A stretch of DNA of 64,000 bases, from positions 400,939 to 464,938 of the forward strand of contig NZ_KI928919.1 of assembly GCF_000521215.1 (NCBI RefSeq), written 5' to 3'. Of the stretch, positions 1 to 64,000 are shown one piece after another. The notes under the pieces were generated by a model. It was not told where the DNA came from. It ran no database searches and saw nothing but the letters and a program-made list of their open reading frames with translations. A program made the position numbers and the translations under genes. The DNA comes from Labrenzia sp. DG1229 (GTDB lineage: Bacteria; Pseudomonadota; Alphaproteobacteria; Rhizobiales; Stappiaceae). Positions within the stretch are counted from its first letter, which is position 1; each line of letters starts with the position of its first letter.

Positions 1-635
1 TGACCCGTCCGGCGAGGCCCTATCGCGGTTCCTTGTGGTTCGGGGGCGCGGAACGCTGTTTTGCATCGAAAAAGCAGCACGCCAAACCAGAAGGAATTGC
101 TTTTGTCCCGCAAAATCCGGACCACGGATTTGATCCCCTCAAGCGCCTGAACTGGCAATGGCGCCAGGCAGCGCGAATCGTCACCGGAAGTCCCGGGTTC
201 AGCGCTTCGCAACAGGACTTGCTGGATAGCCTGGGCCTTCGTTCCCTTGGCAGCAACTTTCCCCACCAGTGGAGCCGGGGTATGCAACAACGGCTGTTGT
301 TGGGAATTGCACTGCTTGGTGAACCGCGGTTACTGATCCTTGATGAGCCCACATCCGCGCTTGACTCGTTGATTGCGGCCCAGGTCTTGCGCACGGTGAT
401 GACTTACGCTCATGAGCAAGATGTTGCACTGCTGATCGTAACGCATGACCTGGCACTTGCAGCGCGCTTTGCGACGAGATCCGCGATCATGACAGCCGGG
501 CGGATCGTGGAATTCGGCGAAACCTCAAAACTGCTGGATGAGCCGAACACGGCTTATGGAAAATTGCTGGTGAGCCATCGCAACTGGAAAGTTGCCGTGA
601 GCCATGGAGATACCATTTCCGCTGCTGCGGAATGA
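1..635 (+). CDS. ABC importer ATP-binding protein, dipeptide/oligopeptide type (5' end outside window)
   Basis: This is the C-terminal part of an ATPase that energises a peptide- or nickel-type ABC importer at the cytoplasmic face of the inner membrane. The reading frame is open from the first bases, so the N-terminus with Walker A lies upstream of the window. Visible in order are the Q-loop (AFVPQNP), a signature-like SRGMQQR, Walker B (LLILDEPTSALD) and the switch histidine (IVTHDL). The next ATPase starts 9 bases downstream and two permeases follow, so this is an operon with paired ATPases; a binding protein may lie upstream. The substrate cannot be told from sequence. Confidence 0.9.
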   Translation, partial: TRPARPYRGSLWFGGAERCFASKKQHAKPEGIAFVPQNPDHGFDPLKRLNWQWRQAARIVTGSPGFSASQQDLLDSLGLRSLGSNFPHQWSRGMQQRLLLGIALLGEPRLLILDEPTSALDSLIAAQVLRTVMTYAHEQDVALLIVTHDLALAARFATRSAIMTAGRIVEFGETSKLLDEPNTAYGKLLVSHRNWKVAVSHGDTISAAAE

Positions 636-644
636 CTTGATATC

Positions 645-1451
645 ATGTTGCGTGTCAAAAACCTTCGTGTCCGCATTCACGGCAAGGCAATATTGGATGC
701 AATTTCCTTCTGTGTGCAGCAGGGGCAAACTCTTTGCATCACCGGCGAGAGCGGTTCAGGAAAAAGCAGCTTGTTGCGTGCGCTGAACGGACTTTTGCCG
801 GCGGAATTTGAAAGGCTGGCATTTCACCCCAAAACCAGCGAGCCGTCCGAACTCAAAGGACGATGGCAAGGTGCTCCCGGTTTGCCGGGTAGCCGGTGGG
901 TCATGCAGGATCCGATAGCCGCTCTCAATCCGAAACTGCCGCTTGGAGTATCTATCGGGGAGAGTGTCTTTTCAAAGAGCCTTTCTGCGACAGAGTTAAA
1001 TGATGCGGTTTCAGAGGCAATGTCTGACGTCGAACTGCTTCCAGGACTTGCAGTCCGTCGCCCTTCAGAAGTCTCCCTGGGGCAGGCGCAACGTGCCTGT
1101 CTTGCCCGTGCGCTCGTTGCCCGGCCAGAGCTCATCTTTTTCGACGAGCCCCTCAGTGCACTCGATGCAATCGTTCAAAAGCAAGTGGCGGCCACGATGC
1201 GGCGTATTCAAATGCGGTATGGGACAACATTTATCATCGTGACCCACGATCTCGGGTTTGCAGCGACTTATGCCGATCATGTGCTTGTCTTGCGCAATGG
1301 CAAGGTAGAGGCCAACCAAAGCGCCGGAAATTTCTTCAAGTCCCCGGAAAGCCGATATTGCGAAGAGTTGCTTCTGGCTGCCACGGAGCTGGGTGGATTA
1401 CCAGAAGTCGTTCCAGCAACCCAAGGACCTGAGGTAGCTCGATCGTGTTGA
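645..1451 (+). CDS. ABC importer ATP-binding protein, second ATPase of the peptide-type system
   Basis: The 268-residue product is the second ATPase of the same importer, of the DppF/OppF class. Walker A is GESGSGKSS near residues 34-42, the Q-loop is VMQDP, Walker B is LIFFDEPLSALD and the switch histidine is in IVTHDL. The signature motif is degenerate (SLGQAQR instead of LSGGQQR), which is tolerated in some paired ATPases. The last 7 bases overlap the first permease, implying translational coupling. The C-terminus lacks the long oligopeptide-binding extension typical of OppF. Confidence 0.9.
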   Translation: MLRVKNLRVRIHGKAILDAISFCVQQGQTLCITGESGSGKSSLLRALNGLLPAEFERLAFHPKTSEPSELKGRWQGAPGLPGSRWVMQDPIAALNPKLPLGVSIGESVFSKSLSATELNDAVSEAMSDVELLPGLAVRRPSEVSLGQAQRACLARALVARPELIFFDEPLSALDAIVQKQVAATMRRIQMRYGTTFIIVTHDLGFAATYADHVLVLRNGKVEANQSAGNFFKSPESRYCEELLLAATELGGLPEVVPATQGPEVARSC

Positions 1452-2452
1452 CATCGAGCCCGCGTGTTGCACCTTTTCTTTTTGCACTCTTCCGCCGACT
1501 TCTGAGTCTTTTCTGCGTCCTCCTTGGTGTGAGCCTCATTACGTTTGCAATGACCTACTTTGCACCAGGCGACAAAGCCGCAGCGATTGCTCATGCCCGC
1601 TATCCGGATGTTCAGGCTTTTCCGCCAGAAATTCTGGAAGGAATTCGCGAGGAATTCTCCTTGAACGAACCGTTCTTCGTTCAGTTCTTCCAGTGGTTGT
1701 TCCGTTTCTTCCAGGGTGAATTCGGCAATTCCTTCGCCTCCAACACGCCGGTTTGGGACATATTTGTCGGCAATGTCACCGAGACGCTCTCGCTCACGGC
1801 GACTGCGCTACTTATTGGACTGCTGGCCGCATTTGCACTCAGTTCAGTTGCTGTCTGGCGACCGGGCAGCCTTTTCGACCGGACAGCGGTCGCCCTGGCG
1901 TCAATCGGAGCGGCCATGCCGAACTATTGGCTCGGCCTGCTTCTGATCCTTTTGTTCGCAGCTCATTTGAATTGGCTTCCTGCCTATGGCTCCGGTTCAC
2001 CCGAGCATCTGGTGCTGCCTGCGATCACACTGGCGTTCTGGATCACCGCATCGCAGACCAGGCTCTTGCGCGCATTCTTTCTGGAAGCAAAGTCGGCGCC
2101 TTTTGTGGAAACACTGAGATTGCGCGGTGTGAGCGAAAGTGAAATTTTCTGGCGCCATATCCTTCGTCATGCGGCCATTCCCGCACTCACCATGATCGGT
2201 CTGGACATTGCCAGTCTCCTTGAAGGGACCGTCATCGTAGAATTGACTTTCGCGCGTGGAGGTATCGGTTCGCTTCTGGCTGGGTCCGTGCTCTCCCGGG
2301 ACTATCCCATGATCCTTTTTCTGGTGATGTTCTCTGCGCTTGTCTACGTCTTCATCAATTCGCTGATTGAGCTGGTACAGGACGCGCTGGATCCAAGGAT
2401 TTCCTTTCTCAAGCCGCCAAAACACGATCGATCAACCGAGGCCCGGTCATGA
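1445..2452 (+). CDS. ABC importer permease, DppB/OppB type
   Basis: The 335-residue inner-membrane permease has an N-terminal membrane helix around residues 12-35, a periplasmic stretch, and a further set of helices forming the binding-protein-dependent transport domain. The EAA loop that contacts the ATPase reads LRLRGVSESEIFWRHILRHA. The residue spacing and the long periplasmic loop after the first helix fit the DppB/GsiC family. It overlaps the upstream ATPase by 7 bases and the next permease by 4 (ATGA), so the subunits are translated as a coupled set. Confidence 0.92.
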   Translation: MLTSSPRVAPFLFALFRRLLSLFCVLLGVSLITFAMTYFAPGDKAAAIAHARYPDVQAFPPEILEGIREEFSLNEPFFVQFFQWLFRFFQGEFGNSFASNTPVWDIFVGNVTETLSLTATALLIGLLAAFALSSVAVWRPGSLFDRTAVALASIGAAMPNYWLGLLLILLFAAHLNWLPAYGSGSPEHLVLPAITLAFWITASQTRLLRAFFLEAKSAPFVETLRLRGVSESEIFWRHILRHAAIPALTMIGLDIASLLEGTVIVELTFARGGIGSLLAGSVLSRDYPMILFLVMFSALVYVFINSLIELVQDALDPRISFLKPPKHDRSTEARS

Positions 2453-3330
2453 CATTCCAAACCCAGGCCGGGTTTTCCGAAGAAACCGATCTGAAAAAGA
2501 CCAAACATGGCAAGGACCTGAACCGGTTCCTGTTCCGGCTTGGGACGATGGTTCTTTGCGTGTTGGCAGTAGCGGTTACCGGCTTCCTGTTGTCGCCCTA
2601 TGCTCCGAATTCACCTGATTTTCTGAATCGACTTTCTCCACCCTCGCAGGCGCATTGGCTTGGCACCGACCAGCTTGGCCGCGATGTTGCGACAAGACTG
2701 CTTTACGGAGGCATTTGGTCCATCGGGCTGGCGTTTTTGATTACGTTTGCCGGCGCCGTCATGGGGACCATGATCGGCCTTGTGGCAGGTCATTTCGGAC
2801 GGGTGACCGACGTTGCGCTGATGCGTGTGACGGACAGCTTCTTTGCTTTTCCGGAGCTGGTTGCCGCAGTGACCATCGCGGGGGTGTTGGGACCGAACAC
2901 GGCCAATATGGTTTTCGCCCTCATTCTGGTCGGCTGGATGAAATTTGCTCGGCTTGTGCGGAGCCTCGGCATTGACCTGGTTCATCGCGATTTCGTGGTG
3001 CAGGCACGCCTGAATGGGTTGCCATCCACGCTGATCCTGTGGCGTCACATCTTGCCGAATATCGGACCCAGCCTGTTGGTTCTATGGACCAACGCCTGGT
3101 CCAGAAGCATTCTGTCCATATCCGGTTTGAGTTTTCTGGGGTTCGGAGTACAGCCCCCGAATGCGGAATGGGGCGCCATGCTGCTCGATGGCAAGGCTTA
3201 TATGCAAACGGCTCCGTATCTCATGATTTTCCCGGGCCTGGCCATTCTTTCGTGCGTTCTTGCCATCAATCTGGCGGGCGATCGGTTGCGCGACCTTCTG
3301 GGAAGCAATGCAGTCGGGACGGAAAAATAA
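2449..3330 (+). CDS. ABC importer permease, DppC/OppC type
   Basis: The 293-residue product is the second permease. It has a polar N-terminus, a first helix around residues 28-48, the DppC landmark HWLGTDQLGRDV just after it, and then five or so more helices. The EAA loop is ARLNGLPSTLILWRHILPN. It completes an ATPase-ATPase-permease-permease operon. The start codon overlaps the stop of the previous permease (ATGA). Confidence 0.92.
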   Translation: MTFQTQAGFSEETDLKKTKHGKDLNRFLFRLGTMVLCVLAVAVTGFLLSPYAPNSPDFLNRLSPPSQAHWLGTDQLGRDVATRLLYGGIWSIGLAFLITFAGAVMGTMIGLVAGHFGRVTDVALMRVTDSFFAFPELVAAVTIAGVLGPNTANMVFALILVGWMKFARLVRSLGIDLVHRDFVVQARLNGLPSTLILWRHILPNIGPSLLVLWTNAWSRSILSISGLSFLGFGVQPPNAEWGAMLLDGKAYMQTAPYLMIFPGLAILSCVLAINLAGDRLRDLLGSNAVGTEK

Positions 3331-3335
3331 CGATC

Positions 3336-4223
3336 ATGGATTTCAAGGGTATCGGTTTACGGATCGGCGCAACGGCATTCTTTACGCTGATGGTCCTTTT
3401 CATCAAATGGCTGTCCGACACGATCCCTGTAGGACAGGTGGTCTTTTTCAGAAGCGCATTTGCTCTGATTCCACTGGTATTGTTCCTGTTGTGGACACGA
3501 GATTTTCCTTCCGGCCTCAAAACGAACCGTCCTGGAAGTCATGTGGTCCGTTGCGTCCTGGGCTGCCTTGCCATGTTTGCCAGTTTCGCCAGCCTGAAAT
3601 ACCTGCCGTTGTCTCATGCTTCCGTCATCGGCTATCTGGCGCCGGTTCTGGCTGTTGTTCTGGCGGCAATCCTGCTTGGCGAAACCGTAAACGGCGCCCG
3701 CTGTTTTGGTGTCCTCTTCGGTTTCGCCGGCATGCTCGTTCTTGTGCTTCCCACGGCCATAGCGGCAAATGTTGACACATCATATATGCTTGGTGTCGGT
3801 CTGGCCTTGGCAATGGCAATTCTGACCGCAGGAGCAAAGGTTCAAATCCGAAGTCTGGCGCTGACGGAGAATGCCGGTGCCATTGCCTTTTATTTTGCGC
3901 TCACTTGCACGCTCGCTGGCCTTGCCACACTGCCGTTCGGTTGGGCGCTTCCCGACTGGAACCAGCTTGGCCTGTTAGTATGCACGGGAATTGCCGGTGG
4001 GATTGCGCACATCCTGATGACGCTGAGCTACCGGCATAACGAAGTCTCCAGGTTGGCCGCCTTTGAATACCTGTCGCTTGTCTTCGCCGTGATTGCAGAT
4101 GCGCTGTTTTTCAACATTCTGCCAGAGCCCGCGTTTTACGCCGCTGCAGCCTGCATTGTCCTGGCAACACTCGTTGTCGCGCTCAAAGACAGGGATCGCA
4201 AAGTCCAAACGGCTCTTCGGTAA
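3336..4223 (+). CDS. EamA/DMT-family membrane transporter
   Basis: This 295-residue protein is almost wholly hydrophobic, with ten predicted helices in two EamA-like halves, as in drug/metabolite transporters of the RhaT/YdcZ group. The N-terminus (MDFKGIGLRIGATAFFTLMV) and the early FFRSAFALIPL stretch are typical of the family. I chose the ATG at 3336 because it starts the family-like N-terminus just after the upstream permease stop; an in-frame extension upstream would overlap that gene by almost 300 bases. It lies 5 bases after the ABC permease and is probably cotranscribed. Substrate and direction are unknown. Confidence 0.85.
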   Translation: MDFKGIGLRIGATAFFTLMVLFIKWLSDTIPVGQVVFFRSAFALIPLVLFLLWTRDFPSGLKTNRPGSHVVRCVLGCLAMFASFASLKYLPLSHASVIGYLAPVLAVVLAAILLGETVNGARCFGVLFGFAGMLVLVLPTAIAANVDTSYMLGVGLALAMAILTAGAKVQIRSLALTENAGAIAFYFALTCTLAGLATLPFGWALPDWNQLGLLVCTGIAGGIAHILMTLSYRHNEVSRLAAFEYLSLVFAVIADALFFNILPEPAFYAAAACIVLATLVVALKDRDRKVQTALR

Positions 4224-4508
4224 ACGATCCGGTGGAACGTAATGGTACGACGTACGGCGAGTACATGCTCTCAAGGTGACATCGTGCCGATCGCCAAATC
4301 CGGCTGTAGGTGCATCGACCCCGGCTGTCTGCTGGGCAAAAAAGGGTTGGTATGTCTTCATTGCAAGTGATTGAGAAACCGAAAATCTGATTTCCGGAAA
4401 CTCAGAACCGACATCTGAACGACCTGCGATCAATCGCGCGTGGTGATCTCGCGCCGGTCATTCAGGTTTGCAGTCGATCGCGATCAGCTGTTCAAGGTCA
4501 AATTCCTG

Positions 4509-5507
4509 TCAGCAATACCGCTCGGGCCCGATCCATTGCTCTGCCGAGTAACGATCCCCGTGGGCCCATCCAACTGGCAGCACAGCCTCAATACGGTCCA
4601 GATCCTTCTTGGTGAGGTTCAATGCTGCCCCCGCGATGCATTCGTGCAAGTGGTCTACAGACCGGGTGCCGGGAATCGGGATCACATGCGGTCCGCGTGA
4701 CAGCAACCAGGCATTTGCCAACCCAGCCGCCGATGTTCCCATCTCTGCCGCGAGTTTTCTGAAACTTTCCGAAATGTGCAGGTTTTCAGACAGGTTCGGC
4801 TCGGTGAAGCGCGGATTGCCGGCGAGGAACGGCAGGTCCCTTATCCGGTCGCGCGAGATCGGGTTGTCCGTCAGCAGCGAGCGACCGACAGGCGAGAAAG
4901 CGACCATGGCGACGCCAAGCTCCGCACAGGTCTGAACCAGTCCAAGATCGGGAAATCGCGTGGCGAGTGAATATTCCGATTGAACGGCGGCGACTGGAAA
5001 GGCGTTCATGGCCCGCCGCAAGGTCGAGGGCGCAATTTCGGACAGCCCGATCGCGCGAGCCTTGCCCTTTTCAACCAGGCGACCAAGATTTACCGCCATT
5101 TCTTCCGGGGTGAAGCGTGGGTCACGGCGATGCGCGTAAAACAGGTCCACACAGTCAAGGCCGAGCCGTTGCAACGACTTGTCCAGTTCGGATTCAAGAT
5201 GCTCTGCCGAATTGTCATAAAAGCGGTTGCCGTCCGGGTCGCGGGTTATGGTGGCCTTTGTTGCAATCACAAACTCTTCACGTGCTCCCGGATTGGCCTT
5301 CAGATAGGTCCCGATAGCGTTTTCCGACTTTCCCATGCCATAGACATTGGCGGTATCCAGGTGCGTTACACCCTGATCACGGCAGGTATCGAGAATTGCG
5401 TGGCTCTCGGTCTCGTTCGTGGGACCATACATGTCGGAAAAGGACATTCCACCGTAACCGACTGCCCCGACTTCCGGCCCGTTTTTCCCTAATTTGCGTT
5501 TTTCCAT
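4509..5507 (-). CDS. Aldo/keto reductase
   Basis: The 332-residue product is an NADPH-dependent aldo/keto reductase of the AKR13/YajO-like type with a TIM-barrel fold. Visible are the coenzyme and active-site segments: LDTANVYGMGKSEN with the catalytic Tyr, VIATKATI with the catalytic Lys, and FYAHRRDP, the usual (Y)xHR variant. The C-terminal IPIPGTRSVDHLHE binds the cofactor phosphate. A good ribosome site (GAGGG) precedes the ATG. It stands alone between convergent and divergent neighbours. The physiological substrate is unknown. Confidence 0.9.
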   Translation of the reverse strand: MEKRKLGKNGPEVGAVGYGGMSFSDMYGPTNETESHAILDTCRDQGVTHLDTANVYGMGKSENAIGTYLKANPGAREEFVIATKATITRDPDGNRFYDNSAEHLESELDKSLQRLGLDCVDLFYAHRRDPRFTPEEMAVNLGRLVEKGKARAIGLSEIAPSTLRRAMNAFPVAAVQSEYSLATRFPDLGLVQTCAELGVAMVAFSPVGRSLLTDNPISRDRIRDLPFLAGNPRFTEPNLSENLHISESFRKLAAEMGTSAAGLANAWLLSRGPHVIPIPGTRSVDHLHECIAGAALNLTKKDLDRIEAVLPVGWAHGDRYSAEQWIGPERYC

Positions 5508-5694
5508 TTTTGCCCTCTACCCGTTGGGGAACCTGAAGAATTCTGTCTTGCCCTGTCATTTCAGGCACACAAATGCCGAATTGAGGAGCACTGGTGGCGA
5601 CACGTCATCAACCAGTGTTTCTCAAGTGGCAATTCAAACTTCGTCACATCGGCTTCAATCAGCTGCTATCGGCGAAACTCTACAATTCATATCT

Positions 5695-5736
5695 GAAAAC
5701 GAAAACCCGCCCGATCGTCTCCGATGGGCGGGTCTT
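5695..5736 (-). terminator. Rho-independent terminator of nrdJ
   Basis: About 70 bases past the nrdJ stop, on the minus strand, a GC-rich hairpin (arm CCCGCCCATCG paired with CGATCGGGCGGG, four-base loop) is followed by TTTTCGTTTTC. Position and T-rich tail fit an intrinsic terminator for nrdJ. Confidence 0.75.
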
Positions 5737-5803
5737 GTCTGGGCGCCGGGAGCCGCGCTATGGCCGGTGGTTGGCCGGCCTTGGCGAACTCCCGACTAAA
5801 CGG

Positions 5804-8800
5804 TCAGCTGCAGCCGCTGGTCGAGCCGCAAGTGTCGCACTTCAGGCAGGTGCCATTGCGGACCATGGTGAAGTTGCCGCATTCGGCGCAACTCTCGCCC
5901 TCGTAGCCCTTAATGCGCGCCTGGGCGATCTGCTGGGCCGCTGAGGAGACCTGCGGAGCAGGGGTGGCTGTCGTGCTGATTTCAACAGCCGCGACGCCTT
6001 CTGAACCCCGTGCAAAGGCCGTCGCGACGGCGGAGACCTGTGCGGCGGGTGTATTGGCGGTCTGGACCGAGATGGCCTCGGTGGTTTCGCCTGCAGGTTC
6101 ACCCACGCTGGAGACCAGCCGGAAGCGTTCGGTTTGTCCGCGTACAAGACCGTGGGAGACAATCTGGCCGCTTTGGCCACGATCGTCGCCGGAAGATGCG
6201 TTGCCTCCAGAGGTGCCGAACACCTCCGGCGGGACATGGGCGAGGTCGTGACGACCAAGGTAGGACACTGCAAGTTCCCGGAACACATAGTCGAGGATCG
6301 ACGTTGCGTTCTTGATCGCATCATTGCCCTGGACCATGCCGGCCGGTTCGAACTTGGTGAAGGTGAACGCGTCGACATACTCTTCCAGCGGCACTCCGTA
6401 TTGCAGGCCGAGCGAGACGGAGATGGCGAAGTTGTTGATGAAGGCACGCAGTGCCGAGCCTTCCTTGTTCATGTCGAGGAAGATCTCGCCGAGGCGACCG
6501 TCATGATATTCGCCCGTGCGCAGGAACACGGTATGGCCGCCGATCTTGGCCTTCTGGGTGTAGCCCTTGCGGCGCGCCGGCAGCTTTTCCTGTTCGCGGA
6601 CAACACGTTCAACGATCCGTTCGACGATGCGTTCGGCCACGACTTCAGCCTTCGCCGCCAGCGGCTTGGCTGCGAGTTCTTCAGCAACCTCGTCCTGATC
6701 TTCCTCGTCGTCCGACAGAAGCTGCGAATTGAGGGGCTGGGACAGTTTGGAGCCGTCACGATAAAGAGCGTTTGCCTTGAGGGCCAGCTTCCAGGAGAGC
6801 ATGTAGGCTTCCTTGCAGTCCTCGACCGTCGCATTGTTCGGCATGTTGATCGTTTTGGAGATCGCGCCGGAAATGAACGGCTGGGCCGCTGCCATCATGC
6901 GAATGTGACTTTCAACCGACAGGAAGCGCTTGCCGATACGGCCGCACGGGTTGGCACAATCGAAGATCGGGTAGTGCTCTTCCTTGAGGAAGGGAGCGCC
7001 TTCCAGGGTCATCGCGCCGCAAACATGCGTGTTGGCCGCTTCGATCTCGCTCTTCGAATAGCCGAGGAAGGACAGAAGATCGAATTCCTGGTCTTCCAGC
7101 TGCTCATCGGAGACGCCAAGAGCCTTCATCTGCTCATCACCGAGGGTCCAGCGGTTGAAAACGAACTTGATGTCGAAGGCCGACTTCATGCCGTCTTTCA
7201 ATTTGCCGAGGCTTTCCTCGGAAAACCCTTTGGTGGTGAGGCTCGCCGGATTGATTCCGGGGGCCTGGTCAATGGTTCCGTGACCGACCGCATAGGCTTC
7301 AATTTCGCCAATTTCGCTTTCTGAATATCCAAGCGCGCGAAGGGCCTCGGGAACAGCACGGTTGATGATCTTGAAATAACCGCCACCGGCCAGTTTCTTG
7401 AACTTGACCAGCGCAAAGTCCGGCTCAATGCCCGTGGTGTCGCAGTCCATGACAAGACCGATCGTGCCCGTTGGCGCAATCACGGTCGACTGGGCGTTGC
7501 GGAAGCCGTTCTTTTCACCGAGTTCAAGAGCACGGTCCCATGCCTTCCTTGCCCGCTCCACCATCACCTGGTCAGGGCAGGACGCATGATCGAGAGCAAC
7601 GGGATTTGTATTGAGGCCTTCGTATCCACTTTCTTCGCCATGAGCGGCGCGGCGATGGTTGCGAATGACCCTGAGCATGTGCTTGGCGTTTTTCTTGTAG
7701 CCGGGGAAAGACCCCAGTTCGCCGGCCATCTCCGCGGACGTCGCGTAGGCAACACCGGTCATGACCGCGGTGAGTGCTCCGCAAATCGCACGACCTTCAG
7801 CAGAGTCGTAGGGAATGCCGGAAGTCATCAGCAAGCCGCCGATATTGGCATAGCCGAGACCCAGCGTGCGGAACTTGTAGGAAAGCTCCGCAATTTCCTT
7901 GGATGGGAACTGCGCCATCAGTACCGAGATCTCGAGCACGACCGTCCACAGACGTACCGCATGCTCATAGCTGTCGATGTCGAAGGAGCGATCTTCCTTT
8001 CGGAACTGCATCAGGTTCAGGGAGGCAAGATTGCAGGCCGTGTCATCAAGGAACATGTATTCCGAGCATGGGTTCGACGCGCGGATCTCGCCATCAGCAA
8101 GGCAGGTGTGCCAGTCGTTGATGGTCGTGTGGTATTGCAGGCCCGGATCGGCCGAGGCCCAGGCCGCGTAGCCGATCTGCTCCCAAAGTTCCTTTGCCTT
8201 CAGAGTTTTCAGGGTTTCACCCGTGCGGCGCGACGTCAGGTCCCATTCGCTGTCCTGGATGACGGCAGAGAGGAAACCGTCGGTCACACGTACGGAGTTG
8301 TTGGAATTCTGCCCGGCGACCGTCAGGTAGGCTTCGGAATCCCAGTCCGTGTTGTAGGTCGGGAATTCGATCTTGGTAAAACCCTGTCTGGCGAACTGAA
8401 TGACGCGCTGGATGTAGTTTTCCGGCACCATCATTTTTTTCGCGGCACGGATTTCACGCTTCAGGGCCGGATTCTTGGCCGGATCGAAGCAGTCACCATT
8501 ATCCGCTTCGCAATTGACGCAGGCGCGCATGATGGCAGACAGGTGCTTCTGGCAGATCCTGGAGCCGGTGACGAGTGCCGCCACTTTCTGCTCTTCCTTG
8601 ACCTTCCAGTTGACGTATTCCTCGATATCGGGATGATCGACATCCACAACGACCATCTTTGCCGCACGGCGGGTCGTCCCACCGGACTTGATCGCGCCGG
8701 CTGCACGGTCGCCAATCTTCAGGAAGCTCATCAGACCCGACGACTTGCCACCACCGGAGAGCCTTTCGCCTTCGGAGCGGACATGCGAGAAGTTTGAGCC

Positions 8801-9493
8801 GGTGCCGGATCCGTATTTGAAGAGGCGCGCTTCGCGGACCCAAAGGTCCATGATACCGCCTTCATTTACGAGATCGTCCTGCACGGACTGAATAAAGCAG
8901 GCATGCGGCTGAGGATGCTCGTAAGCGGTTTTCGACTTGGTCAGCTTGCCGGTCTGGAAATCGACATAGAAGTGCCCCTGGCTCGGACCATCAATGCCAT
9001 ATGCCCAATGCAGGCCGGTATTGAACCACTGCGGAGAATTTGGCGCCACCTTTTGAGTCGCCAGCATGTAGCGCAATTCGTCATAAAAAGCCTGCGCATC
9101 TGCTTCCTGATCAAAATAGCCGCCCTTCCAGCCCCAATAGGTCCAGGTGCCGGCAAGGCGATCAAAAACCTGACGGCCATCAATTTCAGAGCCGTAACGC
9201 TGATCTTCCGGCAGGTCGTCCATTGCGCTGTCGTCAGCTTCACGGCGCCACAGCCAGGACGGGACGGTGTTTTCTTCGACCGGCTTCAGTCTGGCAGGCA
9301 CACCAGCCTTGCGGAAATATTTCTGGGCCAGAATGTCCGAGGCAACCTGGGAGAACTGGGCTGGAACCTGGATGTCCTCCAGACGGAAAACGATCGATCC
9401 GTCCGGATTGCGAATCTCGCTCGTCGCAGTCCGAAATTCAATGCCGGCGTAGGGCGATTGCCCTTCCTTGGTATAGCGCCGCTCAATCCGCAT
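5804..9493 (-). CDS. nrdJ: Adenosylcobalamin-dependent (class II) ribonucleoside-diphosphate reductase
   Basis: The 1229-residue enzyme reduces ribonucleotides to deoxyribonucleotides with a radical generated from coenzyme B12, so it needs neither oxygen nor NrdB. The length matches the long alphaproteobacterial NrdJ. Visible are the N-terminal substrate-binding region with [10 protein letters not shown], the glycine-rich [15 protein letters not shown], the active-site [20 protein letters not shown], and a C-terminal TSCPD-like domain ending in a Cys-rich tail with [10 protein letters not shown] and LKCDTCGS that probably shuttles reducing equivalents. A strong NrdR-like box lies about 150 bases upstream. 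A stretch of Ala/Glu-rich sequence near residues 900-960 looks like a flexible linker. Confidence 0.96.
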
Positions 9494-10130
9494 TCTCTAA
9501 GTCCCCTTGTGTCCCCGACCGGTTCGGCCCGAACCGGTGAATTCCGCTTCTCACCCGGAAAGACGATCTCGTCAGTCCCATCGCCGGGCGTCACCCTTTT
9601 CGCCTACAGGCGCTGTCTGTATGTAGCGTTTCTTTCATCATGATGCACTATATATAGTGTTCATCAACAGGTTTGTCACGATGTGCGCCTTGTATTCGGC
9701 GCACAGAAACTCCTCTCCCGGTTTACCTGTAAAACGCGGAAGCTGTACGCTGATACTTTAGTGTTTTGGATGACCGGAGCGCCCGGAAAGGCTCCCGACT
9801 ACGCACATCGCAATGATAGGAAAGGTAATGTAAATGAATTCTTAAGGTCAAGGCGTGAGTGACAACAGCTTGTGCCAACATTGTGGGCAAACGCAAAATA
9901 TTGTGTGCCTGTGTGGATTGCGGGGAGTGGAGTGGGGACAGCAGGAACGCTTGATAATTTGCGCTTGCATTCCCGTTGCAGAAGTGCCGGACCCGCGCCC
10001 GAACTTCGCTGTGGATGACGATCATCCCGCTTTTATGAAAATTTGACGAAAATGGAGGTCGGTGGTTTCAACCCGGTTTAAGCCAGGTCTGATTAAGTGC
10101 GGAAACGAGAGGGAAAGGAATCCGCATTAC
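9494..10130. other. Divergent intergenic region, nrdJ / response regulator
   Basis: This 640-base region separates two divergent genes. Apart from the NrdR box I see no convincing gene: short open frames at 9855-10046 and 9723-10025 lack ribosome sites and family-like sequence. It must hold the promoters of both genes. I see no cobalamin riboswitch signature. Confidence 0.6.
9645..9660. promoter_or_regulatory. NrdR box upstream of nrdJ
   Basis: The 16-mer GCACTATATATAGTGT differs by one terminal base from a perfect palindrome and matches the known NrdR consensus acaCwAtATaTwGtGt. NrdR represses ribonucleotide reductase genes when dATP is high. Boxes usually come in pairs about three helical turns apart; the only candidate partner I see is a weak one near 9614-9629 (GTCTGTATGTAGCGTT), 31 bases away. 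Confidence 0.8.
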
Positions 10131-10838
10131 ATGAAGCATCACGCCGCCTTTGGCCTTGCGATGGAAGATATCGACGCGGTCGTCGTGGAAGACAGCAAGC
10201 CAATGCAGACGATCATCCGATCGATTCTTCTCAGCTTCAAGGTGGCGCGGGTGCGGGTGTTTGATTCGGTCGAAGAGGCCCTTGAAGCGAGTCTTGCTGA
10301 ACCACCGAACGTGATTCTGACCGATTGGCGGATGGAACCGACTTCCGGATACCAGTTTTTGCGACTCGTCCGGCACCGTCACATGGAACCTCTTTGCTAT
10401 GTGCCGATTCTCTTCATCACCGCACACGGTACACGACCCCTGGTCGACAAGGCCCTGCGTGCAGGAGCACACCATGTGCTCGTCAAGCCGCTCTCACCGT
10501 CAACCTTGTACAAGCGACTCAGATGGCTGTTGACTGACGACCGGCCGATGATCCTTGAGCATTCCGGCTTTTACAACATCAATGGCATCCAGCAGTCCAT
10601 GGATGAGCAGGCGGAAAAAATGCAAACGCTGGCCGGTGCACGCATTCAGCACAAGAAAGCGATACAAAAACGGGCTGAGGTTGAGGAGGTTGTCGAAGAA
10701 GAATTCGACAGGCAAGAGAAAAAGGAACCCGTGTTTGCGGGGGTGAAGAAAGGTGGCGTGAAGAAGCAGCAGTCCGCCGCGGCCAAGCACATCCGCAATG
10801 CGGAATATGTAAAATCCAAAGACCTGAAGCTGCACTAA
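10131..10838 (+). CDS. Single-domain response regulator with charged C-terminal tail
   Basis: The 235-residue product is a CheY-like receiver followed by about 100 residues of charged, probably helical, low-complexity sequence rich in Lys and Glu, with no output domain I recognise. Receiver landmarks are VVVEDSKPMQTIIRS (acidic pocket), VILTDWRM with the phosphoacceptor Asp, FITAHG and the conserved Lys in LVKPLSP. I chose the ATG at 10131 because GAGGGAAAGGA lies just upstream; an in-frame ATG at 10062 has no ribosome site. No histidine kinase is nearby. Confidence 0.88.
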   Translation: MKHHAAFGLAMEDIDAVVVEDSKPMQTIIRSILLSFKVARVRVFDSVEEALEASLAEPPNVILTDWRMEPTSGYQFLRLVRHRHMEPLCYVPILFITAHGTRPLVDKALRAGAHHVLVKPLSPSTLYKRLRWLLTDDRPMILEHSGFYNINGIQQSMDEQAEKMQTLAGARIQHKKAIQKRAEVEEVVEEEFDRQEKKEPVFAGVKKGGVKKQQSAAAKHIRNAEYVKSKDLKLH

Positions 10839-11047
10839 CCAGTTGGGCGTATCCTTGATATCCCGGAAAATCCGAACAGACGGACTCGTTTCCAAATCGA
10901 CGTGCAGATTCAGTCGATTTCTCCGACCCTGCGGCAGCGCGGCACTGGACAGACGCCACACTTGACGCCATAGTCCGCCAAAATCCGGCCGCTGGCATTG
11001 CCTGTCCGGGCTCAAGTCTTATGCTATCAAGGGACCTTTCAAGAGCC

Positions 11048-11434
11048 ATGAAAAATCTGCTGCTTGAAGTCTTTACCTGGTGGAACAGCCAGACCATGGG
11101 AACCCGCTTCTTTACCTGGCGCAAAGGTGAATTCGTCGGTGAGGATGCAGTCGGCAACAAGTATTACAAGGAACGTGGCGGCAAGAAGCGATGGGTGATC
11201 TACAACGGTCTCGCAGAAGCCTCGGCAATTCCTCCGGGTTGGCACGGCTGGATGCACCACAGGGTCGATACCCCTCCTTCAGACGAGACCTACCATCCGA
11301 AACATTGGCAGAAGCCGCATGAGGTCAACCATACCGGAACACCGGCGGCCTACCGCCCGCACGGTTCGATTCTGACACCGGAAAAACGTCCCGAAGTGAC
11401 CGGTGACTATGATGCCTGGACACCGGGCAGCTAA
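11048..11434 (+). CDS. NDUFA12-family complex I accessory protein
   Basis: The 128-residue protein belongs to the NDUFA12/B17.2 family, a supernumerary subunit of respiratory complex I found in alphaproteobacteria and mitochondria. Family features visible are the N-terminal TWWNSQTMGTRFFTWRKGE, GEDAVGNKYYKE, RWVIYNG, IPPGWHGWMHH and the C-terminal proline-rich YRPHGSIL. I start it at MKNLLLEVFTWW (11048), the family-like N-terminus; an upstream in-frame ATG at 11021 would add nine residues. A strong terminator follows. Confidence 0.9.
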   Translation: MKNLLLEVFTWWNSQTMGTRFFTWRKGEFVGEDAVGNKYYKERGGKKRWVIYNGLAEASAIPPGWHGWMHHRVDTPPSDETYHPKHWQKPHEVNHTGTPAAYRPHGSILTPEKRPEVTGDYDAWTPGS

Positions 11435-11457
11435 GAGACTGATATTGCGAGTTTAAG

Positions 11458-11484
11458 CAAGCCCCGCTTTCGCGGGGCTTTTTT
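11458..11484 (+). terminator. Intrinsic terminator after the NDUFA12-family gene
   Basis: The hairpin AAGCCCCGC-ttt-GCGGGGCTT is followed by a run of six T residues, 24 bases after the stop codon. Confidence 0.9.
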
Positions 11485-11520
11485 GTGGGATCGCGTGTAA
11501 CACCAAAGGCCAGTCGAATT

Positions 11521-12582
11521 TCAAGCCGACTTGCTTCTGGCTTTGGCTTTTGCCGGTGTTTCGTGGGCACCGAACAGGGTGCTTGCCGACGAGATGATCC
11601 GGTTCAGGATCAGGATGACCAGCGATGTGCTGTAACCCAGCACGAAGGGCATGATCAGCAGCATGGACTGATTGGTGAACGCAATTTCCGATTTTGTCGG
11701 AACGGTTGTCTTGTTGAGAGCTGCGGCGCTGAGGCTTTTTACAAACGCAAGAAACTCGTGAAAACCAAATGGAAGGGTGAAAAAAAGCGCAAAAAGCGCG
11801 CCAAGCACAATCCTTTGCACAATGAGACGGGAGTCGGAGATATCGAAAGTGATGTCACTGGTCACCGCGATTGCGTTGAATCCTATGAATGCCGCGGATC
11901 CAATTGCCCCCAGAGACATCAGCCAGAGCAGAAAAAACAGGACCATGAGAGCGCCGTCCAGGCCCTTGCTGAGGAGCGTGACTTCCGCCATGAAAACCGA
12001 CAGGATCATTGATCCGATCGAAACAACCACCAGCCAGACAGCAAGCCTGGGCAGAAAGTTCGGCATCTGGGAAGCCAGGTAACTCTTCCTGTCCGCGTCG
12101 CTCAAGTGTGCAAAAAGAACCTGTGTTTTCTCTTCGAGTGCTTCCCATTCGCCTTGATCGGGCGCACGGCCCTTTTGACCAGGACCTGCAGCCTTGAGAC
12201 GGTTCAGCCGGCCGAGCTTGAAATTTTCCGGAAGGGATGTTGCTTCCCGGATCAGAAATGAGTGCAAGCTGGTGAGGGTATTCAGATCCTCATTGAATTT
12301 TTCGTCCTTGATCATGTTTTGAGGATCACTGGGCGGATCGGCGTCACTGAACATGAGCGTCGCCATGTCCTTGATCTTTCCGGTCGCTTGCTTGAATTCC
12401 GACCGAAAACCTGCAGATTCGTTTGTTGCCGACGCGTCGGTCAATTCACCGGTATCTGGTCCGGGAATGTTTTTTTCGGTCGAAGGTTGATGCTCCTGCC
12501 TGGATTGACCGCTCAGGCGGGTGTCCAGTTTGGTTTCTTCCGCCGCCTTGCTGTCGGCAGCGCCCTTGATGTCCCCAGCCAT
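11521..12582 (-). CDS. Uncharacterised four-helix membrane protein
   Basis: I do not recognise the family of this 353-residue protein. The first 170 residues are polar and probably cytoplasmic, including a low-complexity start and a helical region with LTSLHSFLIREATSLPENF. Four hydrophobic segments follow, roughly at residues 178-203, 210-242, 255-282 and 308-332. The C-terminus is Lys/Ala-rich. It ends close to the NDUFA12 terminator in a convergent arrangement and has no obvious operon partner. Confidence 0.75.
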   Translation of the reverse strand: MAGDIKGAADSKAAEETKLDTRLSGQSRQEHQPSTEKNIPGPDTGELTDASATNESAGFRSEFKQATGKIKDMATLMFSDADPPSDPQNMIKDEKFNEDLNTLTSLHSFLIREATSLPENFKLGRLNRLKAAGPGQKGRAPDQGEWEALEEKTQVLFAHLSDADRKSYLASQMPNFLPRLAVWLVVVSIGSMILSVFMAEVTLLSKGLDGALMVLFFLLWLMSLGAIGSAAFIGFNAIAVTSDITFDISDSRLIVQRIVLGALFALFFTLPFGFHEFLAFVKSLSAAALNKTTVPTKSEIAFTNQSMLLIMPFVLGYSTSLVILILNRIISSASTLFGAHETPAKAKARSKSA

Positions 12583-12745
12583 GTTGCTTCCTTAAACAAG
12601 GATTACGTCGGGGAATTCTACCAATAATCGATATTTTAGCAAATACAACCAAACTAACTCGCAGGAGTTGTGTTGCGGCCAATCTCATATGTCAGCAATT
12701 GCTGTTGTCTGTGGAAGGTGCGAATTCAGCTTGAACGACAACCAG

Positions 12746-13426
12746 TTATTCCGACTGCCAGGAGTCCAGAACTGTCAATACCTCCTGGCCAGTTGCCTGG
12801 GGTGATAATGCGTAATAGTCGGTTTCGAGCTTGAGAGCCTCAGCCAGCCGAATGTTGTAGTCAGCCTGCGAGACCTCCTGTGTGCCGAACCTGGTCAGGT
12901 GATCGGTCACAAACTGGGTGTCCAGCAGGGAGTAGCCGCCGACGATCAGCCGGGCGACGAGATGTGCAAGACACACCTTTGACGCATCGGTCCGGAAGGT
13001 AAACATGCTTTCGCCGAAGAAGGCACCGTTCAGGCTGACGCCGTAGAGTCCACCCACAAGTTCGCCGTGCTGCCAGGCTTCGACCGTGTGGCAATACCCC
13101 ATCTCGAACAGCTCTCCGTAGAGCCGGCGGATTTCCCGATTTATCCAGGTTTTCTGACGACCCGGCATCGGCTCCGCACATCCGTCAATAATGCCCTGGA
13201 AATCGGTGCTGACCCGAATTTCGAAGACATCATTTCGTATCGTGCGTCTCAATCGCCGTGGCATATGAAAATCGGCAAACGGCAGAATTCCGCGGTGCTC
13301 CGGTTCCAGCCAGAACAAGCCCGGATCGTCTGCGGACTCAGCCATAGGGAACAGACCGCAGGCATAGGCTTTGAGAAGCACCTGCGGTGTTATCTCCATT
13401 ACAATATCGTCTTTGTAACCAGCCAT
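12746..13426 (-). CDS. aat: Leucyl/phenylalanyl-tRNA--protein transferase
   Basis: The 226-residue product transfers Leu or Phe from tRNA to N-terminal Arg or Lys of proteins, marking them for ClpAP in the N-degron pathway. Family landmarks are [59 protein letters not shown] split by short gaps, [18 protein letters not shown], and [15 protein letters not shown]. An alternative start at 13399 (MEITPQVLL) is closer to the usual N-terminus. It lies downstream of accB-accC on the same strand, a common alphaproteobacterial order. Confidence 0.95.
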
Positions 13427-13476
13427 GAGGCCTCGCTTTCCGGGTGGAAGGGACAGTTCCCTTCGCCAGAACCCGG

Positions 13477-14824
13477 TCAGTTCGACTTGTCAGCCAGGTA
13501 TTTTTCCAGCCAGTGGATGTCGTACTGACCGTTCGCTATATCCTGATTGTCCACCAAATCGCGGAAAAGCGGAATAGTCGACTTGATTTCGTCAACCACA
13601 AATTCGTCAAGACATCGGCGCAAGCGCATCATGCATTCCACACGATTGCGGCCATGAACGATCAGCTTGCCGATCAGACTGTCATAATAGGGCGGTATCT
13701 TGTAGCCCTGATAGACGCCTGAATCGACCCGCACACCAAGGCCTCCTGGCGGATGATAGTAGGTAATCGTTCCGGGCGACGGAGCGAAAGTCACAGGGTC
13801 TTCCGCGTTGATGCGGCATTCGATAGCATGGCCATCGAATTTTATGTCTTCCTGGGTCATGTCCAGATCACCGCCTGCGGCGATGCGGATCTGCTCGTTG
13901 ACGAGATCGATGCCAGTGATCATTTCGGTGACCGGGTGCTCGACCTGAAGACGGGTGTTCATTTCAATGAAGTAGAATTCACCATTCTCGTAAAGAAACT
14001 CGACCGTCCCGACGCCCCGATATTTCAGTTCGCGCATCGCATCGGCGACAATCTGGCCTATCTTGTGACGCTGTTCGGCGTTGAGACTGGGCGAGGGGGC
14101 TTCTTCAAGGACTTTCTGGTGGCGGCGCTGCAAGGAGCAATCACGTTCGCCGAGATGGACGGCATTTCCCTTGCCGTCACCCAGAACCTGGATCTCGATG
14201 TGGCGGGGTTTGCCGAGGTATTTTTCCATGTAAAGGGCATCGTCGCCGAACGATGCCTTGGCTTCAGCGCGGGCGGTGGACAGCGCCGTATCCAGTTCAG
14301 CCTCGCTCTTGGCGACCTTCATGCCGCGTCCGCCACCACCTGCCGCTGCCTTCACAAGCAACGGATAGCCGATTTGCCTGGCAATCGCATGAGCATCGTC
14401 GTCGGCAGTGACTTCGCCGTCAGACCCAGGAACAACGGGGATGCCGAGATCCCTGGCAGTCTGCTTGGCCTGGATCTTGTCGCCCATGACACGAATATGT
14501 TCAGCGGTGGGGCCGAATGAACTCGATATTGTGCGCTTCCAGTATTTCAGCAAAACGGGCATTTTCGGACAAAAAGCCATAGCCCGGATGGACGGCGTCG
14601 GCACCGGTTATCTCGCACGCGGCGAGCAGTTGCGGAATATTGAGATAACTGTCGCGGGCGGCGGGTGGTCCGATACAAACGCTTTCATCTGCCAAGCGCA
14701 CATGCATGGCATCGGCATCCGCCGTCGAATGTACGGCAACCGTTGGAATGCCGAGCTCTTTACAGGCGCGCAGAATGCGCAGAGCGATTTCACCCCGATT
14801 GGCGATGAGAATTTTGGAGAACAT
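13477..14824 (-). CDS. accC: Acetyl-CoA carboxylase biotin carboxylase subunit, interrupted by a one-base insertion
   Basis: AccC carboxylates biotin on AccB using ATP and bicarbonate, the first step of fatty-acid synthesis. The frame opens at 14824 ([20 protein letters not shown], ribosome site AAGGAG) and runs into NIEFI near 14517, then continues one base out of frame as [17 protein letters not shown] to the stop at 13477. The ATP-grasp glycine loop ([11 protein letters not shown]) and the catalytic [16 protein letters not shown] are in the second part. Without one base at 14515-14517 (minus strand ATTCGGCC) the protein would be about 448 residues, normal for the family. An essential gene should not be broken, so assembly error is likely. 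Confidence 0.93.
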
Positions 14825-14839
14825 GGCCCTGGCGGCTCC

Positions 14840-15322
14840 TTATTCGACGACAATGAGCGGTTCGCCGAATTCCACCGGCTGGGCATCGTCGACAAGGATC
14901 TGTTTGACAGTACCGGTTTTGGTGGAAGGAATGTTGTTCATGGTTTTCATGGCTTCGATGATCAAAATCGTCTGACCCTCGGTGACCTGGTCACCAACCT
15001 GAATGAAAGCTGCAGTGCCAGGTTCAGGCGAAAGATAAGCAGTGCCAACCATAGGCGAAGTGACGGTCAATCCCGACTGTGTCGGCTTTTCCGCGACGGG
15101 TTCCACCGGCGTTGCAACAGGTGCGGAAGCGACAGGGGTCGCCGAAGCGATGGCTGCCGACGCGGGAACGTTGACCGGTGCATTTATCGATACCTGACGG
15201 GCAACACGGATGCGTGTATCGCCCTGTTCCAGTTCGATCTCGGAAAGGTTCGTTTCGTCAAGCAGAACTGCGAGATCCCGGATCAGGGCCGTGTCGAACT
15301 TCTTGTTATCATTACGCATCAT
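14840..15322 (-). CDS. accB: Acetyl-CoA carboxylase biotin carboxyl carrier protein
   Basis: The 160-residue carrier is biotinylated on the Lys of EAMKTMNN and delivers carboxybiotin to the carboxyltransferase. The N-terminal helical domain (FDTALIRDLAVLLDETNLSE), an Ala/Pro/Val-rich linker and the C-terminal biotinyl domain with SPMVGTAYLSPEPG are all present. I start it at MMRND (15322); the open frame extends further upstream but without family-like sequence. accC begins 15 bases downstream. The gene aroQ, often just upstream in related bacteria, is absent here. Confidence 0.95.
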   Translation of the reverse strand: MMRNDNKKFDTALIRDLAVLLDETNLSEIELEQGDTRIRVARQVSINAPVNVPASAAIASATPVASAPVATPVEPVAEKPTQSGLTVTSPMVGTAYLSPEPGTAAFIQVGDQVTEGQTILIIEAMKTMNNIPSTKTGTVKQILVDDAQPVEFGEPLIVVE

Positions 15323-15499
15323 ATCGTTTGGCTCTCGTACTCGCTCCACAAAAAGCGGGGAAATCTGATTGACTGATACCGGATGTCCCTCTTCGGTGAC
15401 GTCCTTCCGGCAGCTTCCGAGCTTCACAAGGCATTCTCCAAGCAAAATCCGGCTCAATCCGCACTTTTTGTTCCGCCAAAATGTGGCGGTAACAGATCT

Positions 15500-15529
15500 T
15501 TGGCCCGCATTCGGCCGAATGCGGGCCAA
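15500..15529. repeat. Perfect 30-bp palindrome upstream of accB
   Basis: The half-site TTGGCCCGCATTCGG is followed directly by its exact reverse complement with no spacer. It lies between the DsbA-like gene and accB, about 180 bases before accB on the transcribed strand. It may form a hairpin that ends or attenuates transcription, although no T-run follows, or be a binding site for a dimeric protein. Confidence 0.85.
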
Positions 15530-15623
15530 GCTTCTTATAGGGATTCAATTGTGTCAGGAAAACCCCTGATTTCCCATTGATAACGCCGGGATGCGGTTTC
15601 CAACAGCCTTGCGTGGTCCTTGT

Positions 15624-16412
15624 TCAGCAGGTTGCCTCGCCGCAGTTCTTCAGGGCGCTCAGTTTGGCGGTCAACTGGTCGTATCCCACCGCGCCCATCA
15701 CGACTTCATTTCCGACGACGTAGGATGGTGTTCCTGTCAGTCCGAGACGGTTTGCCAACGTATAGACTTCCTCTATAGTCTGGCCCGCCTCATCGGTTGC
15801 CATGGCAGCCTGGAGATCGGTCTCGGAAATTCCCGCTCCGGTTGCAGCCGCCATCGCGCTCGACAGGTTGGCCTGGCCACGGCTCAAAAGCAGCGCTTCG
15901 TGAAAATCGCCGTATTTTTCCGGCGCGACCGAGTTTACAGCAACAGCCACCTGAGCGGCTTCGACCGAGCCCTGACCGAGCACCGGAAATTCCTTCAGGA
16001 CAACTTTGAGATCGGGATTTTCGTCTATCAGCCTGACCATGTCACCATAGGCGCGCTTGCAGTAGCCGCAGTTGTAATCGAAAAATTCAACGATAGTGAC
16101 CGAACCTTCCGGATTCCCGAGGACGACCTGACGGGTGGAATTGAAAAGGACGTCGGCGCTATCACTGAGCACCTGCAGACGGGCGGCTTCTTCAGCTTCC
16201 TGTTCGCGGCGCTGAAGCTCGTTGAGAGCCTCGGCTATGATCTCCGGGTTTTCGAGCAGGTACTCACGCACGATCTTTTCAACGTCGCCGCGGTTGAGGT
16301 CCTGTGCCGCCACGGTTCCCGCCATCAAAGACAGGATCAGTGCCGCTGCAGAAAGTATGCGCAGAACCACTGGGGGACACAGTCGCTGCGAAAGTGTGAA
16401 AAGTTGGGCCAT
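15624..16412 (-). CDS. DsbA-family periplasmic thiol-disulfide oxidoreductase
   Basis: The 262-residue secreted protein begins with a signal peptide (hydrophobic stretch near residues 18-36, cleavage likely after TVAAQ), then a helical segment (GDVEKIVREYLLENPEIIAE) and a thioredoxin-fold domain with active-site CGYC in FDYNCGYCKRAYGD. The cis-Pro loop is in GTPSYVVGNEV. It probably forms or isomerises disulfides in the periplasm, like DsbA/BdbD or ScsC-type proteins. I chose the ATG at 16412 because AAAGGAG precedes it at proper spacing. Confidence 0.9.
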   Translation of the reverse strand: MAQLFTLSQRLCPPVVLRILSAAALILSLMAGTVAAQDLNRGDVEKIVREYLLENPEIIAEALNELQRREQEAEEAARLQVLSDSADVLFNSTRQVVLGNPEGSVTIVEFFDYNCGYCKRAYGDMVRLIDENPDLKVVLKEFPVLGQGSVEAAQVAVAVNSVAPEKYGDFHEALLLSRGQANLSSAMAAATGAGISETDLQAAMATDEAGQTIEEVYTLANRLGLTGTPSYVVGNEVVMGAVGYDQLTAKLSALKNCGEATC

Positions 16413-16471
16413 TGAAAACTCCTTTGGTGGTCGGAATGTCCAGTTTCCGCCACCATGCGTGATTTTCGGTA

Positions 16472-17941
16472 TCACCGGCGATTCGGCAGATCAGGTGGTT
16501 TGTACGCTACAATGTCGTCTGCTTGAACCCATGCTGGCGATCCACGCTTCAAACTTTTTTGAGCACGCGCCGCATAGCGTTTCGCTGCGTCGAAGTCGCC
16601 GCGCACCATCAGACCTTTGGCCGTTGCCAGATCCGCTTCGGCACGCTCGCCTTGCCGGCCATGTGCTATGGCAAGCTGTCCATAGGCAACGCCGGAATTC
16701 GAATCCCGTTGAATGGCTTTTTTCAGCACGCGCTCTGCTTCCGGCAGATAGGCCGGATTGTTTGCGCCAACCAGAGCATAGCCGAGCCAAACGAGAAACT
16801 GCGGTTCGTTAGGTTTGAATGACAAGGCCTTGCGGAACGGCGCAATCGCTCGTTTCGGGTCTCCGCCTTCCAGCAGCGCCTGACCCTTCAGTTCGTAATA
16901 ATACGGGTTGTTGGGTTGCGTCCGGATCAGGGCATCAATTTCCTTCACGGCACCTTTGCCGCGGCTTTTCATTGCCGCTATTGCCCTGGCGTATTGTGCA
17001 GCAGGGCTCTTGTTACTTCGCGGAAAGGCGCGCAATGTCGCCGAAGGATGGCTGGAAAAGGCAAAAAGCTTTGCGCGCACCTGATCGTGCCGGTATTGAA
17101 GTACATAATCTTCCTGTTGATTGAAGTACTTGGATTTTTGCGCCTGGTTCAAAAGACCGTTGTACCGTTCCTGGGCCATTGGGTGGCTTTGTGCATAGGG
17201 GTCCGCGTATTGACGGGAAAACAACTGTTGTTCGGACATGCGCTGGAATGTCTTCAGCATTCCCCGCGGACTCTGCCCGGTTGCATTGAGATATTTGAGA
17301 GCTGCACGGTCAGCCGCGGCTTCTTCGCCACGCTGGTAGGAAAGCAATGATCTTTTGCCGACTGATGTTGCTCCCAATGCAGCAGCAGCGCCACCGGAAG
17401 CGGCCTGGCCCGAACCCGAAGCAGCTCCCGCCGCGGCTGCACCTGCTCCCAATAGCATGCCGATTACCGCTATGATCTGGGCATTTGCAGCAGCGGCACG
17501 CAAGCGAACCAGATGCCGCCCGGCTATGTGACCCGTTTCGTGGGCAATGACACCGATCACTTCACTCGGCGCCTCGGCTTCCATAAGGACACCGATATTT
17601 ATGAACATGCGACGGGAATCGGGAACGAAGGCGTTGAAGCTTTTGTTGTTGACCAGAATGATTTCCGGTTCCGAATGTGCAATGCCCGCGGCCTTGAAGA
17701 TCGGCTTCGCATAGTCTTTCAACAGAGCTTCCGTCTCTGCATCGCGAACAACGGGAATCTTGCCCCGCTGAGCATTTGCGGGAACTACGGCCATCGGCAA
17801 CACAATTGCCAGGGAACACACAATAGCCACTGCCTTGCGCAGGAGACGCAAAAGCGACTGCTTTGGAAACAAGGCAGAAGCGGGCGAGGAAAGCAGCAAG
17901 TCGTAACTCCTGTCCGGTACCGGGAAGATTAAACAATTCAA
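16472..17941 (-). CDS. M48-family periplasmic metalloprotease with TPR domain (BepA-like)
   Basis: The 489-residue protein has an N-terminal signal or anchor (hydrophobic around residues 37-55, ending VPANAQ), an M48 zinc-metallopeptidase domain with HETGH (HExxH) and the downstream ligand Glu in RGEEAAADRAALK, and C-terminal tetratricopeptide repeats (PNNPYYYELKGQALLEGG, PNEPQFLVWLGYALVG). This layout is that of BepA/YfgC, which acts on outer-membrane protein assembly in the periplasm. The HETGH has Thr where most members have Leu or Phe. It lies 59 bases upstream of the DsbA-like gene, same strand, so envelope-quality control genes are grouped. Confidence 0.9.
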   Translation of the reverse strand: MNCLIFPVPDRSYDLLLSSPASALFPKQSLLRLLRKAVAIVCSLAIVLPMAVVPANAQRGKIPVVRDAETEALLKDYAKPIFKAAGIAHSEPEIILVNNKSFNAFVPDSRRMFINIGVLMEAEAPSEVIGVIAHETGHIAGRHLVRLRAAAANAQIIAVIGMLLGAGAAAAGAASGSGQAASGGAAAALGATSVGKRSLLSYQRGEEAAADRAALKYLNATGQSPRGMLKTFQRMSEQQLFSRQYADPYAQSHPMAQERYNGLLNQAQKSKYFNQQEDYVLQYRHDQVRAKLFAFSSHPSATLRAFPRSNKSPAAQYARAIAAMKSRGKGAVKEIDALIRTQPNNPYYYELKGQALLEGGDPKRAIAPFRKALSFKPNEPQFLVWLGYALVGANNPAYLPEAERVLKKAIQRDSNSGVAYGQLAIAHGRQGERAEADLATAKGLMVRGDFDAAKRYAARAQKSLKRGSPAWVQADDIVAYKPPDLPNRR

Positions 17942-18121
17942 GGTGAGGCGAAAGTATGGACGTGTTCGGTTCGGGTCAAGAATTCCTGCATGACAATTCG
18001 GAAAGGTTTGGTCGTCTCATCCCCGCATGCCACGGCTTTGATCCCGGGATGCATTGCAAGCGTGCGGAAAATCCGCAATACGATCAGTAGGACAGGAAAA
18101 GGCCGGAAACACAGTATCTCC

Positions 18122-19288
18122 ATGACCAATGAAGCATTTCAACCATCTCGGCGCAGCGACGTCGCTCCCTTTATAGCCATGGATGTTCTCGCTGAAGCTG
18201 CAAAGCTGGAAGCCGAGGGACGATCGATCATCCACATGGAAGTTGGTCAACCATCCGCTCCTGCGCCCAGGCTGGCGCTTGTTGCGGCACAAAAGGCACT
18301 GGAGCATGGTCGTCTCGGTTACACGGCAGCTGCCGGCATTCAGCCGCTCCGCCATGCGCTCGCCGAGCACTACAAAAAAGAATATGGGGTTGAGGTGCCA
18401 CAGGGCCGTATCATGGTGACGACCGGTTCCTCTGCCGGGTTCAACCTTGCTTTTCTCGCCGCGTTTGACCCGGGTGACAGAATAGTGCTGACGGCACCCG
18501 GATATCCAGCCTACCGCAATATTCTGCAGTCGCTGGGTCTGGTTCCAGTTGAGGTCGAAGTGAGTGAGGAAACGCGGTGGTGCCTGACACCGGAACACAT
18601 TGAGCAAGCCCTAAAGGGCGGGCCCGTAAGAGGTATGCTGGTGGCAAGCCCGGCCAATCCAACCGGGACCATGATGAGTTCCGATGCGCTGACCGAATTG
18701 ATCAGGTTTGCCGAAGCGGAAAAGATCTGGTTCATTTCAGACGAGATTTATCACGGACTTGACTATTCGGGAGAACAGAAGTCTGCCCTTGAAATTTCGG
18801 ATAATGCGATAATCATAAACAGCTTCTCCAAATACTACTGCATGACAGGCTGGCGCATAGGCTGGATGGTTTTGCCAGATCAACTTGTGCGGCCGGCAGA
18901 GCGTCTTGCCCAGAACCTTTATATCTCCGCACCGGAGATGTCTCAGCTTGCGGCAACCGCAGCACTGCGCTCTGTTCAGGAACTCGAAGCAGTCAAGGCC
19001 GGGTACGTCGCCAATCGAGAGCTGCTGCTTGAAGGGCTGCCAGCCATCGGTTTCGATCAGTTACTCCCTGTTGATGGCGCCTTTTACATTTATGCGGATA
19101 TCAGCCGTTTCAGTGACGACAGTCTCCGGTTTGCAAGGAAAATGCTGCATGACGCAGGTGTCGCTGCAACTCCAGGCGTCGATTTCGACCCTGTGCAAGG
19201 CCATAAATTCCTGCGGTTCTCATTTGCCGGTGCGCATGAAAACATGCGGGAGGCTCTTGTCCGCATGTCGGACTTCGTGTCTCGATGA
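18122..19288 (+). CDS. Class I/II pyridoxal-phosphate aminotransferase
   Basis: The 388-residue enzyme is a fold-type I aminotransferase. Visible are MEVGQPSAPAP near the start, TTGSSAGFNLAF, the ANPTGTMM loop, the cofactor Asp in ISDEIYHGLDY, the Schiff-base Lys in NSFSKYYCMTGWRIGW and the substrate carboxylate Arg in KFLRFSFA. Substrate is uncertain: aspartate/aromatic or alanine-type activity would fit. I start at MTNEAFQPSRRSD (18122), where family similarity begins. A bidirectional terminator follows. Confidence 0.9.
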   Translation: MTNEAFQPSRRSDVAPFIAMDVLAEAAKLEAEGRSIIHMEVGQPSAPAPRLALVAAQKALEHGRLGYTAAAGIQPLRHALAEHYKKEYGVEVPQGRIMVTTGSSAGFNLAFLAAFDPGDRIVLTAPGYPAYRNILQSLGLVPVEVEVSEETRWCLTPEHIEQALKGGPVRGMLVASPANPTGTMMSSDALTELIRFAEAEKIWFISDEIYHGLDYSGEQKSALEISDNAIIINSFSKYYCMTGWRIGWMVLPDQLVRPAERLAQNLYISAPEMSQLAATAALRSVQELEAVKAGYVANRELLLEGLPAIGFDQLLPVDGAFYIYADISRFSDDSLRFARKMLHDAGVAATPGVDFDPVQGHKFLRFSFAGAHENMREALVRMSDFVSR

Positions 19289-19340
19289 ACAATTGAAATT
19301 CGGACCTTAACTTCACAAGGTTTCTTCTCGTCCGCTACAC

Positions 19341-19370
19341 AAAAAAAGGCGGCCATCGGCCGCCTTTTTT
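19341..19370. terminator. Bidirectional terminator between the aminotransferase and rne
   Basis: A hairpin AAAGGCGGCC-atc-GGCCGCCTTT has A-run and T-run flanks, so it can serve both the plus-strand aminotransferase and the minus-strand rne gene. Confidence 0.9.
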
Positions 19371-19387
19371 CCAGTTACTGGGCACGA

Positions 19388-22306
19388 TCAGAAAAACGAT
19401 CGGCCACGTTGCCACCAACCGACCCGTTTCGGCTTGCCTTCCTGATCTTCATCAGAAGTTTCGCTAGTGACAACTGGTTCAGCAGGCGCCGAAGGTTTGG
19501 TATCGGCGATTTCCTCGGTCGTTTCGTTCGGGACAGGCTGTTCGGATGTCGGAGTTTCGACAACAATGTTCTCGGGGGCGGTTTCCACTGTTACCGATGT
19601 TTCGACTTCAGGAGCATCAGTTCCATTGTTTTCGGGAGATTCGACGACAGCAGTCTGCACGTCTGGTATCGCAGCAACCTCGCCGGAAGATTCAACTGAA
19701 GTGTCTATTTCTTCCGAACCAGCCGATGTTTCTATATCCGTCTCCGGTGTTACCGACGTCTCAGGAGCAGCGACATTGGCTTCGACTGTTTCAGTCTCAA
19801 CTGGGTCGGCTGCCTCCGTCGTTTCGGTTCCGCTTTCAGCATCGGCCGATTGCTGGACATCTCCGTCGGACGCGTCGTCGTTCTGGAGTTCCGTGCCTTC
19901 GCCATTGCGGCGACCACGCCGTCCGCCGCGACGGCCACGACGACGCTTGCGGCGCGGCTCATCGCCGTTGCCGTCTTCGTCTTCTGCCTGTGCATCCTGC
20001 GACGGAGCTTCGTCGCTATCTGCATCCTCCGAACCGGATGCTACCTGACGTTCATCATTGTTTTCTTCGCCACTGTCGGTTCCGCCTTTCCGGCGTTTGC
20101 GGCGTCGCTTGCGGCGGCGATCTCCACCATCCTCGTCTTGCGCCTGTTCTTCGACATCAGGTTGCTCGGTGTCTTCGTCGATTATTTCGACTGTGTCTGG
20201 TTGGACCATCGGTGGGGGAGCCGGAATGCGGTCCCGATCGACGGGTGCGCCACGTTCAAGCACATACAGCTGACCGTTCACCATGTCGTCGGCGTTTACT
20301 TCGATCTCAACCGCAAAACGGGTTTCCAGATCAAACAAATTCGAGCGTTTCTGGTTGAGAATATAAAGTGCGACCTGTGTTGTCGTACGTATGATCAGGT
20401 TGTGTGTCGCACCCTTGAGAAGATTGTCTTCAATGGACCTCAAAACATGAAGTGCGACTGATTCCACGGAACGGATCATGCCGGTGCCCTGACAATGCGG
20501 GCAAGGCGTTGTCGAGCTCTCCAGAACACCTGTGCGGATACGCTGGCGCGACATTTCCAATAGGCCAAAATGGGAAATCCGTCCGACCTGAATGCGCGCG
20601 CGGTCGTTTTTCAGGCAGTCTTTCAGTTTTCGCTCAACCGCGCGGTTGTTTTTCGACTCTTCCATATCGATGAAATCGATAACAACCAGGCCAGCCAGAT
20701 CCCGCAAACGAAGCTGGCGGGTGACTTCTTCGGCAGCCTCGAGGTTCGTCTGAAGCGCCGTATCCTCGATGTTATGTTCGCGCGTCGATTTGCCGGAGTT
20801 CACATCGATCGACACCAGTGCTTCCGTCTGGTTGATCACGATGTAACCACCGGATTTCAGTGTAACCTGCGGCGAGAACATTGCATCGAGCTGCGGTTCG
20901 ACGCCATTACGGATAAAGAGAGGCGAGGGATCCCGGTATGGCTGAACATTCTTGGCATGGCTCGGCATGAGCATGCGCATGAAGTCCTTGGCTTCGCGAT
21001 AGCCTTCGTCACCTGAAACCAGGACTTCGTTTATATCCTTGTTGTAAAGGTCCCTTATGGATCTTTTGACAAGACTGCCTTCCTCGTAAACGAGACTAGG
21101 TGCACTTGATTTAAGCGTAAGCTCCCTGACATTTTCCCAAAGTCGCATCAGGTATTCGAAATCGCGCTTGATTTCCGCTTTCGTGCGGCTGGCACCCGCC
21201 GTTCGCAGGATTACACCCATGCCTTCCGGCACGTCGAGCTCGGAGGCAATCTTCTTAAGGCGCTTGCGGTCTGTCGGTTGCGTGATTTTCCGGGAAATTC
21301 CGCCACCACGCGCGGTGTTCGGCATCAGTACGGAATAACGACCTGCGAGCGACAGGTAAGTCGTGAGAGCTGCACCCTTGTTCCCGCGCTCTTCCTTGAC
21401 GACCTGAACGAGAATGATCTGGCGGCGCTTGATGACTTCCTGAATCTTGTATTGCTTGCGAAGCGGAACGGTACGTTCCGGAACTTCTTCCATAGCGTCT
21501 TCGGCACCAACGGATTCAACGGCGTCATCGTCGTTTTCAATTTCGTCGTCGTCGTCTCGATTGCGTCGCCTGCGGCGGCTGCGCGCTCTTGCAGGAGCCT
21601 CTTCGTCATCGCTTGAATCGTCGGAGAGTTCATTCTCATCGGATTCGGAATTTGCATCGTCGGCAGCAGACTCTTCCGAGTCTTCGTCACTCGGTTGATT
21701 TTCGGAGGATTTGGCCGAGATTTCTTCTACGACTGTTTCGCCGTTATCCGAGGAAGATTCACTTTCTGCCCCGGTTGCATTTTCCTCGCCGTCGCTCGTG
21801 ATGGCCTCAGCATTGGTCGGGTCTTCAGCAATACCGTATTCAGCCCCTGCCGATTGGGTGTTGTCCTGATCAGCTGTGCCATCGGCGTCGTCGGAATCAT
21901 CATCGGTAGCTGTTTCCACTTTTTCGCTGGCAACAGTTTCCGATGAGTCGTTTTTCGCAGCACGCGAGCGGCGGCGGCGCTTTGGCTTTTCTTCGGCTTC
22001 CTGATCTTCACCCTGGCGATCTGCTGCTTCTGCAGCCAGCAGCGCTTCACGGTCGGCGACCGGGATCTGATAGTAATCGGGGTGGATTTCGCTGAAAGCC
22101 AGGAATCCGTGACGGTTTCCGCCATATTCAACGAAAGCTGCCTGAAGCGAGGGTTCGACCCGTGTTACTTTCGCCAGATAAATGTTACCGCGAAGCTGTT
22201 TCCTGTTCGCCGCTTCGAAATCGAATTCTTCAACACGATTGCCACGTACGACGACGACCCGGGTCTCTTCCGGGTGGCCCGCGTCGATCAGCATTTTGTT
22301 TGCCAT
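19388..22306 (-). CDS. rne: Ribonuclease E/G family endoribonuclease
   Basis: The 972-residue product is the endonuclease that starts mRNA decay and processes rRNA and tRNA. The N-terminal S1 domain (IYLAKVTRVEPSLQAAFVEYGGNRHGFLAFSEIHPDYYQ, in pieces) is split by an acidic, disordered insertion of about 200 residues, typical of alphaproteobacteria. The catalytic core follows, with SIDVNSGKS, VVIDFIDM (metal-binding Asp) and the zinc-link CPHCQGTGM. The C-terminal 280 residues are highly acidic and low-complexity with Arg-rich patches (RRKRRRKRRKGG), suiting RNA and degradosome contacts. I start at MANKMLIDAGHPEE (22306). Confidence 0.95.
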   Translation of the reverse strand: MANKMLIDAGHPEETRVVVVRGNRVEEFDFEAANRKQLRGNIYLAKVTRVEPSLQAAFVEYGGNRHGFLAFSEIHPDYYQIPVADREALLAAEAADRQGEDQEAEEKPKRRRRSRAAKNDSSETVASEKVETATDDDSDDADGTADQDNTQSAGAEYGIAEDPTNAEAITSDGEENATGAESESSSDNGETVVEEISAKSSENQPSDEDSEESAADDANSESDENELSDDSSDDEEAPARARSRRRRRNRDDDDEIENDDDAVESVGAEDAMEEVPERTVPLRKQYKIQEVIKRRQIILVQVVKEERGNKGAALTTYLSLAGRYSVLMPNTARGGGISRKITQPTDRKRLKKIASELDVPEGMGVILRTAGASRTKAEIKRDFEYLMRLWENVRELTLKSSAPSLVYEEGSLVKRSIRDLYNKDINEVLVSGDEGYREAKDFMRMLMPSHAKNVQPYRDPSPLFIRNGVEPQLDAMFSPQVTLKSGGYIVINQTEALVSIDVNSGKSTREHNIEDTALQTNLEAAEEVTRQLRLRDLAGLVVIDFIDMEESKNNRAVERKLKDCLKNDRARIQVGRISHFGLLEMSRQRIRTGVLESSTTPCPHCQGTGMIRSVESVALHVLRSIEDNLLKGATHNLIIRTTTQVALYILNQKRSNLFDLETRFAVEIEVNADDMVNGQLYVLERGAPVDRDRIPAPPPMVQPDTVEIIDEDTEQPDVEEQAQDEDGGDRRRKRRRKRRKGGTDSGEENNDERQVASGSEDADSDEAPSQDAQAEDEDGNGDEPRRKRRRGRRGGRRGRRNGEGTELQNDDASDGDVQQSADAESGTETTEAADPVETETVEANVAAPETSVTPETDIETSAGSEEIDTSVESSGEVAAIPDVQTAVVESPENNGTDAPEVETSVTVETAPENIVVETPTSEQPVPNETTEEIADTKPSAPAEPVVTSETSDEDQEGKPKRVGWWQRGRSFF

Positions 22307-22920
22307 TATTGAACGTCTCCACGGCAGCGGTGCTGGGCGCGTTTCGTAAACGCGCATCGCCCGAAAGGAGAAGGGCTGCCGTAATTGTTTTGCTAAGATT
22401 GGGAAGGGCGTCTGCGCCCTGCGCGGTCGTCAGACCAACAAAAGCGGCCGCTGAAGCGGAGCCTTGCCTTGTGTTGGTCACTGTGTTCATCGCGCGGGTC
22501 CTTCGGGGCAACGCAGGCCCTTAAGTTAAGTCGTTGTACCTTTGCCGGAGAGCAGGGAGGGGAATGCCGCTTCATCTGCTATCGCCGGTTCCGGAAAGAT
22601 TCGTCTCTGTATTCCGCCAGTTATCTCGCTATGAACCTTGCCGCAAAGGCAGGTTTCAATCTGGCGAGACATCGCGGTCTCAAAGATTTTCCGCTACCTT
22701 CTCTTCAGCAACAAGGCACCTCTCGAAACGGCAGAACGGCCTCTGTTCCGTCGCTTGAAGGCCTTGGATTGCGATGACGTTGTGGATAGATACCCCGTTG
22801 CGTCATCCGGGAAGGTATCGGTTTTGAACCGAAATCCGTAAGGTACTTTTACGATCCGCTGACTGGCTTTGCAAGCAATGTGAAAAGCATATGCCATTTT
22901 CCTTCGTACACATATAGCGT
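22307..22920. other. Divergent intergenic region, rne leader / amidase promoter
   Basis: The 614 bases between rne and the amidase gene contain only short open frames without ribosome sites or family-like sequence. A long rne leader is expected, since RNase E controls its own mRNA through its 5' UTR in Escherichia coli; whether that applies here is unknown. I cannot name individual promoter boxes with confidence. Confidence 0.5.
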
Positions 22921-24273
22921 ATGAGGGGAACTGCGGGGCCTCAGCGTTGGCAGATGATGAGCAACATGGCCGGAGAAATTGTGAAAAAAATCGGGACAAA
23001 ACCTAAGGTGGCCGGTGTTGCAGCCACTTTCGGCAGGGCCGTCACAATGGCCATTGCCCTGATAACGCTGTTTTTTTTCAATATTCCCGGATCCAGTCTC
23101 GTATCGGGTGCCGATGCGGCAATGCCCGAGGTAATCGGGGCCCGGGTCGCCGGCGATGAAACCCGAACCCGATTCGTACTTGATATGGATACACAGGTGA
23201 CCCCGTCCATATCCGGGCTCGCCAAACCCTATCGACTCATTCTCGATCTGCCCGAAGTGAAGTTTTCCTTGCCCGATGATGCGGGAATGTCCGGCAGAGG
23301 GATGGTTGAAGACTGGCGGTATGGCCTTTTTGCAGCCGGAAAATCCCGCATCGTTATGGATCTGTCAGGACCCGTTCGCGTCGACAAGACATTCTTCCTG
23401 CCCGCTGTCGATGATCAACCAGCACGACTGGTTGTGGACCTTGTTCGGTCGACGGCGGAGCAATTTGACGCTTTCATACAGGAAACACGCAGTGCCGGAC
23501 CGGTAAAAGACAAGAACTCGGCGCCGAAAACCGACCGAATGAAAGCAAAAAAGGCGAGGGAAAAGCCTCTCATTGTGCTGGATCCGGGTCATGGTGGCAT
23601 CGACAATGGCGCGACCGGCGTCGGCGGTACCCTCGAAAAGGCCATCGTGCTGGACTTTGCAAGTCTTTTGAAGAGCAAGCTTGAGGAAACAGGTCACTAT
23701 GAAGTCCGGCTAACCCGAGAGGACGATACGTTCGTTTCTCTGTCACGACGCGTGGAAATCGGTCATGAACTTGAAGCCGACCTGTTTATTTCCATTCACG
23801 CCGATTCGGTGCGCCGTGGCCGAAAGTTTGCCCGTGGCGCAACCGTCTATACGTTGTCAGACAAAGCTTCCGACCAGCTTTCGGAGGAACTCGCGGAAGT
23901 GGAAAACATGTCGGATGTCATAGCGGGTGTTGAACTAAATGAAGAACCAACCGATGTGACGGACATTCTGCTTGATCTTGCGCGCAGGGAAACAAGGTCC
24001 TTTTCAAGCTACTTTGCCAAGATGCTCGTGAGTGAGCTCAAAAGCGCAGTCCGGCTTATCAATAATCCGCACCGTTCGGCGGGTTTCCGGGTTTTGAAAG
24101 CGCACGATGTGCCTTCTGTCCTGGTCGAACTCGGTTATCTGTCCAATGAGCATGACGAGAAGCTTCTGATAACCGAGGAGTGGCGGGAACGCATGGCAAA
24201 TGCCATGAACGAGGCGATTCACGGGTTTTTCCGCCCGAGACTTGCGCGGCAACGAGAATTGCCGTCCCAGTGA
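22921..24273 (+). CDS. amiC: N-acetylmuramoyl-L-alanine amidase with AMIN domain
   Basis: The protein (up to 450 residues) cleaves the amide between MurNAc and the stem peptide and helps daughter cells separate. It has a signal or anchor near residues 42-66, an AMIN domain around 70-170 (VIGARVAGDETRTRFVLDMD) that localises it to the septum, a charged linker, and an amidase_3 catalytic domain with zinc ligands in LDPGHGGIDNG, the Glu in LEKAIVLDF, the His in FISIHADSVR, and VLVELGYLSN near the end. The start could be 22921 or 22954 and after. It precedes the PBP1A gene, as is common in alphaproteobacteria. Confidence 0.93.
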   Translation: MRGTAGPQRWQMMSNMAGEIVKKIGTKPKVAGVAATFGRAVTMAIALITLFFFNIPGSSLVSGADAAMPEVIGARVAGDETRTRFVLDMDTQVTPSISGLAKPYRLILDLPEVKFSLPDDAGMSGRGMVEDWRYGLFAAGKSRIVMDLSGPVRVDKTFFLPAVDDQPARLVVDLVRSTAEQFDAFIQETRSAGPVKDKNSAPKTDRMKAKKAREKPLIVLDPGHGGIDNGATGVGGTLEKAIVLDFASLLKSKLEETGHYEVRLTREDDTFVSLSRRVEIGHELEADLFISIHADSVRRGRKFARGATVYTLSDKASDQLSEELAEVENMSDVIAGVELNEEPTDVTDILLDLARRETRSFSSYFAKMLVSELKSAVRLINNPHRSAGFRVLKAHDVPSVLVELGYLSNEHDEKLLITEEWRERMANAMNEAIHGFFRPRLARQRELPSQ

Positions 24274-24451
24274 AAAGGCTGAATTGTCACGTAAATTGAG
24301 CGTCTTGTGTGGCGATTGCCTCAGCATCGCCATATTGGTGCACGAGGTAACAATCAGGACATTGTGATAACAGGTGCCTGAAGGTGCCGCATGAATGTTT
24401 CCGTGCTAGAACGCGATATGCAGCAATGACGGGGAAAGACGAGCCCGCACT

Positions 24452-26906
24452 ATGAAGTTTTTGGTGAAATTTTTCGGTTTACCTTTTCGGAATTGGGGCC
24501 GCGCTCGCACTGCTGGTTGCAGCAGGTGTGTGGATGTATCTGCAACATCTTGATGAAGACTTGCCGGATTACACGACCCTGAAGAATTACGAGCCGCCCG
24601 TGATGACCCGGGTACATGCGGCAGACGGTAGCCTCATGGCCGAATACGCAACCGAACGGCGCATGTTCCTGCCGATCCAGGCCATGCCCGACCTTGTGAA
24701 ACAAGCCTTCATCTCTGCGGAAGACAAGAATTTTTACTCTCACATCGGTGTTGACCCTGAAGGCATCGCACGTGCGGCCGTTCGATTTGTGCAAAATTAT
24801 GGATCAGGCCGGCGCCCGGAAGGCGCCTCGACAATTACGCAGCAGGTCGCAAAGAATTTTCTGCTTACCAATGATCTTTCCATCGTTCGCAAGATCAAGG
24901 AAGCAATTCTCGCCCTGCGTATCGAGCAGGCTTACACGAAAGACGAAATTCTCGAGCTTTATCTCAACGAGAACTTTTTTGGCTTGGGGTCCTACGGAAT
25001 TGCGGCGGCCGCGCTGATCTATTACGATAAGTCGGTGCATGAACTGGAGCTGGACGAAGTTGCCTACATGGCCGCGCTTCTTAAAGCTCCAAACAATTAC
25101 CATCCTTTCCGACACACAGATCGTGCGATTTCGCGTCGAAACTACGTCCTCGACCGCATGGTTGCCGACGGCTATGTGAGTTTCGAGGAAGGCGAGGAGG
25201 CGAAAAAAAAGCCGATTGTCGTCAAGCCGCGGCAAACAGGGTCACGGCTGTTCGCGGCAGAATACTTCACTGAAGAAGTTCGCAGGGAAGTTGCGGAAAT
25301 CTTCGGAACCAAGCGGCTCTATGAGGGCGGCTTGTCGGTTCGGTCTACACTCGACCCGGAACTGCAGAACATGGCGCGCAAATCGCTGATGGACGGATTG
25401 ATCAATTTCGACCGCAAACGCGGCAGCTGGAATGGTCCCGTCGATCGGTTGACGATCGGTGCCGATTGGGGTGTCGACCTCGCAAAGGTCGAAGCACTTA
25501 GCGACATTCCCGAATGGACGCTGGCGGTGGTTCTTGAAAGCGGCAGCGATCAGGCAACAGTAGGCGTACAGCCGGAAACGCTCGTCAGCGGCAAACTGTC
25601 GGACGAGCGAAAGAGCGGCCCCCTGTTCCTCGACGCCATGAAATGGGCACGTGTCAACGGTCGTGCACCAAGTGCCGTCTCGGATGTACTGGCGCCAGGT
25701 GATGTGGTTTATGTCCAGGAAAGTCAGGTCGCCCCGGGGACGTTTGAACTGAGACAGATTCCCAAAGTCTCGGGCGCCCTGGTTGCCATGGATCCCTACA
25801 CGGGACGTGTTCTGGCCCTCGTTGGTGGATTCAGCTTCGCTCAGAGCGAATTCAACAGGGCGACGCAAGCCTACCGGCAACCGGGATCGTCCTTCAAGCC
25901 ATTCCTCTATGCCGCAGCACTGGACAATGGATATACACCGTCTTCGGTCATCATGGATGCGCCGCTTGAGATCAACCAGGGACCCGGTCTCGGGACGTGG
26001 CGGCCGCAAAACTATGGCGGCAAGTTCTATGGACCGTCGACGCTGCGAACGGGCATTGAGCGGTCGAGAAACGTGATGACCGTCCGGCTGGCACAGGATA
26101 TGGGCATGCCGCTGGTTGCCGAGTACTCGAAGCGATTCGGTATCTACGACAATATGCTGCCTGTCCTGTCCATGTCGCTCGGCGCTGGAGAAACCACGGT
26201 TCTTCGCTTGACGACGGCCTACGCGACCATCGCCAATGGTGGGCGGAAAGTTCGCCCTACGCTGATCGACCGCATTCAGGACAGGTACGGGCGTACAATC
26301 TACAAGCATGACAGTCGTATTTGCGACGGATGTACTGAAAACGTCTGGGAGGGGCAGCAGGAACCGACGCTGATTGATGATCGAGAACAGGTTCTCGATC
26401 CCATGACGGCGTATCAGATCACCTCGATGATGGAAGGTGTGGTCCAGCGTGGTACTGCAACTTCCGTGCGGGCGGTCGAAAGACCAGTGGCCGGCAAAAC
26501 CGGGACGACGAATGACGAGAAAGACGCGTGGTTCATGGGTTTCACACCGGATATTGCGGTCGGTGTTTTCGTTGGTTATGACAATCCCAAACCAATGGGC
26601 CGTGGTGCTACCGGAGGGCAGGTTGCAGCACCGATCTTCACCGACTTTGTAAAGAAAGCGCTGGTCGACAAGCCTCCGGTCGAATTTCGTGTTCCTCGCG
26701 GCCTTCAGCTGATCCCGATTAACCGTCAGACCGGGTTGCGTACCGCTGCCGGGACACCGGGAGCAATTCTGGAATCGTTCAAACCCGGTATGGCACCGCC
26801 GGACAGTTATTCGGTAATCGGCTTTCAGGACACCATGGGTGTACCGACTGCCGTTTCGCCCGCGGCGCAGCAAGCGGTGACTGTTGGCACGGGTGGCCTC
26901 TACTGA
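24452..26906 (+). CDS. mrcA: Penicillin-binding protein 1A, 5' end interrupted by a one-base insertion
   Basis: PBP1A is a bifunctional inner-membrane enzyme that polymerises glycan strands and cross-links peptides. The glycosyltransferase domain shows ISAEDKNFYSHIGVDPEG and the transpeptidase shows GSSFKPFLYA (SxxK), RSRNVM (SxN) and AGKTGTTND (KTG). The membrane anchor is encoded from ATG 24452, MKFLVKFFG, but an extra T at 24478-24480 shifts the frame; removing it continues as YLFGIGAALALLVAAGVW into the intact body, giving about 817 residues. As read, only a GTG at 24528 could start, which would lack the anchor. Assembly error is likely. Confidence 0.93.
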
Positions 26907-27059
26907 TTTTCCTTGAGCCAGCGGAACAACATCTGGAGCAAACCTGCTTTCGATAGCCGGTTTACAGTGACCGGCTCCGCGGCTAATGTCCCGCTCCAAT
27001 TCTCGGCCCGATGCTCCTGACGGAAGCCGGGCCGTTTCACTAAAACAGCGAGGTATCCG

Positions 27060-28191
27060 ATGCGCGCCGAAACGGAAGCGATCGTAGATGAAATCAAGCA
27101 GGCCATAAGCCTGCTGAGGAGGCATCTTTGACTGGGATCAGGCTCTTGTCCGTCTGGAAGAACTGAACGCCCTTTCTGAGGATCCGGAACTGTGGAATGA
27201 CGCCGCCAAGGCGCAGAAGCTGATGCAGGAACGGCAGAACCTCGACGACGGCATCAGTGGCGTCAAACAGCTTGAGCAAGACCTCTCCGACAATGTCGAA
27301 TTGATTGAACTCGGCGAGATGGAAGATGATTCCTCGGTGATACAAGACGCGGAGGAAGCGCTTCGAGAGCTGAAGGAAAAGGTCGACAAGCTTCAGCTTA
27401 ATTCGCTGCTCTCCGGTGAAGCGGACAGCAACGACAGCTATATTGAGATCCACTCGGGTGCTGGCGGGACTGAAAGCCAGGACTGGGCTTCCATGCTTTT
27501 GCGGATGTATCGCAGATGGGCCGAAAAACGCGGCTTTAAAGTCGAGGTCCTGGAGCACCAGGACGGAGAAGAAGCCGGTATCAAATCGGCAACGCTTCTT
27601 GTCAAGGGTGAAAACGCCTATGGCTGGCTGAAATCGGAGTCGGGCGTTCACCGTCTGGTGCGGATTTCCCCTTATGACAGCAACGCGCGGCGTCATACCA
27701 GCTTTTCTAGCGCCCGGGTTTACCCGGTGATTGACGATTCCATCGAGATCGATATCAACGAAAGCGATTGCCGGATCGACACCTACCGGGCATCGGGTGC
27801 AGGTGGGCAGCATGTCAATACGACCGACTCGGCTGTTCGCATAACGCACCAGCCGACCGGGATAGTGGTCCAGTGCCAGTCTCAACGGTCGCAACACAAA
27901 AACCGTGCAACTGCCTGGGACATGTTGAAAGCGCGGCTCTACGAGGCTGAGCTAAAAAGACGTGAGCAGGAAGCGAATGCGGAAGCTGCTTCAATGACCG
28001 ATATCGGTTGGGGGCACCAAATCAGATCTTACGTTCTGCAACCCTATCAGCTGGTAAAGGACAACCGAACCGGTGTTGAAAGCACGTCACCTGGTGACGT
28101 CCTCGATGGCGATCTTGACAAGTTCATGGAGGCGTCCCTGGCGCAACGCATCTCTGACGGAGACACGGCCGACGCGGGCAGTAGCGACTGA
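27060..28191 (+). CDS. prfB: Peptide chain release factor 2, with programmed +1 frameshift
   Basis: RF2 reads UGA and UAA stop codons and triggers peptide release. The first 23 codons run from ATG 27060 to an in-frame TGA at 27129-27131; the ribosome must shift +1 at CTT-TGA-C to continue as [13 protein letters not shown]. The AGGAGG just upstream is the internal Shine-Dalgarno-like stimulator known for prfB. The joined protein is 376 residues. [15 protein letters not shown] carries the catalytic GGQ. The anticodon-like tripeptide is SPY ([16 protein letters not shown]), where E. coli has SPF. Because RF2 itself decodes the TGA, this is autoregulation. Confidence 0.97.
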
Positions 28192-28220
28192 CAGGTCGTG
28201 TGGCAAATCAATCCATTGTC

Positions 28221-28246
28221 AGCGGGACCTTCGGGTCCCGCTTTCG
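28221..28246 (+). terminator. Intrinsic terminator after prfB
   Basis: The hairpin AGCGGGACC-ttc-GGGTCCCGCT followed by a short T-rich stretch lies 30 bases after the prfB stop; it also serves the convergent M23 gene. Confidence 0.8.
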
Positions 28247-29605
28247 TTAAAGGGTGAGTTCGGCAAGCTTCTCGCCAGCGGTGAGAAATGCTGCGGGATT
28301 ATGAGGTTTGTCGTCCTTGCGGATCTCATAGTGAAGATGCGGGCCGGTGGAGCGCCCTGTCGATCCGACATTTCCAATCAAGTCGCCTGCAAGGACATGA
28401 TCACCTTCAGCAACGTGCAACCGGCTCAGATGCGCGTAGCGCGTGACAAAACCGTTTGCGTGGCGCACCTCTATCATCTTGCCATAACCACCGTTCCATT
28501 TGGCGCTCAATACCGTACCGGGCGCTGTGGTGTAGACACGAGCCCCGTAGGGAGCCTTGAAATCAATCCCGGTGTGCATGGCAAGGCGTCTGAGGAACGG
28601 ATCAACTCTCGGACCATAGCTGCTGGATACGCTTCCGTTTCGAACCGGCCGCTTCACAGGCAATCTCAGTGCGGTGAATTTGACACGCCGAAGTGTTTTC
28701 AATGCACTTTCCGCGCGCTGGAGCCGAGTGGGAAAGGTCTTTTCCGATATCGGTGCAAAAGGGTCGCCAATGGAGCTGTTTTCACGCAGCGCGGCATTCA
28801 GAGCCGGCGCAATGTTCCTGGTCGTTGAAAGGATATCTTCAATCCGGCCTTCGGTCGCGACCGTTATGGCATCGACCGCAGCCGTGCTTTCCACGTCCAT
28901 CTCGGAAATATCGGCCTTCACCGCGTCGAGTGCAGCCCGTTTTTCAGTGTTTTTTTTTAACTTTTGAGGATTTTCGGCAGGATCGTTCGAAGGTTCTTGC
29001 AGCAAGGACAGCGGATCGATCGATCTGGGGGTGCTTTCGCGCAGTCCCAGTGCCTTCACGGGTTCGTCAATCAGTTCGCTTTCCCCTCCGATCGCTGTTT
29101 TGTCATTGGTTCCGATCGAGGCAAGGTTCCGTGAGTCGAGGGAGGGCTTTTGCGGCGGAAGCGGCTTGTCATTGCTGAGATAGATACCGACACTTTCAGC
29201 ACGCGCAACAAGGTCGGCGACTATTGCATGGCGCTGATTGAGATCCTGCTGCCGGCGAAGAACATCCATGACCTGGATTTCAACAGTTTCCCTGTCTACC
29301 ATCTGGCGACTTGTCAGCTTCTGGATTTCTGCTCTCAGCCGGTCGATATGGTCCTGATATTCGAGAACCAATTCGGTCCGCTCCGCAGTAGCTTCCGCCA
29401 CCATGTCGCCGCGTACCAAATAATAGCCGACTGTTCCGCTCACGCCGAGTGTCGCCGCAACGCAGGCGAGGGCACCGCATATGAGGTGAACGGGCCGCAA
29501 GCTGTATGTCGTGGATTTCGCACTTTTGTCCATAGACGAATGGTGTGTCGCCATTCTTGGCTTTCGATTTGTTTGCGTCGATTTTTGGCGCTGTCGCATG
29601 ATCAC
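28247..29605 (-). CDS. M23-family murein endopeptidase with coiled coil
   Basis: The product (up to 452 residues) has one membrane helix around residues 39-65, a periplasmic coiled coil (EYQDHIDRLRAEIQKL), a long polar linker, and a C-terminal LytM/M23 domain. The zinc ligands are conserved: HTGIDFKAP (His and Asp) and GPHLHYEIRK (HxH), so the enzyme is probably active, unlike EnvC-type members. It likely cleaves peptide cross-links in peptidoglycan. Starts at 29605, 29599 or 29551 are all possible; none has a clear ribosome site. Confidence 0.9.
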   Translation of the reverse strand: MIMRQRQKSTQTNRKPRMATHHSSMDKSAKSTTYSLRPVHLICGALACVAATLGVSGTVGYYLVRGDMVAEATAERTELVLEYQDHIDRLRAEIQKLTSRQMVDRETVEIQVMDVLRRQQDLNQRHAIVADLVARAESVGIYLSNDKPLPPQKPSLDSRNLASIGTNDKTAIGGESELIDEPVKALGLRESTPRSIDPLSLLQEPSNDPAENPQKLKKNTEKRAALDAVKADISEMDVESTAAVDAITVATEGRIEDILSTTRNIAPALNAALRENSSIGDPFAPISEKTFPTRLQRAESALKTLRRVKFTALRLPVKRPVRNGSVSSSYGPRVDPFLRRLAMHTGIDFKAPYGARVYTTAPGTVLSAKWNGGYGKMIEVRHANGFVTRYAHLSRLHVAEGDHVLAGDLIGNVGSTGRSTGPHLHYEIRKDDKPHNPAAFLTAGEKLAELTL

Positions 29606-29689
29606 TCAGTCACTGTCTGCATTCTGCAAATGAACTGACGATGATTAGAATTTGGTAAGGTTAATAAATCGTCTGCAATTGAGGTTAAT

Positions 29690-30526
29690 TTATCCCGAGA
29701 GTCGGGCGAGAGGCTTGTAAAATCCGGGGGTTAGGCCCGCTTCAGACCTTGCGCGATCATTAAATGGCGGTTTCAAACTGCCACGAAAATGCCGGCGAAC
29801 GTATTCGTGGAAGGCCGATTCAGGTCTGATTCCCTGCCTGTCACACAAGAATCGGAACCACTTGGCACCAAACGCAACGTGATTCTTTTCATCGCGATAG
29901 ATGACATCAAGGCACTTTGCCGTGTCTTCATCTCCGATATCGCGTGCCTTTTTGATCATGGGGGGCGTTATATCGAGGCCGCGCGCTTCAAGCACCAGGG
30001 GGATGATGGCCAGACGTGCAGCCAGATCATGTCCGGTATCCTGTGCCGCTTGCCAGAGGCCGTCATGAGCTGGCATGTCGCCATAGCAGGCATCGAGTTT
30101 TGCCAGCCGGTCTTCAAGCATCGAAAAGTGTTTGGCCTCCTCGAGACCAACACGAACCCAATCATCATAGTAGGAACGTGGCAGGCGCACATGCGCGAAA
30201 CGGCCGACAAGGTCCCAGGTCAGGTCTACGGCGTTCAATTCGATATGGGCGAGCGAATGGAGCAGCGCGAGACGACCGGAAGTTCCCCCCATATTGCGTT
30301 TGGGCATGTCACGCGGTGCCCGGAGCTCGGGTTTGTCCGGGCGGCCGGGCCTGTCCGGCATATGGCCGTCCCTTGATGGTGTTCCAAGCGAAAGATCGCG
30401 CTGGAACCATGACTTCGATATCGCATAAGCCAAACGGACTTTTTCAGTCGTGTCGGATGCTGAAACGATGGCCCGGGCGCCTGCCACGAGCGTGGAAGGC
30501 TTACTTGGAGCGAAAGATTGCGGCAT
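29690..30526 (-). CDS. DUF455-family ferritin-like protein
   Basis: This 278-residue protein belongs to DUF455, predicted to have a ferritin-like four-helix bundle with a di-metal site; its reaction is not known. Likely ligands lie in LAHIELNAVDLTWDL, VGLEEAKHFSMLEDRL and YRDEKNHVAFGAKWF (Glu and His spaced as in such bundles). I chose the ATG at 30526 because AAGGG lies upstream and it avoids overlap with bcp; an in-frame ATG at 30583 also exists. It is 34 bases after bcp, so an oxidative-stress link is plausible. Confidence 0.85.
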   Translation of the reverse strand: MPQSFAPSKPSTLVAGARAIVSASDTTEKVRLAYAISKSWFQRDLSLGTPSRDGHMPDRPGRPDKPELRAPRDMPKRNMGGTSGRLALLHSLAHIELNAVDLTWDLVGRFAHVRLPRSYYDDWVRVGLEEAKHFSMLEDRLAKLDACYGDMPAHDGLWQAAQDTGHDLAARLAIIPLVLEARGLDITPPMIKKARDIGDEDTAKCLDVIYRDEKNHVAFGAKWFRFLCDRQGIRPESAFHEYVRRHFRGSLKPPFNDRARSEAGLTPGFYKPLARLSG

Positions 30527-30560
30527 GGCACCCTTGGCAGGATTGAACGTGATGACGGTT

Positions 30561-31028
30561 CTAAAGAGCCTTTGCAGCCTCAAGGACTGCTTCAGCGTGA
30601 CCGGGAACTTTTACCTTTCTCCAGATCTGGGCAATTTTACCGGTCTTGTCCACGAGGAAGGTTGAACGTTCCACACCCATGTATTTTTTCCCGTACATGG
30701 ATTTTTCCACCCAGACACAATAAGCCTCTGCGGTCGATGTGTCGGTATCCGCTCCGAGACGAACAGCGAGATTGTGTTTGGCAATGAAATTGTCGTGTTT
30801 CTTTGCGGAATCGGGTGACATCCCTATGACCGTGACGCCCAGATTATTGAAGTCCTCGATCAATCCGGAAAACGCAATGGCCTCTTTTGTGCACCCGGGA
30901 GTGTTGTCCTTGGGGTAAAAGTACACGACAACTGGTTTTCCCTTGAGGGCGTCCAGAGAAACGCGGGCACCACCATCACTTTCCAGATCAAAACTTGGTG
31001 CGGTGTCACCTATCGCCAGCTGCTGCAT
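30561..31028 (-). CDS. bcp: Thiol peroxidase, BCP/peroxiredoxin Q type
   Basis: The 155-residue cytoplasmic peroxiredoxin reduces hydrogen peroxide and organic peroxides. The peroxidatic Cys is in NTPGCTKEA around residue 46, with the preceding FYPKDNTPG motif. The resolving Cys usually five residues later is missing (KEAIAF), so it may work as a one-Cys enzyme or use another partner. It heads a two-gene unit with the DUF455 gene. Confidence 0.93.
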   Translation of the reverse strand: MQQLAIGDTAPSFDLESDGGARVSLDALKGKPVVVYFYPKDNTPGCTKEAIAFSGLIEDFNNLGVTVIGMSPDSAKKHDNFIAKHNLAVRLGADTDTSTAEAYCVWVEKSMYGKKYMGVERSTFLVDKTGKIAQIWRKVKVPGHAEAVLEAAKAL

Positions 31029-31191
31029 TCTGTCATCCTTCTGTCATAATTTAAGCGTCATTGCCGGAACCTGAATCCGATATGTACACAGCTGTCGATT
31101 TTGCTGCGAGATTCGAAGTATCATATGACGTGCTGCGACTCGTTCAATGCGCGTTGAAGCAGGTATTTGAGGCTGTGCAAAGGCCGAGTGC

Positions 31192-34100
31192 TTGTTGGCT
31201 GTCAACGGTCAGGAGAATGGACTGAATTTGTTTCGACGATCTGGCGGCAATACCAGGCAGGAAAAGACCCGTACGCAGAGACGATTTCGCAGACGCTTCT
31301 GGTACCTGGCGGCTTTCGTTGTTGTTTGCTTGGTCGCAGGCCTTGCAATTCTGTTTGCCTCCGGACCGGTTCGGGTCCCTTTTCTTGGAAGTTTGCTTGC
31401 GTCACAGGGTACGCGTGGTCCTGTGCAGCTTTCTGTCGAGCTGGCGCGCATTGATTTTACTGCTCACGACGGTATCGAGATCATTCTGGAAGATGCAACC
31501 GTCGATATCGGCGGGCCTGCACCGGTCAACATAAGTTTGCCGAGACTCGTCGTTCCACTCGACCGGGAGGAGCTGCTGGCCGGCAAACTGCGATTCTCCT
31601 CGCTGCTGCTGGACAGACCGCGCGTGCGTGTCGCACTCAAAGGCGGTCCGGCCAAGGTTCCTGAAATCGGTCCACTCATGGAAGCCGTCGACCGGACCAG
31701 TGATGTCGTTGACGACCAGTTTGCAAGACGCGGACTGAGGTTCGTCAAGATAAGAAACGGGTCCTTCGAATTGGCGGGCGCATTTCCGCGCAGCTTCGAG
31801 GGAATCGACGCCGATGTCGTGCGCCGCGAAAATCGGGTTATACGGGCCAATGCCAAGGTCACGGGAAACGTCTCGACCTGGCGCCTGGAATTAGCCCGAA
31901 GTGCTCCGGAAGACGGATCAGGCAAAAACATCGGTGTGGTGGTGAATGGTATCACACTTGCCGAATTGCTGGGCCCTGACGCTCTGGAAAGACAAGGCAA
32001 GGGCCTTGGTTTGCCGGCTTCGGCAAAGGTTGAAACGCGTCTGGACGGGGACGGCAATTTTGTTTCGGCAAATGTTGTTGGCCGTGTTCGAAACGGGTGG
32101 TTTCAACTTGGAAAAACAATCGTCGCGTTCGACGATGCAGCTCTGTCGTTGCTCTTCAAGGGCGGGCAGGACGCCATTGAAGTCACCAAGTCCCATGTTA
32201 TCCGCGGAAACACCCGGATCTTCTTTACCGGCCTGATCGAGCCTGACGCGGACGGTGGCATGGATTGGAATATCGGCATCGACATGGACCATCCCCAGTT
32301 CGGTTCATCCGATGTGCAAGAGCCGCCGCAGATGCTAGACGGAGTAAAGATCCGTGCAAAGTTCAATCCGATTGACAGGCTGATTTCAGTAGACCGCTTT
32401 ATTGCCAAGTCCGGTAAGGCGATCGCTCAAGGGGTGGCCAATATTCAGATTGCTGCGGACGGGCCGTATCTTGCGATCGCTGCCGAAGGTGAAAATATCC
32501 CGATTGGGGTTGCCAAACAGGTTTGGCCGATCACTCTTGTCCCGCCGGCGCGCAATTGGGTGATTGAAAACATCAAGCAGGGAACCGTCGACAATTTTTC
32601 CTATACGGCTGCCATCAGGCCGCCGGCCTTCAATCACCGGGACCCGGATGCAGGCTGGTCCGGTGACGACATGCGTATGACCATGTCTTTTTCTGGAGGT
32701 GCCGTCACACCGTTCGGTGACTTGCCCGAAGTGACCGGGCTTGAGGGAACCATGACGGTTGCCAATGAGGTGTTGACCGTTTCCGCCTCCAACGGTGAGG
32801 CGACTGCTTCGAGCGGTGGACAGGTCACGGTCCCGGGCAGTGTGTTCGAGATTTATGATCTTCCCCTTCGTGACGGTAAAACTGCCAAGATTTCCGCAAA
32901 TATCAAAGGTGCTGCTGAAGATCTGGGGGCCGTGGCAAACAGTGAACCTCTCAGTGTGATTGACCGGGTAGGGTTGAAAAAAGACGGAGCAAGCGGAACC
33001 GGAAGCATCGACGTTGTTGCTTTGTTTCCTCTGAGAAAAAATATCGATGTTGAAGATATCGATTGGCGTGCCAGCGGTCGGCTGGATGGCTTTAGCGATA
33101 CCAATCCCATCATGGGGCATACAATCAAAAACGCCGATGTCCAGATCGATGCGAATCCCGGTCAGGTCGCAATCAAAGGCAACGGCATCCTGGATGGATT
33201 GCAGGCTGATATTGATCTTGTCGTGCCGATTGGTGAGTCCGGCGTTGCCGGGAAGCAGGATGTCGTTGTCGCTGTTACCGCGAAGAAATTGAAAGAAAAA
33301 GGAATTGACCTGACCGCCTTCCTAGATGGTGGTCTCAGGCTGGAGGTTGCCGGTTCAAGTGAAGGGCAGGCATTTTCCGTCGATTTGAGGCAAAGCGTAA
33401 TCAAGCTGGAAGCGCTTGGCTGGCGAAAGGCAAAAGGTGTTTCGGCCACGGCTACCTTCAAGCTGGTCGAGACGGAAAAGGCTCAGCAGGTTCGCGATTT
33501 CAGGCTTACGTCGGAGGGAGCAAGTGTTGTCGGATCGATGCTGCTTTCCAAATCCGGTGAACTGATAGAAGCCTCATTCGATACATTCAAGTTGCGCCCC
33601 GGTGACAATGCGGATGTTGCCATCCAGCGATCTGCGGATGGACGCTATGACATCATTTTTTCCGGAAGCTCATTCGATGGAAGAGGGCTGATACAAAGCC
33701 TGACAAGCCCTGGTGGCAGTCAGGGGGCAGGTGACTTTGAGGAAGGTGCCCGCATAGCCGCGTCAATCGACCGCGTGACCGGGTTCAACAACCAGACGCT
33801 TCAAGGGTTCACAGGAAAGATCGAGACAGGTCGGAAGGGACTTAGAACCGCAGACTTGAACGGAAAGATCAACGGACAGTCCGACTTTGAGTTGAAGATC
33901 ATTGAACAAGGAGCGAGCCAGCTCGCAACCGGCCAGTTTTCCGACACGGGCGCGACATTGAAATTCCTGGATTTTTATGAACGCATGCAGGGAGGCAGGG
34001 GTGTTCTCAGCGTGGCCATGGCGGATGAAGACAGTTGGGCTGGTGACTTCAAGGTTCGGTCACTGCGAATTACCGAGGATCCGGCAATCAAGAGCATCCG

Positions 34101-34518
34101 TGAACGGGAACGTTCAAACCTTGATCCGGACAGTACTATTGCCACTGCCAGGGAAACGGATGGCTCGGCAAACTTCGACACGATGGATATCAATTTCACC
34201 CGCGAAGGCGACATAATGACGATTATTCGGGGTGCACTGCAAGGGAATGTGCTTGGCGGCACGGTCAGCGGTACAGTGAACCTAACGGAACAGACATTGA
34301 GCCTGAGCGGAACATTCGTGCCGATTTATGCGTTGAACAATTTCTTCGCGAAGATTCCGATCCTGGGTTTCGCACTCGGCGGCAATTCGGGCGAAGGACT
34401 TATCGGTGTGACATATCGTTTGTCCGGGTCGGTGTCGGACCCGGTGCTGTCGGTCAATCCGATCTCCGCGATTGCACCAGGTATCTTCAGGAAAATGTTC
34501 GAATTTCAGCAGAACTGA
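31192..34518 (+). CDS. Large AsmA-like/YhdP-type envelope protein (DUF3971)
   Basis: The 1108-residue protein has an Arg-rich start, one membrane helix around residues 36-56, and a very long periplasmic region with repeated beta-rich segments. The organisation matches AsmA-like/YhdP proteins with DUF3971, which are thought to bridge the periplasm and carry phospholipids to the outer membrane. The C-terminal part (GALQGNVLGGTVSGTVNL, PLSxPVLSVNP-like ending) is typical. The start is a TTG at 31192; a TTG at 31228 is an alternative. It diverges from bcp. Confidence 0.85.
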   Translation: MLAVNGQENGLNLFRRSGGNTRQEKTRTQRRFRRRFWYLAAFVVVCLVAGLAILFASGPVRVPFLGSLLASQGTRGPVQLSVELARIDFTAHDGIEIILEDATVDIGGPAPVNISLPRLVVPLDREELLAGKLRFSSLLLDRPRVRVALKGGPAKVPEIGPLMEAVDRTSDVVDDQFARRGLRFVKIRNGSFELAGAFPRSFEGIDADVVRRENRVIRANAKVTGNVSTWRLELARSAPEDGSGKNIGVVVNGITLAELLGPDALERQGKGLGLPASAKVETRLDGDGNFVSANVVGRVRNGWFQLGKTIVAFDDAALSLLFKGGQDAIEVTKSHVIRGNTRIFFTGLIEPDADGGMDWNIGIDMDHPQFGSSDVQEPPQMLDGVKIRAKFNPIDRLISVDRFIAKSGKAIAQGVANIQIAADGPYLAIAAEGENIPIGVAKQVWPITLVPPARNWVIENIKQGTVDNFSYTAAIRPPAFNHRDPDAGWSGDDMRMTMSFSGGAVTPFGDLPEVTGLEGTMTVANEVLTVSASNGEATASSGGQVTVPGSVFEIYDLPLRDGKTAKISANIKGAAEDLGAVANSEPLSVIDRVGLKKDGASGTGSIDVVALFPLRKNIDVEDIDWRASGRLDGFSDTNPIMGHTIKNADVQIDANPGQVAIKGNGILDGLQADIDLVVPIGESGVAGKQDVVVAVTAKKLKEKGIDLTAFLDGGLRLEVAGSSEGQAFSVDLRQSVIKLEALGWRKAKGVSATATFKLVETEKAQQVRDFRLTSEGASVVGSMLLSKSGELIEASFDTFKLRPGDNADVAIQRSADGRYDIIFSGSSFDGRGLIQSLTSPGGSQGAGDFEEGARIAASIDRVTGFNNQTLQGFTGKIETGRKGLRTADLNGKINGQSDFELKIIEQGASQLATGQFSDTGATLKFLDFYERMQGGRGVLSVAMADEDSWAGDFKVRSLRITEDPAIKSIRERERSNLDPDSTIATARETDGSANFDTMDINFTREGDIMTIIRGALQGNVLGGTVSGTVNLTEQTLSLSGTFVPIYALNNFFAKIPILGFALGGNSGEGLIGVTYRLSGSVSDPVLSVNPISAIAPGIFRKMFEFQQN

Positions 34519-34547
34519 AAAAGCCGGAATTGTACCGGCAATTTCAG
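34515..34547. terminator. Inverted repeat between convergent genes, probable terminator
   Basis: Nested arms CTGAAA/TTTCAG and GCCGG/CCGGC form a hairpin between the AsmA-like gene and the convergent tyrS. There is an A-run on one side and a short T-run on the other, so it may act on both strands. Confidence 0.55.
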
Positions 34548-34561
34548 CGTTCCAACGAAAC

Positions 34562-35815
34562 TCAGACAGGTTTCAGCAAAACGTGTTTTTTCTTGCCGAG
34601 TGACAGTTTGATGATGCCGTCGTCCATCACATCCTCTGGCATAAGCATACGCTTGTCGTTCTGCTCGCCCTTGTCGTTGATCTTTACGGCACCGCCCTTG
34701 ATGTTCCGGCGGACTTCTCCATTCGAGGCACAAAGACCCGCAGTCACGAATGCCGACAGGACGCCCAGACCGCCGTCCAGATCCGCCTTTGGTATTTCAA
34801 CAGTTGGAAGACCTACGGCGGATTGGCCTTCCTCGAATGCCCTGCGTGCGGTTTCCGCAGCTTCTTCCGCCTTGTCACGCCCGTGGATGAGAGCAGTGGC
34901 TTCCGTTGCCAGGATTTTCTTGGCTTCGTTGACTTCTGCCCCTTCCAGCGCGGAGAGTCTTGTGATTTCTTCGATTGGCAAAACCGTGAAGAGCTTCAGG
35001 AAACGCTCGACGTCAGCATCTTCCGTGTTGCGCCAGTATTGCCAGTAATCATAGGCCGATAGCTGTTCCTCGTTCAGCCAGACAGCGCCCGCCGCAGTCT
35101 TGCCCATTTTTGCGCCGGAGGCAGTCGTGAGAAGCGGAGAGGTGAGCGCGAACGCCTCGTGTTCCGATAGTCGGCGAACAAGGTCTGTGCCGGACAGAAT
35201 ATTGCCCCACTGATCGGAACCTCCCATTTGCAGGCGGCAGCCCGTGCGCCGGTAGAGTTCCAGGTAGTCGTATCCCTGGAGCAGCATGTAGTTGAATTCC
35301 AGGAAGGACAGGTGCTGCTCCCGCTCAAGTCGCAGGCGAACGGAATCCCGCTGGATCATCTGGTTGACCGAAAAGTGTCGGCCGATATCTCTCAGAAAAT
35401 CAACATAATTCAGCTTGAGGAGCCAGTCTGCATTGTCCATCATGATGGCATCGCCTGGGCCGTCGCCGAATGTCAGAAGTTTCTCGAAGACTTTCCGGAT
35501 ACCGGCCTTGTTCTCTTCGATTGCATCTTCGGTGAGAATCTTGCGACTTTCGTCCTTGCCGGACGGATCACCGACACGCGTCGTCCCTCCGCCCATCAAG
35601 GCAATCGGGCGATGCCCTGTTTTCTGGAACCAGTGCAGCATCATGATCGGAACGAGAGAGCCTGCGTGCAGGCTCGGAGCGGTACAATCAAATCCGATAT
35701 AGGCAGTGACGGTTTCCCTGGCGCACAATTCATCGAGCCCTTCAGGATCCGAGATCTGATGAATGAACCCGCGTTCCGAGAGAACGTTCAGAAAGTCCGA
35801 TTTGAACTTGCTCAT
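34562..35815 (-). CDS. tyrS: Tyrosyl-tRNA synthetase
   Basis: The 417-residue cytoplasmic enzyme charges tRNA-Tyr. It has [16 protein letters not shown] (HIGH region, here HAGS), the tyrosine pocket [17 protein letters not shown] and GGSDQWGN, a KMSKS equivalent (KMGKTAAG), and a C-terminal S4 RNA-binding domain around residues 345-410. Length and order match bacterial TyrRS of the TyrS1 class. It stands alone. Confidence 0.96.
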
Positions 35816-35970
35816 ATTTTCGTCCGTGCCTGTCTTTGGTTCCAGCCAACTGGCCTGTCTGCAAACGTGCTCTAGCGCGAGACATCAGAGTTGTAAATTG
35901 CAGACGGGCTGAATTAAGGCAGGTGGGCGGGTTCTGCGACAACTTTCGGCACGACGGACTTGTGTGCGGA

Positions 35971-36864
35971 TCATTGGGTCAACCCAAACTTGACGGGCAC
36001 GAAAAGACTGGTGGCCAATCCGGCCACGATCAGGATTGCGAAAGAAATGGCAATCAGAACTATTTGTGTTGGCAGGGATAAATTCGCCATTTCCATTTTG
36101 GAATGATCGTGTTTCTGGTGCGGCTGGTCCTGCGCCACGCCTTCATTACCCTGGTGCATGTGGCCGGACATTGCCGGTTCCGGAGACCTGTGACCGAGAG
36201 CCGGTGTGTCCGCTCCGGGCAGGGTCATGCAGCCGTGTTTGAGCTGTGAGTTCACGAGCCAGTAGTTGACTGGATAGGCCGTGAACAGACCCGCAACCGA
36301 GGCAATGCTCATCCGAAACCAGAATTCCGGCATGGACGGTTCTGTTGACGATGGCCAGACGCATGCAAGCACGATCATGGTCGGCAACATGCCTGCCATG
36401 ACACAGTTCATGGACACGGTTTCTGCGAATAGTGTCTTGCGTACTGCTTTCCAATAGTCGCCGTCATACATACCGCGCATCATCAGTGCCTGGAATATGA
36501 ACAGGCCGCAAATGAACCCGGCGATGTACTCAAGGACACTGACCCACCCGTTGGTCAAATGGAAAACGGAAACTATCACCGCGGCAATGACGATGCCTGT
36601 GGCATCTCCGGCCAGGCAATGCATTTCGCTGTTGACCGACTGTTTCCATGTCATTTTAGTGAAATCGTCATGGCCACCCGGAAATGGACGGCGACAGGTC
36701 ATCAGATAAAGAAAGCAGCCGACAGGTCCCGTGTAGGCAACCACGAGGATCCAGGCGAGTTTCTGAACCCAGCTTGTCACACCGTTGAAAACTGAATCCC
36801 AGATGACGAAGACGAGGCTGGCGGCCGTCAGAAGAAACCAGACGATCATGGCACCCTGGAGCAT
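35971..36864 (-). CDS. DUF4396 membrane protein with His/Met-rich loop
   Basis: This roughly 297-residue inner-membrane protein matches DUF4396, of unknown function. Helices are near the N-terminus (VWFLLTAASLVFVIWDSVF, LAWILVVAYTGPVGCFLYLM), in the middle, and at the C-terminus (VLIAISFAILIVAGLATSLF). Between them is a His/Met-rich loop (HMHQGNEG, HQKHDHSKMEM) that could bind copper or another metal; that is inference. Conserved CLAGDATGI and VSMNCVMAGMLP are seen. The start is uncertain: 36912, 36864 and 36849 are possible, the last having the best ribosome site (CAGGG). Confidence 0.85.
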   Translation of the reverse strand: MLQGAMIVWFLLTAASLVFVIWDSVFNGVTSWVQKLAWILVVAYTGPVGCFLYLMTCRRPFPGGHDDFTKMTWKQSVNSEMHCLAGDATGIVIAAVIVSVFHLTNGWVSVLEYIAGFICGLFIFQALMMRGMYDGDYWKAVRKTLFAETVSMNCVMAGMLPTMIVLACVWPSSTEPSMPEFWFRMSIASVAGLFTAYPVNYWLVNSQLKHGCMTLPGADTPALGHRSPEPAMSGHMHQGNEGVAQDQPHQKHDHSKMEMANLSLPTQIVLIAISFAILIVAGLATSLFVPVKFGLTQ

Positions 36865-37297
36865 CGAGAAATCCCGGACGGTATGCGATAAAGGGCAACG
36901 TGCCGCCGCCAAAAGTGAAAGTCAACGAAACCGGCAGTCGCGAAAAACACGGTCGTATTGGTTCGAAGCCTGGTAGAACAGCAATCCTATGTGTCGCGGT
37001 ACTTGGCTCAACAATTTCCCGCGCAATGCACGGCTGTTGCGACAAGACTGTGAAGACCACAGAGCTCCGAGCAGATCAGCCGATTGATCCATGCAGAATT
37101 CGGGTGGGTGCCCTGAAGCCACTGGCTTGACGACAGTCCGCCGCGAGTTTCCCTGCGTCGATCCTGGCATCGATTTTCATTCATTCAATTGAAAGTGACG
37201 TAGCGTGATGACTATCACAACAGAGCACACCAGCTAATCGTAAGGTCATTTCATCAGCGAGAAAGATACTTCTGAGGATCAGTTGAGAGGACCTGTT
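36865..37297. other. Intergenic region before the small secreted protein
   Basis: About 400 bases between the DUF4396 gene and the next small gene contain only overlapping short open frames without ribosome sites. I see no RNA gene or clear operator in it. Confidence 0.5.
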
Positions 37298-37567
37298 ATG
37301 TTTCGTAAATTTGCTATCGCCGCCGTTACTGTTGCAACCGTTGCGACCGCGGCAGTCGCCATGTCGCCGACCGATGCCTATGCCAAGAACCGGAGAGGCG
37401 CTATTGCCGCGGGTGCAATTCTTGGGCTTGCCGCAGGAGCCATAATCGCCTCACAGGCCCAGCCGCGTTACTACCAGCCCGTTCGCTGCCACAATCAGCC
37501 GGTCCGCCGCTGGGATCCCTATTATCGTCAGTATGTCGTCGTCGGGTACCGTCAGGTCTGCTACTAA
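37298..37567 (+). CDS. Small secreted protein with glycine-zipper-like segment
   Basis: The 89-residue protein has a clear signal peptide (MFRKFAIAAVTVATVATAAV, cleavage likely after DAYA) and then a Gly/Ala-rich hydrophobic stretch (GAIAAGAILGLAAGAIIAS) and a Tyr/Arg-rich tail with two Cys. This resembles small alphaproteobacterial envelope proteins of unknown role. AGAGGA lies before the ATG. A terminator follows, so it is monocistronic. Confidence 0.85.
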   Translation: MFRKFAIAAVTVATVATAAVAMSPTDAYAKNRRGAIAAGAILGLAAGAIIASQAQPRYYQPVRCHNQPVRRWDPYYRQYVVVGYRQVCY

Positions 37568-37614
37568 GCCTGAGAAACCCTCGCGGCTCTGCCGCTGAAA
37601 ACCGGACATAACGA

Positions 37615-37642
37615 AGAGCCTCCTTCTTGGGAGGCTTTTTCG
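37615..37642 (+). terminator. Intrinsic terminator after the small secreted protein
   Basis: The hairpin AGCCTCC-ttctt-GGGAGGCT is followed by a T-run, about 50 bases after the stop codon. Confidence 0.85.
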
Positions 37643-37671
37643 TGTTGTGAGGACGGTCAATTTCCCATTCA

Positions 37672-38748
37672 ATGTGGAAAATCGACTCTCGGATCCGGTG
37701 CCCAATGTCCTTAGAAACTTTGTCTCCCGCGCGCTCACATGGTCTGGTTTGCGGTGACCTGTTGCCTGGAGCGGGCAACAGGATCACCGACGTCCCTGGC
37801 GTGAAGGTCGGGCACCGGACCGTGATCGAAGGTGATCTCAGGACCGGGTTTACGGCAGTCCTGCCCCATTCAGGCAACATCTTTTTGGAAAAGATTCCCG
37901 CAGCTGCCGATGTGATCAACGGCTTTGGAAAAAGCGCAGGTCTCATGCAGATCGAGGAACTCGGCACTTTGGAAACACCGATCCTGCTGACCAACACGTT
38001 TGGCATAGGCACTGGCATCAACGCCCTGATCCGGCGGGAACTCGCCGAAAACCCTCAGATCGACCGGTCCGGAGGAACTGTCAATCCGCTCGTCATGGAG
38101 TGCAACGACGGTTATCTGAGTGATATCAACGCAATTGCACTGACTGAAGGAGACGTGTTTTCTGCGCTTACAGCCGTCTCCAATGACTTTGAACAGGGCA
38201 ACGTCGGTGCCGGAACCGGCATGAGTGCATTCGGCTTCAAGGGTGGAATCGGAACGGCTTCGCGTGTTTTTGAACTCGACCGGGGACAATTTACGCTTGG
38301 AACGCTGGTACAGGCAAATTTCGGCAAGCCCGGAGACCTGACACTTCCCGACGGTCGCAAGCCGTATCCGAAAAATACCGGTCAAACAGAAGAACGTGGA
38401 TCGGTGATCATAGTGATCGCGACCGATGTGCCTTTGGGAAGCCGCCAGCTGAAGCGTGTTGCGCGCAGAGCGGCCGCCGGTCTCGGGCGACTAGGGGCCT
38501 TTTACGGCAATGGCAGCGGGGATATTTCACTGGCCTTTACCACCGCGTACAGAGTGCCGCATTTCAACGAAGGCGACTTTGTCGCGCGCGAGATACTGCT
38601 GGAGGACAGAATTGATGTCCTGTTCAAGTCAGTGGCCGAAACGACCCAGGAAGCTGTGCTGAATGCCATGATTTCCGCACCGGCAATGCATGGGTTCAAA
38701 GGGCGCAGCCGGCCCTCCTTGAGAGATTGGCTCAACGGTGTGATTTGA
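37672..38748 (+). CDS. P1-family (DmpA-like) aminopeptidase
   Basis: The product (358 residues, or 347 from the ATG at 37705) is an N-terminal-nucleophile hydrolase of the P1 family, which cleaves itself into two chains and then removes N-terminal residues, often D- or beta-amino acids. The N-terminal ITDVPGVKVGH, the middle LTNTFGIGTG and VGAGTGM, and the cleavage site RG-SVIIVIATDVPL (nucleophile Ser at residue 244) are visible. No signal peptide is seen, so it is probably cytoplasmic. Neither start has a strong ribosome site. Confidence 0.9.
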   Translation: MWKIDSRIRCPMSLETLSPARSHGLVCGDLLPGAGNRITDVPGVKVGHRTVIEGDLRTGFTAVLPHSGNIFLEKIPAAADVINGFGKSAGLMQIEELGTLETPILLTNTFGIGTGINALIRRELAENPQIDRSGGTVNPLVMECNDGYLSDINAIALTEGDVFSALTAVSNDFEQGNVGAGTGMSAFGFKGGIGTASRVFELDRGQFTLGTLVQANFGKPGDLTLPDGRKPYPKNTGQTEERGSVIIVIATDVPLGSRQLKRVARRAAAGLGRLGAFYGNGSGDISLAFTTAYRVPHFNEGDFVAREILLEDRIDVLFKSVAETTQEAVLNAMISAPAMHGFKGRSRPSLRDWLNGVI

Positions 38749-38764
38749 AAGTTCTTGCTCAAAC

Positions 38765-38793
38765 AAAAACCCCGACCGAATTGCCGGGGTTTT
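38765..38793. terminator. Bidirectional terminator between the P1 peptidase gene and glnA
   Basis: The hairpin CCCCG-accgaattg-CCGGGG is flanked by AAAA and TTTT and lies between the two convergent genes. Confidence 0.85.
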
Positions 38794-38817
38794 CCGTTTT
38801 CTGAAGAGTGCTGGCTC

Positions 38818-40227
38818 TTAGACCGAGTAGTACATGTCGAATTCGACCGGGTGCGGCGTCATTTCGAAACGCTCGACTTCTTCCATCTTCAATTCGATGT
38901 AGGCGTCGATCTGGTCGTCGTCGAAGACACCGCCGGCTTTCAGGAAGCCGCGGTCTGCATCGAGGCTTTCCATTGCTTCGCGGAGCGAGCCGCAAACCGT
39001 GGGGATCTCGGACAACTCTTCAGCCGGAAGATCGTAGAGATTCTTGTCCATGGCATCGCCCGGGTGAATCTTGTTCTTGATGCCGTCAAGACCGGCCATC
39101 AGCAAGGCGGAGAAGCACAGATACGGGTTCGCGGTGGGATCCGGGAAGCGGACTTCAACGCGCTTTGCCTTCGGAGAAGAACTGAACGGAATGCGGCAGG
39201 ACGCAGACCTGTTGCGCGATGAGTATGCCAGAAGCACTGGTGCCTCATAGCCCGGCACCAGTCTCTTGTAGGAGTTGGTGGACGGGTTGGTGAAGGCGTT
39301 CAGGGCCTTGGCATGCTTCAGAATACCGCCGATGAAATAAAGGCAGGTTTCGGAAAGGTCCGCGTACTGGTTACCGGCGAATGTCGGCTCACCGTTGTTC
39401 CAGATGGAAAGGTGGCAGTGCATGCCGGTGCCGTTATCGCCAAAGACCGGCTTGGGCATGAAAGTCGAGGTCTTGCCGTAGGCGTGAGCCACCTGATGAA
39501 CGACGTATTTGTAGACCTGCATGTTGTCGGCGCAGCGGGTCAGGTGATCGAATTTCATGCCGAGTTCGTGCTGGGCGGCAGCCACTTCGTGGTGATGCTT
39601 TTCGGTCGGAACACCCATTTCGCCCATGACGGACAGCATTTCGGAGCGAATGTCCTGTGCGCTGTCGACTGGCGGAACCGGGAAGTAACCGCCCTTGGTG
39701 CGCGGACGGTGGCCAAGGTTGCCGGTTTCGTATTCGGAACCCATGTTGGATGGCAATTCAGAGCTGTCCAGGATGAAGCCGGTGTTATAGGGATCCGCAT
39801 TGAAGCGAACATCGTCAAACATGAAGAATTCGGCTTCCGGACCGACAAAGATCGTATCGCCGAATCCGCCGGATTTCACATACGCTTCAGCTTTCTTGGC
39901 AGTCATGCGTGGGTCGCGGTTGTAGCCTTCACCGGTGATCGGGTCGACGATGTCGCAGAATATCGCCATGGTGGACTGCGCAAAAAACGGATCCATATGT
40001 GCTGTTTCCGGATCGAGGATCAGCATCATGTCGGACTCGTTGATGGCCTTCCAGCCTGCAATCGAGGAGCCGTCGAAGGCCGCGCCTTCCGCAAACATGT
40101 CTTCGTCAACAAGTGCAACATCCATGGTAACGTGCTGCATCTTGCCGCGCGGATCCGTGAAACGCAGGTCTACGAATTTCACGTCCTTTTCCTGAATTTC
40201 CTTAAGGACGTCAGCGGCAGTGGTCAT
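38818..40227 (-). CDS. glnA: Glutamine synthetase, type I
   Basis: The 469-residue enzyme makes glutamine from glutamate, ammonia and ATP and forms dodecamers. Visible are the beta-grasp [15 protein letters not shown], the latch DGSSIAGW, the metal-site AEAEFF-type segment ([10 protein letters not shown]), [19 protein letters not shown], and the adenylylation Tyr in KNLYDLP, so GlnE control is expected. I chose the ATG at 40227 because AAGGG sits nine bases before it; an in-frame ATG nine bases upstream abuts the ribosome site. It follows glnB, as in most alphaproteobacteria. Confidence 0.97.
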
Positions 40228-40346
40228 TATGTCCATCCCTTGATTATCTTGTGAACGGTTGGGTTTTGGTCCGAGCCCTCAAGGAGGCGTTTCCCTGCTT
40301 GAGAAGCCGGAGTTGGGATCACCGGCGAATGCCGGAATTCAGAGGG

Positions 40347-40967
<621 letters not shown>

Positions 40968-41051
40968 TTAGCTTGTCATCAGTCGGATGAAATCCGTAAA
41001 ATTCAGAGCCTGACCGTCGTGTCTTCAATTTGTCTGGAGCAAAAATACCAA

Positions 41052-42605
41052 ATGACATTCGAAACCGGAAAATCCGAAGCGGCCCTCCTTTCGCCCGAGG
41101 AAATGGGACGCGCGGACAAGCTGACTATCGAGAGCGGTGTGCCGGGTATCGTACTTATGGAAAGAGCCGGGCAAGCCGTCGCGCGCGCCGCTGGAGTACT
41201 TGCTGCTCCTGGCGGCAAAGTGCTGGTTTTGTGCGGTCCAGGGAATAATGGTGGCGACGGCTTTATAGCGGCCAGATGTCTTGCGTCCGCCGGATATGCT
41301 GTCAGGATCTTTGTGTTGAAGGATCCTTCCGAGCTAAAAGGAGATGCGGTAGAGGCATTTAAACGACTTGGTCCGGATGTTTGCGATCGATGCGGAATTG
41401 CGGTTGACGTCGATGATATCGCGAGCGATTTCGTCGCGCATCTCAAGTCAACGGACCTTGTCATTGACGCGCTTTTCGGGGCGGGTCTCGACCGGCGGCT
41501 TTCCGGTGTTGTTCTGCAGCTGGTGGAACTCGTCAATCGGTCTTGTGTTCCGGTTCTGGCCGTCGATCTGCCGTCCGGTGTGAGCGGAGCCAGCGGACTG
41601 ATCCTGGGCGGCGCGATCAAGTCGTGTGCGACGATAACATTCTTTCGGGCAAAGCCCGGACACCTTCTTTTGCCTGGAAGGGAACTGTGTGGAGAGACCA
41701 GGGTTGCCGATATCGGCATTCTTGCAGAAACGCTCGAGGAGATCGCCCCTGACACTTTCCACAACAGTCCGGAACTCTGGTTGGGATCCTGGCCATGTCC
41801 GGGGATGAGCGCGCACAAGTATTCCAGAGGACACGCGGTGGTATTCGGTGGGCCGATATCGTCCACCGGGGCAGCGCGCCTGTCAGCAGGTGCAGCGTTG
41901 AGGGCAGGGGCGGGGCTCGTGACGCTTGCTTCCCCTCCAGATGCGATGATGGTGAATGCCTGCCATCTGACCGCTGTCATGTTGAGGAAGGTTTCGGATA
42001 CCAGTTCCGTCTCCGGGTTTCTCGCCGACGAGCGATTGAACGCATTGCTGATCGGACCCGGTTTTGGCGTCGGGGCGACAACCCGCATGGTGGTTGGAGC
42101 GCTTCTGGCCGCCAACCGGGCAACGGTTCTCGACGCGGATGCCTTGACGAGTTTTTCCGAAGATCCGGACACTTTGTTCGGGTTGATAAAGGCGTCTCCC
42201 GCACCGGTGCTGCTGACGCCGCACGAAGGCGAATTTTCCAGGCTCTTTCCCGATATCGCCGGCGACAAGCTTCAACGGGCCCGGTTTGCTGCGGAAAGGT
42301 CCGGTGCCATCCTGATCCTGAAAGGCCCGGACAGCGTCATAGCAGCACCTGATGGCCGAGCAGCTATCAACCGGAATGCGCCTCCCTGGCTGGCTACTGC
42401 CGGGTCTGGTGATGTCCTGGCGGGAATTGCCGTTGGTCTGCTGGCCCAGGGTGTTCCGGGCTTCGAGGCCGGCTGTCAGGCTGTCTGGCTTCACGGGGAG
42501 GCGGGGCAGGAAGCCGGTCCGGGTCTTACCGCGGAGGATCTCGCCCCGGCACTCAAAACAGCGATCCGTGCAGTTGTGGACAAGAGCAGCGTTGGACGCA
42601 GGTGA
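41052..42605 (+). CDS. nnr: Bifunctional NAD(P)HX epimerase/dehydratase
   Basis: The 517-residue enzyme repairs hydrated NADH and NADPH. The N-terminal YjeF_N epimerase domain (residues 10-210) has ERAGQAVAR, VLCGPGNNGGDGFIAAR and VIDALFGAGLDRRLSG. The C-terminal ADP/ATP-dependent dehydratase (ribokinase-like, from about 230) has KYSRGHAVVFGG, LIGPGFGVG, LTPHEGEFSRLFP and TAGSGDVLAGI with the catalytic Asp. I chose the ATG at 41052 over an in-frame GTG at 41019 because family similarity begins there and GGAG lies upstream. Confidence 0.93.
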   Translation: MTFETGKSEAALLSPEEMGRADKLTIESGVPGIVLMERAGQAVARAAGVLAAPGGKVLVLCGPGNNGGDGFIAARCLASAGYAVRIFVLKDPSELKGDAVEAFKRLGPDVCDRCGIAVDVDDIASDFVAHLKSTDLVIDALFGAGLDRRLSGVVLQLVELVNRSCVPVLAVDLPSGVSGASGLILGGAIKSCATITFFRAKPGHLLLPGRELCGETRVADIGILAETLEEIAPDTFHNSPELWLGSWPCPGMSAHKYSRGHAVVFGGPISSTGAARLSAGAALRAGAGLVTLASPPDAMMVNACHLTAVMLRKVSDTSSVSGFLADERLNALLIGPGFGVGATTRMVVGALLAANRATVLDADALTSFSEDPDTLFGLIKASPAPVLLTPHEGEFSRLFPDIAGDKLQRARFAAERSGAILILKGPDSVIAAPDGRAAINRNAPPWLATAGSGDVLAGIAVGLLAQGVPGFEAGCQAVWLHGEAGQEAGPGLTAEDLAPALKTAIRAVVDKSSVGRR

Positions 42606-42687
42606 AAGCATCTTTTCCTTTGACGGGCAAATCTGCAGTGGTATAGAAGCCCCGCTTTAGACGCGGGGTCAAGTGGCCTGGCGCGAT

Positions 42688-42772
<85 letters not shown>

Positions 42773-42850
42773 CTTGCCTTTAGGTAAGTTATTGTTGTAA
42801 AATATGAAATTCAAATTGATTGACGTAAAAAAATACTTTTTGCCAAAAAG

Positions 42851-42898
42851 TGATGTACATTTTGATGTACATTTTGATGTACAAATCGGTGTACATTT
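42851..42898 (+). repeat. Four tandem 12-bp repeats with TGTACA core
   Basis: The unit TGATGTACATTT occurs twice exactly, followed by TGATGTACAAAT and CGGTGTACATTT. Each holds the palindrome TGTACA at 12-bp intervals. They lie just upstream of the probable integrase start (42913) and 80 bases from the tRNA-Leu end, where an operator or integrase arm-site array would be expected. Confidence 0.85.
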
Positions 42899-42912
42899 CC
42901 AAGCCTGCGGGC

Positions 42913-43642
42913 ATGAGTGATCCTGACAGATACCTGAAAAATCGAAATGGAAAGTGGTACTACGTGCGCCGGATTCCAGGGCACGTGCAGGATCTGGCGG
43001 GCCAGTCCCGGACAAGTTTGACCCTAAAAACGGAGTCGCTTGAAACCGCACGTGTGCGCCGTGACGCCATGGTAGAGGCGGATGCCGCCTATTGGGAGAA
43101 GCTCCTGGCGCAATCGCCGGCTGAACAGGCAGAGGCGCGCTACGAGGCCGACAAGGCGCGCTGCATGGCGCTCGGCTTTTGACCACCTTGTCAGCGAAGC
43201 GGCTCCTGAGGAGCTTGTGTCGCGTGCTCTTACCGTTGGAAGAGGATCGGACACATCCAGGACAGCGAAGGCTGATGCGCTGCTCGGAACAGCCAGGCGG
43301 CCGACGATTGCCGTTTCAAAGGCTCTGGAGCTGTTTTTGGCCGAGATTGCGCCGGATCTCATGCGCAACAAGAGCCCGCAGCAAAAGCGGACCTATGAAA
43401 AGGTCAAGCAGCGGGCGGTGAACGATTTCATCGAGATCTGCGGTGATAAGGGCATGGCGGAGATCACGCGTGAGGATGCCGTCAAGTTTCATGGCTGGTG
43501 GCAGAAGCGTGTCACGGAAGAGATCGAGCCGAAATGCTCGCCTAATTCCGGCAACAGGGATGTTGGCAACATACGCAAGCTGTTCGACGACTATTTCAAG
43601 CGTATCGGCGAAGACGATTTACTGCAACACTATAACCAGTAG
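42913..43642 (+). pseudogene. Tyrosine integrase, frameshifted and truncated
   Basis: The N-terminal part (MSDPDRYLKNRNGKWYYVRR, a DUF6538-like start) runs to MALGF and stops at TGA 43180-43182. Removing one T from the four-T run just before it lets the frame go on as DHLVSEAAPEELVSR through a core-binding SAM-like domain (MAEITREDAVKFHGWWQKR) to NIRKLFDDYFKRIGED and a stop at 43642. The catalytic domain with the Arg-His-Arg-Tyr set is missing, so the gene is dead even if the first frameshift is an assembly error. The frame is open upstream through the TGTACA repeats, but those codons are unlikely to be protein. Confidence 0.8.
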
Positions 43643-43651
43643 GGTTGCGAC

Positions 43652-44224
43652 TTGGACGGCGGACTTCAGCTCTACGCGCCTGACGGCAGGCGTCTTTATC
43701 TCAATGGCAGCGAACGATTGTCTTTTCTGGAGGCCGCAGAGCGGTCCCCGGACCGGATACGGCTGCTCTGCCGGGTGATCGCCTATTCCGGCTGCAGGCT
43801 CTCCGAGGCCTTGTCGCTGACGGCTCAGAGCTTCCAGGTGCAAACGGGTGTGGTGTCGATCCGCTCGCCGAAAAAGCGGAACAAGATCGTCTTTCGGAAA
43901 ATCCCGTTGCCGGAAGATCTGGTCCAGGATCTCGGCATGGTGTTTGCGGCCGAGTTCGCCGGCGACCAGGTGGCGCCGCTCTGGTCGGTGTCCAGGTCGA
44001 CAGCCTGGCGGCATCTGAAACACGTCATGGCTGTTGCCGGCATCACCGGACCGCAGGCCAATCCGAAAGGACTGCGGCATGCGTATGGCATCCACGCCAT
44101 CGCCTCGAGCGTGCCGCTGCACATGTTGCAGCGCTGGCTTGGTCATGCTGACATGAAGACGACCGCGATCTATGCTCAGGCGATCGGGCCGGAAGAACGG
44201 CAGATCGCGGCGCGGATGTGGTGA
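43652..44224 (+). CDS. Short tyrosine recombinase (catalytic domain only)
   Basis: The 190-residue product is a stand-alone tyrosine recombinase catalytic domain. It has Arg in SGCRLSEALSL, His-x-x-Arg in KGLRHAYGIHA, a His in LQRWLGHADMKTT and the nucleophile Tyr in TAIYAQAIG, so all key residues are present. It lacks the DNA-binding N-terminal domain of larger integrases. Small recombinases of about this size exist in alphaproteobacteria. It starts at a TTG ten bases after the broken integrase. It could be intact or the displaced 3' part of another integrase. Confidence 0.75.
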   Translation: MDGGLQLYAPDGRRLYLNGSERLSFLEAAERSPDRIRLLCRVIAYSGCRLSEALSLTAQSFQVQTGVVSIRSPKKRNKIVFRKIPLPEDLVQDLGMVFAAEFAGDQVAPLWSVSRSTAWRHLKHVMAVAGITGPQANPKGLRHAYGIHAIASSVPLHMLQRWLGHADMKTTAIYAQAIGPEERQIAARMW

Positions 44225-44227
44225 TGC

Positions 44228-44308
44228 TTAAACACCATTTTTGACAAGGTGGAGAAAGCCAGCAATTACGATCACGATCAACACCACGACGACGATCACG
44301 ATAAGCAT
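44228..44308 (-). CDS. 26-residue hydrophobic membrane peptide
   Basis: The peptide is a single membrane helix (MLIVIVVVVLIVIVIAGFLH) with a basic C-terminal end. A good ribosome site, AAAGGA, lies eight bases before the ATG. It converges on the short recombinase gene. It resembles other small one-helix membrane proteins of unknown role; a type I toxin-like or accessory phage peptide is possible, but nothing proves either. Confidence 0.55.
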   Translation of the reverse strand: MLIVIVVVVLIVIVIAGFLHLVKNGV

Positions 44309-44343
44309 TGGAGTTTCCTTTCGAAGGCGAGGGGCCTTTCTGA

Positions 44344-44676
44344 CTAAATGTCGTTTGGTTTGCCTGGAGGCGGTGGCAACCGGGTCCAGTGAGTGTGGTA
44401 TCCAGGCCAGCCGCCAACCATAAATCGAGCCGCCGGGGTGTCTCCGTTTTCAGCGTGGGTATGGCATTCAACCGTATGACCAAGATCGAGAGGATTGCCG
44501 ACGTAGGGTGCTTCCGGTAGCCAATCGCCATCACGCCAACACCACCAAAGAACATCGCCGTCGCTTTCGTCCCACCAATCAGCGGGAAACGGACCCTGGC
44601 AGGTCTCGATATGCTCTAAATGGTCTTCGAATTTCTGGCTGCATGCGCCGCATTCAAAAAGCATCTGCCGGGCCAT
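44344..44676 (-). CDS. Hypothetical zinc-finger-like accessory protein
   Basis: I do not recognise this roughly 110-residue protein. Near its start CGACSQKFEDHLEHIETC gives a C-x2-C...H...C arrangement that could bind zinc. The middle is very Trp/Asp-rich (WWDESDGDVLWWCWRDGDW) and the end Pro-rich. The start is uncertain (44676 or 44667). It lies in phage-like accessory DNA. Confidence 0.5.
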   Translation of the reverse strand: MARQMLFECGACSQKFEDHLEHIETCQGPFPADWWDESDGDVLWWCWRDGDWLPEAPYVGNPLDLGHTVECHTHAENGDTPAARFMVGGWPGYHTHWTRLPPPPGKPNDI

Positions 44677-44680
44677 CGTA

Positions 44681-44944
44681 GAGCCAGCAATCCCTGCAGT
44701 TCCTCTCGATCTGCCAGAGCTTCGCCTGGTCGGCACGTTCATTTCTGAAGACCGCGGTATTGCTCGCGCCCTGCTCATCGAACCAGAAGGCGGGTCAGAA
44801 GAAGTCTGGGTGGATGAAGACGGGCGATATGCGGACTGGATGCTGACTATCGTAAGCCCGGAAGCCGTGCGGCTGGAGGCGGGATATGAGAGTTTGACGT
44901 TAGAGTTGTGGGTGGGGGAAGAGCTAGAAGCCGCTGCTCAATAA
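44681..44944 (+). pseudogene. Gene remnant resembling a GspC-type HR domain
   Basis: An 87-codon open stretch without a start codon ends at TAA 44942. Its sequence (PELRLVGTFISEDRGIARAL, then VRLEAGYESLTLELW) has the beta-rich pattern of the HR domain of type II secretion GspC/GspN proteins (LxLxGT, then a closing LxxG-LxLxL). I read it as the 3' end of a gene cut off on its left side. Similarity is judged by eye only. Confidence 0.35.
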
Positions 44945-45339
44945 AATTTTCCGGTGTGACCCAATAAACTAAGCATCCATCTCACCCTGAATGAATCTGT
45001 CGTCACAGCCAAAGGTGAACCAGTTGCAAGGAAATTGTCAAACACGTCCACCGCGAACGCTTATGGACAAGCAGCTCGCTGTCGAAGCACGCCGCGGCGA
45101 TTTGAAACCGTTGAAGTGAATTCAGTTGGATTTCGACGAGCGCGCCGTCCATACAATGCTACGCGCGCCCATCGGCGCTACACAATACGCGAAGCTGGAC
45201 GCTCAAAGACAGCTTACACAATCACCAATACGAAATTGAAAATAATGGAATTCAACTCGACTAATATCCAACGGAAAACCCGGGTCGGTTCAGTCACAAC
45301 GTCCTCTTTCGCAAACTCCTGCATGTCGGGGGCCTCTTT
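44945..45339. other. Accessory intergenic stretch
   Basis: A 108-codon plus-strand open frame at 45035-45361 overlaps the next gene, has no ribosome site and an odd Arg/Thr-rich composition, so I do not call it. I see nothing else in this stretch. Confidence 0.45.
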
Positions 45340-45525
45340 TTACTCTTCGCCGAACAGGTGACGGCGCAGGATTATCTTGAGTTCCTGGATTGTAACTGGC
45401 AAGAGATCCGGCCCATCGTCCGGTGATGTTCGGCCGGGTAGCTCAAAGATGTCGCGAATGATCCCGCCGATTAGCTCAGCCCGAACTTTCGGTTCGTCCT
45501 CTGCACCTTCGTAAAAGCGTTGCAT
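45340..45525 (-). CDS. Small acidic hypothetical protein
   Basis: The 61-residue protein starts MQRFYEGAEDEPKVRAELIG after a good ribosome site (AAAGGAAG). It is acidic and mostly helical. I do not recognise a family. Its size and setting suit a phage or island accessory gene. Confidence 0.6.
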   Translation of the reverse strand: MQRFYEGAEDEPKVRAELIGGIIRDIFELPGRTSPDDGPDLLPVTIQELKIILRRHLFGEE

Positions 45526-45606
45526 TTGCTCTTCCTTTTAATCCATGGCAATGCCTATCTGCCTAAGGAGTTTTATTAATCCGCGATACATTCCAGAAAG
45601 ATTTTG

Positions 45607-46134
45607 ATGGCTAGGTCTATTGTTGAAATAATGCAAGAACTCGAAAACGACAAAGAGTACTTGGCGCTTAAAGCGACAAAGGGCAAAGAATTTAGTCGTC
45701 TTGAAAGAATGTTTGCACAGGATGAAGTTGATTTGGTTGAAGAATTGAATAACGCTGGTTTTGATGTTTGCTCAGTATGGGATTTCGTTAATTTAGATAA
45801 TAACTATTACAAGGCCAAGGATATACTTTTCAATCATTTGGAAATAAAACATCATCCTAGAATATTGGAGGGTATTGCTCGCGCTTTGGCAGTCCCTGAA
45901 TTTGGGGGCGATGAAAGACTCTGGGCAACTTTGATCAAGATGTACGTAAATACTCTCCCGGATTCTGAAATCGAGATTTCTGAAGAGCGTGGGCTCCAAC
46001 AGGGGATTGCAACCGCGCTGTCTGTGCTTGCCACTCCCTCGCGCCTCGAAGCTTTGAAGAATCTATTGAAAGAAAATCCAAACAGAGACGGCACCGAGTT
46101 TTTCGAAGAACGAATTGCAGAACTTTCCTCATAA
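45607..46134 (+). CDS. Hypothetical helical-repeat protein of low GC content
   Basis: I do not recognise this 175-residue protein. It appears all-helical, with a pattern reminiscent of HEAT-like repeats (EIKHHPRILEGIARALAVPEFGGDERLWATL in part). Its DNA is clearly AT-richer than the core genome around it, a sign of transfer. Immunity proteins and accessory proteins often look like this, but no toxin gene is beside it. Confidence 0.65.
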   Translation: MARSIVEIMQELENDKEYLALKATKGKEFSRLERMFAQDEVDLVEELNNAGFDVCSVWDFVNLDNNYYKAKDILFNHLEIKHHPRILEGIARALAVPEFGGDERLWATLIKMYVNTLPDSEIEISEERGLQQGIATALSVLATPSRLEALKNLLKENPNRDGTEFFEERIAELSS

Positions 46135-46217
46135 AAGAAATCGCCATAAAATCTTCAACAAAAGGCTTGTTACCGGCATGGCAGCACTGGCCCTGAGAGC
46201 TTTTTCATGACGGGCCT

Positions 46218-46367
46218 CTATTTCTCATCTTCAGAATAGGTGCAGTCAGCGCACGTGATTGCACGCTTGTCGCCGGTGAATTGCTTCCCGCATTTATGGC
46301 ACGCGCACCAATAGTTTCCCGGTGCCCACATGCCTTTCTGCGGTCGCTGATCGCCGTCTTTGAACAT
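46218..46367 (-). CDS. 49-residue Cys/His-rich zinc-ribbon peptide
   Basis: The peptide starts MFKDGDQRPQKGMWAPGNYW and carries CACHKCGKQF and ITCADCTY, two CxxC-type knuckles spaced as in a zinc ribbon. Short proteins with this opening occur in phage and island contexts. An overlapping plus-strand frame (46281-46568) lacks any such signature. No strong ribosome site is seen. Confidence 0.6.
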   Translation of the reverse strand: MFKDGDQRPQKGMWAPGNYWCACHKCGKQFTGDKRAITCADCTYSEDEK

Positions 46368-46557
46368 CTGCCGGGCGGCTTAAGCCAAACCTCAGCGGAG
46401 CATATTGCGCCGAACCTGAACCTATGGCTTTGGCGACCGATCCTGTCTGAGCCTTCGATCTATACTCAGTCAGCCCTTCGCTCATGGGTAACGCTTCAAG
46501 ATGTCATGGACGCCCATGAAGCTTTGGATTTGAAGTCTGCGATTCTGGAGAAGCGGT

Positions 46558-46752
46558 CTAACACCTAGTTCTGCACTTCTGGCAGCGCCAGGAATGCGTT
46601 GAAGATATTATCGCGACGATTGCATAGACGATCAGCCAAAAGCCACCAGTAATCATGGAAAGCACAAGGTGCAGGATATGGTTGGGGCAACTCTTCTCGC
46701 ATGGCATCGGTTCACCGCATGAAGAGCAGTATAGGGTTTGTACCCTTCTCAT
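46558..46752 (-). CDS. Small zinc-ribbon membrane protein
   Basis: The 64-residue protein has an N-terminal CSSCGEPMPCEKSC metal-binding motif, a hydrophobic segment (LVLSMITGGFWLIVYAIVAII) and a C-terminal CQKC. A zinc ribbon next to one or two membrane helices is a known small architecture. The start at MRRVQTLYC has ribosome site GAAAGGA. Its function is unknown. Confidence 0.65.
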   Translation of the reverse strand: MRRVQTLYCSSCGEPMPCEKSCPNHILHLVLSMITGGFWLIVYAIVAIISSTHSWRCQKCRTRC

Positions 46753-46920
46753 TGATCGTCCTTTCAAGCACCGCTCAAAGATGGACGCTAGCCAGGTGAA
46801 ATTCAACCAATGATCGTAGATGAGTTGATTGCCGTTGCCGGTGTGCGGGTGTCCGTCATCAGGTAAATTGAGACATCAAACGGCCTGACTAAAGGAGGGT
46901 CTGGCGCATCTGGATTTCAG

Positions 46921-47901
46921 TTAAGCAGCGGATTTGTCGTGCTGCAAGCGTCGTTGTTTCATGGTCCTCCTTTTGATCTTTTCTCGTTCGAGCAGGATGG
47001 TCTGGCCACGCCCGGTATAGACGTCGGCCGGGGTGAGATTGTTCAGGCTCTCGTGATAGCGCCGATGGTTATAGTATCCGATAAAGGCGTCGACCTGTGC
47101 TTCCAGGTCTTCTGGCAGAAAGTAGTTTTCCAAGAGGATCCGGTTCTTCAAGGTCTGATGCCAACGCTCGATCTTACCCTGGGTCTGCGGGTGATAGGGG
47201 GCACCGCGCGTGTGCGTCATGCCCTTTCCGGCAAGATATTCTGCCAGATCTCCGGAGATATAAGACGGCCCGTTGTCTGAGAGAAGTCTCGGGCGATGGA
47301 CGACGTTGACTTCATCGAGCCCGGAAGCCTCCAGTGCCAGATCGAGTGTGTCCTGAACATCGCTCGCAGCCATGCCGGAACACAGTTTCCAGGCGATGAT
47401 GTATCGGGAGAAGTCGTCCAGCACGGTGGATAGATAGAACCATCCCCAGCCGATCACCTTCAGATACGTAAAATCGGTCTGCCAGAGCTGGTTGGGTGCC
47501 GTGGTTTTCTCCCGGAACTCATCGGCGGCTTTCATCACGATGAAGGCCGGGCTGGTGATGAGGTCGCAGGCCTTCAGAAGCCTGTAAACACTGGCTTCCG
47601 AGACGAAGTAACGGCGTTCGTCAGTGAACTTGATCGCCAGTTCTCTGGGGGATAATTCAGGCTCGTCGAGCGCCATTTCGAGCACCTGCTCGCGCACGGC
47701 ATTCGGGATGCGGTTCCACACGCGGCCCGAGCCGCCGCGCCGGTCCGTGAGCGCGACCTCGCCAAAGCGGCGATAAAGGTCATACCAGCGATAAAAGGTC
47801 GGCCGGGAAACGCCGACCTGTTCCAGTGTTTTCTTCACCGGCTGGTGCGAGGTTTCGACCAGGCGGATGATTTCGAGCTTCTCGGAGGCGGGATATCTCA
47901 T
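46921..47901 (-). CDS. IS3-family transposase OrfB (DDE integrase core)
   Basis: The 326-residue transposase has an HTH-like start (SRPTFYRWYDLYRRFG), an HTH_21-like region, and a retroviral-integrase core with WQTDFTYLKV (D), LLSDNGPSYIS (D) and GKIERWHQTLKNR (E). All three catalytic acids are present and there is no stop or frameshift, so the element may be active. The C-terminus is basic. Confidence 0.92.
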   Translation of the reverse strand: MRYPASEKLEIIRLVETSHQPVKKTLEQVGVSRPTFYRWYDLYRRFGEVALTDRRGGSGRVWNRIPNAVREQVLEMALDEPELSPRELAIKFTDERRYFVSEASVYRLLKACDLITSPAFIVMKAADEFREKTTAPNQLWQTDFTYLKVIGWGWFYLSTVLDDFSRYIIAWKLCSGMAASDVQDTLDLALEASGLDEVNVVHRPRLLSDNGPSYISGDLAEYLAGKGMTHTRGAPYHPQTQGKIERWHQTLKNRILLENYFLPEDLEAQVDAFIGYYNHRRYHESLNNLTPADVYTGRGQTILLEREKIKRRTMKQRRLQHDKSAA

Positions 47902-48269
47902 TCGATATCCTCCCCATCCGCGATCACGCTTTTTTTGAGAACACGGTTTTCCAGCGTCAGGTCGGCCACTACTTCTTTCAGGTCACCCATCTCACGCTTT
48001 AGATCCGTCACTTCACTAGACGTCGCCTGTCGCTCGGTGTCGCCTGAAAGCCGCTTCTTGCCAGCCTCCAGGAACTCCTTCGACCAAGTGTAGTAGAGCC
48101 CCTGCGCGATCCCCTCACGCCGGCAAAGTTCGGCGATCGAATACTCCCCACGCAAGCCTTCCAGCACGATACGGATCTTCTCCTCGGCTGAGAATTTACG
48201 CCGGGTCTTCCGGCGAATGTCTTTTACATGTTTCTCGGCCGATACTTCCGGCCCGGATTTCTGTCTCAT
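47898..48269 (-). CDS. IS3-family OrfA (helix-turn-helix subunit)
   Basis: The 123-residue product has a helix-turn-helix (RRKFSAEEKIRIVLEGLRGE, then IAELCRREGIAQGLYYTWSK) and a leucine-zipper-like tail (LKREMGDLKEVVADLTLENR). It overlaps OrfB by ATGA, which suggests coupling or frameshifted fusion as in other IS3 elements. Confidence 0.9.
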   Translation of the reverse strand: MRQKSGPEVSAEKHVKDIRRKTRRKFSAEEKIRIVLEGLRGEYSIAELCRREGIAQGLYYTWSKEFLEAGKKRLSGDTERQATSSEVTDLKREMGDLKEVVADLTLENRVLKKSVIADGEDIE

Positions 48270-48335
48270 CTTCGCTCCCTTGGCGGGCTACGATCTGCCA
48301 GAAATCCTCCTTAAGCAATTTGACCGATTTGTCTC

Positions 48336-49208
48336 GTGGTCGCTGACGGGGAACACAGTGAGGCATTTGGATTCGCCTTCTTGAACATCGCGACTGCGTG
48401 GTTCTTCGGCCGACTTGGAGTGCCCGAAATCGGACACAAGAGCAAATTTCGAGCTTTTGTCGGAATCAATTCTCTAGTTATCTATTTCGCTTTTACGGTC
48501 GTTCTAAACCTTGCACTCGCACACTATAGAGACGTGGCAGAAGGCTTAACCACAGGCGGTGGTTTGATCGTGATGGAGCGACTTCTTGCTAGACCGTTTC
48601 ACCTAGACGACATCATGTCTTGGATTTTGTTCGGAGTGGGTGCCGCTTTTTCGCTTATTGCTTTCTTGGACGGTTTTTTTTGGACAGACCCCTATCCTCA
48701 ATATGGAGCTGTACAAAGGCGGCTCGAAAAAAGGCGTGTTGTGTACGCTGAAACAAAAAAGAAACTAGTCGACGACCTGAACGACGTTAGAGAGAACTAC
48801 TGTGACCAAATTGACGAAATTAGCCGAGATCTCTCCGATCGAAGGGGCGAGTTTGACGCCATTCTTTCGCACCGATCACGATTGGTTCGCTTGTTCGACC
48901 AACACCAATCCCATTTAGAAGTTTCGTGCAATTCACTGTTAAATATCTACAGGGAAGCAAACCGACGCGCGCGATCAAATAGAGCGCCCAAGCGCTTTTC
49001 ATCACCCTACAAAATCGACCGGGTTCAGGTGGCAGCAAACGTTGAAGGTGAACGCAGGCCAGAAGAGATACGGAGGTGGGTCGCAGACGCTCATGAAATG
49101 CTCAGCCATGAGAACAAGACAATTCACGAGGAATTCGAGACCGCTTTGGAAAACTACGAGCAACTCGATGACTTGATAAAACCCAGTGGAGCCCCGAATG
49201 GCTCGTGA
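48336..49208 (+). CDS. Membrane protein with coiled coil; first gene of the candidate system (possibly 5'-truncated)
   Basis: I do not recognise this 290-residue protein. About three hydrophobic segments occupy residues 11-125 (FVGINSLVIYFAFTVVLNLA, IMSWILFGVGAAFSLIAFLD), followed by a long charged helical region (KRRVVYAETKKKLVDDLNDV, ISRDLSDRRGEFDAIL) that should form a cytoplasmic coiled coil. The frame begins with GTG at the exact edge of the IS3 element, with no ribosome site, so the IS has probably removed the true 5' end. The stop overlaps the next gene by 11 bases. Confidence 0.7.
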   Translation: MVADGEHSEAFGFAFLNIATAWFFGRLGVPEIGHKSKFRAFVGINSLVIYFAFTVVLNLALAHYRDVAEGLTTGGGLIVMERLLARPFHLDDIMSWILFGVGAAFSLIAFLDGFFWTDPYPQYGAVQRRLEKRRVVYAETKKKLVDDLNDVRENYCDQIDEISRDLSDRRGEFDAILSHRSRLVRLFDQHQSHLEVSCNSLLNIYREANRRARSNRAPKRFSSPYKIDRVQVAANVEGERRPEEIRRWVADAHEMLSHENKTIHEEFETALENYEQLDDLIKPSGAPNGS

Positions 49209-50031
49209 TCGGCGACGGCGCAGCTCACGTCATAAGAATGCTGCAAACCTTTCTCTGATTTTTGCAGCTGCGATTATTATATTGGCTTGCATTGCAGCAG
49301 TCGGAGGTTTCTTCTATTGGAAAATTACAGCAGTTGACCGTCCTGAACTCCTCGCCAGTACTCTTTGTCCCGTGGACGGTCCATACGAGACAACTGTGGT
49401 TTTAATCGACTCTTCGGACTCAATACCTGATGTTGGCCGCCAGCAAATAGAACAATATCTCAATGACCTAGCTGACGATCTGGCGGATTATGGCTTGCTC
49501 GAGCTTCGAATCCTAGAACCAGAAACACCCGGTGGTCGAATTGCGTTCAGCAAGTGCAATCCAGGCAACGGGGCAAACCTGAGCGTGCTCACTGCTAATC
49601 CCGAAATGGCAAGACGTAAATGGGCATCTTCATTCAGAGAACCGCTACGAGAGGCACTTATATCGAGTCTCTCTCCTTCAGAGGCAAACTCCTCACCTAT
49701 TCTAGAGACCATTCAAAGAATTGCAGTAACTCATTTTACAGGAAAGAAAGCGGAGCACAGAACAAACCGGCTAATCATCGTTTCTGATATGTTGGAGCAT
49801 GGTCAAGACTACAGTCACTATCGCGATGGTACGTCTTACACTCGATATCAATCTAGCCCTGCACACAGGAAGTTTAGTACGGATCTAAGCGGTACCGCTG
49901 TTTCGATAAAGTACATTGAGCGCCTCAATTCGCCGGTCAGCTCGGGCGCTCATATGGAATTTTGGGCTGAATGGATCCAGTCAAATGATGGTTGGTTGTT
50001 CAGCGCCGAAAAACTTCAGGGGGCTGGTTAG
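49198..50031 (+). CDS. Single-pass protein with vWA-like domain; second gene of the candidate system
   Basis: The 277-residue protein has a basic N-terminus, one membrane helix near residues 22-44 (LSLIFAAAIIILACIAAVGG) and a periplasmic domain that looks like a von Willebrand A fold. VVLIDSSDSI fits the MIDAS motif DxSxS, and LIIVSDMLEHG fits the strand with the distal Asp. Such domains bind metal-dependent protein partners. I chose the ATG at 49198; a GTG 12 bases upstream is the alternative. Translationally coupled to its neighbours. Confidence 0.75.
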   Translation: MARDRRRRSSRHKNAANLSLIFAAAIIILACIAAVGGFFYWKITAVDRPELLASTLCPVDGPYETTVVLIDSSDSIPDVGRQQIEQYLNDLADDLADYGLLELRILEPETPGGRIAFSKCNPGNGANLSVLTANPEMARRKWASSFREPLREALISSLSPSEANSSPILETIQRIAVTHFTGKKAEHRTNRLIIVSDMLEHGQDYSHYRDGTSYTRYQSSPAHRKFSTDLSGTAVSIKYIERLNSPVSSGAHMEFWAEWIQSNDGWLFSAEKLQGAG

Positions 50032-50037
50032 AGAACG

Positions 50038-51276
50038 ATGGCACGCAGAAGTGAAACAAAATCACGATCCAGGTTGGCTGGCTTGTCTTTTTTCACGTTT
50101 TTTGTTGCTGGTAGTGCCTACATTATCGCGGCAAAGAATTTCGAGCTGCCCCCTTTTGTTGTAACTTTTATTCCAATCGGAATAATGGCGATCTATGCGC
50201 TGGCATCGAAATACATACCGGGCCTAAGATTACGCGATGATCAGAATGGAGATAATTGTTACTATCTCGGCTTTCTCTACACGCTCACAAGTCTCGGCAT
50301 GTCGTTGTATCAATTTGATATTACATCTTCTGGTGAAAGCATTATACAAAACTTTGGCGTAGCGGTCGCTAGCACAATTGCGGGCGTAGCATTTCGAGTT
50401 TTATTTCATCAAATGCGTCTCGACCCAGAAGATGTTGAAGCAGCGGCTCGGCTTGAACTTGCTGAGGCTTCTCGGCGTGTCAGACGCGAACTTGATGCTT
50501 CTGTACGAGATCTTGCAGTATTCCGACGCGCAACGGAGCAACAGATAAACGAAGGATTTGTTGAGGTTCAAAGTAGTTTGAATGAAGTAACTACGAAAAT
50601 TGTCAATACTTTCGATGAATTAGCGAAATCTGCCTCAAAACCCATCGAAGACGTTTCTATCAGTTCCAAAGATACAATTTCATCTCTGTCTGATTCAATA
50701 AGCAATAGCTTGACTGAGGCGGCGCAAACGCTTGCTAACCAAAGCGAGAATCTGGCCACTGCCAGCGGGGAAATTTCAAAATCCCTCGAAACAACGGCTT
50801 CTCAACTAAACGATATGCAGACACCCGATAAGGTGATTGAGATCCAGCTCACTCCTATCGCAAATGAACTCTCGCTAGCTGTTCAGGAATTCAGCACACG
50901 CTTGGATGCCAGAGCTGCCTCCGAAGACGGAATCTTAAAGGCGCTTCTAGACAGCAACAATTCCAGCGAAGCGCAATATGAGAAACTCTTGGAGACGGCA
51001 GAATCCATGTGGTCGGCTGCCAAAGTCATCCAGGACAACGCAAAGCGAGAAGAACACTCTTCACAGGTGCTTTTCGAAGTTTCTAACTCCGTCAGAGATG
51101 CTGTCATCCAGACGAAGGCAAATGCAGAGCAGGTGCAATCAATCATTGTAAATCTCAACCATTTCTTGCAAAGCAATTCAGAAACCGTAGCTTTGGCAGG
51201 ATTGACGCAAAGCATCAATGAATTAGTGAGAACAATTGGTGACGCGAACGCAGACGGGAATAATATGGCCAGATGA
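50038..51276 (+). CDS. MotA/ExbB-like membrane protein with long helical tail; third gene of the candidate system
   Basis: The 412-residue protein has three or four membrane helices in the first 125 residues; the last (NFGVAVASTIAGVAFRVLF) resembles the pore helix of MotA/TolQ/ExbB-type proton channels, which carries a similar A-x-x-x-T-x-x-G pattern. The remaining 280 residues are low-complexity, Ser/Ala/Glu-rich and helical, predicted to project into the cytoplasm. This is the layout of ZorA from Zorya systems, although shorter. The next gene encodes an OmpA/MotB-like partner, supporting a stator pair. Assignment is by architecture only. Confidence 0.7.
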   Translation: MARRSETKSRSRLAGLSFFTFFVAGSAYIIAAKNFELPPFVVTFIPIGIMAIYALASKYIPGLRLRDDQNGDNCYYLGFLYTLTSLGMSLYQFDITSSGESIIQNFGVAVASTIAGVAFRVLFHQMRLDPEDVEAAARLELAEASRRVRRELDASVRDLAVFRRATEQQINEGFVEVQSSLNEVTTKIVNTFDELAKSASKPIEDVSISSKDTISSLSDSISNSLTEAAQTLANQSENLATASGEISKSLETTASQLNDMQTPDKVIEIQLTPIANELSLAVQEFSTRLDARAASEDGILKALLDSNNSSEAQYEKLLETAESMWSAAKVIQDNAKREEHSSQVLFEVSNSVRDAVIQTKANAEQVQSIIVNLNHFLQSNSETVALAGLTQSINELVRTIGDANADGNNMAR

Positions 51277-51277
51277 C

Positions 51278-52327
51278 ATGAGGTTTCGAGCAGCAATCAA
51301 TGAAGACACAGACGCTTATAGGCGAGGTGTTGTACTTGGCCTAACGATGGCAGAGATACTTCTTCTGGTCGTCTTTTGCCTTCTGATTGCGACTGCGGCG
51401 ATTTTTAAAAGAGATCAAAACAAGGCTTCTGAACTTCAAAATCAAATCAATCGACAAAATCTGCAAATCAAACAACAAAAAGCTCAGATTGAAACAAGTA
51501 TAAAAATTTCCCAATTTTCAGAGAAGCTTTTATCTCAACTGACGAGAGCAAAAAATATTGAAGATGATTGGCGAAAAATCGTAGCGTCAAAGACGTTGGT
51601 TGATCGCCTTGAAAAAGAGGGCCTCAGCGCTGAAACGTTAATAAGCAAAGTAGAAACGCTGAAGGCAATCCAACCCATTCTGGAGAGTGATGCTTCAAGT
51701 GATGACCTAACCGCAGCAATCGAGCTGTCACATAAATTTAAGAGCGAAAGAGAGCTGCGCGGGTTAGAGGGCAAGTCGATCGTAGAAATCACCCGTCTCG
51801 CCGAAGTGGGGACTAACTTCGAAAACGACGATTCAGGTGATCATGATTGGCCGCCAATCATTATGTTAAGTGAGGCGGAAGAATATACGTTCGTCACTGG
51901 GAGTGCCGAGTTAAGTCAATCGTTTGAAGAAAAACTCTCCACCGACATCGCGCAGCAAGTCAATAGAATCGTTCGGCAATATGATGCGAATATAGTTGAA
52001 GTTATTGGCCACACGGATGAGCGTGCGCTGTCTCGAAAAGCTTCGAATCTAGATCGAAGACTCGCAGGTGCAATAACTGGCGCAGTTCCGATCGAAGCGC
52101 TTGTGGCTGCAGATAACACCGGGCTCGGTATGGCCAGAGCAGTCTCCGTCGCTCGAGTACTCAAGGCAGATCCTCGCTTGAAAGATGTAGTTGTTCTTCC
52201 TTTATCTGGTGGCCAACTCATCCTACCAGGTGACCAGCTTTCGACAGGGCAAAACCCTGGCGACGTTAAAAGTCGTCGTCGAATTGAGATTCGGATTCGC
52301 CGCCCTGAACAACAAATCAAACCCTAA
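51278..52327 (+). CDS. OmpA/MotB-like peptidoglycan-binding protein; fourth gene of the candidate system
   Basis: The 349-residue protein has one membrane helix near residues 24-44 (LTMAEILLLVVFCLLIATAA), a coiled coil to about residue 130, and a C-terminal OmpA/MotB-like domain from about 200. That domain shows VEVIGHTDERAL with the diaminopimelate-binding Asp, NTGLGMARAVSVARVL in place of the usual LSxxRAxxVxxxL, and RRRIEIRIRRP with the conserved Arg. Such proteins anchor MotA-like partners to the cell wall (MotB, ZorB). The ATG at 51278 follows the previous stop by one base. Confidence 0.8.
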   Translation: MRFRAAINEDTDAYRRGVVLGLTMAEILLLVVFCLLIATAAIFKRDQNKASELQNQINRQNLQIKQQKAQIETSIKISQFSEKLLSQLTRAKNIEDDWRKIVASKTLVDRLEKEGLSAETLISKVETLKAIQPILESDASSDDLTAAIELSHKFKSERELRGLEGKSIVEITRLAEVGTNFENDDSGDHDWPPIIMLSEAEEYTFVTGSAELSQSFEEKLSTDIAQQVNRIVRQYDANIVEVIGHTDERALSRKASNLDRRLAGAITGAVPIEALVAADNTGLGMARAVSVARVLKADPRLKDVVVLPLSGGQLILPGDQLSTGQNPGDVKSRRRIEIRIRRPEQQIKP

Positions 52328-52369
52328 TACCATCCATCATAGCAGGCGATAACTCATGGATCTTTGCCA

Positions 52370-53044
52370 ATGCCATCTCGAATTTTAGTCTCATTGACCC
52401 TTCTCGCAATGTCGTTGCTGGCTTTACCTATTGCTATTGCCAATTCGGCTTCAGTGTCCATCGTTGACGGGGACACTATCGATGTTGACAGCAAACGTAT
52501 CCGACTCCATGGAATAGATGCGCCCGAAGCAGGGCAATCCTGCAAAAAAGCTGGCGGTGGCGAATGGCCATGTGGGCGTCGTGCCATCGAGGAATTGGAG
52601 CAGCTAATCGGCGATGAAAGTCTAAATTGTAATGATCTTGGGACAGACGATTTCGGGAGAACCCTGAGTGTTTGTTACTTGGGACCGATTGACATCAATG
52701 AAGTCATGGTTCGCAATGGCTTTGCTTGGTCATTTCGAAAATATGCGAGTGACTACAATGATGTTGAAGACCAGGCGCGTAAGGAACAATTGGGTGTCTG
52801 GCAAAGGACAACCCAAACTCCTTGGGAGTTTCGCGCTCGTCGTTGGGAAGTAGCCGAGCAATCTGCACCCGATGGCTGTCCTATCAAAGGTAACATTTCC
52901 CGCAATGGCCGCATTTACCACGCTCCGTGGTCTCCCTGGTACTCCCGAACCAAAATCGATACTTCAAAAGGAGAGCGCTGGTTCTGCGATGAGGCTGAGG
53001 CAACAAGTGCTGGTTGGCGCGCTCCCTTCTGGGGGAGCAGATGA
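52370..53044 (+). CDS. Secreted thermonuclease-family nuclease
   Basis: The 224-residue protein has a signal peptide (hydrophobic residues 5-22, cleavage likely after IANSA) and a staphylococcal-nuclease fold. The catalytic and calcium-binding signals are VDGDTIDV and RIRLHGIDAPE, with GTDDFGRTLSVCY in the middle. A C-terminal extension of about 80 residues with paired Cys (PDGCPIKGN, RWFCDEAEA) matches the excalibur-like tail of some such nucleases. It begins 42 bases after the OmpA-like gene on the same strand, so it may be the effector of that operon or independent cargo. Confidence 0.88.
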   Translation: MPSRILVSLTLLAMSLLALPIAIANSASVSIVDGDTIDVDSKRIRLHGIDAPEAGQSCKKAGGGEWPCGRRAIEELEQLIGDESLNCNDLGTDDFGRTLSVCYLGPIDINEVMVRNGFAWSFRKYASDYNDVEDQARKEQLGVWQRTTQTPWEFRARRWEVAEQSAPDGCPIKGNISRNGRIYHAPWSPWYSRTKIDTSKGERWFCDEAEATSAGWRAPFWGSR

Positions 53045-53156
53045 GCCGACTTATACGTTCAGTAGACATCCATGATCCTTGGTCTTGACCCCTGAACCTG
53101 GTCCGAATTTACTGCGAATTTTTTGGGTACATTTCTAGTCAGATCGGGGTGTCCCG

Positions 53157-53272
53157 ATGCCGAAGAAACTGATTTCAGATGAGCAGGTCGCGTTTGCGTA
53201 GAGGCAAGCGGAATCTGGCGTGAAAATTGGCGAGATTTGCTGGAAGATGGGTATTGCCGACGCAAGGTTCTA
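53157..53272 (+). pseudogene. IS3-family orfA remnant
   Basis: From ATG 53157 the frame reads MPKKLISDEQVAFA, an in-frame TAG, then RQAESGVKIGEICWKMGIAD and RFY, matching the start of IS3-group OrfA proteins before similarity stops. It is a short decayed fragment of an element different from the complete IS3 copy at 46.9 kb. It joins directly to the nuclease fragment. Confidence 0.7.
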
Positions 53273-53599
53273 TCCATAGAAGACACGGTCAAGTGCAATT
53301 GGGTGAACATGCGTGCGTTGGGTGACGATACGCCAAACAAGTACGGTTTCGATACACCGGAGATCTACAGTCCGAAATGTCAACAAGAACTTGAATTGGG
53401 CCGAGCGGCGAAGTCGAGAATGCAGGAATTGATAAGCCAGCCAGGAGTGAAAGTGAAAGACTCCGGAGTTCGCGATCGATACCAGCGCCCTTTGGTTTGG
53501 GTTATTCTGCCAAGTGGACGAACGGCTGGCACTGTTCTCGTGTCTGAAGGGCATGCGCGAATCTGGATGCCCGGATATCGCGGCAACTGGTGCAACTAG
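53273..53599 (+). pseudogene. Second thermonuclease-family gene, 5' end replaced by IS remnant
   Basis: This is a staphylococcal-nuclease-like domain without its signal peptide: SIEDTVKCNWVNMRALGDDT stands where VxDGDTVKCxGVNMRLLGD is expected, then FDTPEIYSPKCQQELELG, DRYQRPLVWV and a C-terminal VSEGHARIWM. The DGD of the catalytic loop is altered to IED and the 5' end is fused to IS3 orfA sequence. A TTG at 53237 inside the remnant could start a 120-residue product, but it is probably non-functional. Confidence 0.7.
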
Positions 53600-53606
53600 G
53601 TTGAGC

Positions 53607-53921
53607 TTACTTCTTAGAGCTTTGTTTTAGTTCATCAATCGTTTTTTGAAGCCTCGCCAATGCGTATTTTGCCTGGTCTTTGCCGTGCGGATTGCAGGTG
53701 TCATTCTTAGCACTCGTCGGTGCGTTTGCTTGAAGGCGACAGCGCTCACGCATCTCTTTGATTGCTCCGGGTGTCGTGAAATAGCGTCGGCCAATTCTTT
53801 CCAACTGTAAATTGCCACGCTCTGCTTCGGCGACAAGTGTCGCCGGTTTGATGTGTCCCCGGAATAAGATTTCGCAAGCCTCCTTCAGAGTTATTGGGGT
53901 GTCATCATCCCAGTCGTTCAC
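53607..53921 (-). CDS. Small predicted DNA-binding protein
   Basis: The 104-residue protein starts at a GTG with ribosome site AAAGGA and begins NDWDDDTPITLKEACEILFR, then LVAEAERGNLQLERIGRRYF, which reads like a winged-helix/MerR-like or excisionase-type domain. The tail is Lys-rich. It lies 4 bases after the HTH gene at 53926, so the two are coupled. Such pairs usually precede an integrase in alphaproteobacterial islands, but none follows here. Confidence 0.6.
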   Translation of the reverse strand: MNDWDDDTPITLKEACEILFRGHIKPATLVAEAERGNLQLERIGRRYFTTPGAIKEMRERCRLQANAPTSAKNDTCNPHGKDQAKYALARLQKTIDELKQSSKK

Positions 53922-53925
53922 AGAA

Positions 53926-54111
53926 CTAGTCCTTTGTCGCTCGCGAATTTTCCAACTGCTTATTCTCGTATTCTTCAATCAGGGACAGATTGAAACGATA
54001 AAGTTTTCCTATTCGAAAATGCGGCACTTCACCTTTCTTGCAGAGATTACGAATTGCGTTCGATGAAACGGACCAACGCTCGGCTAAGTCTTCTGTTTTC
54101 AATATCTTCAT
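53926..54111 (-). CDS. Excisionase-like helix-turn-helix protein
   Basis: The 61-residue protein (MKILKTEDLAERWSVSSNAI, then GEVPHFRIGKLYRFNLSLIE) matches the MerR-like excisionase HTH fold (HTH_17). Such proteins direct integrases or regulate island genes. I start it at 54111; an in-frame ATG at 54141 would extend into the IS630 end. The IS630 element lies 19 bases upstream and may affect its expression. Confidence 0.75.
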   Translation of the reverse strand: MKILKTEDLAERWSVSSNAIRNLCKKGEVPHFRIGKLYRFNLSLIEEYENKQLENSRATKD

Positions 54112-54130
54112 TGAAGTTCCGTTAGTTATA

Positions 54131-55290
54131 CCAACCGTCATAATTCAGAACCGATGCGCCCAATCTCGTAGTCCGATGGACATGATGGTCCAGGGTTGGT
54201 CAATTACCCTGTTCCATGCGCGGCAACAGATATCGACGATTTGTTCGTAGGATTTGAAGATCCGGTTTGACAGCCAGTTGTCCCTGATGAACTGCCAGAG
54301 GTTCTCGACCGGGTTCAATTCGGGAGACCTCGGCGGCAATGGTAGAAGCGTGATGTTGTCGGGGATTTCGAGTTTGCCCGATGTATGCCATCCAGCCTGG
54401 TCGAGGATGACGACGGCATGAGCTCCTGGAGCGACCTGCGACGAGATTTCTTCAATGTGCAACTGCATGGCCGCCGTGTTGCATTTGGGAAGGACCAGTG
54501 CAGCTCCGACGCCACGTGCCGGGCAGATGGCCCCAAATATCCAGGCTGACTTTGTCCGCTGATCCTTGGGGGCACGTGGTCGTGTCCCGCGTTTGGCCCA
54601 TCGCCTTGTGAGTTTGGTTTTCTGCCCCACGCGTGCCTCATCCTGAAACCAAACCTCTACAGAGGTGTTGCTTTCAAGCCGATTGCGGATTTCCGCCAGT
54701 TCGGTTGGGAAGCTTTTTTAAAATCCTCGACGGCAAACTCGTTTTGCGCCGGATGCTGCGGGCGGGCGGTCAAACGCCGATATCCAGCATTCTTCAACTC
54801 TCGCGATACGGTACACTCGTCAATAGCAATGCCAAATTCGGACAGGATCCACGCGGCCAGATCCTTCAGGCGCCAACGCACCACTGCGTCCACCGAGGGA
54901 TACGGGCCGCGTTCGACAATCTCGATCAACGCACGCCGCTGCTGCTCGTCAAGTTTTGAGGGGCGACCGGCCTTGGGAGCATCCTTCAAACCATCGGGAC
55001 CAGATGCATTGAAACGCAACACCCAATCCCGAATGATCTGAAGCGTCACACCGCCCGTGCGGGCCGCGTCCGTACGGCTCCCGCCATCATAGATAACGGC
55101 CAGTGAAAGTAACCGGCGTGTCTGTTTGGCATCCCGGCAATGCTTCGCCAACTGGCGAAGGTCGCATCCGTCAAAGTCATTTCGAAGCGAAATCGCGGCT
55201 CCCATGGCAAACTCCTCTCGTTTGCCATCTGGAATCATATTCGCGCCAAAACGGGAAGCCCAAACATGAGTCACTTCATCTGATGGTTGG
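54131..55290 (-). mobile_element. IS630-family insertion sequence, complete
   Basis: The element is 1160 bp. The ends CCAACCGTCA (left) and CCAACCATCA (right, reverse complement) are inverted repeats, and TA flanks both sides (54129-54130 and 55291-55292), the target duplication of this family. It contains one transposase in two overlapping frames. Confidence 0.85.
54145..55205 (-). CDS. IS630-family transposase in two frames (probable -1 frameshift)
   Basis: The first frame (MGAAISLRNDFDGCDLRQLA) holds the HTH domains and runs to about 54657; the DDE domain (VEVWFQDEARVGQKTKLTRR, VVILDQAGWH, SPELNPVENLWQF) is in the -1 frame to 54145. At 54714-54723 the coding strand has TTTTAAAAAAGC; a -1 slip on the A6 run joins FKK to SFPTELAEIRNRLESNTS. 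The joined product is 353 residues, normal for the family. Catalytic Asp, Asp and Glu are present. A programmed slip is more likely than decay because the site is a classic slippery run. Confidence 0.88.
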
Positions 55291-55547
55291 TATTACAGGT
55301 CCGGACTCCTCAAAATGGCGCGTGCCATTTCCCGTCTTCCGAAGTATGATTCCAGACATTGCTTTCGCGTATTTACTCTACGCATTTCTCAAAGCCAACA
55401 GCCCTGATAGTTCGCAAACGTCCTTTTGTTTGAACCTTGCAGTTGTTTTCTTTTGGGAAGCCACGCAAATATTCAATTATAAGTTTTGTTTTTGGTTGCA
55501 ATTGCGATGATTTGCACCCATCCTATCTCAATACTAGGGAGGTGAAA

Positions 55548-55694
55548 TTGAAAAAGACAGCAGCACTTTTGATCAGTATTGCATTCATATTGGGTAACGT
55601 TGCAACCGCTCATTCACATGGTGGCGGATGCAGAAAAGACAGTCCAAGAGGCCAGTGCTGTCACGCCGGAAGCAAGCCATACCACTGTCATTAA
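55548..55694 (+). CDS. 48-residue secreted Cys/His-rich peptide
   Basis: The product has a signal peptide (KKTAALLISIAFILGNVATA) and a short mature part with HSHGGGCRKDSPRGQCCHAG and YHCH, recalling the YHYH/metal-binding knots of small secreted proteins. I chose the TTG at 55548 because AGGGAGG lies five bases upstream; the in-frame GTG at 55542 is inside that ribosome site. Function unknown. Confidence 0.6.
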   Translation: MKKTAALLISIAFILGNVATAHSHGGGCRKDSPRGQCCHAGSKPYHCH

Positions 55695-55733
55695 TTGGGG
55701 TGCTCTCTCAGCAAAGAGGCAGCAAGCAACCGA

Positions 55734-55970
55734 ATGAATGATTTTTCAAAACACCAGACTATCGTAGTAGTTACGGCTGAGTGGGATGAGGAAGCCTCTG
55801 TTTGGGTGGCAACAAGTGAAGATGAAAAAATCGGGCTTGTAACAGAAGCGCCTACTTTGGATGAGCTGAAGGATAGGGTTCTGACTGTATTGCCGAACTT
55901 AATTCAAGATAACTTGTCTGACGAGAAAGGTCTAGAAATCAAGCGGATGCGGGTAAGCGTCAATTGCTAA
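55734..55970 (+). CDS. DUF1902/HicB-like small protein
   Basis: The 78-residue protein has the pattern of DUF1902 (VVVTAEWDEEASVWVATSED then GLVTEAPTLDELKDRVLTVL), a half-HicB fold related to toxin-antitoxin antitoxins. No HicA-type toxin is adjacent, so it may be an orphan. It follows the 48-residue secreted peptide gene by 39 bases. Confidence 0.75.
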   Translation: MNDFSKHQTIVVVTAEWDEEASVWVATSEDEKIGLVTEAPTLDELKDRVLTVLPNLIQDNLSDEKGLEIKRMRVSVNC

Positions 55971-56000
55971 TTCGAGATCTAAAGAGATGAAACCCTTGAA

Positions 56001-56234
56001 TTAGCTGTGAGCTTGAGCCAAGGCGTTAATCTGATCTTCAATTACAACAGGATAACCACGAAATACTCGGGGAACATTCCGGTGCGACGACATCCATGCA
56101 CTATCACCAGCAACCACCAACCGCTCCCCGCTATGATCGTTCCAAGCGAATACTGAACCCCGCCCACTAGGAAGGGAGAGTGACTCGGCAAGTGCGGTGG
56201 CCGCCGCCATAGCTTTTTTGTGGCTTTCAGACAT
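56001..56234 (-). CDS. Small partner protein of the trypsin-like protease
   Basis: The 77-residue product is unfamiliar. It starts with a helix (SESHKKAMAAATALAESLSL) and has a short beta-rich part (RLVVAGDSAWM, GYPVVIEDQ). Its start overlaps the protease stop by 8 bases, so the two are coupled. It could be an inhibitor, substrate or chaperone of the protease; that is inference from position only. Confidence 0.6.
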   Translation of the reverse strand: MSESHKKAMAAATALAESLSLPSGRGSVFAWNDHSGERLVVAGDSAWMSSHRNVPRVFRGYPVVIEDQINALAQAHS

Positions 56235-57342
56235 GATGTCCCGACACGATCTCTACCGACAATTTTTTCATAATCTCTGGCAGAGGTAAAATGAATGATA
56301 ATCCTCTTTGTTCATTTCCGGCAAATACCAAACCAACGGCTACCGATCTTCCATTGCCATCGTCTGCCACGACCAACGAACCGGAGTCTCCAGGCTTCGA
56401 GAATGGCATCCCACTGTCGCCAACCACAACAAAAACAGTTTCGAAAAAAACCGTTTTACGAATTCCATACTCCGCTACATGATACTGAACAGGTACGGGC
56501 GAAGCAGATTGGGCGACAATAGTCCCCTTAGTAAATCCCGTCGTTCTGCCGAACTTCTTAACACGCATTGATGGCGTAGGTGTGGCAACGTCTGGAGGGG
56601 TATCAAACACTGTCCCTTGGAATGATGTAACTTTGTCGATGTCTGCTAAACGAAATAGGCTTACGTCCCAATTAACGTCGATCTTAATGTTTTCTGGTAT
56701 GCCATCGTTTATCGGTAACAAACGATCGTGCCTTCCAATCGTGAAAGGGTCGCATGCGGCTTCGGTGGCATCAAGCGGCCCCGGTGCCAAGATCGGCAAG
56801 CCGGGCATAGCATTATTGCAAGCCCCTGCTACATGGTTGTTGGTCATTCCATAATAAACACCATTTTGATCTCGGACTATAAGACCCAAAGTCCCTGCAC
56901 CTACACAATGCGCCGGGAATATCGATGAACCGCAGGTATAGCGACCTGCTCTCAGGTTGAAAGGGTGAGGATTTTGAGGAGGTGGCGGGTTTCCCTTGAC
57001 CTGAGCAACGCCGCCCTGGATGTATTCGATGGTGATGCCGTCCATGTGGAAGGGAAGTATCTTTTCGTCGGCTTTGCTAACTTTGCCATGAGTGAAGATA
57101 ACAACCTTCTTGTCACTCTCGTTGTAACCAACGAGGTTAATAGATTTTTTTCTTAGAATTTGCTCTACGGCCTGAGCTCGAAACGCGTCCTCACCGGTTG
57201 AGAACCCATCTTGTTCGCTTTCAAACGCCTCTTCTAAAGGCACTTTGTCAAAAAGATTGTGCCTTTTTGCCCACGCTAAAACACCTTCGGCCAATGTTTT
57301 CGCCGATTGCGGTTTTGCATCACTTGCTTGGTCATCTTGCAT
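56227..57342 (-). CDS. Trypsin-like (S1-fold) serine protease without signal peptide
   Basis: The 371-residue protein has an N-terminal region of about 115 residues, a Pro-rich linker (GNPPPPQNP), and a trypsin-like domain. The triad is visible: His170 in MTNNHVAGAC, Asp226 in NVNWDVSLF-type context (IDVNWDVSLFRLAD), and Ser320 in KPGDSGSLVV. No signal peptide is seen, so it is probably cytoplasmic, which is unusual for this fold and known among defence- and stress-linked proteases. The coupled small gene follows. Confidence 0.8.
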   Translation of the reverse strand: MQDDQASDAKPQSAKTLAEGVLAWAKRHNLFDKVPLEEAFESEQDGFSTGEDAFRAQAVEQILRKKSINLVGYNESDKKVVIFTHGKVSKADEKILPFHMDGITIEYIQGGVAQVKGNPPPPQNPHPFNLRAGRYTCGSSIFPAHCVGAGTLGLIVRDQNGVYYGMTNNHVAGACNNAMPGLPILAPGPLDATEAACDPFTIGRHDRLLPINDGIPENIKIDVNWDVSLFRLADIDKVTSFQGTVFDTPPDVATPTPSMRVKKFGRTTGFTKGTIVAQSASPVPVQYHVAEYGIRKTVFFETVFVVVGDSGMPFSKPGDSGSLVVADDGNGRSVAVGLVFAGNEQRGLSFILPLPEIMKKLSVEIVSGHHV

Positions 57343-57511
57343 ACGCTTTGCCCTGTTCAGTCCGGTACAACTTTGGCGAGTTGCGGCTGGGAGTCAAGAA
57401 CATGTGCCGCTTGAGTTCATTCCGACCAAAGTTTCGCGGCAAGCCTCGTTAAAATGAACATAAGCCAACCAACCGCGAGTATTCGGCACTGCCCGACAAC
57501 CAAAGCCTTAC

Positions 57512-57799
57512 CTATCCAAACGAAAGTAATTTGCCTTTCTCCTGGCCATCCCACTTTATTGGCCCTGGTAGCCCTGTGAGCTTCCCGTTTTTAGCAGGGC
57601 TACCCTTAATCTGAGTAAGGGTAACTTCTAAAGCTGATCGGCTGAAAATTAAGCCGATTTGGGCACGCGTAACTTTCGTGAGTTCCGATCGGTTTTGCTT
57701 TGCCTCGGCAATGGCTTCAGCGATATCTAGTTTTGCTAAGTTCTGACAGCCAATGTCTTTCGCAGTCTTCTCGCTGCACCCCGCATTCTGGCCGAATGC
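57512..57799 (-). pseudogene. Possible phage terminase small subunit remnant
   Basis: A minus-strand open stretch without a start codon reads AFGQNAGCSEKTAKDIGCQN, then LAKLDIAEAIAEAKQNRSEL, ending at TAG 57512. SEKTAKxIGxxxLxKxxIxxxIxxxxxxRSE is the helical signature of terminase small subunits (Terminase_2). An in-frame stop lies just upstream and the usual first 30 residues are absent. The call rests on reading by eye. Confidence 0.4.
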
Positions 57800-58013
57800 T
57801 TATCACACAAAAATTTTGAATTTTTGGAGAAACACGCAAAAAGATGGCTAATTTTGTGCTGCTTGCGCACAATTCGTGTATTTTGACAAATAGAATGCCT
57901 CAAATCTTCAAAATAAGAGTCACTGGCGCGCATTCTGGGCTCTTCCGGTGTTCGGCCTACCTAAAAATTCCTATCGCGCGCCCAGCGCACCTTAGATTGG
58001 CTCCCTTCAACTA
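57800..58013. other. Non-coding stretch left of the replication genes
   Basis: Short open frames on both strands (for example 57844-58083 and 57736-57933) have no ribosome sites or family-like sequence. Together with 57343-57511 this leaves the boundary between the protease cargo and the replication module without visible genes. Confidence 0.45.
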
Positions 58014-58919
58014 TCACGCAGCGCCCTTGTCCAGACCGTCATTCACGCCCATCCGTTCTCTAACTTCGTTTACGATGTCCTGAGGGATGACACAGCCGGG
58101 ATGTTCGGGTGGATGATCGTCAGACCACGCTGGGGTATACCGCCACTCAGCTGCCTGACCGGAGAACCAGCGCTCCAGTTTTGAAACCACGGCGGCGCGG
58201 CTTGCGTGATTGTGGTTTAAGAGCTGGATCGTGTCTTGAGCATTTGGCGTTTGAGCTTTGGAGTTTTCATTGCCACCAACATCCGGCGCAGGCTGATCGG
58301 CCCAGCGCTCTTGGTTAAGCCATGTGGCGGGGTTGCACCAAGAACGGTCTGCGGGCTTGGTAAGGACGTACTGTTGCAATCCGGTCTTGAGGGTTTCGAG
58401 ATCGGTTTTTTTGATCACGGTTTTGAACGCTTTGAGGGCTGCCCCCCGGCCTACCTTGTGTGGATAGTCCGCATACCATTCCTCGAACTGCTCTTCACTG
58501 GATGGGTATTTTGGTTTTGAAGGCTGAACTTCATCAACATTTTCCCCGCGCGTTTCTGCCTCTGTCTCTCCCTCTGTCTCTGTCTCTCGCGAGCGCGCGA
58601 AGGCTAGCGGCTTGCTAGCATCTTGCTCCACATTGCGTAGCTCTTGATTTTCAATGAGAAATCCGAAGTCGAACAAAACTTGAAGATCAGGCTCATCATT
58701 TGCATTGATGCGCTTCGCAACCCATCTCGCATCCATCGGAATACGGTTACCGGAGCGGGATGCTAGCAACCAGATAGCAATGAGATGCCACTTGCTGATA
58801 TCGGGCAAACAGCCGAATTCGTAATCGTCCAAAAGTTCGTTGTAGAGTTTGATCCAAGGCGGATTTCGATCCTTGTAATGCTGGAATTTGTCGAAGTTTT
58901 TGACGCTGAAAGTTCTCAT
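58014..58919 (-). CDS. Phage-type replication initiation/primosomal protein
   Basis: The 301-residue protein begins MRTFSVKNFDKFQHYKDRNP and PPWIKLYNELLDDYEFGCLP, the start of phage and island replication proteins of the DnaT/O-like type with a winged helix. The middle is charged (ETETEGETEAETRGEN) and the C-terminal YPSSEEQFEEWYADYPHKVG matches the helicase-loader-like domain. The start overlaps the helicase stop (ATGA at 58916-58919). It probably loads the DnaB-like helicase encoded just before it. Confidence 0.75.
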   Translation of the reverse strand: MRTFSVKNFDKFQHYKDRNPPWIKLYNELLDDYEFGCLPDISKWHLIAIWLLASRSGNRIPMDARWVAKRINANDEPDLQVLFDFGFLIENQELRNVEQDASKPLAFARSRETETEGETEAETRGENVDEVQPSKPKYPSSEEQFEEWYADYPHKVGRGAALKAFKTVIKKTDLETLKTGLQQYVLTKPADRSWCNPATWLNQERWADQPAPDVGGNENSKAQTPNAQDTIQLLNHNHASRAAVVSKLERWFSGQAAEWRYTPAWSDDHPPEHPGCVIPQDIVNEVRERMGVNDGLDKGAA

Positions 58920-60344
58920 GACAGCCCCCTTTGCGATTTGCTCGCGATATCGCCAGTTTCGACGGAGCAATAAACTGTGTGGTCACGGCACGGCCCGAGT
59001 CTGTTTTTTCCGATCCTGATCAGCAGATCGTTTGCACGCCGCTCATACTTCTCCAGAGCCTCATGTGAGGGGTTTGGATCGTGTGCGTCGTAGTATGCGG
59101 GGCGATAGAGAAGCAGCACCTGGTCTGCGTGCTCTTCAATGCTACCTGAATCTCGCAGGTCCGACATGACAGGCCGTTTGTCATCACGGCTCTCAACAGC
59201 GCGGTTCAGCTGGGCCAACAGCACAACACAGATGTCCAGGCGCTTAGCCATACACTTGAGCGACCAAACCAACTCTCCAAGCTCGTGGACAAGGTTCCCG
59301 CGATACCTGTCTGATTTTCGCATGAGCCCCAGATAATCGACAAAGATCACGCCAAGGGTGATGCCCTGTTTTTCAAAGTCAGACTTCCAAAGCCGTGCCT
59401 TCGCTTCGATCTGGGCAGCACTGAGCCCGCCTGCATCAGTGATCTTCACGGGCAGGTCTGACGTGGATCGGGAGTAATTTTTGAAACTTCAAAAACTGCT
59501 GGTCGGTCAGCTTGCCATTCTGGATATCGGAATAGGTGATCTTTTCCCCATGCCCCAGCGCCGCCTCTGCGGAGATAAGACGGGACACCCATTCTTGCCG
59601 GTCGATTTCAAGAGATGCGATGCCGACACCGTAGCCTTGACGCGCCACCCTGCGGGCAAAAGCAACCATGGCCTGTGATTTACCCATTCCAGGCCGACCT
59701 GCCATGACAACAAGCCGCTTGGGCCGCAGTCCTGTCATGGAATTGTCCAAGTCCGTGAGCCCGGTAAGTGGCACCTTCGCGTCTTCGCCGTTCATGCGCG
59801 ACACAATGTTGGATTCAAGCTCAGATACGACGGCGGGCAACGCGGTAGCTGTATCTTCACTGCCCTCTATGTCAGTGCGGAGTTCCAGAATGCTGGCGTC
59901 GATTTCTTCAAGAAGTTCGTTCGTGTTCGCCGCCCCAGACATGGCGCGGGAAGCAACAGAAGCGGAAAGCACCATGAGATTACGCCTCACGGCTAGTTCA
60001 ATGAGCTGATCCGCATATTCGTGAAGATGCATAGGATTGGCCGCACCCACGGTGCATGCCATCATATATTGAGGCACCGACTGCCCTTTAGGGCCTTGCG
60101 CCGTAACACGGGTTTTCAGTGTTACCGGATTAGCCACCCTCCCTTCGTAAAATAGAGCCGTGGCTTCCCGGAAAATTTCTGAATTCAGAGGACTGTAGAA
60201 GTGCTCTGGCTTCAACCGCTCCGCCACTTGCCCAATAAGATCGTTGTTCGATAGGAGCGCGCCGATCACAAGTTGCTCAGCCTTGATGTTTTCAGGGGGC
60301 TCGTTCAGCATGATGACAGCTGACTGATTGATGTTCGGGGTCAT
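58916..60344 (-). CDS. DnaB-like replicative helicase, interrupted by a one-base insertion
   Basis: The N-terminal half, from 60344, has the DnaB N-domain (AEQLVIGALLSNNDLIGQVA), Walker A (AGRPGMGKSQAMVAFARR) and runs off frame near 59459 after LPIHV. The second half, one base shifted, continues DLPVKITDAGGLSAAQIEAK with Walker B (VIFVDYLGLMR) and the arginine-finger region (LLAQLNRAVESR, DLRDSGSIEEHAD) to 58916. Dropping one A from minus-strand GTCAGACC restores a normal protein of about 475 residues. The start overlaps the upstream gene (ATGA). Confidence 0.85.
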
Positions 60345-60478
60345 TTTCCGCCCCCTTTCAAATGAAGCTTTTCGATCACGGTGCCAACTGCCGCGCCGAT
60401 TGGAATCCAGTCCTGGTAAGCCACGTCTTCACGCGGCGCAGGCTTTTGAGATGTCGGGGAGACTTGCGGCTCAGCCAT
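60341..60478 (-). CDS. Small island protein between coupled genes
   Basis: The 45-residue protein (MAEPQVSPTSQKPAPREDVA, ending HLKGGGK) has no recognisable family. Its start overlaps the previous stop by 8 bases and its stop overlaps the helicase start (ATGA), so it is very likely translated. Confidence 0.55.
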   Translation of the reverse strand: MAEPQVSPTSQKPAPREDVAYQDWIPIGAAVGTVIEKLHLKGGGK

Positions 60479-60785
60479 GGTCCCACCCCGCTGATTCTGC
60501 TTCGCTGGAAGGGTTGTAGAAGTTTTCACGCAGCCAACGATAGGTCACGCATCCGTCGCGACGGAAAAGGCGATGCCCGACGTCGTTGCGACCTGCACAA
60601 ATCATTTCACACCGATCATGCAAGAGACGCGCGCCCGGTACCGTATTCTGCATGATTTGCGCAGCTACGCTGATGGGAACATGAAACGGATAGTGCGCGA
60701 ACTTTGCCAGTTCTTGTTTCAGGGATGTGACGGGAAGCGGCTCAAGAATCGAAACGTTCTGGCCAACGATAACGGGATTGCTCAT
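60471..60785 (-). CDS. Hypothetical protein of the replication module
   Basis: I do not recognise this 104-residue protein. It has YPFHVPISVAAQIMQNTVPG and CEMICAGRNDVGHRLFRRDG, suggesting a compact mixed fold. It lies 14 bases after the excisionase-like gene and overlaps the next small gene, within a coupled operon ending in the helicase and replication genes. Confidence 0.6.
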   Translation of the reverse strand: MSNPVIVGQNVSILEPLPVTSLKQELAKFAHYPFHVPISVAAQIMQNTVPGARLLHDRCEMICAGRNDVGHRLFRRDGCVTYRWLRENFYNPSSEAESAGWDHG

Positions 60786-60799
60786 CTATTGGCACCCCC

Positions 60800-61126
60800 T
60801 TATGCCGCCGCCGGATTTGCAGTAATTTTGATTGGCGTGAGGGTTGGCAGCCGGTTGAGTTCAGCGACCTTGAACACGACTTTCGAGCCAAGATAGTACT
60901 TGGTGATGAGGCCGCGCTCAGCAAGCCTTTCCAGGGTGTCGGGGCTGCAATCGAGGTGCTCGCTGGAAGGCATCCTGCCCTTGTAGCCGCCTTCGGCAGC
61001 TTCTGCGGATTCAACCAGTTTCTGCAGCTCAGCTTTGATCTCCGCAAGATCAGAAGCAAGAGCGTCGATATCTTGCGTATCGTTCGCCCTCCGCTCTGCC
61101 TTACGGCTCAGGTATTCGCTTTTCAT
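60800..61126 (-). CDS. Small protein with C-terminal DNA-binding-like domain
   Basis: The 108-residue protein has a charged coiled coil (LASDLAEIKAELQKLVESAE) and a C-terminal segment SPDTLERLAERGLITKYYLG-type that looks like an excisionase/MerR-like winged helix. Ribosome site GGAG precedes the ATG. Its position after the integrase operon is where an excision or replication-control gene is expected. Confidence 0.6.
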   Translation of the reverse strand: MKSEYLSRKAERRANDTQDIDALASDLAEIKAELQKLVESAEAAEGGYKGRMPSSEHLDCSPDTLERLAERGLITKYYLGSKVVFKVAELNRLPTLTPIKITANPAAA

Positions 61127-61222
61127 GAGTCCATCTCCGTTTCCATGAGCAGGCAACCGCTTGTAGCCGCCTGACTGCAACGAAGATGCGTGATGAGCTT
61201 ATTGGGAAATAGCCGTCACGAA

Positions 61223-62140
61223 TTATTGGTGTTTCGAAACACTGTCACGAACTGGACTTTTCGGGCCGGACTTATTCCAGTTGGTGTTCCCTGTTTTTTC
61301 AATCGCGAGTGACCACTGTCTTTGAAATGCACGGATACTGATGTCGAATTCGGCTGTCATTTCGTCCTGGTAGTCACGCTTGTTCTTTTCAGGGGAAGAG
61401 CCACCTTGCATTAACGCGAGTAAATGTTTGCCGCATTGCGTTTCCGACGCAATGGTTGTGGACCTCGGTTTCGCGGACGCTGGCAAGATTGGCGGCCAAA
61501 TGCGCAAAACGTCTCGTGTTGAAAATGTGATGTTTTGAAAGCCTCGCGATAGAGGCCCGGCGCTCACATAAGGTTCCAAATTGAAGCCAGTATCATGAAA
61601 ACGGATTTCGCCACCGCGCCACAAGTGCAATGATACAGGCTCTAGTTCATTCGTGGCTGTGTTTTCGCCAGTGGCTTCCAGCTGCTGGTCCAGGCAAGCC
61701 TTTACAAGTTCTTTTTGCGCACTTTCCCTTGGCATCAATAAGGACACGGCGTCCAATTTGCCGATCATCGAGATTCCCTCAATGCCGGTTGGCGTGTCTT
61801 GTTTCAGTTCATAGTACCCGCGCCTCATTGGCCTTCCGTTCGGTCCGGGGACCGTCTCGTATCTATGATGAAGACGTACGTTTTGGCGACAAAACTCGGC
61901 CCAAAAGGATCTAACAAAATTCGCATCGCGCGACATGATCCACGCCAATGTCATTGTGAGTGTCCAAACCGATTCATCAAGCGGGTCATAATCATTTGGA
62001 TCAACGATGGTTTGCAGTGGGCCAATACCCCCTTCCTCCGCGATTTGTTCGCCTTCCTCCTTCGAAAGACCTTCGCGGCCCATGCGGCCAATCAAAGCTT
62101 TTTGTGCTTCAAGGCGCTTAAGAAATTCGTCATGATCCAT
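61223..62140 (-). CDS. Conserved-looking island protein of unknown function
   Basis: The 305-residue protein is unfamiliar. It opens with a charged helical part (DEFLKRLEAQKALIGRMGRE), a middle with WTLTMTLAWIMSRDANFVRS, and a Ser/Lys-rich end. It starts 8 bases after the integrase stop, so it is probably cotranscribed with it. Confidence 0.6.
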   Translation of the reverse strand: MDHDEFLKRLEAQKALIGRMGREGLSKEEGEQIAEEGGIGPLQTIVDPNDYDPLDESVWTLTMTLAWIMSRDANFVRSFWAEFCRQNVRLHHRYETVPGPNGRPMRRGYYELKQDTPTGIEGISMIGKLDAVSLLMPRESAQKELVKACLDQQLEATGENTATNELEPVSLHLWRGGEIRFHDTGFNLEPYVSAGPLSRGFQNITFSTRDVLRIWPPILPASAKPRSTTIASETQCGKHLLALMQGGSSPEKNKRDYQDEMTAEFDISIRAFQRQWSLAIEKTGNTNWNKSGPKSPVRDSVSKHQ

Positions 62141-62148
62141 CGAAGCAC

Positions 62149-63351
62149 CTATCCGGCATACTGATTGATCTGGACCACTTCACCGGAAGCGCCAGTCAGA
62201 AAATTCGCCCATGCGGTCAGTAGATTGCGCCGCTTCTTGATCGCGGTACTGCGTCGATAAGCGTTTTCTGTCGCGTCGCCGACTTTATGCGCCAGACATC
62301 CTTCCGCCACTTCTCGGGTAAATTCGGTTTCGTCTCCGGCCCAATCCCGAAATGATGACCGGAAGCCGTGCGGCGTGTACTGCCCGAATTCCATCCGGCG
62401 CAGCTGCATTTCTAGGACCATGCCGGAAAGCGGTCTGTCGCGTTTGTTGCCGGGGAAAATCCAATCGTCACGGCGCCGCTCATGGAGCGTTTGCAGAAGC
62501 TCATAGACCGGATCGGTCAAAGGCACAGCATGGACATGCTTCATCTTCATGCGTTGAGCGGGGATGGTCCAGACACGCTTATCTAAATCAACTTCGCTCC
62601 AACTCGCATTAAGAACTTCACCGGATCGGCAAGCGGTAAAAATCAGCAATTCAAGAGCGCGTGCTGAAAGTCCTTGCCGTTCGCGAAGCTGCGTCACAAA
62701 TGCGGGGACATCAGCATAAGGCATGGCGGCGTGATGCTGCACGTTTTTCAGCTTGGACGGCTTAGGTAAAATGTTATCAAGGTTGCCACGCCAAGCGGCT
62801 GGATTTTCACCTTCACGCCAGCCTTTTATCTTTGCGTAGTTCAAGACCCGTTCTATGCGCCCCCTGACCCGGGTTGCAGTTTCGGTCTTTGTTGTCCAGA
62901 TTGGCTTGAGAATAGCCAGCACGTCCGCGAGGTCGATCTCTGAGGGGCGCTTGTTTTGGATCTTTCCGCAATAGGTCGGGCCAAGGGTCATTTGCCACTG
63001 AGCGCGATGCTTCTCGTTTGACCAGCCCTCTTGATTGTTCTCAAGGAACTGTTTGACGCATTCCGAAAAGATTGGTTCAGCCTCTTTACTCGTCTCATTT
63101 CGCGGATTGCCGCCGTTCGCAATCAGCTCTCTGAAATGCGCGGCTTGCTTTCGGGCGGAAGATAGCGCGACGGCTGGATAGGGGCCCATGCCGAACTCAT
63201 CGCGATGACCGTTCCTGGTCCACATGAATGACCACGATTTCGAGCCTGATTTAGAGACCCTTAAAAAGAGCCCGCCGCCATCGCTCAAGCGACCGGGCTT
63301 GCTTGCCGCCTTGACCTTGGCGTCATTAAGCTTGTGGATTTGGCGTGCCAT
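62149..63351 (-). CDS. P4-type tyrosine integrase
   Basis: The 400-residue integrase has the DUF4102 arm-binding start (HKLNDAKVKAASKPGRLSDG), a SAM-like core-binding domain, and a catalytic domain with Arg in FTACRSGEVLNASW, HGFRSSFRDWA (His-x-x-Arg) and the Tyr in AHKVGDATENAYRRS. It points away from tRNA-Ser, 137 bases from its 3' end, the usual layout of a genomic island. It is intact. Confidence 0.93.
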   Translation of the reverse strand: MARQIHKLNDAKVKAASKPGRLSDGGGLFLRVSKSGSKSWSFMWTRNGHRDEFGMGPYPAVALSSARKQAAHFRELIANGGNPRNETSKEAEPIFSECVKQFLENNQEGWSNEKHRAQWQMTLGPTYCGKIQNKRPSEIDLADVLAILKPIWTTKTETATRVRGRIERVLNYAKIKGWREGENPAAWRGNLDNILPKPSKLKNVQHHAAMPYADVPAFVTQLRERQGLSARALELLIFTACRSGEVLNASWSEVDLDKRVWTIPAQRMKMKHVHAVPLTDPVYELLQTLHERRRDDWIFPGNKRDRPLSGMVLEMQLRRMEFGQYTPHGFRSSFRDWAGDETEFTREVAEGCLAHKVGDATENAYRRSTAIKKRRNLLTAWANFLTGASGEVVQINQYAG

Positions 63352-63487
63352 CTTTGCCTACTTCCATGCCTACTTAATTTGTGCGTTGCCTAGCGGCTGC
63401 TAGCATATCACAGCGAGAAGGCGGCGCAACAAATGGCAGGAGACTGGGGAAAGTAGCGGAGGGTAGCGGATGGTAGCGAAAGTTGTC

Positions 63488-63577
63488 TGGCGGAGAGAGG
63501 GGGATTCGAACCCCCGGAACGCTTGCGCGCTCAACGGTTTTCGAGACCGCCCCGTTCAACCACTCCGGCACCTCTCC
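63488..63577 (-). tRNA. tRNA-Ser, anticodon CGA
   Basis: Read on the minus strand, the acceptor GGAGAGG pairs with TCTCTCC (one G-T), the long variable arm is GAGCGCGCAAGCGTTC, the T-arm reads GGGGGTTCGAATCCCCC, and CCA is encoded. The anticodon is at 63541-63543. Its 3' end faces the integrase and is the probable attachment site; I found no second copy of this 3' end in the window. Confidence 0.97.
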
Positions 63578-64000
63578 GCGGCACTTTTGACAAAACGGGT
63601 CTCAAGTGGCGCGGAACATAGACAAGCTCTTTCGCACCTGCAAGACCCGATTTGCATTCTTCACCGCGTTTGCTGACTTTTTGCGCGCACTTTCGTAACG
63701 GCTGAATTTCAATGCGGATTCCCAACCGTCCGGAGAGTGACCGGTGTCGGAGTTCCCGGCGAGAATTGGGACTGTCCCTGGGTGACCAACCGGGCGCGTG
63801 CACCCTTCGGCATTCAATAATTCCGTTTGACAACAAGAGCAGGGCGGCTATATTGCGCGGGCTCGAAAAGGTTCATCTTTTTCGGGTTTTCTTTGTCGAT
63901 CTTGGCCTCGCGGGCTTTTAGCTTCACGCAACCCGACACAAAGATCTGCCTGCTGGATGGCAATCCGGAGGGGCAGGCGCCTCAGTTTGACCTGAATGCA
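63578..64000. other. Region beyond tRNA-Ser, mostly non-coding
   Basis: No gene can be supported in the last 420 bases. Open frames at 63531-63836 and 63712-63921 have no ribosome sites. A promoter pointing right suggests that a core gene starts outside the window. Confidence 0.45.
63827..63854 (+). promoter_or_regulatory. Strong sigma-70-type promoter
   Basis: TTGACA at 63827-63832 and TATATT at 63849-63854, 16 bases apart, are close to consensus. The downstream gene is not in the window. Confidence 0.65.

Follow-up and report, generated by a model that had tools for sequence, protein, structure and literature searches.

The analysed window, a 64,000-nucleotide stretch of contig NZ_KI928919.1 from a Roseibium strain (Labrenzia sp. 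DG1229), contains a tRNA-Ser gene adjoined by a row of minus-strand genes (Table 1). The original prediction of a coupled set at this tRNA was confirmed by Pfam and PHROG searches: the row encodes an integrase, an unknown protein, a helix-turn-helix (HTH) protein, two small genes, a DnaB helicase and a replication protein, separated by tight or overlapping gaps of 8, 42, 14, -8, -4, -14 and -4 bases. The helicase had to be corrected to a split gene, which differs by a one-base frameshift from an uninterrupted 471-aa relative. A pattern search of IMG/VR with the N part of DnaB gave no match, and the closest relatives of the DnaB-Rep pair were found in an IMG/VR contig carrying TerL, portal and head genes.

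The protein encoded directly after the integrase, orf305, had no Pfam, PHROG or NCBIfam match, DNA-pattern searches of IMG/VR and GTDB yielded no relatives, and its AlphaFold model was of low confidence. The HTH-like protein hth126 showed a weak match to a 'virion structural protein' family (phrog_473, E 0.0024). A small terminase subunit (TerS) remnant, also predicted within the row, was not recovered, as no row protein had a credible TerS match in Pfam or PHROG. The sole TerS-labelled match in the window, a weak one (phrog_57, E 0.0017), was given by a 71-aa protein outside the row, which scored better as an excisionase.

Table 1. Features of the window, ordered from the integration site inwards
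Feature	Position	Strand	Evidence and remarks
tRNA-Ser (CGA), integration site	63488..63577	-	ARAGORN; exact match of relatives stops at 63488
attL core TGGCGG	63488..63493	no strand	partner attR C15:376393-376398; junctions vs G020 empty site
Tyrosine integrase	62149..63351	-	PF13356, PF22022, PF00589 (arm, central and catalytic Pfam domains), phrog_1
orf305, unknown protein	61223..62140	-	directly after integrase, also in G032; weak homologs in G032, G087
126-aa HTH-like protein (hth126)	60800..61180	-	HTH_17 E 0.0039, below cut-off; 41% over 80 aa to G032
104-aa protein	60471..60785	-	53% to G032
45-aa ORF (62 aa if started at upstream GTG)	60341..60478	-	
DnaB helicase, N part	59436..60344	-	PF00772 + PF03796; 67% to L011
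DnaB helicase, C part, other frame	58916..59449	-	PF03796; 85% to L011 (single ORF there)
Replication protein	58014..58919 (ORF to 58970)	-	phrog_270, phrog_26426; ATG at 58919 overlaps DnaB stop
Trypsin-fold (Nal1-like) protease, probable cargo	56227..57342	-	PF25819 E 1.4e-11; phrog_25502 E 1.4e-176
IS630-type transposase, two ORFs	54145..55274	-	matches annotated IS630 transposase
71-aa excisionase-like HTH	53926..54141	-	phrog_66, phrog_7735
Nuclease-like cargo	52364..53044	+	phrog_452 endonuclease
Four-gene cargo row, one gene with weak ZorA match	48336..52327	+	no PHROG matches
IS3 copy where window joins two islands	46850..48355	-	

The window holds only one arm of the element; the opposite end was placed on contig C15 of the same genome by means of the empty site in a near relative (G020). 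Each of the two junctions consists of one half of the G020 attB and a 6-bp core lying within the 3' end of the tRNA, and this shared core joined to opposite halves of the empty site points to a single integration event. A long direct-repeat attachment site was rejected in favour of the 6-bp core given by G020: no second copy of the tRNA 3' end was present within the window, and elsewhere in the genome only one copy, with two mismatches, was detected. Assuming direct joining of both arms, the element comprises ~26.6 kb, including an IS3. The assembly has gaps, C15 ends inside IS3, and the IS3 flanks of C15 and the window have no target duplication in common, so that some intervening DNA may be missing. 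This genome's copy is probably impaired, judging by its two IS insertions and frameshifted helicase. No near-identical phages or plasmids covering the element were found.

The C15 arm contains a TerS-like gene ('KGG'), a transglycosylase-like gene, a virion-type gene (phrog_5880) and a gene whose product resembles hydrolases and tail proteins of phages. KGG was assigned to phrog_641, and its profile had no match in the PDB. In two prophages, G183 and G412, it directly precedes the gene for the large terminase subunit (TerL), identified by a match to Sf6 gp2 in G183 and named by eye in G412, where portal and capsid match solved structures. This gene order supports the reading of KGG as a candidate TerS. 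The large gene adjoining phrog_5880 (C15_614) had no blastp match to the genes found at the same position in the relatives, and the phrog_5880 proteins of C15 and of a Devosia relative gave no hits by pattern in IMG/VR. Phage proteins in the collection searched matched the C15 family only weakly. The Devosia and G291 homologs carry the PHROGs label 'major head protein' (phrog_21712, E about 1e-26), and the labelled protein had no match in the PDB. The AlphaFold model of the 681-aa Devosia protein is of low confidence and nearly all-helix. Both the nearly all-helix model and the absent PDB match make a capsid fold less likely, although neither is decisive.

The statement that capsid, portal and tail genes are lacking held within the window, which is one arm, and has to be qualified for the C15 end with its virion-type phage genes. 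PHROG scans recognised no TerL, portal or capsid among the 30 proteins of the two arms, and no tail gene was recognised in either. A panel of 24 queries for head, packaging and tail genes matched none of the 1,069 ORFs in 14 satellite-like sequences, at a sensitivity at which queries from other sources marked 8 of 14 phage controls. It replaced an insensitive TerL/portal/capsid panel that had missed every head gene of G412. Within this sensitivity, the gene set of a complete prophage (TerL, portal, major capsid, tail) was not encountered in the two arms. TerL (phrog_2) matches in this genome were confined to a Mu-like prophage on C2 and the short contig C43, their kinds being named by eye.

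The search for the same gene set in other alphaproteobacteria, proposed with the original prediction, recovered much of the plan, with exchanged replication modules, in a second Roseibium (G032), a Devosia MAG, G291 and G227. In G032, homologs of both arms lie on one contig: the integrase (67% identity, compared with 49% to G291, G227 and G343), an orf305-like protein and the HTH and 104-aa homologs at one end, and C15_168, the phrog_5880 protein, C15_100 and KGG (71-75%) at the other. The stretch between these arms is contiguous and consists mostly of cargo-like genes; the contig stops 304 bases past KGG. A second tRNA-Ser fragment is located ~6.5 kb away from the tRNA-Ser of G032. On a single 636,889-bp contig, G291 carries the integrase, orf298, helicase, primase, 434, phrog_5880-type 574/610, LE-like and KGG genes. 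G227 contains integrase, Xis-like, RepA-type ATPase, RuvC-like, KGG-like, transglycosylase-like and phrog_5880 genes, and the Devosia element DnaB, Rep, cargo, 452, 681, LE-like and KGG genes, its integrase end not being seen. No head genes were found in the scanned ORFs of G291, G227 and Devosia, the PHROG scans having taken in part of the ORFs from G032, G291 and Devosia. In seven gene pairs between elements pN/pS was 0.27-0.46, with synonymous changes saturated in three of the seven.

The reading that we favour, with a probability of roughly 0.57, is that the window carries the integrase/replication arm of a satellite-type element at the tRNA-Ser of Roseibium, and that this element belongs to a family present in Hyphomicrobiales. 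The predicted phage-satellite gene plan is partly supported, on evidence from outside the window: both arms and several relatives combine integrase, replication, cargo, TerS-like and phrog_5880-type genes, with TerL, portal and capsid unrecognised. The departure from the plan is the retention of virion-type genes, which strict satellite definitions exclude. Our confidence is tempered slightly by the limits of the absence tests and by the neighbour of phrog_5880, for which sharing could not be demonstrated.

The main rival is a decayed prophage: a temperate phage inserted at tRNA-Ser would have been stripped of TerL, portal, capsid and tail through deletion and IS insertion, leaving genes without a joint function. 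Full phages do carry KGG and phrog_5880-type genes: adjoining genes of phage Mwe-JY13 match C15_614 and the phrog_5880 protein, and in phage RHph_I3_18 a phrog_5880-type homolog follows a 'putative tail protein'. Such an origin would also suit the damage to this copy and its unmatched IS3 flanks. Structural genes next to close relatives, which the original prediction took as the mark of a decayed prophage, were seen for the replication module, in the IMG/VR contig mentioned above, and not for the element. However, related subsets occur in G032, G291, G227 and Devosia as open genes with identities of ~50-75% and pN/pS clearly under 1, and recurrence of the same subset with different replication modules makes independent decay unlikely. 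An ordinary decayed prophage was the initial reading, which gave way when the same plan emerged in G291 and Devosia; we regard it as unlikely, if still a serious competitor.

It is more doubtful that the locus is an integrative cargo island, in which phage-derived genes are kept for host benefit (defence, competition) and moved by non-phage means. The cargo (protease, nuclease, Fic, TIGR04255 and ZorA-like row) would fit, as would the failure of the TerL scan of this genome to find a helper, but it would be difficult to account for the element's own replication module, and for conservation of the TerS-like gene, if no packaging took place. Least probable is that the arms belong to a full prophage and that the head genes between them sit on separate contigs or escaped assembly. 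The assembly gaps, the end of C15 inside IS3 and its unmatched flanks leave room for one, whereas the contiguous, mostly cargo-like inter-arm stretch of G032 and the scans of the other three relatives argue against it.

Phage-inducible chromosomal islands (PICIs) are ~12-15 kb in size. From the integrase to the last phage-type gene, G227 and G291 span ~12 and ~14 kb, whereas two family members exceed the PICI range, this copy at ~26.6 kb and G032 at ~35 kb. PICIs and satellites are further characterised by a master regulator, by TerS, pac or cos redirecting packaging and by helper-dependent induction and transfer; to our knowledge, their attachment site is never used by prophages. In the element, an integrase and a replication module are present, together with HTH genes of no assigned regulator family. 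Like PICIs, including SaPIs, it has a TerS-like gene without a recognised TerL and accessory genes, which in PICIs lie between TerS and the element end (PMC6092414, PMC13376191). Unlike them, it carries virion-type genes. The KGG-TerL-portal-capsid prophages of G183 and G412 share its TerS type and differ in possessing TerL, portal and capsid, none recognised in the element.

Some virion-type genes are also brought by cfPICIs, satellites that supply some virion parts (PMC11389934), but no capsid was recognised in the element, whose virion-type genes look internal rather than shell-forming. PICMIs, spread in phage particles, resemble it, as do VEIMEs and tycheposons, in being small integrative elements of marine bacteria; PICMIs are described from Vibrionaceae (PMC10803314). 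AH14b of Pseudomonas sp. ANT_H14, a small integrated element with its own primase, is packed in helper capsids and is said by its authors to lack terminase and structural genes (PMC4936722), whereas the present element has TerS-like and virion-type genes.

No satellite described from Hyphomicrobiales/Rhizobiales, Rhizobium, Roseibium or Labrenzia was found in the open-licence literature searched. Known satellites come mostly from Enterobacterales, Vibrio, Gram-positive cocci and cyanobacteria. On the favoured satellite reading, infection or induction by a helper phage would let the element excise and replicate; its TerS would recruit the helper TerL so that element DNA is packaged into helper capsids, and in the particle its virion-type proteins would replace the helper's internal proteins or accompany them. 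More tentatively, we propose that the elements may form an undescribed Hyphomicrobiales satellite family with its own TerS and DNA-ejection-type proteins and no shell, filling stolen capsids with its own DNA and internal proteins. If this is true, delivery into the next cell would follow the satellite and not the helper. Having TerS and virion-interior genes while lacking a shell, such a satellite would occupy a position between PICI and cfPICI. The origin of satellites from phages would then be open to testing in marine and soil bacteria that can be grown in culture.

The integrase and replication gene row predicted beside the tRNA-Ser (CGA) gene of the window is real, and its genes are closely spaced. 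Its helicase is spread over two frames; the closest helicase relative found, IMG/VR 2880767578 (L011), is a single 471-aa ORF. The terminase small subunit (TerS) remnant proposed within this row was not borne out, as no credible TerS was identified there. To the left of the row lie a protease that matched nothing in the phage collection, an IS630-type element, genes for an excisionase-like protein and a nuclease, and a set of four genes, one of which weakly matches ZorA; the four may form a defence or membrane system not described before.

The alignment of relatives to the window ends at 42772, in the tRNA-Leu flank, and at 63488, in the tRNA-Ser flank, both being tRNA 3' ends. In the relatives, these tRNA genes are located on separate contigs or megabases apart (e.g. 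genomes G020, G033, G017 and G005). Two other contigs of the strain, C15 and C10, respectively terminate and start inside the same IS3 that is present in the window. C15 carries a region 97% identical to the DNA adjoining tRNA-Ser in the near relative G020, while the start of C10 is 96% identical to G020 DNA right of tRNA-Leu. The left IS3 flank in the window and the right flank on C10 share the 3-bp sequence GGG, like a target duplication; the flanks on C15 (GTC) and on the right side of the window (CAG) do not match. These observations indicate that IS3 connects two halves, one from a tRNA-Leu island and the other from the tRNA-Ser element, either through misassembly or through true recombination. 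The tRNA-Ser site is empty in G020, and its left half plus TGGCGG was found on C15, and TGGCGG plus its right half in the window, which identified both ends of a single integration. The C15 arm of the element is 9.9 kb long, excluding IS3.

Features of the window, the C15 arm and other loci (G000, this genome)
Location	Feature	Description
Window 42688-44224	tRNA-Leu, then integrase fragmented into several ORFs	left half of another island; right flank at C10 start
Window 46850-48355	IS3	
Window 48336-52327	plus-strand row, four genes	one with weak ZorA (MotA/TolQ-like) match; no PHROG match
Window 56227-57342	Nal1-like trypsin-fold protease	extremely strong match to phrog_25502 (unknown function)
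C15 370402-376398	G020-like DNA	
C15 arm, gene 1 toward attR	168 aa	adjoins IS3
C15 arm, gene 2 (C15_614)	614 aa	matches to phage hydrolase and tail proteins
C15 arm, gene 3	740 aa	phrog_5880, E 7.6e-82; partly unreadable (N)
C15 arm, next toward attR	small genes, then KGG	KGG TerS-like
C15 arm, past KGG	TIGR04255 gene, 98-aa gene, Fic gene	
G000:C2:278405-279667 (L156)	Mu-like prophage	named by eye
G000:C43:1-8395 (L158)	small contig, prophage remnant	TerS-like and TerL-like ORFs, then non-phage genes; named by eye
G032:C33:11507-19590	second tRNA-Ser fragment	~6.5 kb away from tRNA-Ser; site probably occupied by a further element
G267:C1 (L142)	lone KGG gene	~8 kb from tRNA-Ser(CGA), the window's tRNA type
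G087:C26 (L030)	orf305-family protein, 448 aa	small contig starting with tRNA-Ser(GGA)

The KGG gene showed a weak but repeated match to phrog_641 (terminase small subunit; E 1e-6 level), and its profile had no match in the PDB. The prophages of G183 and G412 each encode a short KGG protein whose gene overlaps the beginning of the terminase large subunit gene (TerL), with the portal next and the capsid farther on. The G183 TerL matches Sf6 gp2; the G412 portal and capsid match solved structures, and its TerL, with no PDB match, was named by eye. In G032, a second Roseibium, another TerS-like gene (phrog_51) precedes KGG.

KGG relatives are encoded at 3 of 132 pattern-match loci GTDB-wide (the present locus, one in Devosia ginsengisoli and a fragment at a contig end in Mesorhizobium caraganae), and KGG matches at E <= 0.001 occur in 20/397 genomes of the order. 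Loci were fetched from 10 of these 20, and all of them except G334 were analysed; the matches in the other 10 are all weak. Those of this strain, G291 and G227 are satellite-like (integrase, replication, KGG and phrog_5880-type genes). The G343 locus comprises an integrase, an Xis-like gene, a 587-aa gene, KGG and a transposase, with no phrog_5880-type gene; G420, G267 and G317 were placed in neither the satellite-like nor the prophage group. A single G032 contig bears homologs of both arms (integrase to KGG, ~35 kb); the DNA separating them holds another replication set and abundant cargo.

Mutual matches (E 1e-17 to 1e-25) connect the phrog_5880 proteins of this strain, G032 and G227; the G291 protein is linked to that of G032 (E 4e-13), and the Devosia protein to that of G291 (62%). 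The Devosia counterpart of C15_614 matches phrog_2534, a family described as freed from phage on infection, and that of G227 a transglycosylase family. Phage Mwe-JY13 has matches to both the phrog_5880 protein and C15_614, in two adjoining genes. By blastp, C15_614 did not match its positional equivalents in relatives. The virion-interior or ejection-type assignment is hence a putative one.

The original observation that capsid, portal and tail genes are lacking is borne out in the window, which covers one arm of the element; the arm on C15 has phage-type genes. PHROG scans of 10 + 10 + 10 proteins of both arms detected no head genes. Across 14 satellite-like sequences (1,069 ORFs), none of the 24 phage queries of a replacement panel had a match; the panel flagged 10/14 control loci, 8 of these through queries derived from a different source. 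An earlier panel (16 queries) marked 0/14 satellite-like sequences versus 10/19 controls, self-hits included, and missed the G412 head genes. In relatives, PHROG scans covered part of the ORFs (G032, 20 proteins; G227, 10; G291, 7; Devosia, 3). Counting against head-gene absence are the phrog_21712 'major head protein' label on the phrog_5880-type proteins of Devosia and G291 and, in G032, the labels of a 596-aa gene (tape measure; phrog_19914, E 2.6e-5) and of an 849-aa gene (internal virion or endolysin domain).

The pN/pS of 0.27-0.46 between elements reveals constraint, which, together with its anatomy, ends and recurrence, was observed directly for the tRNA-Ser element. In the proposed mechanism, a helper phage would drive excision, the element's TerS would direct packaging, and the element would load its own internal proteins. 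Neither a satellite in Hyphomicrobiales nor one with ejection-type genes is described in the passages considered from the open-licence articles PMC10803314, PMC11389934, PMC6092414, PMC13376191 and PMC4936722. The TerL matches in this genome are confined to the Mu-like prophage and the short remnant, so that a resident helper is not apparent; the first helper candidates would be phages of the G412 type.
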